Source of the DNA: Candidatus Parcubacteria bacterium
GTDB lineage: Bacteria; Patescibacteriota; Patescibacteriia; Magasanikbacterales; UBA922
Assembly: GCA_002869205.1 (NCBI GenBank)
Contig: PKTJ01000043.1
Location: 1-42,064 of the forward strand
DNA length: 42,064 nt
Direction of reading: 5' to 3'
Below the pieces are notes generated by a model, which did not search any database, was not told the origin of the DNA, and saw nothing but the letters and a program-made list of their open reading frames with translations. Shown one piece after another: positions 1-42,064 of the stretch (its first letter is position 1; every line of letters begins with the position of its first letter). The translations under genes and the position numbers were made by a program.

Positions 1-116
1 AGAGGTTTGACTTCTTCTTTTGAGCGCACTAAAGAATAATCCATGTTTAATTTTTGTAGGATTTTTTCGTGTTCTATTACTGAGCCTTGGATGGCGAGAA
101 TGCCTATGTTTTTCAT
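1..116 (-). CDS. pdxT: PdxT, glutaminase subunit of PLP synthase (5' part only; truncated by window edge)
   Basis: Reverse complement from the cat at 114-116 translates MKNIGILAIQGSVIEHEKILQKLNMDYSLVRSKEEVKP, matching the PdxT N-terminal pattern IGxLxLQGxxxEH...VR; lies just downstream of pdxS. Confidence 0.85.
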   Translation of the reverse strand, partial: MKNIGILAIQGSVIEHEKILQKLNMDYSLVRSKEEVKP

Positions 117-135
117 ACGTGTTTGGTAGTTAAAA

Positions 136-243
136 ACGCAACTCACCCCTAACCCCTCTCTTACTAGAGAGGGGAACTAAAGAAAGACGTACTTAATACA
201 GCTTCTCCCTCTTCGTAAGAGGGAGGTCGGGAGGGAGTTGCGT
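136..243. repeat. MITE-like fold-back element between pdxS and pdxT
   Basis: Terminal inverted repeat acgcaactc (136-144)/gagttgcgt (235-243) encloses two perfect hairpins: cccctctc-ttacta-gagagggg (153-174) and ctccctctt-cgt-aagagggag (205-225). The right half recurs at 20132-20186. Confidence 0.75.
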
Positions 244-250
244 GACACTA

Positions 251-1111
251 TTACCTTCCTGCGAATTTAGTGTCTAGTTTGTCAATTTCAAGGCTTTTCA
301 TGGTTTTGCCGAGACCTGCTGAGACTTCAGCGATGATTTCTGGTTTGTCGTAGTTCATGGTTGCTTTGACAATCGCATCTGCCATTTTTTGTGGGTCTTC
401 TGCACCAAATATTCCTGATCCAACAAATACACCTTCAGCGCCCATTTGCATCATCATAGCCGCGTCTGCTGGGGTAGCAATACCGCCGGCAACAAACATG
501 ACAACTGGAAGTTTCTTTTGCTCACACACCATTTTTACGATACTCACCGGTACGCGATATTCTGTGGCTTTTTCTTCGAGATTATTTTCAGTAAGTTCTG
601 CTATTTCACGTTGGACTTGTCTTACATGACGCATGGCTTCCACAATATTTCCTGTTCCTGCTTCGCCTTTGGTGCGGATCATGGCTGCTCCTTCATGAAG
701 TCTACGCACTGCTTCTCCGAGATTGCGACATCCACAGACGAATGGGAGTTTGAAATTATTTTTATCAATATGAAATTCTTCATCAGCCGGAGTTAGTACT
801 TCCGATTCATCAATATAGTCGATGTCGAGTGATTCAAGTACTTGTGCTTCGACAAAGTGTCCGATGCGGACTTTTGCCATGACAGGAATACTGACTACTT
901 TTTTAATTTCAGTAATCATATTTGGGTCAGACATGCGTGCGACACCACCATCTTCACGGATTTGAGATGGGATGCGTTCGAGTGCCATGACAGCGACCGC
1001 TCCTGCAGCTTCAGCAATCTTGGCCTGTTCAACATTCATGACATCCATGATGACGCCACCTTTGAGCATTTGTGCGAGTCCTGATTTGAGTTCAAATGTA
1101 TTTTTTTCCAT
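251..1111 (-). CDS. pdxS: Pyridoxal 5'-phosphate synthase lyase subunit PdxS
   Basis: 286 aa; [53 protein letters not shown] and [30 protein letters not shown] are PdxS signatures. Confidence 0.98.
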
Positions 1112-1138
1112 ATATTTTTATTAGAATAATGTTGCTAA

Positions 1139-1167
1139 ATAATACTATAGTATCCATGTATGTGCAA
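1139..1167 (-). promoter_or_regulatory. Putative sigma70-type promoter of pdxS (TTGCAC-N17-TATTAT)
   Basis: Minus-strand hexamers at 1162-1167 and 1139-1144, spacer exactly 17, about 28 nt before the ATG. Confidence 0.55.
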
Positions 1168-1168
1168 G

Positions 1169-1267
1169 ATATAAAAAGACCGGGTTTTACCGGTATTTTG
1201 TTATCGCTTTTTAGAATCATCGCCACCTTTTGAATATGTGTGCAGAAAACAAACCCGGTTTTATATA
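1169..1267 (-). other. Candidate structured RNA or terminator-closed inverted repeat upstream of the pdxS promoter
   Basis: Minus strand reads TATATAAAACCGGGTTT ... AAACCCGGTCTTTTTATAT about 60 nt later, with an inner ACCGG-TAAAAC-CCGGT hairpin followed by CTTTTT. Confidence 0.4.
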
Positions 1268-1450
1268 GGGGTTTGAAAGCCATTTTTTGGCTACAGAATG
1301 TTGTTTTTTTCTATTCGTTTTCATATATCATTTATGATACTATATTATATTTTTATATGCAAACAGGGTGTTTACAAGCTTGATTCAAGGTGTGAAAAAT
1401 GTTAAAGTACGAGTACTTTATACTTTTTACTTTATAACTTTCTACTTATT

Positions 1451-2182
1451 ATGTCAGGACATTCAAAATGGTCTAAAATTAGACATAAAAAAGGAGCTGC
1501 GGATGCTAAACGTAGCAATATTTTTACCAAATTAGGCAAGGCAATTACGGTTGCGGCGCAACAAGGTGGAGGAGATTTAGAAATGAATTTTTCTTTGCGC
1601 ATGGCAGTAGAGAAGGCAAAATCAGCCAATATGCCAAAAGACAATATTGAAAAAGCGATAAAAAAGGGTACAGGTGAGTCGAAAGACGGTGTGGTATTAC
1701 AAGAGGTTGTATATGAGGCGTTTGGTCCAAATGGTGTAGCCATCCTCATCGAGTCAGTGACCGATAATACCAACAGGAGTGTATCTGAAATAAAAGGTGT
1801 AATAAATAAATACAATGGTTCGCTTGGTGGGCCGGGTAGTGTGCAGTGGCAGTTTGAGCAGCGTGGAGTTGTGAGATTTACGGCTGACAAGAAATCTGAA
1901 ATTGCTGATTGGGATAGCGCGCAGCTCGAACTCATGGATGCGGGTGTGGAAGATATTCGAGATAGTGAAGAAGGGGTTGAACTTCTCAGTACTCGTGAAA
2001 GTTTTCAAAAAATGATAGATGCAATCCAAAAACTTGGTGTTGATCCAGACGATTCTGGACTGGAGTGGGTTGCAAAAGAAACCATTGATTTGGATCCAAG
2101 CGTGAGTGAAAGTGTAGAGAAATTAGTAGACGCACTTGATGAGCTTGATGATGTGAAAGAGGTATATACGAATGAAGCATAG
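1451..2182 (+). CDS. yebC: YebC/PmpR (TACO1) family translational/transcriptional regulator
   Basis: 243 aa; starts MSGHSKWSKIRHKKGAADAKRSNIFTKLGKAI, canonical YebC. Confidence 0.97.
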   Translation: MSGHSKWSKIRHKKGAADAKRSNIFTKLGKAITVAAQQGGGDLEMNFSLRMAVEKAKSANMPKDNIEKAIKKGTGESKDGVVLQEVVYEAFGPNGVAILIESVTDNTNRSVSEIKGVINKYNGSLGGPGSVQWQFEQRGVVRFTADKKSEIADWDSAQLELMDAGVEDIRDSEEGVELLSTRESFQKMIDAIQKLGVDPDDSGLEWVAKETIDLDPSVSESVEKLVDALDELDDVKEVYTNEA

Positions 2183-2196
2183 CCTTATTGAAATTT

Positions 2197-2706
2197 ATGA
2201 CCTCCTCAACAAAAACAAAACAACGTATCCTCGGCATAGACCCTGGTTTTGGTCGTACTGGGTTTGGTGTTATTGAAAAAGTAAAAGGCGAATGGTCTTT
2301 GGTAGATTATGGGTGTATTGAAACGTCAACAAAAGATTCGTTTGTGGAGCGTATTGAGGAGCTCAGTCTCGAACTTCAAAAAGTTATCAAGAAATATAAG
2401 CCAACTCATGCAGGAGTAGAAGATCTCTTCTTTGCAAAGAATGTCACGACGGCGGTGAAGGTGGGGCAGGCGAGAGGGGTCATATTACTCACTCTCAGAC
2501 AGGCTCGTGTTCCGATATATGAGTTTACACCACTTCAGGTGAAGCAAAGTGTGACAGGATATGGTCGCGCAGAAAAGGGACAGCTTCAGCGTATGGTAAA
2601 GATGATACTGAATGTAAAAAAACCCATAACCCCAGACGATGCAGCGGACGCTCTGGCAGTCGCGCTCACTTGCGGGGCTTCTATGAAAATGTTATCTACA
2701 AGATAG
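2197..2706 (+). CDS. ruvC: Crossover junction endodeoxyribonuclease RuvC
   Basis: ILGIDPGFGRTGFGVI ... GVEDLFFAKNVTTAVKVGQARG ... TPDDAADALAVAL. ATG at 2197 preferred over the TTG at 2188. Confidence 0.97.
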   Translation: MTSSTKTKQRILGIDPGFGRTGFGVIEKVKGEWSLVDYGCIETSTKDSFVERIEELSLELQKVIKKYKPTHAGVEDLFFAKNVTTAVKVGQARGVILLTLRQARVPIYEFTPLQVKQSVTGYGRAEKGQLQRMVKMILNVKKPITPDDAADALAVALTCGASMKMLSTR

Positions 2707-2772
2707 CATTTTTTTGTATGCATTTTTTGTGTTATACTATTGGCATCTCTATTTTTTAAACTGTGTTAATAT

Positions 2773-5700
2773 ATGGCCTTTTTTAGCATCATACAAAAAT
2801 ATGTCTGGCTCACCATAATCATTTTAGGATTAGGCCTGTCTGGTGTTTTTTTGCCGCGCTTGTATGACGGGTATGTAGATGTTGTTCAGGCTGGTGATGG
2901 CTCTAGTATAGATACCCCAATCACGATCTGTGATAGTGGGTGTGATTACACGACAATTAATGATGCTTTTTCTGCTGGTGGTGCGAGTAAATATTATGAA
3001 GTTCAAGCGGGGTTTACTTCATTTAGTGATTCTTTTATTACTGATGTCCCTACGAGTAGTTATTTCACATGTGCATCAAATGATATTGTTGTAATAAGTT
3101 CGAGTACTGCTCAAATTGAATGGGGTATGTCTGAAGGTGCAACTCTTACAGGGTGTTCTTTTAATAATGTAAACATAGGACAAAATAAACCTGAAGGAAT
3201 ATATCAACCAGCTACTGGCGTTACTATTAGTGATAATATATTTACCACCACAAGCCCTTCTTTTATATATGGATCTGTGAGTACAACCAATTGGACGGTG
3301 AGTGGTAATATAGGTTTGAATGGGTTTAACATTACACCAAAGTGTAATAACTGTACTATTTCTGGTAATACCATACATATTACTTCATCAACTGATACTT
3401 CCGGTATAAAGATTTCTGGTGATAGTATAAATATCTTGAGTAATACAATACAGGGTTATGTGTCAGACGGAGGCGCTTATGGTAGTGTAATTGAAAGTGA
3501 TAGTGGACTTAGTAATACACTCATTGCGACAAACACAATTAGCTTTCCTACTCCTGTTGTTACAACAAGCTATAATTTCAATGCTATACATATGTATAGT
3601 AGTAGCGGTATGGATTCTAGTGTGACAAGCACAATAATTCGGGGTAATCGTATCATCGTTCGTTATGATGATAGTCAAACATTGGGGAATAGTTCAGAGG
3701 CAGCTGTTAATGTAATAGATATTTCGGCTACCAGCACGGGTCAAATAGCAGTAGAAATCTCTCATAATACCATTGTATGTGATCCTCATTGTACCAATGC
3801 TATTTCTTTTGGAGGTTGGTCTAGTCCAGATTCTTCTGCCGCTGTTACTAGTACCTATAATATTTTTTATAGTGCTGAACTTTTTAACAGTGACGGTAAT
3901 ACTGATACTGCTGTGGAATTTAATTCTGGTATCAGTTCGCCAACAGTATATGAGGATTATAATGTTTTTTATAATTTTTCTACAAATTTAAATTATAGTA
4001 ATTCAAGTCAAACTATTGGATCAAACTCCCTTACCTCTGATCCTGGTCTTCGTCTTCTTGATTCTAATACTTTCAATGATTGGATGCTTGCACCATACTC
4101 TAATCTATTTGATGTGAATGGTACGGTGGATATAGGCGCAGATACTGGTAGTCGTGGAAGTACGTTTGTCATAGATGCTGACGGTACAGTGGATTATTCC
4201 ACAATACATGCTACCACTACGGCAGCACTTTCTTCTGCTACGAGTAGTGATACATGGAATATTTATGGCGGTGTGTATGATGGCTTTTCTCTATCTTCTA
4301 TAACAGGTTTTACATTAGCTGGTCAAGAAGACGGAGTTATTCTTAGTGCAGGTGCCTCGAGTAATCCTATTAGATTGTCATCTGTAGATAATTCTACTTT
4401 TTCCAATTTAACTGTGAGAAACGCGAGCTCTACATCAGAGTCATTTACTGTTACAATAAATCCATATTCACTTGATGGGACAGATTATGATGGAGATTGT
4501 GATCCTTGTATGGAGTTCGTGTTTGCTGATGAAGGCGCGTCTGAAAGTGATATGATTCTTTCAATTACAGAAAATAACCAAAGTGTTGCAGATGTTATTG
4601 ACGATACACCTCAGACATGGAATCTTGCACTTTTGAAAGTAGAGGAGGTAGATATGGGGGAGCCATTGACGTCTTATGTGACAGGATATTATGACGATAA
4701 TGAATTTTCTAACCAGGCCGCAGTGCAGACGTTTTGGGATGATATGTATGCTGGCGAGGATGTGACAACTACTATTATGCATTGGCATGAAGATCTCTTT
4801 GTTTATACCAATGGTGCTTATGTATATACCGCACCGACTGGGCCAACACTTTTAGAAGGGTTTAATTCTGGTACACCGGAAATTGCTCGTTCTTTATCAT
4901 ATTATAATGCGGGAATTTATTTATCCAATTCAGATACCAATACGTTTTCAAATGTTACCTCTACGGCGAGCACATACAACGTTCACTTTACTGGAACTTC
5001 AGCGGGTAATAATATAAATGACGCAGTGTTAGCAAATGCAATAAGCTATGATATTTTGGCAGACGGTTCAGGAGACAATAATATAAAAAATACGAGCTTT
5101 TCGACTGCATCAACTAGTATTACCTCTACCGGTGATGTGAATGTCTATTATAAAATGAGAGCACTTGTTACCACGACATCATCTGGTGTAGAAGGAATGG
5201 ATGTTACATTTGAAGACGCGGGTAGTAATGCTTCGTCAACGCTCAGTACAGACTCTGATGGATATACATCATACACAGATTATCTTCTTGCGTGGGTGAT
5301 GGATAGTACTACCACGACAGACAAAACAAATGGTACATATAATCCATACACGATTTCGGCAGCGGCTACTTCGACATATGCTGCCACTTCCACAGCAGCC
5401 ACGCTTGATAGTATAAATGAGACAATAACACTTATAACGGGTAGTGCACCAACGGCGCCAGCTTTATCTAGTGGAAGTATTGGCGCGACGACATCTACTA
5501 TAGAGTGGACTGATAATGCTGATGATGAGACAGGTTTTGTGTGGCTTATTTCGACTGATGATGAGACATATACTACTGCCACTACAACTTCTGCAAATGT
5601 TACATCTGCTTCGATCACTGGTCTCACACCTAATACCGTATACTATGCAAAAATAGCTGCCTTTAATACATATGGCACTTCCACATATTATAGTTGGGGA

Positions 5701-7239
5701 GGGGATGATGATACCACGACTAATCCAGCTATTCCATCTTCTCTTGCTACATCAGCTGATGGCACAGACAGTATTATTCTTACATGGGGGGCAAATTCAA
5801 ATCCAGCGACGACAGTATATGATTTGCGCTATGATGGAGACGACTATGCGACATCTATTACAACAACAATAGATAGGAGCTACACGATGACCGGACTGAG
5901 TGCTGGCACAACCTATACCTTCAAAGTGCGAGCACAATATCTGACGAGTTCGACATTGTATTCAAATTATTCAGATACAGCGAGTGCGACGACTGACTCA
6001 GCAGCTTCAGAAGAGGTGGTGAGTGGTGGTGGGGGAGGATCTGTCGCGCCGGCACCACCGAGTGCTCCAAGTACTGCGTCAGCCCCTACGGTGAGTGTTT
6101 CTGTAGAACCAAATACACCACAAATTGTGGCGATAGGTAATACATCTCACACGGTTACTGCAGCCGCTCCGGCAGCAGATGGTAGTGTTGTTATTACTAT
6201 TCAATCTGACCCAGTTACGATTACTCTCCTGCCAAAAGAAGAGCGTCTGATTGACACTAATACTGATGGAGAAAATGACTTGTTTGTAAGACTTGATAGC
6301 GCAAATGAAGATATCGTACAAGTTACGCTGTCTGCTATAGATGATCTTGAATTTAGTATTAATCGTGCTCTTTCTACTACAGAATCACAAGATGTGATAC
6401 TTCATTTCAATTCACCACATGCAGTCATGGTAGCTATTTCTAATACTGCAGATTTTGAAGGTGTTTCGTATCAGTCATACATGTCAGAAATCCCATGGAC
6501 ACTGACTGAAGGCAGTGGCGAGAAAACAGTATATGTGAAATTGAGAACCGCACAAGGTGGTACCAGAGACGTGAGTGACACTATTGTTCGTGTTGTTGCA
6601 GATGTTCCTTCAGATGTAGTCATTCCAGAAGGGGAATGTCCTTTGGATGTAGAAAAGGCATATAAGCACGAAAAACATTCTGGAGTTTATTATATTACAG
6701 ACACATGTACCAAACGTGCGTTTATGGATGAGAGTACATTCTTCTCTTACTTTGTTTCATGGGACGGTGTTTCTGTGGTAGCAGAAGAGAAATTGGCAAT
6801 GGTACCTCGTGACGTGCTTGAATTTATGCCAAAAGGATCTCTATACATACCTCTTGAAAGTAGTCTTGTTAAGACGGTAACTGATCCAAGTGTGTATTTA
6901 TTATTTAGTGGTCAAAAACACTTGATCGCATCGCCAACTGTGTTTAAAGCGCTTGGGTATGCATGGAATTGGATTGAAGATGTTGCATCATCTTTGCTTG
7001 ATAAGTTTTCATCAGGAGAAAATATTTCTGAGTCTGGTACGCATCCGAATTATACATTGATTACCTATCCAGATTCATCAGAAATATACCGTATTGAACC
7101 TGACCAAAATGATGCGACAAAGCAGGTCAAGAGGTGTATTAAAAATGAAGAGGTGTTTGAGAGTTATGGGTTTAAATGGGAGAGGGTTGTGGAAATAGAT
7201 GAGAGTGAGACGTACGCAGATGGGGCACCTTTGCAATAA
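2773..7239 (+). CDS. Giant surface protein, class A: signal anchor, right-handed beta-helix-like head, two FN3-like domains, Gly/Pro-Ala linker, C-terminal triple repeat domain
   Basis: 1488 aa. N-terminal hydrophobic segment; repeated ISGNTI/ILSNTIQ rungs; FN3-like segments (LTPNTVYYAKIAAFN, LSAGTTYTFKVRAQY); C-terminal KRAF/VFxxxGYxW repeats shared with the 23358-27854 ORF. Confidence 0.85.
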   Translation: MAFFSIIQKYVWLTIIILGLGLSGVFLPRLYDGYVDVVQAGDGSSIDTPITICDSGCDYTTINDAFSAGGASKYYEVQAGFTSFSDSFITDVPTSSYFTCASNDIVVISSSTAQIEWGMSEGATLTGCSFNNVNIGQNKPEGIYQPATGVTISDNIFTTTSPSFIYGSVSTTNWTVSGNIGLNGFNITPKCNNCTISGNTIHITSSTDTSGIKISGDSINILSNTIQGYVSDGGAYGSVIESDSGLSNTLIATNTISFPTPVVTTSYNFNAIHMYSSSGMDSSVTSTIIRGNRIIVRYDDSQTLGNSSEAAVNVIDISATSTGQIAVEISHNTIVCDPHCTNAISFGGWSSPDSSAAVTSTYNIFYSAELFNSDGNTDTAVEFNSGISSPTVYEDYNVFYNFSTNLNYSNSSQTIGSNSLTSDPGLRLLDSNTFNDWMLAPYSNLFDVNGTVDIGADTGSRGSTFVIDADGTVDYSTIHATTTAALSSATSSDTWNIYGGVYDGFSLSSITGFTLAGQEDGVILSAGASSNPIRLSSVDNSTFSNLTVRNASSTSESFTVTINPYSLDGTDYDGDCDPCMEFVFADEGASESDMILSITENNQSVADVIDDTPQTWNLALLKVEEVDMGEPLTSYVTGYYDDNEFSNQAAVQTFWDDMYAGEDVTTTIMHWHEDLFVYTNGAYVYTAPTGPTLLEGFNSGTPEIARSLSYYNAGIYLSNSDTNTFSNVTSTASTYNVHFTGTSAGNNINDAVLANAISYDILADGSGDNNIKNTSFSTASTSITSTGDVNVYYKMRALVTTTSSGVEGMDVTFEDAGSNASSTLSTDSDGYTSYTDYLLAWVMDSTTTTDKTNGTYNPYTISAAATSTYAATSTAATLDSINETITLITGSAPTAPALSSGSIGATTSTIEWTDNADDETGFVWLISTDDETYTTATTTSANVTSASITGLTPNTVYYAKIAAFNTYGTSTYYSWGGDDDTTTNPAIPSSLATSADGTDSIILTWGANSNPATTVYDLRYDGDDYATSITTTIDRSYTMTGLSAGTTYTFKVRAQYLTSSTLYSNYSDTASATTDSAASEEVVSGGGGGSVAPAPPSAPSTASAPTVSVSVEPNTPQIVAIGNTSHTVTAAAPAADGSVVITIQSDPVTITLLPKEERLIDTNTDGENDLFVRLDSANEDIVQVTLSAIDDLEFSINRALSTTESQDVILHFNSPHAVMVAISNTADFEGVSYQSYMSEIPWTLTEGSGEKTVYVKLRTAQGGTRDVSDTIVRVVADVPSDVVIPEGECPLDVEKAYKHEKHSGVYYITDTCTKRAFMDESTFFSYFVSWDGVSVVAEEKLAMVPRDVLEFMPKGSLYIPLESSLVKTVTDPSVYLLFSGQKHLIASPTVFKALGYAWNWIEDVASSLLDKFSSGENISESGTHPNYTLITYPDSSEIYRIEPDQNDATKQVKRCIKNEEVFESYGFKWERVVEIDESETYADGAPLQ

Positions 7240-7240
7240 A

Positions 7241-7290
7241 AATAAAGACAAAAAGCACTCGTTTATGACGGGTGTTTTTTTGTCTTTATT
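7241..7290. terminator. Bidirectional intrinsic terminator
   Basis: aataaagacaaaaa-gcactcgtttatgacgggtg-tttttttgtctttatt, long stem with A/T flanks. Confidence 0.8.
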
Positions 7291-7373
7291 TATCCACTTT
7301 TGAGTCAAATAATAAACATATTTTTGTGTTATAATATGTGTGTATTTTTGTACAAATTATTCATGATAATTTC

Positions 7374-10300
7374 ATGAATGTGATGAGGAAAAGACATCAT
7401 TATTTTGGTTCCATAAGACCTGGAAAAAAGGTCAATTTTTTGTATCTATGGGTTGGAATTATTGTTCTTGGTTTAGGGATTTTGGGAAGTTTATTTTTTC
7501 AGAGATTTGTATTTGCAGCTATTACGGATTATGAGGCAGTAGGGACATATGTTGTTTCTGATGGGGATGCAGGCACTTCGGTCGTAGTGGATGATGAATT
7601 AAATCCACATGTGTTTTATTCCACAGACACTACAAGTATTTGCGGTTCTGCCGATCGGTATGTGCATTCTTACAAGGATGAAGGTGTTTGGACACACGAG
7701 TGTCTGGATGCCGATGATAATAGTTCTACCAGAGGGTTTATTAGCGCGGTTTTTAGAAATTCAGGAGGGCAGCAACTGATTTATGTGGCATATAGGGCGA
7801 GTAATGACATGTCATTTAAATATAAACAAAAAACTACCGCACAGAGCTGGAGTGATGTAAGTTGGCAGGATGGATCTGCAACAATTACCTCTTCGAATGC
7901 TGTTGTGAGTTCGGCAGATTTGATTTTGGATGGTAATGGATATATTACACTGGCGTATATTGATGGTGACACGTCTGATGCTGATGCATATTTTTACCAA
8001 GATACTGACAATGATTTGAGCTTTGCTGATGAGACGAGGAAGACCATAGCGACCAATTTTCAGAGTTATGTGTATGGTTATTTCAATACAATTGAGCTTG
8101 CTCTTAGGCCGAGCACAGCTGATACGTTTAGTGTAATTTGGGGAACTGGTCCACAATATAGAAATATATCAAATCAAGCGAGGATTTATTATGAACATTA
8201 CGATGGCGATTGGGATAATACGGGTACAACGATTTGTGACAATGTAAATGGGTGTTATTCCCCATCTATCGCATATAGGAGTAACGGTGATGTGGTGGTT
8301 TCTTATTTTGAAATAGAAACTTATCCAAATAGCAGGCTAGAGACTGCGTACTATGATGATTCAGAGACAAGTTGGTCTACTAATAATCTAATAGCGACAC
8401 TTTCGAGCACTGAATGGCCTCATACCGCTATGACAGTAACAAGTGATGATCGAGTACATCTTTCATATGGTAATACGACAGGTGGTTTGGCTCGTTATAC
8501 ATATAGCGACACAGGTGTGAGTTCCTGGGCAAGTACCCAAAATATTGGATACATGGAAAAGAGGTTAGATATGTATCCTCGAGATACCTATGTGCATATT
8601 GCCGGTCATGCCGACACCTCAGAAGGTAGTGGGCGCATATATTACACCACGGATGATCCGGGTAACAATCCTCCGACCGTTACTGATATTAGTCCGCAGC
8701 AGACATCCACAAGTTTAGTTACTGTGACCACGACTATTGCGGATGCAAATAGTGATGTGACAAGTCTCATGGTCGAACATTCGACTGATGGAAGTTCTTG
8801 GTCTTCGAGTACTATTGGTACGGCAACACAAAATAGTGAAGGAGATGGTACAGTGACATCAACTGCTCAGATTACTGATATTGATACTGATAATGATGGT
8901 AGTGTTGATCTTACATTTACATGGAATGTAGGTGTGGATGTGCCAAACACAGAAACTTCCACAGTGTATCTAAAAATCACACCAAATGATGGTACGGTAG
9001 ATGGTGATGTGGTGAGTTCCACTGCTTTTGCTATCGATACAAGGGATCCTACTGTGCCGGGAAGTCTTAGTGTTAATACAACATCTACGCAAGCAGTCAT
9101 TTTAAATTTTGGCACAACGAGTACTGATAGTAATTTTTCTGAATATAAACTATTTTATAAGACTTCTAGCCCAGTTACAGAATCTGACACAGCGTTTACT
9201 TCTAGCTCTGATATAAATTTGGCTACCTCCACACTCAATGGAGTTTCCACAACTACTATTTCTGGTTTTGCTACAAACACACTTTATTATGTGAATATTT
9301 GGGCATATGATACATGGGGGAATGCGACTTCTTCCCCTAATGAAGTTAGTTTCTATACATTAGCAAACACTCCAACAGGACTTACCAATAGTGCACTTGC
9401 GACGAGTACGGCAAGTTTTAATGTTTCTGCGTTTAATAATGATTCATTAGGTTCTTCTGGATATTATTTTGATCTCACACTTACTGCCAATGGATCTTCT
9501 GTGTCTAGTTCGAGCTGGCAATCAGGGGACAACACTTGGTCTGTGTCGTCGCTTACACCAAATACAGGGTATACTATAGAAGCAATGTATCGTAACGGCG
9601 ATGGTGTGGAGACAGTCACTACGAGTTTGAGTTTTACAACATTATCAAATGAAATTTCATCTATAACTCCTACTGTGGATTCAGATACTCAGATTACGTT
9701 GGCTTGGACAGGAGATTCTACAGAGTATCGATCACAAAATTATACGATTAGTTCTACAACCGAATGGTCTGCCAACACATCTTCTGTATGGTCTGGTCTC
9801 ACACCAAACACGACATACGAGTTCTTGGTTCAAGGTAGTAATGGTTTGGGGGTCACAACTACATGGTCTAGCACGAGTACTGCAGTTACCTATTCTACTA
9901 TTCCTGCTTCAGTTTCTGCTACGCCAAATTCGTCTTCTCAAATTACTGTTTCTTGGGTCGCGGTAAATAGCTCGTGGTATCAAGTAGAGAGAGTTGACAC
10001 GAGTGCGACTTCATCGTGGACACAAAGTAACTCCATATCTTTTTCTGGATTGTCGGCAGATACAGAATATAGTTTTCGGGTAAAAGCAAAAAATTCACAA
10101 GATGATGAAACTGATTGGAGTTCTGCAGTGTCAATAACCACGGATGATCAGGTTGATACTGGTACAGGTGATTCTTGTTCAGATGTAGATAATCCGACAG
10201 GTGAGTTTACTATAAATAATGGAGATAAATATACGTCTAGTACAGACATTTTTTTCAATTTCTTTAATCTCAGCGAAGGTGCTTCAAAATATAGTGTTGC

Positions 10301-13300
10301 ACAAGAAGATAATTTTGTTGGATTGTCTTATGCTGCAATGAACGACGTTGATACGTTTAATTTTTCACTGTCTCCGGGTGAAGGAGAAAAGCAGGTTTAC
10401 ACCAAATTAAAACATAGTACCTGTAACAAAACTTCTGTGGTTAGTAGTACGATTATACTAGATGAAACTGCACCTATTTTTGCAGGGGATAATATAGAAA
10501 AGTTGCCAGCTGACACAAAAAATTATTTAGTTACACATTTAAAGTTTGATGAAGAGTCTGGGGAAACTGCACAAGATTCTGCTCACTCAAATGATGGGAC
10601 TATTGTTGGTGGTTCATCAATTGATAATGCAATTTCTTTTTCCGGATTACTTTTTGATGGTGATGATTATGTGACGATTCCTAATACTAATGACATTAAT
10701 TTAGGATTGCATGAACAGCGCTCTGTTAGTGTGTGGTTTAAAGTAGTAGATAAGGATTTGGCTACCAAACAAGTTATTTATGAAGAAGGAGGGCAATCAA
10801 GAGGTCTTAATATTTATGTCCACGATGGAAGTTTGTATGTTGGTGGTTGGAATAATGTAACTAGTGAAAGTCGTTGGACAGGCACTTGGCTCTCTACATC
10901 TGACATCGAAAACAATACATGGCATCATGTTGTCCTTACACTCAATGGTTTTTCTGATATCTATCCAGAAACTCTCAAGGCATATCTCGATAGTGAATTG
11001 TATGGTGCAGGAGAAGGTTCTCAATTGTGGGGACACACCGGGGATATTTCTATTGGGCGTAATGGTGATACAAAATTTCATGATGGCGGTGACGGTACTG
11101 ATGGTGAATATTTTGTCGGATCCATTGATGAGCTCGCTATTTTCAATGACAATTTATCAGCAGATGAGGTGGAGACATTATATAGTTCTATTTCAGTTGA
11201 TACATCATCTGAAAATACACGATCTGTGTTTAGAGGAAAAGTCGCAGATAATTATCTGGAGGATGTGCAGGTACATATGCGTTTGCTGCACTTTGAGCCT
11301 GGTGTGAGTAATCCTATCATTTCAGATATAGATGATGAGCTGTCTCTTCTTGATAGTATGTCTGAAATATTTTCTAATATAAATGTCTTGACTGTCGCGG
11401 CAATAACAAATCCAGAATATTATGTTGTCGAATCTGTCTCGCCAGCTGAGGATGGTAGTTTTGTTATCACTGTTCCTTTTTCTGAGGCAGGAGAATATAT
11501 AGTGGAGGTTCAGGCTGAAGACGGTGCAGGTAATGTGAGTAAATCATATACTAAGACATTGTCGCTCACAAGCTATGAAGAGATTTGTGGTGATCATATA
11601 GACAACAATGGTAACGATAGAATAGACGAAGGGTGCGGCTGTGATACAACTTTGAGTACTGATCCCGATGGTGACGGTATTGATGCCTATGAAGATAATT
11701 GTCCATGTGAGTATAATCCTCATCAAGAGGATGAAGATGGGGATGGTGTGGGTGATGCGTGTGATAATTGCATTGCAACAGCAAATCCGGCACAAGTTGA
11801 TTATTATGGGCCAGATGGTATTGGGGATGCATGCCAGTTGACTCCGGACAAATTTGTTTGTGATACGATTCCGTATATTACACTTGATATTTCACGAGCA
11901 GAAAATACTGGGGCGGGTGATTCACAAAGTAAAGTATTTATTGGTAACACCGATACCTCTGTAGAATCTGGTGACATTTTGTATTTGCGTGATTTCACCT
12001 CAGAGGGAGAGGGAAAAAACATGTACTACGATCAGACGGTCAGACAAAATGTTGGTGGTATGGCAGTCAGGCGTGGGCCGGGCTGGATCAGTTTAGTGTT
12101 ATACGGTCATCATGGTTCAGGGGCAGGAAAAGAAATTATGGATGTCGATTTTACCTTGAATGGAGCTCGTATTACTTCGTTTGAAAATGTAAATTTAGAA
12201 AATCAGGGCGATGGTAGACACACAGATAATGCTGGTCAAGACGAAGTTTATTTTTGGACAGAAGGGTATGAAAAGGGTATCAATCCTCCTTTTGGTATTG
12301 GTAGTAATCAGGTGCAGTCACGTCTTCGTGTTACAACACATCATGATGAGTTTTATATCAAATATAGATGTGATGATACAGGTGACCCACCACCTCCACT
12401 ACCTGACACAGACAAAGATACAATTTTGGACAAAGATGATAATTGTCCGTATGAACCAAATCGTGAGCAAGAAGATGGGGATGGAGATGGTAAGGGGGAT
12501 GCCTGTGATTATTGTCCTGATGTAAAAGAAGGTAGATTCGATTTTAGTGCAAATAAAAATTTTAAGAGTAGAGAACAAGGACATTTTGGTAAAGTGGAAA
12601 TTCCACCCCAACAATCCTATGAAAATAAATATGTCGATGTAAGTTGTTATAGATCTTTTGATCAAATGGGATATGAATCGTCAGACAAGTTTATGGCTCT
12701 CAGCGATATCTATAAGTATGAGTCAAGTGTGCAGTTCAATGATTCAGATATAAAAATTGCTTTTTCATTTGATCCAGAAGAGGTGAATGTAGAAGAAGAT
12801 GCAATTTATCGTAAGGTTGGTAGTGGATCATGGGAAAAGCAGGAAACAATCTTTGACACAGATACTCACACTGCATATGCCCATACAGATGGATTTTCTT
12901 ACTGGGTTTTGGCTCATGCGGATGGAGACCTTGTCATTGATACAGATGAGGATGGTATTCCAGATGACGTAGACAATTGTCCAACTGTTTACAATCCTCT
13001 TCAGGTTGATGAAGATGGGGACGGCATAGGTGACGCGTGTCAGGATGATGATGACGATGATGATGCAGAATGTGGTAACGATATAGTGGAAGAAGGGGAA
13101 GAGTGCGACGGTTCGGCAGAAGACGGATTTTATTGCAGTCTTTCTTGTAATCTCGTGCCGATCACATCAGATCCTGTTTGTGGTAATGGAATACTTGAGA
13201 CAGGGGAATCATGTGACGATAATAATAATATCAATGGGGATGGTTGTTCCTCGTCTTGTTTTGTGGAAGTCGACCCCGATGACCCTACAGATCCAGAAGA

Positions 13301-14408
13301 TCCTAATCCGACAAGTGGAGATCCTGAAGATCCAGAAGAGCCGTCTATTGGTGAATCAATTATAAATTTTATTACACCAGTCAGTGAACAAATTAAAAAA
13401 ATGGCTAAGGTGGTCCAAGATATAACTCGAAAAACTATAGAAGTTATACAAAAAGTAATTGACAACCCTCAAGTTGAGGAAGTAAATGAAAAAATAATTG
13501 TACCGGTGATTGCTACTGCAGGTGTTGCAAACGTTGCTATTGGTTTTCAATTCCCAAATATATTCATGTTCTTGCGCTACCTTTTTGGCCAGCCTCTCCT
13601 AGCTCTTCGTCGTCGTAAGCAAAAACAATGGGGGGTTGTGTATGATGCATTTACCAAGCAACCTGTTGGTCTCGCTACGATTCGTGTGATAGATACCGTA
13701 CAAAACAAAGTGGTGCGCTCACAAGTGAGTGATACGCAAGGAAGATATTATATTATTTTGGATCCAGGTACGTATCGTCTCGAAGTAATCAAACCAGGAT
13801 TTACCGGATTTAGTGAATATCTTGAACATAAGAATGAGGATGCAAGATACATTAATCTATATCATGGAGAAGATTTTGAAATAGTAGAAGATAATGGTGA
13901 GCTCAACTACAATATCCCTCTTGATGCTGTAGAAAAATCAGGAGAAACACATGCTATTCTCAAAGATTATACACATAAGTTGTGGCATTATGGTATCGGA
14001 CTATCTGGTGTTATTATTACTGCGGTTTCATTTATTATCTCACCAAATTTGATTGTGTTAGCATTTTTCTTCCTACATTTATTATTATTTGGCATTGCAT
14101 ATCAGTTTGGACACAAGAAATTAGGAGAGACGTGGGGTATTATTACTGCGTCCAAGACACGTAAGAAGATTGGTAAGGTGATTGTGCGTGTGTTTGATGC
14201 GCAATATAATAAACTCGTAAATACCGGTATTTCTGATCGCAAGGGAAGATATGCTATTTTGGTTGGTCCAAGTCGTTATTATGCAACATATGAAAAGTCA
14301 GGGTACAAAGAAAAGAGGGGTAATACCCTCGACCTATCGAGTGAAAAAACAGACGGAATGGGTGGTATTATTGGTGAAAATGAGGAGCTAGAGCATAAGG
14401 TAAAATAG
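7374..14408 (+). CDS. Giant surface protein, class B: sialidase-like propeller head, FN3-like stalk, LamG-like domain, TSP3 Ca2+-binding repeats, Cys-rich DUF4215-like repeats, TM/CarboxypepD_reg-like anchor
   Basis: Track ORF starts at a GTG at 7338, but a TATAAT lies at 7330-7335, so ATG 7374 or 7383 is more likely. LamG-like LKFDEESGETAQDSAHSNDG...FDGDDYVTIPN; TSP3 DTDEDGIPDDVDNCPTVYNPLQVDEDGDGIGDAC; CGNGILETGESCDDNNNINGDGCSSSC; C-terminal TM helices and two TKQPVGLATIRVID/GKVIVRVFDAQ domains. Confidence 0.85.
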   Translation: MNVMRKRHHYFGSIRPGKKVNFLYLWVGIIVLGLGILGSLFFQRFVFAAITDYEAVGTYVVSDGDAGTSVVVDDELNPHVFYSTDTTSICGSADRYVHSYKDEGVWTHECLDADDNSSTRGFISAVFRNSGGQQLIYVAYRASNDMSFKYKQKTTAQSWSDVSWQDGSATITSSNAVVSSADLILDGNGYITLAYIDGDTSDADAYFYQDTDNDLSFADETRKTIATNFQSYVYGYFNTIELALRPSTADTFSVIWGTGPQYRNISNQARIYYEHYDGDWDNTGTTICDNVNGCYSPSIAYRSNGDVVVSYFEIETYPNSRLETAYYDDSETSWSTNNLIATLSSTEWPHTAMTVTSDDRVHLSYGNTTGGLARYTYSDTGVSSWASTQNIGYMEKRLDMYPRDTYVHIAGHADTSEGSGRIYYTTDDPGNNPPTVTDISPQQTSTSLVTVTTTIADANSDVTSLMVEHSTDGSSWSSSTIGTATQNSEGDGTVTSTAQITDIDTDNDGSVDLTFTWNVGVDVPNTETSTVYLKITPNDGTVDGDVVSSTAFAIDTRDPTVPGSLSVNTTSTQAVILNFGTTSTDSNFSEYKLFYKTSSPVTESDTAFTSSSDINLATSTLNGVSTTTISGFATNTLYYVNIWAYDTWGNATSSPNEVSFYTLANTPTGLTNSALATSTASFNVSAFNNDSLGSSGYYFDLTLTANGSSVSSSSWQSGDNTWSVSSLTPNTGYTIEAMYRNGDGVETVTTSLSFTTLSNEISSITPTVDSDTQITLAWTGDSTEYRSQNYTISSTTEWSANTSSVWSGLTPNTTYEFLVQGSNGLGVTTTWSSTSTAVTYSTIPASVSATPNSSSQITVSWVAVNSSWYQVERVDTSATSSWTQSNSISFSGLSADTEYSFRVKAKNSQDDETDWSSAVSITTDDQVDTGTGDSCSDVDNPTGEFTINNGDKYTSSTDIFFNFFNLSEGASKYSVAQEDNFVGLSYAAMNDVDTFNFSLSPGEGEKQVYTKLKHSTCNKTSVVSSTIILDETAPIFAGDNIEKLPADTKNYLVTHLKFDEESGETAQDSAHSNDGTIVGGSSIDNAISFSGLLFDGDDYVTIPNTNDINLGLHEQRSVSVWFKVVDKDLATKQVIYEEGGQSRGLNIYVHDGSLYVGGWNNVTSESRWTGTWLSTSDIENNTWHHVVLTLNGFSDIYPETLKAYLDSELYGAGEGSQLWGHTGDISIGRNGDTKFHDGGDGTDGEYFVGSIDELAIFNDNLSADEVETLYSSISVDTSSENTRSVFRGKVADNYLEDVQVHMRLLHFEPGVSNPIISDIDDELSLLDSMSEIFSNINVLTVAAITNPEYYVVESVSPAEDGSFVITVPFSEAGEYIVEVQAEDGAGNVSKSYTKTLSLTSYEEICGDHIDNNGNDRIDEGCGCDTTLSTDPDGDGIDAYEDNCPCEYNPHQEDEDGDGVGDACDNCIATANPAQVDYYGPDGIGDACQLTPDKFVCDTIPYITLDISRAENTGAGDSQSKVFIGNTDTSVESGDILYLRDFTSEGEGKNMYYDQTVRQNVGGMAVRRGPGWISLVLYGHHGSGAGKEIMDVDFTLNGARITSFENVNLENQGDGRHTDNAGQDEVYFWTEGYEKGINPPFGIGSNQVQSRLRVTTHHDEFYIKYRCDDTGDPPPPLPDTDKDTILDKDDNCPYEPNREQEDGDGDGKGDACDYCPDVKEGRFDFSANKNFKSREQGHFGKVEIPPQQSYENKYVDVSCYRSFDQMGYESSDKFMALSDIYKYESSVQFNDSDIKIAFSFDPEEVNVEEDAIYRKVGSGSWEKQETIFDTDTHTAYAHTDGFSYWVLAHADGDLVIDTDEDGIPDDVDNCPTVYNPLQVDEDGDGIGDACQDDDDDDDAECGNDIVEEGEECDGSAEDGFYCSLSCNLVPITSDPVCGNGILETGESCDDNNNINGDGCSSSCFVEVDPDDPTDPEDPNPTSGDPEDPEEPSIGESIINFITPVSEQIKKMAKVVQDITRKTIEVIQKVIDNPQVEEVNEKIIVPVIATAGVANVAIGFQFPNIFMFLRYLFGQPLLALRRRKQKQWGVVYDAFTKQPVGLATIRVIDTVQNKVVRSQVSDTQGRYYIILDPGTYRLEVIKPGFTGFSEYLEHKNEDARYINLYHGEDFEIVEDNGELNYNIPLDAVEKSGETHAILKDYTHKLWHYGIGLSGVIITAVSFIISPNLIVLAFFFLHLLLFGIAYQFGHKKLGETWGIITASKTRKKIGKVIVRVFDAQYNKLVNTGISDRKGRYAILVGPSRYYATYEKSGYKEKRGNTLDLSSEKTDGMGGIIGENEELEHKVK

Positions 14409-14421
14409 GTTAGGGTTAATT

Positions 14422-14452
14422 ATTGAACACCATTGTAATAATGGTGTTTTTT
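14422..14452 (+). terminator. Intrinsic terminator
   Basis: aacaccattgtaataatggtgttttttt hairpin plus T-tract just after the stop codon. Confidence 0.85.
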
Positions 14453-14478
14453 TATCCCCATTTTTGGCTACGTAGACC

Positions 14479-14507
14479 TTACAACCAGCTCTTTTTATTG
14501 ATATAAT
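14479..14507 (+). promoter_or_regulatory. Promoter TTACAA-N17-TATAAT of the 14514 gene
   Basis: Hexamers at 14479-14484 and 14502-14507; predicted TSS falls on or near the A of ATG 14514. Confidence 0.7.
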
Positions 14508-14513
14508 TAGTGC

Positions 14514-17500
14514 ATGAAACACAATATGGGAAATGAAAATGTAAATGGCGCAAGTCAGCTTGTTTTTAAATATGCAGCCGTATTTTATATTTTTATTTTT
14601 TTGTGTTTTTCTGTCAGTTTGTTGAAGGTTGCGTCTGTAATAACGATATATGCTCAGCAAGATAAACTAACCGCAAGCGATGCCGCCGCTGGTGATAGAT
14701 TTGGAGATTCGGTATCTATAAGCGGAGATTATGCCATTGTAGGAGCTTATGCCGATGCTAGTTCTCAGGGTTCGGCTTATATTTTCAAACGAAGTGGCGA
14801 AACATGGACTGAAATAAAGAAACTAACCGCAAGCGATGCCGCCGCTGGTGATAGATTTGGAGATGAGGTTGCCATAAGTGGAAATTATGCTATTGTTGGA
14901 GCATATGCTAACGCTGATGCAGGCGCCTTTTCTGGTTCGGCATATGTTTTTTACAAAGATCAGGGTGGAGTAGACAATTGGGGAGAGGTAAAAAAATTAA
15001 CCGCAAGTGATGCTGCAGCAAGCGATGTTTTTGGTTTCAATGTGTCTATAGATGGAGAATATGCGGTAGTTGGTGCACATCAAAATGATGATGGCGGGTC
15101 TCTTTCTGGTTCGGCATATGTTTTTTACAAAGATCAGGGTGGAGTAGACAATTGGGGAGAGGTGAAAAAAATCATAGCTAGCGATGATGCCGCAGGAGAT
15201 CATTTCGGAGATGATGTTTCTATAAGTGGAAGTGTTATTGTGGTTGGGGCTTGGGGGGACAGTTCTTTTGCTGGTTCGGCATATGTTTTTTACAAAGATT
15301 ATGGAGGTTTAAATAATTGGGGACAGTATAAAAAAATAACAGCCAGTGATGCAGCGGCAAGTGATTTTTTTGGGGACAGTATTTCTATAAGTGGAGATTA
15401 TGTAGTTGTTGGGGCAATCGGCAATGATGATGTAGGTTCTGATTCTGGTTCGGCATATGTTTTTCAGAAAGGCGATTTTGAAACTTGGGGGCAGATAAAA
15501 AAATTAACAGCCAGTGATATTGCTGATAGTGATAATTTTGGTGTAGATGTTTCTATAAGTGGAGAGTATGTGGTGGTTGGTGCATATAAAAATGACGATG
15601 TGGGTTCTGATTCTGGTTCAGCATATATTTTCTATAAAGATGAGGGTAGTGTAGATAATTGGGGGGAACAAACTAAGATAACAGCAGATGATGCTGCAGA
15701 CAGTGATTTTTTTGGATGGAGCGTTTCCATAAGTGGAGATTATGCGAATGTAGGGGCTTATGGGAATGATGATGATGGAGCCTTGTCTGGTTCATCCTAT
15801 ATTTTTTATACTGCGCCGTCTAATGCGGCACCATCAGCCACAACTCTTACACCATCACAGACAACCGCAGATATTGTAATGGTTACGACAACAATTGCAG
15901 ACACTGATGGTGATCTTACCAGTTCTACGTTTCAATATTCTATCAATGGAATTGACTGGACCAATGCAACTATTGGAGATGTGACGCAGAACGAAGCACT
16001 TGATGGTGTTGTGACTTCCACTGGAAGTATTCAAGACATTGATACAGATACTGATGCTGATAACAGCGTTGACCTGACTATTGAATGGATGGTTTCTACT
16101 GATCTGCCAAACACAGCTACCAATACTGCACAAATACGCATGACACCAAATGATGGTACGACAGATGGTACGACTCAGACATCCGCAGTATTTTCTATTG
16201 ATACAGCCACACCATCTCCAGCACTTGATGCACTGACCATTAATACCACATCGACAACATCGGTAATTTTAAATCTATCCACTACTACTGATGACAACTT
16301 TTCTGAATATATTATTTATTATAGTACTTCAACTCCGGTAACAACGACGAGTACTGAACTTTCTTCATCTACATTTTCTTATTTTGCTTCGAGTACTTGG
16401 GAAGGAAATGTAACTACGACATTATCTTCGCTGACTACCAATACACTGTATTATGTAGGTCTTTGGGCATATGATAGTTTTGGTAATAGCACATCTACGG
16501 CAAGTGAACTTAGCTTTTATACACTGACACCTAATCCTACTAATTTTGCTACTACGTCACTTACCTCAAGTACGGTTGATTTTTATGTGGATTCATTTGA
16601 TAATTTTGCTTCGGGAACGTCTGGTTATTATTTTGATCTTGCGTTGTTTGGTGGAGCATCGGTGACAACTACAGGGTGGACGACATCGAGTAATATGTGG
16701 TCATTAGATTCGCTTACGCCAAATACACGCTACACTGCATCGGTAAATTATCGTAATGGTGATGGTGTCTTGGCCGCAACATCGACATTAAACTTTTACA
16801 CATTGGCGGAGGTTCCAGGTGCCTCAACTCTTGCTGACCCAACAAACACTACTGTTGATATTACGGTGAATGCAGGGAATAATCCTGCTGCGACTGAATT
16901 TGCACTCTACAATGTGACTGACAGTACGTATATAGACGGGAGTGGTGATGCATCGGGCACCGTCGTGTGGAATACAGCTACGGTTTGGGGCACGATAACA
17001 GCGAATGATCTCACACCAAATACCAATTATGAGTTTTATGTAAAAGCAAGAAATGCCAGCGAAATAGAGACTGCTTTTGGAAGTAGTGCAACGGCATACA
17101 CGGCAGCTGGTACGCCAACATCAGTTACCGCGTCAGTAAGTGGAAGTGATGTGACAGTGAGCTGGTCTGGGACAGCAGCCGCTTATTGGGTAGAAGATAA
17201 TTCTGATTCTACCCGTAATTCTGGTTGGATCACGGCGACAACATATACTTTTTCAGGTTTGAGCAACGGCGCATATACTTTTAAAGTAAAAGGGAAAAAT
17301 GCAGAGGATACTGAAACAGTATATGTTTCAGCTAGTGCTGTGCAGGTGAGTGTCGGCGGCGGCGGTTCTACTGATAGTGGAGATGGAAGCACGGATGATT
17401 CAAATGATTCTGATTGTTCTACAGTAGAAGAATGTAATGAAGAAATAGAAGAGGACGCAGTGGGTTGGATAAAAATAAATAATGGAGATTTGCAAACGGA

Positions 17501-20042
17501 CTCACATACTGTAACACTAGATATACATCATGATACAGCAAATTTATATAGAGTTGTTGAAGCCTTAGATTTTCAAGACTGTTCTGCAGAGGGGGTTTTT
17601 ACTGGAGGATTTACATTTTTTAATGGCCCAGACAGAACTAGACCTTTTACATTTTCTGATGGTCCGGGGGACAAAAAAATATGTGTAAAGTTTTATATAT
17701 CTGGCAAAGGAACAACAGCCCCATACACAGCGGCTATTAATGTGATCGGAGATGAGGAAGAGGTTGAGGAAATTATTCCGCATCCATGTGCTGATTCTCC
17801 ACCAAATATTTTGAAAATTCAACCGTATAATGTTGGTAATGTACCTATTGACGGTAGTGGAACTATGGATCTGGTAAAAAATAGTCGAAGTGGAAATATA
17901 GATATTACTTTTCAAACGTGCAAAGAAGCTACTTTGTATATGAAATATATTAGTGACGAGCCGTTTAGCGATGAAAATCTCGGTGAATGGATTGGAAGTA
18001 CTAAGCCGATCTGGAATGGAAGATTTCCTACACTTCGATTGGGGCATTCTGCTCTGGGATTATATAATTCCATAAGGTTTAAATTGTATGATTTTCCAGA
18101 TGTTATATATATGCGTTATGGTGTAAAGGCGCCATTAGCTTCGGCAGCTTTGGCATCTGTTGATCCAAATAATCCTGACATCTTGTTTGGAGATACAATA
18201 CAAATAGGTACTAATCCTGTTACAACAGTAGATCAATGTACTGAGAATCCGGATCTATATATCTGTAGTGGAGATCATGATGAGGATGGAATTATTGATG
18301 GACAGGATAATTGTCCAAGTCATGCAAATGCAGATCAATTAGATACTGATGATGATGGATTGGGGGATGTGTGTGATGAGTGTGTTGATGATGCAACAAA
18401 TACATGTGGTGATACAGATAAAGATAAGATACTCGATGATTATGATAATTGTTTAAATACACCTAATTTTGATCAGTTAGATACTGATAGTGATGGTCTG
18501 GGTGATGTGTGTGATGAGGACATTGATAATGATTCTATTCTTAACCTTTCTGATAATTGTCCATTAATTCCAAATGCAGACCAACTAGATACAGACGGTG
18601 ATGGAATTGGTGACGTTTGTGATATTCAAAACTCAGTTTGTAATAACAAAATTAAAGAAGGTGACGAAGAGTGTGATACATATGCTCCGGAAGGTTTTTA
18701 TTGTAATTTATCGTGTGAGTTGGTAGAGACTGAAGAAGAGTCAGTGTGTGGTAATAGTACTGTGGAGGCTGGTGAAACATGTGATGATGGAAATCTTATT
18801 TCAGGTGATGGGTGTTCGTCAGTCTGTTTATGGGAATCAGTAGAAGAAGATGTGGTAGAAGATAATGGAGAGGGTGAAGAAGGGGATGAAAGTAGTGGAG
18901 AGGCTGATTCGGGTGGAACAGAAAATGCACAAGGCAACGGATCAAATGGTAGCGACAACACTTCGGGAAGTTTTTTTACCAATATTGGTAATGGTGTTGT
19001 AGATACATTTAAAAAAATACGAGAAACAGTAGCAAATATTATACCAGAACAGGTGAAAGAAATGGCGCTTCAAACAGTTGAAGCAATTAGAAAAGTAATA
19101 GATAACCCTCAGGTTGAAGAAGTAAATGAAAAAATAATTGTACCGGCAATTGCCACCGCAGGTGTTGCCAACGTGGCCGTCGGTTTCCAACTTCCAAATA
19201 TTTTTGCATTTTTACGATATATATTTGGTCAACCACTTCTTGCTTTGCGTCGTCGCAAGCAGAAGAAGTGGGGAATTGTCTATGATGCGTTTACCAAGCA
19301 ACCTGTCGGACTTGCAATGGTGCGTATCTTGGACGCACAGACTAAGAAAGTGGTGCGTTCTCAGGTGACCGATGCTCAGGGACGTTATTATCTCATGCTT
19401 GATGCTGGTGAATATACTATCGAGGTGGTAAAGACAGGATTTAGTGGATTTAGTGAATATCTCAAGAATAAGGGTGAAGATGCAAAATATATTAATTTAT
19501 ATCATGGTGAGTCATTTGAAATAAAAGAAGAAAGTGGTGAATTGAATTATAATATTCCACTTGATGCGCAGAGTATGTCAGCTGGTACCAAGCAAATACT
19601 GAGAGATTATACCAGTAAGGTTTTGCATTACGGAGTTGGTTTGTCTGGTGTTGTCATTACCGCGATATCGTTTATCATTTCGCCAAACGCGATTGTGCTT
19701 GCATTTTTCTTTTTCCACCTCCTCCTATTCTCTGTAGCATACATGTTTGGTCACAAGTCATTGAAGGGTGGTTGGGGTACGGTGACTATTGAGGGTGGTG
19801 TGAAAAAACTTGGTAAGGTGATTGTGCGTGTGTTTGATGCTGAATATGATAAATTGGTGGGTACTGGTGTGACAGATCGAAAGGGTAGGTATGCAGTGCT
19901 TGTAGGTCCAAGCACCTATTATGCAACGTATGAAAAAGAAGGGTTTAAAGAAAAAAAGAGTGATACCATTGATCTCTCAAGTAGAAAAACAGATGGTATG
20001 GGTGGGATTATTGGTAGAGATGAGAAGCTTGAAAAGGAGTAA
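14514..20042 (+). CDS. Giant surface protein, class B: seven FG-GAP repeats (integrin-alpha-like beta-propeller head), FN3-like stalk, TSP3 repeats, Cys-rich repeat, TM/CarboxypepD_reg-like anchor
   Basis: 1842 aa; seven copies of K(L/I)TASDAAAxDxFGxxVSISGxYxxVGAxxNDDxGxxSGSAYxF; TSP3 DTDGDGIGDVCD; CGNSTVEAGETCDDGNLISGDGCSSVC; C-terminus nearly identical in layout to the 7374-14408 protein. Confidence 0.9.
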   Translation: MKHNMGNENVNGASQLVFKYAAVFYIFIFLCFSVSLLKVASVITIYAQQDKLTASDAAAGDRFGDSVSISGDYAIVGAYADASSQGSAYIFKRSGETWTEIKKLTASDAAAGDRFGDEVAISGNYAIVGAYANADAGAFSGSAYVFYKDQGGVDNWGEVKKLTASDAAASDVFGFNVSIDGEYAVVGAHQNDDGGSLSGSAYVFYKDQGGVDNWGEVKKIIASDDAAGDHFGDDVSISGSVIVVGAWGDSSFAGSAYVFYKDYGGLNNWGQYKKITASDAAASDFFGDSISISGDYVVVGAIGNDDVGSDSGSAYVFQKGDFETWGQIKKLTASDIADSDNFGVDVSISGEYVVVGAYKNDDVGSDSGSAYIFYKDEGSVDNWGEQTKITADDAADSDFFGWSVSISGDYANVGAYGNDDDGALSGSSYIFYTAPSNAAPSATTLTPSQTTADIVMVTTTIADTDGDLTSSTFQYSINGIDWTNATIGDVTQNEALDGVVTSTGSIQDIDTDTDADNSVDLTIEWMVSTDLPNTATNTAQIRMTPNDGTTDGTTQTSAVFSIDTATPSPALDALTINTTSTTSVILNLSTTTDDNFSEYIIYYSTSTPVTTTSTELSSSTFSYFASSTWEGNVTTTLSSLTTNTLYYVGLWAYDSFGNSTSTASELSFYTLTPNPTNFATTSLTSSTVDFYVDSFDNFASGTSGYYFDLALFGGASVTTTGWTTSSNMWSLDSLTPNTRYTASVNYRNGDGVLAATSTLNFYTLAEVPGASTLADPTNTTVDITVNAGNNPAATEFALYNVTDSTYIDGSGDASGTVVWNTATVWGTITANDLTPNTNYEFYVKARNASEIETAFGSSATAYTAAGTPTSVTASVSGSDVTVSWSGTAAAYWVEDNSDSTRNSGWITATTYTFSGLSNGAYTFKVKGKNAEDTETVYVSASAVQVSVGGGGSTDSGDGSTDDSNDSDCSTVEECNEEIEEDAVGWIKINNGDLQTDSHTVTLDIHHDTANLYRVVEALDFQDCSAEGVFTGGFTFFNGPDRTRPFTFSDGPGDKKICVKFYISGKGTTAPYTAAINVIGDEEEVEEIIPHPCADSPPNILKIQPYNVGNVPIDGSGTMDLVKNSRSGNIDITFQTCKEATLYMKYISDEPFSDENLGEWIGSTKPIWNGRFPTLRLGHSALGLYNSIRFKLYDFPDVIYMRYGVKAPLASAALASVDPNNPDILFGDTIQIGTNPVTTVDQCTENPDLYICSGDHDEDGIIDGQDNCPSHANADQLDTDDDGLGDVCDECVDDATNTCGDTDKDKILDDYDNCLNTPNFDQLDTDSDGLGDVCDEDIDNDSILNLSDNCPLIPNADQLDTDGDGIGDVCDIQNSVCNNKIKEGDEECDTYAPEGFYCNLSCELVETEEESVCGNSTVEAGETCDDGNLISGDGCSSVCLWESVEEDVVEDNGEGEEGDESSGEADSGGTENAQGNGSNGSDNTSGSFFTNIGNGVVDTFKKIRETVANIIPEQVKEMALQTVEAIRKVIDNPQVEEVNEKIIVPAIATAGVANVAVGFQLPNIFAFLRYIFGQPLLALRRRKQKKWGIVYDAFTKQPVGLAMVRILDAQTKKVVRSQVTDAQGRYYLMLDAGEYTIEVVKTGFSGFSEYLKNKGEDAKYINLYHGESFEIKEESGELNYNIPLDAQSMSAGTKQILRDYTSKVLHYGVGLSGVVITAISFIISPNAIVLAFFFFHLLLFSVAYMFGHKSLKGGWGTVTIEGGVKKLGKVIVRVFDAEYDKLVGTGVTDRKGRYAVLVGPSTYYATYEKEGFKEKKSDTIDLSSRKTDGMGGIIGRDEKLEKE
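14664..15810 (+). repeat. Tandem coding repeats (seven FG-GAP blades) with nucleotide-identical blocks
   Basis: 45-bp exact repeat at 14664-14708 and 14820-14864; 60-bp exact repeat at 14930-14989 and 15104-15163. Confidence 0.9.
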
Positions 20043-20087
20043 TACCCATAGGGCATCAGTGTTCCCTGAGAAGTAAGGAATAGGGAT

Positions 20088-20119
20088 TAAGAAAACTCGT
20101 CATAATATTGGCGGGTTTT
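20088..20119 (+). terminator. Putative intrinsic terminator
   Basis: aactcgtcataatattggcgggttttttaaa; stem needs G-U pairs, followed by a T-run. Confidence 0.55.
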
Positions 20120-20131
20120 TTAAATAAGAAT

Positions 20132-20186
20132 ATACTTAATATAGCTCCTCCCTCTTTTTAAGAGGGAGGTCGGGAGGGAGTTGTGT
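20132..20186. repeat. Half copy of the MITE-like element at 136-243
   Basis: By manual alignment, 49 of 55 positions match 189-243 (tacttaatatagct...ctccctctt...aagagggaggtcgggagggagttg). Confidence 0.8.
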
Positions 20187-20236
20187 AGTATATAAAAGAG
20201 ACTTCTCTTCATTACTTTTTTAGAAAAAGTAATCAA

Positions 20237-20391
20237 AAATCGCGAGCTATCAAATTGTTCAGAGAATTTAGGACTCGTCGTCACTCAAGTTGTGAACTCG
20301 CTCGCTTTTGGCTCGCTCAAATAACACAACTTGTCCTGCGGAACGTTCCTCCTTGTTTCTAAATTCAACTTCACAATTTGAAGGCTCGCAT
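20237..20391. repeat. Large fold-back (nested inverted repeat) intergenic element upstream of gap
   Basis: Outer arms gagct-atcaaattgt / acaatttga-aggctcgc and inner arms caagttgtg / cacaacttg, enclosing gctcgctt ttggctcgc. Confidence 0.55.
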
Positions 20392-20521
20392 TTGTGAGTT
20401 TTATTATTTTTTATTGAGTTTCTCCCCGGACCCCCTTTGGTTATTCTGATTCATTCTCGGGTCTGGAAACCAGGGCTCTTTTTTGATACACTATAACTGT
20501 TATTTAATAATATATTTATAT

Positions 20522-21529
20522 ATGTCAAAAATCAAAGTAGCGATTAATGGATTTGGGAGGATTGGGCGTCATGCGTTCAAGATTGCAAAAGAGAACAAAC
20601 ACCTCGAAGTGGTGGCAATTAATGATCTTACAGATAATAAGTCTCTCGCACATTTGCTTAAATATGATACTGCGTATCCTGACACAGGGTATGAGGTTGG
20701 GTATGATGATGACCATCTGATTGTGGATGGTAAAAAGGTAAATGCATATTCAGAAAAAGATCCAAGTCAGCTTCCATGGAAAGACCTTGAGGTTGATGTG
20801 GTGATTGAATCTACCGGTGTATTTCGAACACGAGAGAAAGCCGGTTTGCATTTGGAAGCAGGAGCCAAAAAAGTCGTGTTGTCAGCACCAGGAAAAGGTG
20901 AAGGTATAGAGACATTTGTGAGAGGATTAAATTGTGAAAGTTATAAAGAAAGTAAGGCAGAAGTCATTGATAATGCATCTTGTACTACCAATTGTACCGC
21001 TCCCGTTATGCGTGTGATGGAGGATAGTTTTGGTATTGAAAAGGCAATGCTTACGACAATTCATTCATACACTGCTGACCAAAATATCCAAGACGGTCCA
21101 CACAAAGATCTTCGTCGTGCCAGAGCCGCTGCACAAAATATGGTACCGACTTCTACAGGTGCCGCTGTTGCTACAACCAAGGTGGTGAAAGAGGTCGAAG
21201 GAGTGTTTGATGGAATTGCGGTTCGTGTACCAACCATTACTGTTTCACTTGTAGACTTTAGTCTCGTGCTCAAAAAAGATGTAACAGTAGAAGAAGTAAA
21301 TGAAGCGCTTTCTAAAGCATCAAAAGGTTATCTCAAGGGAATCCTCGATGTCACAAACGAGCCGCTTGTATCCTCTGACTTCATTGGTAATGCATATTCA
21401 TCCATTGCAGACCTCGGAATGACTAAGGTCGTTGGTGGAAATTTGGTAAAAATTATTTCTTGGTATGATAATGAGTGGGGGTATGCGAACAGACTTGTGG
21501 AGATGGTAGAGATCGTCGGTAAGAGCTAG
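20522..21529 (+). CDS. gap: Type I glyceraldehyde-3-phosphate dehydrogenase
   Basis: MSKIKVAINGFGRIGRHAFK ... IDNASCTTNCTAPVMRVM ... SWYDNEWGYANRLVEMV. The track's upstream 13-aa extension is unlikely. Confidence 0.98.
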   Translation: MSKIKVAINGFGRIGRHAFKIAKENKHLEVVAINDLTDNKSLAHLLKYDTAYPDTGYEVGYDDDHLIVDGKKVNAYSEKDPSQLPWKDLEVDVVIESTGVFRTREKAGLHLEAGAKKVVLSAPGKGEGIETFVRGLNCESYKESKAEVIDNASCTTNCTAPVMRVMEDSFGIEKAMLTTIHSYTADQNIQDGPHKDLRRARAAAQNMVPTSTGAAVATTKVVKEVEGVFDGIAVRVPTITVSLVDFSLVLKKDVTVEEVNEALSKASKGYLKGILDVTNEPLVSSDFIGNAYSSIADLGMTKVVGGNLVKIISWYDNEWGYANRLVEMVEIVGKS

Positions 21530-21534
21530 ATCCT

Positions 21535-22046
21535 GATTTCCGGATAATCCAGATTGACGGATATTGTGATTCAGATTTACAGATAAATTGTGGGGTTAAT
21601 TTATAATTTCCTATGTATGGAAAAGAAAAATTACTCTACAAAGATTTAACGTACAAAATTAGAGGAATTTTATTTAAAATTCATAATGACTTAGGAAGAT
21701 TTTGTAATGAAAAGCAGTATGGAGATGCTTTTGAGCAAGGTCTTACAGACGAAGGAATTGAATATGAGAGAGAAAAGATACTACATATTAGTTTTGTTGG
21801 AGAGAAAAAAGGACGAAATAGGATCGATTTTCTTATAGAAGACAAAATAATAATTGAGCTGAAATGTGTAAGTTGTTTAGGTCGTGGAGACTATCACCAG
21901 TGTCAGAGATATTTGAAAAGTAGTGGTCTTGATTTAGCTTTATTGGTTAATTTTAGACCTAGATATCTATTAATTAGAAGAATTTTAAATTATCAAAAAC
22001 ATAATAAGGAAGATGGCAATCCGTAGATCTGGATTATCCGGAAATC
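21535..22046 (+). mobile_element. Putative mobile cassette: GxxExxY ORF bounded by 20-bp perfect inverted repeats
   Basis: gatttccggataatccagat (21535-21554) and its exact reverse complement atctggattatccggaaatc (22027-22046); the ORF stop codon ends at 22026, immediately before the right repeat. Confidence 0.6.
21613..22026 (+). CDS. GxxExxY-family protein, PD-(D/E)XK nuclease-like fold
   Basis: 137 aa; YKIRGILFKIHNDLGRFCNEKQYGDAFEQGL ... RIDFLIEDKIIIELKCV (D...ExK-like core) ... LALLVNF. First motif is divergent from GxxExxY. Confidence 0.8.
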   Translation: MYGKEKLLYKDLTYKIRGILFKIHNDLGRFCNEKQYGDAFEQGLTDEGIEYEREKILHISFVGEKKGRNRIDFLIEDKIIIELKCVSCLGRGDYHQCQRYLKSSGLDLALLVNFRPRYLLIRRILNYQKHNKEDGNP

Positions 22047-22065
22047 CGAATCTCAAAGTATCCCT

Positions 22066-23268
22066 ATGAAAACCATAAAACAAATTCGTAATCTCAAAGG
22101 CAAAAATGTGCTTGTGCGTGTAGATTTTAACGTGCCGATAAAACGTGGCAAGGTGCTTGACGATACACGACTTCATGCATCGCTTCCTACGATTGAGTAT
22201 CTCATGAAGAAAAAAGCAAAAGTTATTTTGGTTACGCATATTGGACGCCCTGGTGGAAAGGTTGTTGCCAGTTTGAAAGTTGATCTGGTGGTAAAAAGAT
22301 TATCCGAGTTACTCAAGAAAAAAGTTACGAAACTTGAAACAGAAAATTGGCGTTTGAGTGACAAAAAGAAAATGAATCTTTTGAAAAAGATAGACAAAAT
22401 GCGTCCAGGACAGGTCGCTCTGATGGAAAATATTCGTTTTTCACAAGATGAGAAAAAAGATACTGGTACACTGAGTCAAGAACTTGCTAACTTGGTAGAT
22501 TACTTTGTACTTGATGGTTTCGCAGTGGCGCATAGACCATCTGCTTCGGTCGTAGGCGTAGCACAATATGTACCGAGTTATGCTGGTTTGCTTTTAGAAA
22601 GTGAGATCAAAGGTCTGGAGAAGGTTTTGCAAAAACCAAAGGCCCCTTTTGTCGTGGTGCTTGGTGGTGCAAAGATGGAGACTAAAGTTCCTGTTATGAA
22701 AAAGCTTGTTCCGTTGTGTGACTTTATGCTTATTGGTGGCGGAGTTCTCAATACATATCTCAAGGCAAGGGGGTACGGTGTAGGAAGTTCGCTTATTGAT
22801 ATGACATTCAAAAAAGAAGCTCTGAATTATGGAAAAAGGAAAAAAGTAATCAAGCCGGTAGATGTAGTTGTAGGTTCTCGCGATGGAAAGAGTTATCGTT
22901 TGGTTGCACTCAAGAAAACTCCACATAAAATCTGTAAAAAAGGTGAAGAAATACTTGATATTGGACCACATTCTATCAATTTATATTCACAATTTATCAA
23001 AGAGGCTGAAACATTGGTATGGAATGGTGCTATTGGATATTTTGAACAAAAACCATACGATATAGGGACTTTGTCAGTGGCACGTCTTGTTGCTGGTCGA
23101 TCAAAAGGTCAGGCCTATGGTGTGATAGGTGGGGGAGAGACTCTGCAGTCTATGGATATGGTTGGAATGACTGAATTTGTAGATCTTGTTTCTACTGGCG
23201 GTGGTGCCATGCTTGAGTTTCTTTCAGGCAAAAGATTGCCAGGTATAGATGTGGTGTGTAAAAAATGA
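22066..23268 (+). CDS. pgk: Phosphoglycerate kinase
   Basis: GKNVLVRVDFNVPIKRGKVLDDTRLHASLPTIEYL ... LGGAKMETKVPVMKKLV ... GGGETLQSMDMVGM...VSTGGGAMLEFLSGKRLPGI. Confidence 0.98.
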   Translation: MKTIKQIRNLKGKNVLVRVDFNVPIKRGKVLDDTRLHASLPTIEYLMKKKAKVILVTHIGRPGGKVVASLKVDLVVKRLSELLKKKVTKLETENWRLSDKKKMNLLKKIDKMRPGQVALMENIRFSQDEKKDTGTLSQELANLVDYFVLDGFAVAHRPSASVVGVAQYVPSYAGLLLESEIKGLEKVLQKPKAPFVVVLGGAKMETKVPVMKKLVPLCDFMLIGGGVLNTYLKARGYGVGSSLIDMTFKKEALNYGKRKKVIKPVDVVVGSRDGKSYRLVALKKTPHKICKKGEEILDIGPHSINLYSQFIKEAETLVWNGAIGYFEQKPYDIGTLSVARLVAGRSKGQAYGVIGGGETLQSMDMVGMTEFVDLVSTGGGAMLEFLSGKRLPGIDVVCKK

Positions 23269-23288
23269 TTCTATCCCCATATTAAGCG

Positions 23289-23319
23289 AAAAATCCTCTA
23301 CAATATGTAGGGGATTTTT
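23289..23319 (+). terminator. Intrinsic terminator downstream of pgk
   Basis: aaaaatcctctacaatatgtaggggattttt, near-perfect stem with T-tract. Confidence 0.85.
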
Positions 23320-23347
23320 GATATACTTAAGCCATATTTATTATAAT
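23318..23347 (+). promoter_or_regulatory. Promoter TTGATA-N18-TATAAT of the 23358 gene
   Basis: -10 at 23342-23347; start codon at 23358 gives a leader of only a few nt; -35 overlaps the end of the pgk terminator. Confidence 0.65.
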
Positions 23348-23357
23348 TTTTTTATCT

Positions 23358-26300
23358 ATGTCTTTTTCTATAAAAGATAGAGTTTATCATATCACCAGAG
23401 AATACGTTTATTTAGGTATTGCTGTACTTTTTCTGGGTATTGCTGGTGTGATGGTGCCACAGCTCTATGATGGTTATGTAGATGATGTGATGGCCGAGAC
23501 CACGTTTAGTGCGGCAGCCACGATATCAGAAGAGGCACTCAGTCATCGAAACATTTTGAAATTACAGAAGATAAATGGTGTTTATTATACATCTTATTTG
23601 ACACCAGCTTTGGGTGGTGGTTTAGGGGATATTACCATAGCCACTTCTACTGATGGTGTGAATTGGGGTTTTCCGTATGATGCCGTTTCTGGGACATCTC
23701 CTAAAGATTATGGTTTTGGCTATTATGAACAAGGTGGTTATTTTTATGCAGTTTTTTCTGATTATAATTATGGTAATTATAACACCACAGAGATAGTATT
23801 CACTACGTCATCAGATGCTATCACGTGGTCTGCCACCTCGACTGTATTTGACCTGCCGATAAATGGATTTAATCCTGATATTTTTTCATCGATGGTTTCT
23901 TCAAGTAATTATTTGTCTTTTGCCTATTATGATGATGATGTCATAGCTTTTGTCGTGGCTACATCGACGGATGGTTCGAGTTGGTCTACATCTACCATTG
24001 CAAGTGATATTTTTGGTGCAGAAGGTTTTGCTGTAGATGGTAATGGTACAATGCATGCATTGTATACCGTTCCTTCTGATGAAAATTTTGATCAGAATAC
24101 ACAAGTACATTTGTATTATGCAAGTTCGACGGATGATGGTAACACATGGACGAGCAGTGTGATTGATAGAGTCGACTATCAAAGTTATGTCACCGAAATT
24201 ATTGGATCAATAGCCGTAGATAATAGTGGTAATCCGGGTATTGCATATTATACTTCGGATGAAATTAGTGATTTTGTCTGGACACAAGATGGTGATGAGT
24301 GGAGTTGGGCAGGAGATGGTACCGTGACTACTTCATTGAAGTATGCTAAATATGCAGATTCTGATTGGTCTTCGTCTACTATAGCAACAATTCCTTTATC
24401 GATTGTGAGTACGACGGATGGTTTGAGTATGAGACCGAGTTTGACATTCAATGAAGATAATGAGGCTATATTTGCTGGTGCTTGGACAAGTTTTTATCCA
24501 AATTTATTCGTCAATACTGATGCTGCAGACACCTCTCAATTTGATACGACTCAAATAGATAATAAATCGCTCGTAAATCTTCCCTCAAATAATGTTGGAT
24601 TAAGTTTATTTTATAATACGAGCACGGATGATGTTGTATTCGTGTATAGTGCCGATGATGGATCAGGGAGTGATATGGATCTGTTTTTTGTCACGAGCTC
24701 GGTACTTACTGTAGAAACAGTGCTAGACCCTCCTAGTAATCTCGCTGTTACTCCTTCTGATACGGACCAGATAAATGTGTCATGGGATGCCGTATCTGGT
24801 GCGACGAGCTATGTATTATACCGAGATACAAATAGTGGTTTTACAGACACAACTACAGTGACAACAACTGCTTCTACAAGTTATAGTGATACAGGACTGG
24901 TGTATGGCACAACGTATTATTATAAAGTAGCGACCGTCAATGGCGCGGGAACGGGGACACCGTCTGCATCAGTGAACACATCTACAGTTGCGTGGGATGG
25001 AAGTTTGAGTACGGTACTTAGTGTGGATACTAATTCATTTACACGATTAATATACGCGAATTCACAATACTATTATTTTTATACTAATTCTCCTGACAGT
25101 GATTATAACATTTATTTGACAACGTCGACAGATGGTACGGACGAGAGCTGGAGTGAGCCAAATGAAATAGTGAGTACGATCAAATCTATTACAGACCCTG
25201 TTAAGCCTATATACGATATACTTTACGATAGCACAGATGATTATTTTGGCTTGACATACTATGTATCTTCTACAGGTGTAATGGCTTTTACAACTTCAAG
25301 TGATGGTGTCACATGGGCAACCAATGTGCCAATATATACTGAGTTGGTTGCTGATAATGTATTTATGAATAATCTGAGTATTTCAGATGGTACGAGCTAT
25401 ATAGCTGTTGGATATGGGGTGAATGAAGTTGCATACTCGAGTGATACTGGTGCCACGTGGTCAACATCGAGTCTAGGCTTGTCTGGGGACAGCTCATCCT
25501 TGATAAATATAGAGATAGATAGTAGTGGATATTTACACGCTGCTTATATTGATGAGAGCACTCCGGCTTTTGTGTATACATCCTCTACAGACAATGGTGA
25601 TACATGGTCTTCAAGCACAATTTACACTGCTTCTAATTATGATTTTGGTCATGACAAATTTATGTTGGATGGAAATGAAAGACCTGCTTTATTATTCGGA
25701 GATAGGACGAGTGGTAGCTATGAGACAGCGACAGGTAACATGTATTTTAGCGTCTTAGAGGATGGTGCCTGGTCAGAGGGTTTGATTAGAGAGATCGATT
25801 TTCCCTATACGACAGATAGTGAATTGGCTTTTTCTGATTTGAATTTTTACGGAGCACGACCGTATATGGTTTATGTGGGTGAAAGTAGTTATCCTGACTT
25901 TGCTTATAGTACGAGTACCGCTGATCCATTTACGATGAATGTTTCAGAAAATTACGGCTCAAATGGTGAGGTGGTAGGTGAACAGGGGAAAATGTCTATG
26001 GCCTATGACAGTAGTAATACGACCGTGGCAGTAGCTTATGTGAATAGTAGTGGTGAGCTGAAATTTGTCACCAGCTCTATGGATCTCGTCACCTATACTC
26101 CTGGTACTCCAACTGCAGTTGCTACGAGTGACACTACTATGACGGTTACGTGGTCAGCAAATTCAAATCTGTCTGGCACAACGTATGAATTATACAATGT
26201 TACAGATTCAGAAGTGATAGACACGACTACAGAAGTATCTTATTCGGTTACTGGCCTTACAGCTGAAACAAGCTATCAGTTTAAGGTAAGAGCACAATAT

Positions 26301-27854
26301 GTATCAGATGATAGTTTGTATACAGATTATTCTGCCAACTCTACTGCAGTGTCTACAGATGCAGCCGATGAAGAAGAGGAAGAATCAACACCAGTAACGT
26401 CAGGCGGAGGTTCTTCGCCAGCACCATCACCTCCGCCAGCACCAAGCACAGCAGCTCCTGCGTCTGTGAGTGTAGTGGTTACGCCAAATGCACCACAGGC
26501 GGTCTCTGTGGGGAATGCTTCACATACGGTGACAGCATCAGCACCAGGTGCTGATGGAGCGGTGACTATTCTTATTCAGTCAGATCCTGTAACCATTATT
26601 CTTAAGCCTGGTGAAGAAGAATTAATTGATACGGATAGTAATTTTGAAGATGATTTGTTCGTGAGACTCGATTCCGTGGATGGAGACAATGTAAGTCTTA
26701 CAATTGCTGCGATAGATGATTTGGAATTTAGTATTAACAAAGCTCTTTCTACGACAGATTCGCGAAATGTAAAACTGTACTTCAATTCACCAGAAGCTAC
26801 TCAAATGGCAATCTCAGATTCAAGTGATTTTTCTGGAGTTTCATTTCAATCATACAAAGACGAGGCTTCATGGATATTGACTAAGGGTAATGGTACGAAG
26901 ACTATCTATGTGAGATTTCGAACAGCTGCCGGTGGTACACGAACGGTTACTGACACTATTGTATTAGAAGGCCAGGATACAGATCAGGTAGAACAGGGAA
27001 ATGAGTGTGGTTTAACTTCACAAAAAGCATATAAATACGCAAGTTCACCATCTGTGTATTATGTCACTGATGACTGTACGAAGCGCGCTTTTTCACGATC
27101 AGATATTTTCTTCACCTATTTTGATTCATGGAATGATGTACACCTAACAACCAAATCTAAATTAGATGCTATTTCTAATGACACTCTTGGTTTTATGCCT
27201 CTTGGGCCAAATTATGATCCAAAGTATGGGGCATTGGTAAAAGTGGTATCATCTCCTCGAGTATACTTATTACTTGGTACTGAAAAATATTGGATTACAT
27301 CACCAGATGTGTTTACGTCGCTTAATTATGCTTGGGGATGGATAGAAGATGTAGATGAAAGGCTCCTTGAAAAATATACAACTGGATCAGAAATCACCTA
27401 TACAGACCATCATCCAAACTATACACTCGTGAAATACGAGAATGATTCAAAGATCTACAGACTTGAGCCTCAGGGAGATAGACAGGTTAAACGTTGGATT
27501 GCAGGGGAAGATGCATTTAATTCTCTCAATTTCCGTTGGGATCGAATCGTTACTATTTCTGAGGAAGAGGTGTATGATACAGGAGAAGAATTAAGCAGTG
27601 CCTCAAGTCAAGTTCAATCAAGTGGCTCGTACATGTTTAGCTCGTTCTTATCTTTTGGGGATAGTGGTGAAGAGGTTAAGCAGCTTCAGCTTAAACTGCA
27701 AGAATTAAATTATTTATCACAAGACATTGAGGTAAATAGTCATTTTGGGCCATCCACAAAAGAGGCTGTTATGAAGTTGCAGCAAGAACATAATCTTACT
27801 CCAGCACAAGGGTATGTAGGTCCTGGAACAAGAGCTGTCTTGAATAGTCTTTAA
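23358..27854 (+). CDS. Giant surface protein, class A: signal anchor, sialidase/BNR-like repeats, FN3-like domains, triple C-terminal repeat domain, C-terminal PG_binding_1-like domain
   Basis: 1498 aa; N-terminus IAVLFLGIAGVMVPQLYDGYVDDVMAE parallels the 2773 ORF; many TSxDGxxWS motifs; C-terminus SFGDSGEEVKQLQLKLQELNYL...GPSTKEAVMKLQQEHNLTPAQGYVGPGTRAVLN. Confidence 0.87.
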   Translation: MSFSIKDRVYHITREYVYLGIAVLFLGIAGVMVPQLYDGYVDDVMAETTFSAAATISEEALSHRNILKLQKINGVYYTSYLTPALGGGLGDITIATSTDGVNWGFPYDAVSGTSPKDYGFGYYEQGGYFYAVFSDYNYGNYNTTEIVFTTSSDAITWSATSTVFDLPINGFNPDIFSSMVSSSNYLSFAYYDDDVIAFVVATSTDGSSWSTSTIASDIFGAEGFAVDGNGTMHALYTVPSDENFDQNTQVHLYYASSTDDGNTWTSSVIDRVDYQSYVTEIIGSIAVDNSGNPGIAYYTSDEISDFVWTQDGDEWSWAGDGTVTTSLKYAKYADSDWSSSTIATIPLSIVSTTDGLSMRPSLTFNEDNEAIFAGAWTSFYPNLFVNTDAADTSQFDTTQIDNKSLVNLPSNNVGLSLFYNTSTDDVVFVYSADDGSGSDMDLFFVTSSVLTVETVLDPPSNLAVTPSDTDQINVSWDAVSGATSYVLYRDTNSGFTDTTTVTTTASTSYSDTGLVYGTTYYYKVATVNGAGTGTPSASVNTSTVAWDGSLSTVLSVDTNSFTRLIYANSQYYYFYTNSPDSDYNIYLTTSTDGTDESWSEPNEIVSTIKSITDPVKPIYDILYDSTDDYFGLTYYVSSTGVMAFTTSSDGVTWATNVPIYTELVADNVFMNNLSISDGTSYIAVGYGVNEVAYSSDTGATWSTSSLGLSGDSSSLINIEIDSSGYLHAAYIDESTPAFVYTSSTDNGDTWSSSTIYTASNYDFGHDKFMLDGNERPALLFGDRTSGSYETATGNMYFSVLEDGAWSEGLIREIDFPYTTDSELAFSDLNFYGARPYMVYVGESSYPDFAYSTSTADPFTMNVSENYGSNGEVVGEQGKMSMAYDSSNTTVAVAYVNSSGELKFVTSSMDLVTYTPGTPTAVATSDTTMTVTWSANSNLSGTTYELYNVTDSEVIDTTTEVSYSVTGLTAETSYQFKVRAQYVSDDSLYTDYSANSTAVSTDAADEEEEESTPVTSGGGSSPAPSPPPAPSTAAPASVSVVVTPNAPQAVSVGNASHTVTASAPGADGAVTILIQSDPVTIILKPGEEELIDTDSNFEDDLFVRLDSVDGDNVSLTIAAIDDLEFSINKALSTTDSRNVKLYFNSPEATQMAISDSSDFSGVSFQSYKDEASWILTKGNGTKTIYVRFRTAAGGTRTVTDTIVLEGQDTDQVEQGNECGLTSQKAYKYASSPSVYYVTDDCTKRAFSRSDIFFTYFDSWNDVHLTTKSKLDAISNDTLGFMPLGPNYDPKYGALVKVVSSPRVYLLLGTEKYWITSPDVFTSLNYAWGWIEDVDERLLEKYTTGSEITYTDHHPNYTLVKYENDSKIYRLEPQGDRQVKRWIAGEDAFNSLNFRWDRIVTISEEEVYDTGEELSSASSQVQSSGSYMFSSFLSFGDSGEEVKQLQLKLQELNYLSQDIEVNSHFGPSTKEAVMKLQQEHNLTPAQGYVGPGTRAVLNSL

Positions 27855-27871
27855 TTAATATCACTTTTTGA

Positions 27872-27900
27872 GAAAGTAGGTACGTTGTGCCTACTTTTTG
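27872..27900 (+). terminator. Intrinsic terminator
   Basis: aaagtagg-tacgttgtg-cctacttttt. Confidence 0.8.
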
Positions 27901-27978
27901 TTTGGTAGTTTGATCAAAAATATGGTACAATAAAATAAGTTTCTACTTTATAACTTTCTACTTTTAACTAAAAATATT

Positions 27979-28893
27979 ATGCCTGTCAAAAAAGCAGCTG
28001 GAACTGGCGCGCGCCGTCCCAAAAAACCTATCGCCTCACCTCCTCTAGGGAGTGAGAAAATGGATGATGTGAGAAAACTTTGTCATCCTCATGCACATAT
28101 GTCACATTTACATCGCACACATACACCATGTTGTGGTGGTTTTGCAAAGAAATTACTTGTGACATTTGTTGGAATCTTACTTGTGTATATGATTGTGTAT
28201 GTTGGCACCTTAATTCGTAATGAAATAAAAGCATACGATTATATCGGTATGTCTGATCGAATGGAACGTACTATTATGGTAGATGCTGTTGGAACTGTAG
28301 AGGTAAAACCAGATGTGGCAACGCTTCGTATGGGTGTGACTACCCAGGCTGACACAGTACAAAATGCTCAAACTGAAAATACTGAAAAAATGAATGCCCT
28401 GCATTTACGTATCGAGGCGCTCGGAATTTCTAGAGATGATGTAAAAACTACAAATTACGATGTATATCCACAGTATGATTGGACTGCTGAGGAAGGAAGT
28501 GAACTGGCAGGTTATGAAGTGAGTCAAAGTGTGATGATAAAAATGAAAGATACTGATGTGGCTGAAAAAGTGCTTGCACTCGCGGGAGAGCTTGGTATTA
28601 CTGATGTTGGTCAGCTTGAATATATTGTCGATGATCGAGAGGTATATCTTGCAGAGGCTCGCAAAGATGCACTCAAAAAAATCGCTGATAAAGCCGCAGT
28701 TCTTTCAAGGTCACTCGGTGTACGGTTTGTGAGTATTGCAAGTTATGATGAATATGAGGCTGGTGGAAATGATTATGGAATGGGGCGTATGTTTGCAGAA
28801 GTAGGATTTGGCGGCGGATCTCCCGAACCTGTTCTTGAAGAAGGCTTAAATGAGATTAGTCTCAATGTGACTGTCTCATTTGAGATTAGATAA
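27979..28893 (+). CDS. SIMPL domain (DUF541)-containing membrane-anchored protein
   Basis: 304 aa; TM segment LLVTFVGILLVYMIVYVGTLI then VDAVGTVEVKPDVATLRMGVTTQADTVQNAQTENTEKM...AEARKDALKKIADKAAVLSRSLGV. Confidence 0.9.
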   Translation: MPVKKAAGTGARRPKKPIASPPLGSEKMDDVRKLCHPHAHMSHLHRTHTPCCGGFAKKLLVTFVGILLVYMIVYVGTLIRNEIKAYDYIGMSDRMERTIMVDAVGTVEVKPDVATLRMGVTTQADTVQNAQTENTEKMNALHLRIEALGISRDDVKTTNYDVYPQYDWTAEEGSELAGYEVSQSVMIKMKDTDVAEKVLALAGELGITDVGQLEYIVDDREVYLAEARKDALKKIADKAAVLSRSLGVRFVSIASYDEYEAGGNDYGMGRMFAEVGFGGGSPEPVLEEGLNEISLNVTVSFEIR

Positions 28894-28913
28894 TAGTAGA
28901 TAACTTTTATAAA

Positions 28914-28942
28914 AAATGACCTTTACAGTGGGTCATTTTTTT
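28914..28942 (+). terminator. Intrinsic terminator
   Basis: aaatgacc-tttacagt-gggtcattttttt. Confidence 0.8.
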
Positions 28943-28981
28943 ATTATAATATATTATATATAATATATTTAATATTTTTCT

Positions 28982-29695
28982 ATGGGAGAAATACCAATTC
29001 CAGAAGAGGTATTACGCGAACAACGTGGTACGGATCGTGTAGGTGATACGCTAAAACAAGGTACAGGAGCTGAAATAGAAGGTGTAAAAGATGGTAGTCT
29101 CCGTGAAGGTGATGAACTTTCTTATACAACACGTGCAGGTAACGAAATCGATGTACGTGTAAAAGGCGGATCAGAAGATCCCGTAGATAAAAAAGGATTA
29201 CAATTTGAGCATATACCAAAAGAGGGAGAAGAAAAATTACCTGATTTTGCTATTACAGGTAGACAAACAGAGCAGGGTCAGTCTGGTGTATCTCAATCAG
29301 AAGGAACGCCTATTGATTCAACAGGTTCTGGTTCAGTAGAACAGCCTGTTGATTCTGTAAAAAGCTCCGAATTTCCAAATACAGAGAACTTTGGGCATAA
29401 AGCAACTGACGCAGAATTGGATAAATTTCACAAAGGGTTTGGTTCAGGAAATGATGACTATGAAAGTCTACAAAGACAGGCAGAAGCTGTTCAAATAGAA
29501 GGTTTGAAAGGAGAAATTGCACAAATGCCAGAAAATAATGTGGGTAGGCAAGCTACGCCAGATGATGCGTCTCAATTTTATAAAGGACTTGCATCTCAAG
29601 ATGATGATAAATTACAGGTGGAGAGGCAAATTGGTGGGGTTGAGCCACCAAATCAAGATGAAAATCAAGATGAAAATCTTTCCCTGGCAGCCTAA
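28982..29695 (+). CDS. Hypothetical hydrophilic protein with two internal ~30-aa repeats
   Basis: 237 aa; GHKATDAELDKFHKGFGSGNDDYESLQRQ and GRQATPDDASQFYKGLASQDDDKLQVERQ are repeats of each other. Confidence 0.7.
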   Translation: MGEIPIPEEVLREQRGTDRVGDTLKQGTGAEIEGVKDGSLREGDELSYTTRAGNEIDVRVKGGSEDPVDKKGLQFEHIPKEGEEKLPDFAITGRQTEQGQSGVSQSEGTPIDSTGSGSVEQPVDSVKSSEFPNTENFGHKATDAELDKFHKGFGSGNDDYESLQRQAEAVQIEGLKGEIAQMPENNVGRQATPDDASQFYKGLASQDDDKLQVERQIGGVEPPNQDENQDENLSLAA

Positions 29696-29709
29696 GATAA
29701 TTATGTATT

Positions 29710-29741
29710 TAAAAACAGCCTTCACGAGAGGTTGTTTTTTT
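29710..29741 (+). terminator. Intrinsic terminator
   Basis: aaaacagcc-ttcacgaga-ggttgttttttttg. Confidence 0.75.
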
Positions 29742-29755
29742 TGTATAATGGTTAT

Positions 29756-29872
29756 GTCATCCTGAGTCCGAAAGACGAAGGATCTTTCTTACCTAAGACT
29801 TTTGGTAAGATACAGACATATATTTAAAAAAGAGCGCAGTAAGATAGATTCTTCACTTCGTTCAGAATGATA
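29756..29872. repeat. MITE-like inverted repeat element abutting the eno start codon
   Basis: Left arm gtcatcctgagtccgaaagacgaaggatctttcttacc; the reverse complement of the right arm (29838-29872) is tatcattctgaacgaagtgaagaatctatcttact; internal cttacc/ggtaag hairpin. Confidence 0.7.
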
Positions 29873-29877
29873 GAACT

Positions 29878-31134
29878 ATGAAAAAAACAACTATCAAAAA
29901 TGTCACTGCACGTGAGATTATCGATTCTCGAGGGAATCCAACAGTTGAGGCGAAGGTATTTTTAGCTGATGGGACGGTGGCAAAAGCAGCGGTCCCTTCT
30001 GGGGCATCTACTGGTACACATGAGGCACTTGAGCTTCGTGATGGGGCCAGGAGGTATGGAGGTAAAGGTGTTTTAAAAGCTGTGAAAAATATAAATACAC
30101 TTATTGCAAAAGCTCTTAAAGGTAAAGATGCGTCGATGCAGCGAAAGATAGATGAGGTCATGCTTGAGCTTGATGGTACTGATAATAAAAAGAAACTTGG
30201 TGCCAATGCAATTCTTGCGGTATCTCTTGCGTGTGCACGAGCCGCAGCGTTATCAAAAAAGAAGCCACTCTATAAACATATTCGTGACACATATAGACTC
30301 AAAGAAAAAGGATGGCGTATGCCAATTGCAACCATGAATATTTTGAATGGAGGACGTCATGCTGACAATAATCTGACGTGTCAGGAATTTATGGTGGTAC
30401 CGATTCATAAACGCATGTCTGAACGCGTGCGTATGGGGTCTCAGATTTTTCATTCTCTCAGAGCAATTTTGAACAACAAGGGCTATGCAACAGGAGTGGG
30501 TGATGAAGGTGGTTTTGCTCCTGATTTGCTCAACAATGAACGTGCTATACAGCTTATCATAAAAGCGATCCGTGATTCTGGTTTTACGCCAGGAAAAAAT
30601 GTCTTTATTGCGTTTGATATCGCAGCATCAGAGTTTTATCGCAAAGGTAAATATTATTTTGCATCTCCTTCACAGTCTGCCACAGCAGACAAAATGATTC
30701 GTGTGCTTCAATCTTGGGTAAAAAGATATCCTATCATATCCATAGAAGATCCTCTTGCAGAAGATGACTGGGAAAACTGGAAGATCTTTACCAAAAAATT
30801 AGGCAAGCGTGTTACCATTGTTGGTGATGATTTGTTTGTTACTAACAGTGAACGGATCCAAAAGGGAATTGACGAAAAAGTAGGTAATGCTGTTTTGATC
30901 AAACTCAATCAAATAGGGAGTTTATCAGAAACCGTTGACGCAATTTATTTGGCAAAGAAAAATAAATATAAGATTTCCGTCTCTCATCGTAGTGGAGAGA
31001 CTGCAGACACGTTTATTGCAGATCTGGCCGTTGCAGTTAATTCTGACTTTATCAAGACAGGGTCAATGAGTAGGAGCGAGCGTGTTGAGAAATATAATAG
31101 ATTGATGGAGATTGAACAAGAGATCGGTGTATAA
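29878..31134 (+). CDS. eno: Enolase
   Basis: AREIIDSRGNPTVEAKVFLADG...AAVPSGASTGTHEALELRDG ... SHRSGETADTFIADLAVA. Confidence 0.98.
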   Translation: MKKTTIKNVTAREIIDSRGNPTVEAKVFLADGTVAKAAVPSGASTGTHEALELRDGARRYGGKGVLKAVKNINTLIAKALKGKDASMQRKIDEVMLELDGTDNKKKLGANAILAVSLACARAAALSKKKPLYKHIRDTYRLKEKGWRMPIATMNILNGGRHADNNLTCQEFMVVPIHKRMSERVRMGSQIFHSLRAILNNKGYATGVGDEGGFAPDLLNNERAIQLIIKAIRDSGFTPGKNVFIAFDIAASEFYRKGKYYFASPSQSATADKMIRVLQSWVKRYPIISIEDPLAEDDWENWKIFTKKLGKRVTIVGDDLFVTNSERIQKGIDEKVGNAVLIKLNQIGSLSETVDAIYLAKKNKYKISVSHRSGETADTFIADLAVAVNSDFIKTGSMSRSERVEKYNRLMEIEQEIGV

Positions 31135-31148
31135 AAGATATAAAAACA

Positions 31149-31176
31149 AAAAATAGAGAAAATTCTCTATTTTTTA
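31149..31176. terminator. Bidirectional terminator between convergent eno and the trmB-like gene
   Basis: aaaaaatagagaaaattctctatttttt. Confidence 0.85.
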
Positions 31177-31189
31177 ATATGTTATTTTT

Positions 31190-31951
31190 TTATATTTCTT
31201 TACTTATCCCCCAGAGGTGTTCAAAAATATTGAGTTGTGTTTGGTGTATATGTAAATCGTCTATCATGATTCCCATCATGTCATCTTTTCTAAGAGTGAG
31301 ATAGCTTACCTTGGTGTCATAGATATGGATACTTGTGTGAGCTGGTTTTATTGCTTTATCAAGCATGCGAATGCCAAGAAGTGTACTTTTTTCTTTAAGT
31401 GCAAGTTTTTTTGCTTGAGGAGTGTTGTATACAAGCATTTTTTTCTCTAATTTTCTTTGTTCACACATGAGTCTGTAGCGTTTGTTTATTTGTGGAAGAT
31501 GTTTTAGGGATGCTTCTATATCTACAATTGAGTATATTGGTTTGGAAGATATAAATGTGTCTTCAAGTGCTTCGGATATTCCTTCTTTTCCTCCAAAAAA
31601 ATGAACACCAGGTTTATGTTTTGTAAGGTTGTATTGTGGCATGAGGGACTTGAGTGTATTTTGTAAATCTTGTGAGATTCGTTCAGTTTCATTTCTTTTT
31701 TCATCTGCGAGAGGTGCGAGCTTGGATGGGTGCGCTGGACCATAGAGAGCGACCTTGCCTTGTTTTCTATAGGTAATAAATTTGCGTGATAAAAGACTGC
31801 TCAATGTTTCATATACGGTTGTTCTACTCATGTTTGTGATTTTGATCAACGCAGGAACACTCAATTCGCCTTGTTTGTTGAGTATGAGGTAGAGTGTAGC
31901 TTCGTGTGGGGCAAGACCACAGGATACGAGTGTATTGTGTTCAAATTTCAT
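31190..31951 (-). CDS. TrmB-family transcriptional regulator
   Basis: 253 aa; GLAPHEATLYLILNKQGELSVPALIKITNMSRTTVYETLSSLLSRKFITYRKQGKVALYGPAHPSKL wHTH plus a C-terminal region typical of TrmB-like proteins. Confidence 0.9.
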   Translation of the reverse strand: MKFEHNTLVSCGLAPHEATLYLILNKQGELSVPALIKITNMSRTTVYETLSSLLSRKFITYRKQGKVALYGPAHPSKLAPLADEKRNETERISQDLQNTLKSLMPQYNLTKHKPGVHFFGGKEGISEALEDTFISSKPIYSIVDIEASLKHLPQINKRYRLMCEQRKLEKKMLVYNTPQAKKLALKEKSTLLGIRMLDKAIKPAHTSIHIYDTKVSYLTLRKDDMMGIMIDDLHIHQTQLNIFEHLWGISKEI

Positions 31952-31964
31952 AAAATTAATATGA

Positions 31965-32474
31965 CTAGAATGTTCTGTTCGTTGCTTGTTCTATATTTGG
32001 TCGATGAATAATGAGAAGTAGTATGGATGGTACAGCAAAATACAGAAATAGTTTTAAATCATCAGTCATAACACCAAGTACAAGACCATAAATTGCAATT
32101 GATTCTGCCATTGCATTTTTAAGTAGAAACGATACAAAATAGGCGGTAATAAGGCGCATGTCTTCACGTTCTTTTTCATCCATTTTGTCTAATGGTTGAT
32201 TAGGGTGGTGGTTTTGTAGTTTAATTTGCGATGTCATTTTTTTGACAAGAAAATCGGGGAAGAAAAATGATAGCATGCCTATTACGATTGATATTATAAC
32301 TAAGGTGGAAACAAAAGCATTGTTGGGCGGGGTAGAGCTTAATTCAGTTCCAGTCATTGTAATTTTGTATAAGACACCCATATAGAAAATAGGGGCAATT
32401 AAAAATATTCCCCAGATGAGGTTCATTTTTAGCTTCAAAGACTTGGACGTTTTCTCAAAATGAGGCGTAGGCAT
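31965..32474 (-). CDS. Small integral membrane protein, probably co-transcribed with the TrmB-like gene
   Basis: 169 aa with four hydrophobic helices; 13-bp gap to the regulator gene on the same strand. Confidence 0.65.
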   Translation of the reverse strand: MPTPHFEKTSKSLKLKMNLIWGIFLIAPIFYMGVLYKITMTGTELSSTPPNNAFVSTLVIISIVIGMLSFFFPDFLVKKMTSQIKLQNHHPNQPLDKMDEKEREDMRLITAYFVSFLLKNAMAESIAIYGLVLGVMTDDLKLFLYFAVPSILLLIIHRPNIEQATNRTF

Positions 32475-32532
32475 ATTTTTTAGCTTATTTATTAATATAA
32501 TAACTTGTGTAAGTATATACCAAAAGGCAGGA

Positions 32533-32561
32533 TTGAATCAATCCTCAAAATAGGCTATACT
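32533..32561 (+). promoter_or_regulatory. Promoter TTGAAT-N17-TATACT of the first gpmI
   Basis: Hexamers at 32533-32538 and 32556-32561; ATG at 32571. Confidence 0.7.
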
Positions 32562-32570
32562 ATCTCTACT

Positions 32571-34154
32571 ATGACAGGATCAAAAGTACCAAAAAAACAA
32601 GTAAAAAGTAAGCGTGAAGGACCTACGCTTCTTATTATTTTAGACGGATTTGGGCTTGCTGACCCGAAAGAAAAGGGGAATGCAATAACGCCTCAGACCG
32701 CGCCACATATTTTTGGGTATATGAAAAAGTATCCAAATTCAACACTCAAAACATATGGTGAGCATGTTGGATTGTTCAAAGGTCAGCAAGGTAATTCAGA
32801 AGCAGGGCACATGAATATTGGTGCTGGTAGAATTGTAAAACAAGACTTAGTTGAAATTTCAGACGCAATCCATAATGGGACGTTCTATAAAAAAGAAGCT
32901 TTCAAACAAGCTATTCATCATGTGAAGAAGTACAAAACTGCCGTTCATATTATGGGACTTTTGACTGATGGCAATAGTGCTCATGCGTATCCTGAACACT
33001 TGTATGCGACGCTTGAACTGTGCCGTCGTGAAAAAATAGACAAAGTTTATTTGCATCTATTTACTGATGGACGAGATTCACCTCCACATGCTGCGGCGAC
33101 GTATTTATACGAATTACGTGGGCATATGATGGCACATGAAAAGATAGCAACAATTATGGGGCGCTTTTATGGAATGGATAGAAATAAATATTGGGATCGT
33201 ACCAAACAGGCATACGAAGCTATGATACTTGGCAAAGGTTGTGCCGCCCCAAGTGCTGAAGAGGCAATATCTCAGAGTTACAATCGCAATGAAACAGATG
33301 AGTTTATTTGTCCAACGGTAATTGTCGAGGGAAATAAACCTGTGGCAACGATCAAAGATAATGATGCTATATTTTTTATTAACGCACGTAGTGATAGGGC
33401 GCGACAGATTACCAAGGTTTTTGTACAAAAGGATTTCAATAAGATGAATCCAGGAAGTTTCAAGCGTGCGAAGTATCCAAAAAACACACGATTTGTTGCT
33501 ATGACAGATTTTGGCCCAGATCTTGAAGGCATTTTTACGGTATTTCCATCTCCTGACTTGGTTGGCACTTTGCCAATGGCGCTTCACGAGAAGGAACAAC
33601 TATATATTGCAGAGTCAGAGAAGTATGCACATGTGACATACTTTATAAATGGTGGTTATGCAGATCATGTAGGAGGGGAAGTCCGTATGAAGATTGATTC
33701 AAAAGAAACAAAAAGCTATGACAAAAAACCTGAGATGTCAGCCGCAGGAGTTGCTGATGAAATTATTCGTTATTTAGAAAAAGATTACTTGGATTTTTGT
33801 TGTGTAAATTTTGCCAATCCAGACATGGTTGGTCATACAGGAAATCTTCAAGCAGGAAAGAAAGCAGTGGCAGAAGTGGATTCTCAGGTGAAGAGAATTG
33901 TTGACATAATTGTGAAAAAAAATGGACAAGCGCTTATTATCGCAGATCATGGAAATGCAGAAGTGATGATAAATAAAAAAACAGGAGAGATTATGACTGA
34001 ACATACCACTAATCCGGTGCCGTGTATATTGATCAAGAATAATATCGAAGGCATAAAAATTAAAAATGGTATTTTGGCGGATGTCGCACCAACTATCTTG
34101 AAGATGATGGGTGTGGAGAAGCCAGAAGAGATGACCGGAAAATCTTTAATTTAG
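32571..34154 (+). CDS. gpmI: 2,3-bisphosphoglycerate-independent phosphoglycerate mutase, divergent paralog
   Basis: LLIILDGFGLADPKEKGNAI ... GQQGNSEAGHMNIGAGRIV ... VNFANPDMVGHTGN ... IADHGNAEVM. Start revised from 32505 to the ATG after the promoter. Confidence 0.93.
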   Translation: MTGSKVPKKQVKSKREGPTLLIILDGFGLADPKEKGNAITPQTAPHIFGYMKKYPNSTLKTYGEHVGLFKGQQGNSEAGHMNIGAGRIVKQDLVEISDAIHNGTFYKKEAFKQAIHHVKKYKTAVHIMGLLTDGNSAHAYPEHLYATLELCRREKIDKVYLHLFTDGRDSPPHAAATYLYELRGHMMAHEKIATIMGRFYGMDRNKYWDRTKQAYEAMILGKGCAAPSAEEAISQSYNRNETDEFICPTVIVEGNKPVATIKDNDAIFFINARSDRARQITKVFVQKDFNKMNPGSFKRAKYPKNTRFVAMTDFGPDLEGIFTVFPSPDLVGTLPMALHEKEQLYIAESEKYAHVTYFINGGYADHVGGEVRMKIDSKETKSYDKKPEMSAAGVADEIIRYLEKDYLDFCCVNFANPDMVGHTGNLQAGKKAVAEVDSQVKRIVDIIVKKNGQALIIADHGNAEVMINKKTGEIMTEHTTNPVPCILIKNNIEGIKIKNGILADVAPTILKMMGVEKPEEMTGKSLI

Positions 34155-34193
34155 ATCCTGATATTCAGATACCCGTAGGGCATCCCTCTTCGG

Positions 34194-34235
34194 GGATAAT
34201 CCAGATTTACAGATATCTGTAAATCTGGATTATCC
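34194..34235. repeat. 42-bp perfect palindrome between the two gpmI genes, related to the cassette inverted repeats
   Basis: ggataatccagatttacagatatctgtaaatctggattatcc is its own reverse complement; it shares ggataatccagatt with 21542-21555 and ctggattatccggaaatc with the right cassette repeat. Confidence 0.95.
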
Positions 34236-34253
34236 GGAAATCAGAATATTATT

Positions 34254-35831
34254 ATGAATAGACCAAAACCAGTAGTGCTCGCTATCCTCGATGGATGGGG
34301 TATTGCACCTGACGGCAAAGGAAATGCTATCACACGAGCAAAGACTCCTACGTTTGATAAGTTTGTGCGTGAGTATCCTGCCATGACCCTTTTTGCTTCG
34401 GGAAATGAAGTCGGTTTGTCGTTTGGTGAAATGGGTAATTCTGAGGTAGGGCATCTCAATATTGGTGCAGGTCGTGTGTATTACCAAACACTCCCGCGTA
34501 TTAATAAGACCATTGATGATGGAACTTTTTTTGATAACAAAGCGTTTTTGTCTGCGACAGATCGTGTCAAAAAAAATAAATCAAAACTACATTTGATTGG
34601 ACTGGTAAGTCCGGGAAATGTGCATGCAAGTCAGGATCATTTATATGCACTTTTGGAATTGGCAAAAAAACAAAAAGTAAAAGAAGTCTATGTACATGTC
34701 ATACTCGATGGACGTGACACGATATATAATTCTGGCATTGATTTTGTAAAACAACTACAGAAAAAAATGAAGAAGTTGAAGGTGGGGGAGATCGCGAGTA
34801 TCTCTGGTCGATATTTTGCTATGGATCGAGATAATAGATGGGACAGGTGTGAGAAAGCATATCTTGCGATGGCAGAAGGAAAATCGTCTGAATATTTCAA
34901 AGATCCGGTAGACGCACTAGAGAGTTCGTATAAAAATGAAGTATATGATGAGGAGTTTGTACCTGTCGTAATAGGAAAAGAAGGTAAGCCTACTACAATC
35001 GTAGAAAAGGGCGATGCAGCAATATTTTTTAATTTTCGTCCAGATCGTGCGCGTCAGTTGACCAAAGCATTTGTGCTGCCTGGGTTTAGTAAATTTGATC
35101 GAGAGTATATAAAAGACTTGTTTTTTGTCACTATGACTGAGTATGAAAAAGAAACTCCAGTGACTGTGGCATACAATCCGGTAGTCGTACATAATTCTCT
35201 CGCAGAGGTTATAAGCAAGGCAGGGCTCAAACAATTTCATATTGCTGAGACAGAAAAATATGCACACATTACTTTTTTCTTAAATGGTACTGTTGAAGAT
35301 CCTTTTGATAAGGAAGATCGTCTCATTATTCCTTCGCCAAAAGTGTCTTCATATGACAAGGCTCCAAAAATGTCAGCCTCAAAGATTACCAAAGAAGTTG
35401 TGAAGGCTATTGAATCAGACAAGTATGATGCTATTATCTTAAACTATGCAAACGCTGACATGGTAGGGCATACAGGAGATACCGATGCCACAATAAAAGG
35501 TTGTGAAGAAGTAGACAAAGGTTTAGGAAAAATTGCTGATTATATTTTGGCACAAGATGGTGTCTTACTTGTCACTGCTGATCATGGTAATGGCGAAGAA
35601 GTGTCCAATTTACAAACAGGTGAAATGGACAAAGAACATAGTACCAATCCGGTGCCTTTTCTCATTGTTGGGAATGAATATAAAGGTCAGGCAGGATCTG
35701 CTGGCGATCCCCCAGATGGAGATATGAGTTTGATGCACCCTGTGGGAGTTTTGGCTGATGTGGCACCAACCATGCTAAAGATCTTGGATGTAGACCAGCC
35801 AAAAGAAATGACAGGTAGGGCATTGATATAA
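34254..35831 (+). CDS. gpmI: 2,3-bisphosphoglycerate-independent phosphoglycerate mutase, canonical paralog
   Basis: VVLAILDGWGIAPDGKGNAI ... FGEMGNSEVGHLNIGAGRVYYQTLPRINKTIDDGTF ... VTADHGNGEEV. Confidence 0.96.
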   Translation: MNRPKPVVLAILDGWGIAPDGKGNAITRAKTPTFDKFVREYPAMTLFASGNEVGLSFGEMGNSEVGHLNIGAGRVYYQTLPRINKTIDDGTFFDNKAFLSATDRVKKNKSKLHLIGLVSPGNVHASQDHLYALLELAKKQKVKEVYVHVILDGRDTIYNSGIDFVKQLQKKMKKLKVGEIASISGRYFAMDRDNRWDRCEKAYLAMAEGKSSEYFKDPVDALESSYKNEVYDEEFVPVVIGKEGKPTTIVEKGDAAIFFNFRPDRARQLTKAFVLPGFSKFDREYIKDLFFVTMTEYEKETPVTVAYNPVVVHNSLAEVISKAGLKQFHIAETEKYAHITFFLNGTVEDPFDKEDRLIIPSPKVSSYDKAPKMSASKITKEVVKAIESDKYDAIILNYANADMVGHTGDTDATIKGCEEVDKGLGKIADYILAQDGVLLVTADHGNGEEVSNLQTGEMDKEHSTNPVPFLIVGNEYKGQAGSAGDPPDGDMSLMHPVGVLADVAPTMLKILDVDQPKEMTGRALI

Positions 35832-35850
35832 ATTTAAAATTTTTAATTTG

Positions 35851-35888
35851 CAATAATAAAACTCCTGTTTATAGGAGTTTTATTATTG
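35851..35888. terminator. Bidirectional terminator between convergent gpmI and the DHH gene
   Basis: caataataaaactcctgtttataggagttttattattg, perfect stem. Confidence 0.9.
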
Positions 35889-35896
35889 CGCAGAAT

Positions 35897-37036
35897 TTAT
35901 TTTTGAATTTCGCCGCGTATGTGTTCAATTATTTCGTTCTCTACATCTTTTAAATTTTTTCCTGTAATTTTGAATGTCGTTTCGTCTTCGTCACCTTCTG
36001 CTCCGTATTTTTTCATGATGTTTGTTGCGTGATGAGAGGGGAGTATTCGCAATGTTCCTTCGATGTGTTCTTCTTGTGGATGTTCGTTTAATAGTAAGAT
36101 GAATTGCGCTTCTGGAGATGTAGTAATGAGTTCATCTACAATCGTATCTAGATCTTTGCGCTCTGCACCAGAACGGACAAAGTCATCGCGCGTGAGTGTT
36201 GTCCACACAAGACCGTGTGTTACATCATGTTGTAAATTAGACAAGGCTGCACCCCATAGTTTGAACGTAGAAATAGACTTTGTCTGATAAAGATTTTTTA
36301 TAATAAATGATCTATCGGCACCAAAGTCTACCAGCTTACTAGCCACGTTAAGTGTTTGTGGGCGAACTTTTTTCTTTTTAAAACTATTGGTTCCTGCAAT
36401 CAATCCAGTGAGTAATGCATTTGCTACGTGTCGATTTATAAACTCTTCTTTGATATCGGATAAAATATTATATACGATTTCAGCGCTCGTACTCGCAGGT
36501 AAATCAATAACATTGATCGCACCAAAATGTTCGTTGGTGCTTTTGTGATCGATATTAATCACAGGAGTAGAATAGAAAAAATCTTCATGGTCAGTATATA
36601 TATTTCCAAGAGATACAAGATCGGGTGTATCAATTACTATAATGAGGTCATACTTAAATTCAGTCTGGGATGTTTTTATTTGATCCTTTGAAATATACCC
36701 TGTTTTTGGGGTAATAAAAATACGAAGTTTTTCATCCTTCATATCATAGCTGAGTTCTGACAAACCAGATTTTTCAGTATCGAGTGTAATAATAAATTGG
36801 TGGAGATCACCGATTTTAGATTTGATTTTTTTACTTCGCTTGAGGAAAGAGTATTGTGAAGATAGCACAAAATTGTCACATACGACATCTGCGCGTTTTT
36901 TCATCTGTTCGAGGAAGAGTTTGAGTGCTAGAGCACTTGCGAGTGCATCGCCATCAAAATGTTTTTTGAAGGTGATGAGTATATTCTTTTTCTCTTCCAA
37001 GAGCTTTTTCAATTGTTCAGTCTGATTTAGTGCCAT
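35897..37036 (-). CDS. DHH-family phosphoesterase (NrnA-like) with altered DHH motif
   Basis: HFDGDALASALAL, IIVIDTPD, NIDHKSTNEHFGAINVID, PASTSAEIVYNIL. ATG 37036 preferred over the TTG at 37066. Confidence 0.88.
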   Translation of the reverse strand: MALNQTEQLKKLLEEKKNILITFKKHFDGDALASALALKLFLEQMKKRADVVCDNFVLSSQYSFLKRSKKIKSKIGDLHQFIITLDTEKSGLSELSYDMKDEKLRIFITPKTGYISKDQIKTSQTEFKYDLIIVIDTPDLVSLGNIYTDHEDFFYSTPVINIDHKSTNEHFGAINVIDLPASTSAEIVYNILSDIKEEFINRHVANALLTGLIAGTNSFKKKKVRPQTLNVASKLVDFGADRSFIIKNLYQTKSISTFKLWGAALSNLQHDVTHGLVWTTLTRDDFVRSGAERKDLDTIVDELITTSPEAQFILLLNEHPQEEHIEGTLRILPSHHATNIMKKYGAEGDEDETTFKITGKNLKDVENEIIEHIRGEIQK

Positions 37037-37114
37037 ATGTGTATTAACTACAATATAGATATTCAAAAACTATCCATAGTGCAGTCCCCAAATCTAGTTT
37101 GGAGCGGATAAGAG

Positions 37115-37143
37115 AGTATACCGGAATAAGGATTTTATGTCAA
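37115..37143 (-). promoter_or_regulatory. Near-consensus promoter TTGACA-N17-TATACT reading toward the DHH gene
   Basis: Minus-strand hexamers at 37138-37143 and 37115-37120, spacer exactly 17. Confidence 0.75.
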
Positions 37144-37264
37144 CCTTGCGAAATAATCCTTAATGTGGATAAGAATACTTATTTTTTGGCTAAAATAAGC
37201 CTATTTCTTGCATTTTTTGGTGAAATGATTTAAACTTACTATTAAGAGTTTTTATGATACATAT

Positions 37265-37519
37265 ATGGATCTAGAAAAAGAGATTCTTCTTATCAAAGAA
37301 AGGAATCAGAAAGTCGAGCTCAATAAGGCTTGGGAGAATTCTTTGATTCGAAAAGTAATGATTTTAGTACTCACATACGGGGTCATTGTCTTGTTCATGT
37401 ATGTTTCAGATATCGAAAGACCGTGGCTCAATGCCACGGTACCATCAGTGGGTTTTTTCCTCTCAACATTAACATTACCATTTATAAAAGAATGGTGGAT
37501 AAAGAAAAATTTTAAATAA
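37265..37519 (+). CDS. Small two-TM membrane protein directly upstream of valS
   Basis: 84 aa; MILVLTYGVIVLFMYVSDIERPWLNATVPSVGFFLSTLTLPFIKEWWIKK; stop one nt before the valS ATG. Confidence 0.75.
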   Translation: MDLEKEILLIKERNQKVELNKAWENSLIRKVMILVLTYGVIVLFMYVSDIERPWLNATVPSVGFFLSTLTLPFIKEWWIKKNFK

Positions 37520-37520
37520 T

Positions 37521-40205
37521 ATGAAAGAATTACCAAAAGCTTACGAACCAAAGCAATACGAAGATGATATTTATAAACGCTGGGAAGAGAGCGGGTTTTT
37601 TAATCCTGATACTTGTATTGAAAAAGGTGTGTGTGAGAAAGACGCAGAGACATTTAGTATCGTACTTCCTCCACCAAATGTTACTGGTACGCTTCACATC
37701 GGACATGCAGTAATGCTTGCAATTGAAGATGTAATGGTTAGATATCATAGAATGAAAGGGGATCGAACCTTGTGGATTCCAGGGACTGACCACGCTGCCA
37801 TTGCTACTCAAGAGAAAGTGGAGCGTATTTTGTGGGACGAAGAAAAAAAGACACGTCATGATCTCGGACGTGAAGAATTTCTGGATAAAGTAAATACATT
37901 TGCAAGTGATAGTCATGATCGTATCGTAAATCAAGCAAAAAAAATGGGGACGTCAATGGATTGGTCTCGTGAATATTATTCACTTGATGAGGACCGTAAT
38001 CTTGCAGTGAGAAAAGCTTTCAAAAAAATGTACGACGAAGGGCTGATCTATAGAGGTGATCGTATTGTAAATTGGGATCCAAAAATGCAATCAAATGTTT
38101 CTGATATTGAAGTAGTGAGAAAAGAAGAAAAAGCCTCCTTTTATTATTTTCAATATGGTCCATTTGTAATTGGAACATCTCGACCTGAAACTAAATTTGG
38201 TGATAAGTACGTGGTAATGCATCCAGATGACAAGAGATATAAAGATTATAAGCATGGTGATACATTTGAGTGCGAATGGATTAATGGTAAAATCGTTGCA
38301 ACTATTATAAAAGATGAAGCAGTGGATCCAGAGTTTGGAACAGGTGTCATGACAATCACACCTTGGCATGATGCAACTGACTTTTTTATGGCGGAACGTC
38401 ATAATTTAGACAAAGAACAAGTAATTGATTTAGATGGGAATCTAATGAGCATTGCTGGAGAGTTTTCTGGTATGCATATTCTAGATGCTAGACCAAAGAT
38501 TGTTGAGAAGCTTAAGGAAAAAGGTTTGCTCGTCCGTGTTGATGAAGATTATTTGCACGCCAAAGCTACTAATAGCCGTGGTGGAGGACTTATAGAGCCA
38601 CAAATTATGAAACAATGGTGGGTGGATGTTAAGAAAAAATTTACTGTAGAGGATTCAAAGATCGAAGGAATTGACAGCGGAAAAGATTATAGTCTAAAAG
38701 AAATTTTACAGCATGTTGTAAGATCAAAACAGATAGATATTTTACCAGAACGATTTGAAAAGAATTATTTTAATTGGGTTGATAATTTGCTTGACTGGTG
38801 TTTGTCACGCCAACTTTGGTTTGGTCATCAGGTTCCTGCTTGGTATAGAGGTGATGAGGTGTACGTAGGTGTTGATGCACCAGAAGGCGAAGGGTGGACA
38901 CAAGATCCAGACACACTCGATACTTGGTTTAGTGCAGGGATGTTTAGCTTTACCCCACTTGGTGGTATTGATGAGGAGACTGATGATCTTAGAGACTACC
39001 ATCCCACAAGTGTTTTAGAAACTGGATATGACATTCTTACTTTTTGGGTAGTCCGCATGATTTTGATGACTACCTACTTGCGTAATGAGATTCCATTTAA
39101 GACAGTATACTTGCATGGATTAGTTCGTGACGAGATCGGGCGTAAGATGAGTAAATCATTGGATAATATTATAGATCCATTAGACGTTTCAGAAAAGTTT
39201 GGGACTGATGCAGTTCGACTATCTCTTATTATTGGTGCTTCACCTGGTAATGATTCAAAGTTAAGCGTAGAGAAGATTGGTGGATTTAGAAATTTTGCCA
39301 ATAAGCTTTGGAATATTAGTAGGTTCATGCTTATTAATATTGATGATCCCAAAGTAGACGCTCCACATCCTCAACCAAATACAGTGGCAGATAGTAATAT
39401 TTTGGTTAAGTTGACAAGTATTATTCACGAGGTGACAAAAGATGTTGAAGAATATCGTTTTTCAATGGCTGGTGAAAAACTTAGAGATTTTACATGGAAT
39501 GAGCTTGCTGATTGGTATCTTGAAATTGCGAAAATTGAAGAAAATAAATCAGATATATTAAATTTTATTTTAAATACCATTTTGAAACTCTGGCATCCAT
39601 TTATGCCATTTGTTACAGAAGCAATATGGCAAGAGATGTATGGTGAGGACGAATTGCTAATGGTAGAAAAATGGCCAGAATTGAAATCACATACAAGCAC
39701 TGGTTATGTGTTGAATTGGAGCAAAGAAGAAATTACAGTCACAGAACAATTTTTAATATTAAAAAATATAGTTACCAAAACTCGCTCTCTTAGGGGAGAT
39801 TACAAAATCGATCCAGTTAAAAAGTTAAATATAGTCATTTCTGCCGGAGATAAAAAAGATATGCTTTTGGAAAATACCGAGGTAATAAAACGATTAGCAC
39901 GATTGGAAGATTTACAAATTGAAGAAAAAATAGAAAAACCAGAACAATCAGTTGGGTTTGTTGAAGCAGGTCTGGACGTGTATGTGAATTTAGAAGGTGT
40001 AGTAGATTTTGAAAAAGAAAAAACACGTCTCACAAAAGAAATTAAACAACTTGAAGGATACATCGGTGGTTTAGACAAAAAACTGAGTAATGAAAAGTTT
40101 GTAAGTAGCGCCCCAGAAGACGTAGTAGAAAAAGAAAAAGAAAAATTAAAAGAGGGGAATGAGAAACTGGAAAAATTAAAGACCCAACTCGAATCATTGC
40201 AATAA
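37521..40205 (+). CDS. valS: Valyl-tRNA synthetase
   Basis: 894 aa; PPPNVTGTLHIGHAV, GTDHAAIATQ, DEIGRKMSKSLDNIIDP, C-terminal coiled-coil arm. Confidence 0.98.
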   Translation: MKELPKAYEPKQYEDDIYKRWEESGFFNPDTCIEKGVCEKDAETFSIVLPPPNVTGTLHIGHAVMLAIEDVMVRYHRMKGDRTLWIPGTDHAAIATQEKVERILWDEEKKTRHDLGREEFLDKVNTFASDSHDRIVNQAKKMGTSMDWSREYYSLDEDRNLAVRKAFKKMYDEGLIYRGDRIVNWDPKMQSNVSDIEVVRKEEKASFYYFQYGPFVIGTSRPETKFGDKYVVMHPDDKRYKDYKHGDTFECEWINGKIVATIIKDEAVDPEFGTGVMTITPWHDATDFFMAERHNLDKEQVIDLDGNLMSIAGEFSGMHILDARPKIVEKLKEKGLLVRVDEDYLHAKATNSRGGGLIEPQIMKQWWVDVKKKFTVEDSKIEGIDSGKDYSLKEILQHVVRSKQIDILPERFEKNYFNWVDNLLDWCLSRQLWFGHQVPAWYRGDEVYVGVDAPEGEGWTQDPDTLDTWFSAGMFSFTPLGGIDEETDDLRDYHPTSVLETGYDILTFWVVRMILMTTYLRNEIPFKTVYLHGLVRDEIGRKMSKSLDNIIDPLDVSEKFGTDAVRLSLIIGASPGNDSKLSVEKIGGFRNFANKLWNISRFMLINIDDPKVDAPHPQPNTVADSNILVKLTSIIHEVTKDVEEYRFSMAGEKLRDFTWNELADWYLEIAKIEENKSDILNFILNTILKLWHPFMPFVTEAIWQEMYGEDELLMVEKWPELKSHTSTGYVLNWSKEEITVTEQFLILKNIVTKTRSLRGDYKIDPVKKLNIVISAGDKKDMLLENTEVIKRLARLEDLQIEEKIEKPEQSVGFVEAGLDVYVNLEGVVDFEKEKTRLTKEIKQLEGYIGGLDKKLSNEKFVSSAPEDVVEKEKEKLKEGNEKLEKLKTQLESLQ

Positions 40206-40233
40206 AAAAATCCCTCGTATGAGGGATTTTTTA
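40206..40233. terminator. Terminator between convergent valS and the HD-domain gene
   Basis: aaaaaatccctcgtatgagggatttttt. Confidence 0.88.
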
Positions 40234-40245
40234 ATTTATATTATG

Positions 40246-41310
40246 TTATGCTGCATGAGCAAATCCAAAATTTTCAGCAAGTTGTTCAAATGCCATATCT
40301 TTTCGTAATTCTTGGCGCTGTGTTGCAAGATCTATAGACGTGTCATATTTATCAAAACGTTTTTTGAGTTGCTTTTGTACAGCATCTGGAACATGTGAGA
40401 TATCAGCTGGTATGTTATCTCCATCTTCTGTCTTGGATCCTTCAAAAAACATTTGTTTTCTTCCTTTTGCCCATCCTATCTGTACCTTATCCCAGCCTTT
40501 TATCTTTTTTTCAACCTTCTCTTTTGTTTCATCATTTACTTTCTTCCCATCTCTGTAAGTCGTGAACGCTTGAAGTATATAGGGGTTTTGTTCAAGAAGA
40601 AAAGAATCTCCTTCAAGCATGTATGTCTCTGGTGCCATACTAGAGCCTCCGATATCAGCATAGGCAATTAAGTGTGCTTGCCATGGAGCTTCTGTATCTA
40701 ATTGTTGGTATATGGTGCCAGTGCTTAGGTCAAAGTTTTTTGGTTTTGTTCCCTCAATGGCGTGTTTAATAATATTTCTATACAGTTCTTTTGTTTCTTC
40801 ATCAGCAATGTGTTCTTGGAGATGTGCTTCTATTTCCACAAGCGCTTGTTCTATGCTGATATCTTCGTTTGTTCCGGATTTGTAGTTTCGAATATTTTCA
40901 TCATCTCCATGACCATATGGTACAATTTTTGTTTCTTGTCCTATATCATGCATGGCTGCGGCATATTTTAGAATTGCTTTCATTTCTTCTGAAATATGTA
41001 CGCTTGGATCATCAGAGTTATTTATTTCTTCACACATTTCTTCCACTCGTATTACAATTTTTTCACTATGGTTTCTGTTGTGAAAGGGGAGTTGCTCGTT
41101 TATATTTTGTGTGAATGGCTCAAATGCATTTTGTTCGTATCCAACAAATTGTTCATCTTCCACAGGGTTTGGCATACCATCTTGGTAGGATCCATATCTT
41201 TCTCCCACAGACTGAAGAACATGTATAGTTTTCTCTTCCATAATTTTTGTGAGTTCGGTTTTTTCTCCGACTTCTCGGGGGTCTACCGTTGTCTGTCTAT
41301 CATCTCTCAT
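40246..41310 (-). CDS. HD-domain phosphohydrolase-like protein
   Basis: 354 aa; FHNRNHSEKI ... LKYAAAMHDIGQET ... HAIEGT resembles the HD metal-binding pattern. Confidence 0.75.
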   Translation of the reverse strand: MRDDRQTTVDPREVGEKTELTKIMEEKTIHVLQSVGERYGSYQDGMPNPVEDEQFVGYEQNAFEPFTQNINEQLPFHNRNHSEKIVIRVEEMCEEINNSDDPSVHISEEMKAILKYAAAMHDIGQETKIVPYGHGDDENIRNYKSGTNEDISIEQALVEIEAHLQEHIADEETKELYRNIIKHAIEGTKPKNFDLSTGTIYQQLDTEAPWQAHLIAYADIGGSSMAPETYMLEGDSFLLEQNPYILQAFTTYRDGKKVNDETKEKVEKKIKGWDKVQIGWAKGRKQMFFEGSKTEDGDNIPADISHVPDAVQKQLKKRFDKYDTSIDLATQRQELRKDMAFEQLAENFGFAHAA

Positions 41311-41335
41311 AAAGCTTTATTTAAGTATATTTGTG

Positions 41336-41352
41336 AAAGGTACTGTACCTTT
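41336..41352. promoter_or_regulatory. Operator-like palindrome aaaggtac-t-gtaccttt upstream of the HD-domain gene
   Basis: 8-bp perfect arms around one central base, just upstream of a minus-strand TATACT. Confidence 0.4.
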
Positions 41353-41448
41353 TTTTCTATATTTATGTCAATAAAAAAATATATCTTGCGATATATGTAT
41401 ATTTGGTGGGAATGCAACCAGGGGTGAGCCTAGCTACAAACCCCTGGC

Positions 41449-41583
41449 CTAGGCAGCCCGCTGTCGGTCAGCCGCGTCTTTCGCGGCTTCGAATTCCTTC
41501 GAGGGGGCCTTCTTTGGCCTCCGGGGGGACTTCACTTCCTTCGCGGGAGCCGCCTTGACCTCGACCTTCGTGGTCTCGGTCAT
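41449..41583 (-). CDS. Small GC-rich basic ORF, 44 aa (MTETTKVEVKAAPAKEVKSPRRPKKAPSKEFEAAKDAADRQRAA)
   Basis: Not in the ORF track (below size cutoff). Strong Shine-Dalgarno GAGGAGGT 4 nt before ATG; TTGACA at 41648-41653 with TATATT/TATATA 16-18 nt away; 34 of 43 post-start codons end in G/C. Confidence 0.65.
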   Translation of the reverse strand: MTETTKVEVKAAPAKEVKSPRRPKKAPSKEFEAAKDAADRQRAA

Positions 41584-41761
41584 GGTGACCTCCTCTTCCC
41601 TTACGGGATTTAGATGCACCGTTAATATATACTACATTACTATGCTTTGTCAATACTAAAACTCACAAAAAACTTGAACAATTAGTCAAATATTGTTAAT
41701 ATAGCACTAGAGTTATTCACAAAAAGTGGATATTTTCTGTGTATTTTTTAAATAAATTTGT

Positions 41762-42064
41762 ATGAAGGTCTCTACTGATCCACAAAAAATCGAAGAAGCA
41801 TTGTCTCGATCTATTGATACGATCTACCCAAAGAAAGAAGACTTTAAAAAATTACTTGAGTCAGGACAGCAATTGACGATGTATGTTGGTATTGACCCAA
41901 CAGCGACGTATGTTCACCTTGGTCATGCCACTAATTATATTATTCTCAAGAGATTTCATGAGCTTGGACACAAAATCATTGTGCTTGTGGGAGACTTCAC
42001 TGCAAAGATTGGGGACCCAAGTGACAAGAATGCCGCACGAAAGCGTCTGACTGACGAAGATGTA
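41762..42064 (+). CDS. tyrS: Tyrosyl-tRNA synthetase (5' part; truncated by window end)
   Basis: MKVSTDPQKIEEALSRSIDTIYPKKEDFKKLLESGQQLTMYVGIDPTATYVHLGHATNYIILKRFHELGHKIIVLVGDFTAKIGDPSDKNAARKRLTDED. Confidence 0.95.
   Translation, partial: MKVSTDPQKIEEALSRSIDTIYPKKEDFKKLLESGQQLTMYVGIDPTATYVHLGHATNYIILKRFHELGHKIIVLVGDFTAKIGDPSDKNAARKRLTDEDV

Follow-up and report, generated by a model that had tools for sequence, protein, structure and literature searches.

A GxxExxY nuclease-family gene enclosed by inverted iteron arrays between gap and pgk suggests a minimal mobile element in Patescibacteria

The window analyzed here, a 42,064-nt stretch of contig PKTJ01000043.1 from a Candidatus Parcubacteria bacterium, carries a 512-bp cassette between two host genes. 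On the left lies gap, encoding glyceraldehyde 3-phosphate dehydrogenase (20522-21529, + strand; PF02800, PF00044), and on the right lies pgk, encoding phosphoglycerate kinase (22066-23268, + strand; PF00162). These Pfam assignments bear out the position given to the cassette in a preliminary description of the locus. The sole ORF of the cassette (21613-22026, + strand) encodes a GxxExxY protein of 137 aa belonging to a PD-(D/E)XK nuclease family; no recognized transposase or recombinase was seen in the ORF list or in a profile search. Both of the perfect 20-bp inverted repeats first reported around this ORF were located, with GATTTCCGGATAATCCAGAT at 21535-21554 (+) and 22027-22046 (-), and the right copy does begin immediately after the TAG stop codon at 22024-22026. 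A further copy was found at 34223-34242 (-), and 100 dinucleotide shuffles gave an expectation of none.

The inverted repeat is longer than 20 bp. It extends over 35 nt at 89% (21528-21562, + strand, and 22019-22053, - strand), so that the left arm reaches into the gap stop codon and the inner end of the right array includes the GxxExxY stop codon. The left arm, which is shared with dispersed palindromes, is an iteron array in which AGATCCTGAT, TTCCGGAT, AATCCAGAT and TGACGGAT follow one another, and an extra partial copy of it, ATTCAGATTTACAGAT, was read from the sequence in direct orientation at 21569-21584 (+). The GxxExxY gene occupies precisely the loop of one member of a dispersed palindrome family, and the terminal inverted repeats by which insertion sequences and DNA transposons are recognized are present. 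Elsewhere in the window, a separate dispersed repeat of 66 nt with an inner hairpin (CTCCCTCTTCGTAAGAGGGAGGTCGGGAGGGAG) occurs at 178-243 and 20121-20186 (85% identical). The window also contains very large ORFs of 1488, 2356 and 1842 aa (14664-15813 and 2773-20042); they have tandem repeats of about 58 aa and paralogous C-terminal regions and probably encode surface proteins.

The window protein passed the cut-offs of both family profiles, with 94.6 bits against 22 for PF13366 (E 6.7e-27) and 89.1 bits against 35 for TIGR04256 (E 2.5e-25). Across 60 relatives, E33, D72, E82, K84, Y100 and R123 were invariant and Q96 nearly so; the Q96xxxY100 pair, a motif known in RecB, Cas4 and lambda exonuclease, is intact in the window protein. 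An AF2 model (pLDDT 92.9) was closest to solved folds of the lambda exonuclease type and of Cas4 (E 2e-4 to 8e-4) and matched resolvases less well, and a profile search with the protein gave marginal matches to T7 endonuclease I and Cas4-like proteins. The PD-(D/E)XK-like core attributed to GxxExxY at the outset holds up, since the E...D...ExK set is intact and the fold model agrees. Sequence and model together indicate that GxxExxY is a PD-(D/E)XK core with a QxxxY motif, RecB/Cas4/lambda-exonuclease-like.

These nearest folds and the QxxxY motif could also belong to a defense nuclease or a Cas4/RecB-like processing nuclease, with arms that protect or mark host DNA and palindromes that act as self-recognition or stop signals. 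We hold this to be highly improbable: the GxxExxY protein had no match among PADLOC defense families, on which ground a defense gene was rejected, and cassettes lying within RecG and LepA, described below, behave as selfish elements. The source genome has only one PF13366 gene, and phage and plasmid GxxExxY matches exist but are few. No role for GxxExxY was found in the open-access literature, where the name occurs in two papers only and the passage located concerned an unrelated annotation question; PF13366 is mentioned there in one paper, and a search of the same literature for a CPR homing or inverted-repeat element found no paper.

The genomes compared were draft assemblies, one per species, with G000 denoting the source genome and G001 the sister species. 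The repeats singled out in the preliminary description are real, but they are not peculiar to the cassette: an 18-mer of the arm, allowing up to 3 mismatches, matched the 1.06-Mb source genome 61 times, compared with 0 matches for the reversed control, which rules out chance repeats. These matches form 36-38 palindromes that are mostly gene-less, mostly complete and short, with the typical structure AGATCCT-GATTTCCGGATAATCCAGATTTACGGAT-N0..5-ATCCGTAAATCTGGATTATCCGGAAATC-CGTATCT. Solo arms also occur, and in about eleven copies one arm has an insert of about 27 nt. The inserted segment is CCCTTAGGGCATTCACCTTCGGG-like and occupies one fixed point of the arm, in 34159-34248 and about ten others, which make up a subfamily. 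The copy at 34159-34248 (no strand assigned), identified by repeat search and folding, is a gene-less palindrome whose left arm has this insertion (around CCCGTAGGGCATCCCTCTTCGGGG); it is flanked by two adjacent BPG-independent phosphoglycerate mutase (iPGM) genes at 32505-34154 and 34254-35831. The related repeat-only copy suspected at 34194-34235 was confirmed as a perfect 21+21 nt palindrome (folding z = -6.9). Like MITEs, the gene-less palindromes are short, non-coding and dispersed, and their termini are common with a gene-bearing element.

The palindrome folds very stably, and the arms directly bracket the ORF and are mostly intergenic, as might be seen if a normal host nuclease gene used them as regulatory operators or as structural RNA hairpins, for autoregulation or mRNA stability, with the palindromes as a regulon or terminators. 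Arm mismatches, however, showed no preference for G-U over A-C (81 versus 77, p 0.81) and Rfam gave no match, and an RNA hairpin or IVS-like element was rejected on these counts. The patchy occurrence of the gene (41 of 114 genomes), the cassettes inside other ORFs and the empty alleles likewise speak against operators or hairpins, which we consider very unlikely.

The Y1_Tnp transposase profile (PF01797) had no match in the source genome, which is 97% complete, and was present in 5 control genomes; a REP/RAYT system was rejected because no Y1_Tnp was detected in the genome. The source genome contains a second, unrelated palindrome family with TACGAAA iterons (L038:9174-9265 on C10; L045:1340-1420 on C27). 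No cognate GxxExxY gene accompanies these palindromes there; nucleases of that clade, flanked by similar arms, are present in relatives such as G024 and G025.

PF13366 genes were found in 41 of the 114 related genomes, and the flanks of about 125 genes were taken. An inverted-repeat score of at least 14 across the ORF was reached by 84% of 107 stand-alone GxxExxY ORFs from 40 genomes and by 3.75% of 400 other ORFs serving as controls (p 4e-49), the control rate being overstated because several top controls (L139, L144, L110 and L111) come from overlapping loci and are themselves GxxExxY genes. Median best scores were 20.5 and 8.5, respectively, and clear arms were absent at about 16% of the GxxExxY ORFs tested. 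Whether other GxxExxY ORFs share such flanks had been raised at the outset; arm enrichment across the 40 genomes is strong, which argues against ordinary dispersed repeats unrelated to these ORFs.

The arms vary between elements but are short iteron arrays with about 9-bp spacing and a CNRA core; an element has two such arrays, inverted and with about four iterons each. In 188 arms, preselected by a score threshold of 14, CNRA occurred 641 times compared with 243 in shuffles, with a spacing peak at 8-10 nt. The window arm reads as iterons in the same way, with CCTGAT followed by TTCCGGAT, AATCCAGAT and TGACGGAT. In a wider set that also includes other Patescibacteria, 24 of 34 loci scored at least 14, and inverted iteron-like arms were present at GxxExxY genes of Bacteroides finegoldii, Elusimicrobia, an alphaproteobacterium and Fusobacteriaceae. 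A nuclease gene within inverted arms is the anatomy of the family and not of a one-off cassette. The kind of small mobile element suggested by this anatomy is apparently undescribed, and we did not find it in the open-access literature.

Arm sequence varied with the protein. Arm 6-mer similarity increased from 0.03 at protein identities below 25% to 0.23 above 60%, and arm and protein similarity were correlated (Mantel r 0.376, 0 of 2000 permutations) with same-genome pairs and pairs having any common flanking gene left out. Even at unrelated loci, then, arm sequence goes with nuclease phylogeny, and the arms therefore look cognate to the GxxExxY protein. Covariation of this kind would be predicted by sequence-specific recognition and not by chance association; it is a correlation only, and part of it would stem from the shared descent of cassettes that moved as a whole.

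Gene-less copies were also found in relatives. Gene-flanking and gene-less pairs of the GGATAATCCAGAT family occurred together in G024, G038, G044 and others. The unrelated ACGAAA family gave exact-pattern matches at GxxExxY genes in six genomes and others elsewhere: gene-less palindromes were clear in G108 (20 matches), G010 (10) and G082 (2), and further matches in G024, G030 and G084 were single, without an exact partner. Two different iteron families thus have both gene-bearing and gene-less copies. In G027, a unit of 1.5 kb bounded by arms was considered as an element with different cargo and rejected, since it consists of two separate palindromes with a gene between them that, by eye, resembles argininosuccinate synthase.

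Palindromes were present in G007 and G027, which have no PF13366 gene, and orphan ACGAA-type palindromes were present in G000. Since palindromes occur without the nuclease, they are either relics or have another mover, and the orphans count against a nuclease-only reading. In G007 the loop of one palindrome (L118:1480-1720, without GxxExxY) holds another hairpin-type repeat, as if palindrome centers attract insertions. Both the orphans and this loop insertion would suit REP/MITE-like palindromes that are moved by another enzyme, through host recombination or a transposase acting in trans, with GxxExxY as a passenger or a satellite using their landing sites. However, no Y1 transposase was detected in G000, and arm sequence varies with the phylogeny of GxxExxY in different genomes and at unrelated loci, a pattern that would not arise from a passenger. 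We judge movement by another enzyme to be unlikely.

The gap-pgk junction was filled in G000 and G041, where the GxxExxY proteins are 60% identical and the arms differ. The empty junction looked for in relatives was found: it measures 15 nt in G023 and G037, which are of the same genus as G041, and the copy is therefore patchy and not at this site in all relatives. G044 has a 42-nt junction with one half-arm, which is scar-like. By tree path the closest neighbor of the window protein was the G041 protein (weak support), so the insertion between gap and pgk may be old and have passed down vertically; many same-site copies fit vertical inheritance. At the gap-pgk junction of G030 (L154), a REP-associated Y1 transposase-like ORF, identified by eye, was observed with its own inverted repeats.

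Comparison of G000 with G001 identified about seven orthologous palindromes, and three or four were cleanly absent in G001. The G001 ortholog of the gene-less palindrome C58:19515 of G000 is the GxxExxY element; the forms with and without the gene are thus alleles at a single site. The arms of the sole GxxExxY gene of G001 differ from most G001 palindromes. No target site duplication was definable at the G000/G001 empty sites, where the flanks are too diverged. Single gene junctions held GxxExxY proteins of different clades across genomes (L201 versus L213, L233, L236 and L242; L245 versus L253; L237 versus L255), suggesting that these junctions are insertion hot spots.

GxxExxY and its arms also lay in frame with host proteins: between conserved RecG motifs in four genomes, in the LepA G domain, at the RecJ end (three genera) and before dUTPase, all host proteins being named by eye from conserved motifs. 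Inteins were considered and rejected: the long GxxExxY ORFs read as RecG, LepA, RecJ, dUTPase and prepilin-like, and no intein-like domain was seen by eye. Within one genus RecG was empty in G040 and filled in G043 and G045. The empty allele, TTCGCAGACAGTCGGCATTAG (CGCAGAC-A-GTCGGC), has one iteron facing one inverted iteron, which might be a recognition site that the insertion interrupts or else a deletion scar. Over the stretch from -100 to +400 relative to the domain the two filled copies agree at 99-100%, and windows further out were mostly 65-97%, with one other at 100%. This pattern fits recent transfer, which may have occurred by homing or by general interspecies recombination.

On this evidence the cassette is probably a minimal selfish single-gene element, whose nuclease would recognize its own iterons, spread in a homing- or transposition-like manner and leave MITE-like palindromes behind. 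The GxxExxY nuclease would bind its own iterons and probably cut a palindromic target at its dyad or close to it, a gene-less palindrome or a minimal CGCAGACAGTCGGC site being candidate targets. The cassette would then be copied in through host break repair, as in homing, or through an equivalent cut-and-copy step, and the gene-less palindromes would be non-autonomous MITE-like derivatives formed by internal loss, target sites, or both. The preliminary description had offered either a nuclease-driven element or a MITE carrying a nuclease. Arm enrichment and the patchy gap-pgk copy agree with that proposal; capture by a MITE does not look like mere chance, given that the arms track phylogeny, and nuclease-driven movement is what we infer. 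A broader claim is possible but distinctly more doubtful: GxxExxY might be a new kind of mobility enzyme, Cas4/RecB-like, that reads iteron arrays, cuts palindromic junctions and, without a transposase, spreads gene-less palindromes as well as its own gene in many bacterial phyla, including by in-frame insertion into conserved genes.

Several known systems share parts of this anatomy. REP/RAYT systems (REPtrons) usually have one protein gene flanked by palindromic repeats, with non-autonomous copies dispersed, and RAYT is a Y1 tyrosine transposase. Both systems have a gene flanked by palindromic repeats and dispersed gene-less copies; here, in contrast, the protein is a PD-(D/E)XK nuclease with no Y1 detected, and the gene occupies the loop of a single palindrome whose arms are iteron arrays. 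Free-standing homing endonuclease genes include PD-(D/E)XK types such as I-Ssp6803I. In these, as here, a single nuclease gene is the whole element, found at defined places in conserved genes with a patchy distribution and empty alleles (gap-pgk and RecG in this study). The GxxExxY elements differ in their cognate iteron arms and gene-less palindromes; we know of no homing genes with flanking cognate iteron arms or with gene-less palindromes left behind.

To our knowledge no Rickettsia palindromic element (RPE) carries a nuclease gene. According to PMC10969869, which cites Ogata 2000 and 2002, RPEs are palindromic and dispersed and can insert in frame into housekeeping ORFs. By anatomy, related GxxExxY elements resemble them in their in-frame ORF insertions (RecG, LepA), the window copy being intergenic. 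RPEs differ in that they are about 150 bp long and encode a conserved peptide. Bacterial MITEs (PMC10969869) likewise are short gene-less palindromes whose termini are common with a gene-bearing element, whereas the gene-bearing GxxExxY element has no recognized transposase and no definable target duplication.

The nuclease family is widespread, and these results suggest that it belongs to a kind of tiny mobile element. GxxExxY is a curated family without an assigned role, and the anatomical rule supplies a concrete functional hypothesis for it. Dozens of natural protein/iteron pairs become available for studying the recognition of short DNA motifs by a small nuclease. If true, the proposal would account for a large class of short palindromes interspersed in the reduced genomes of Patescibacteria.
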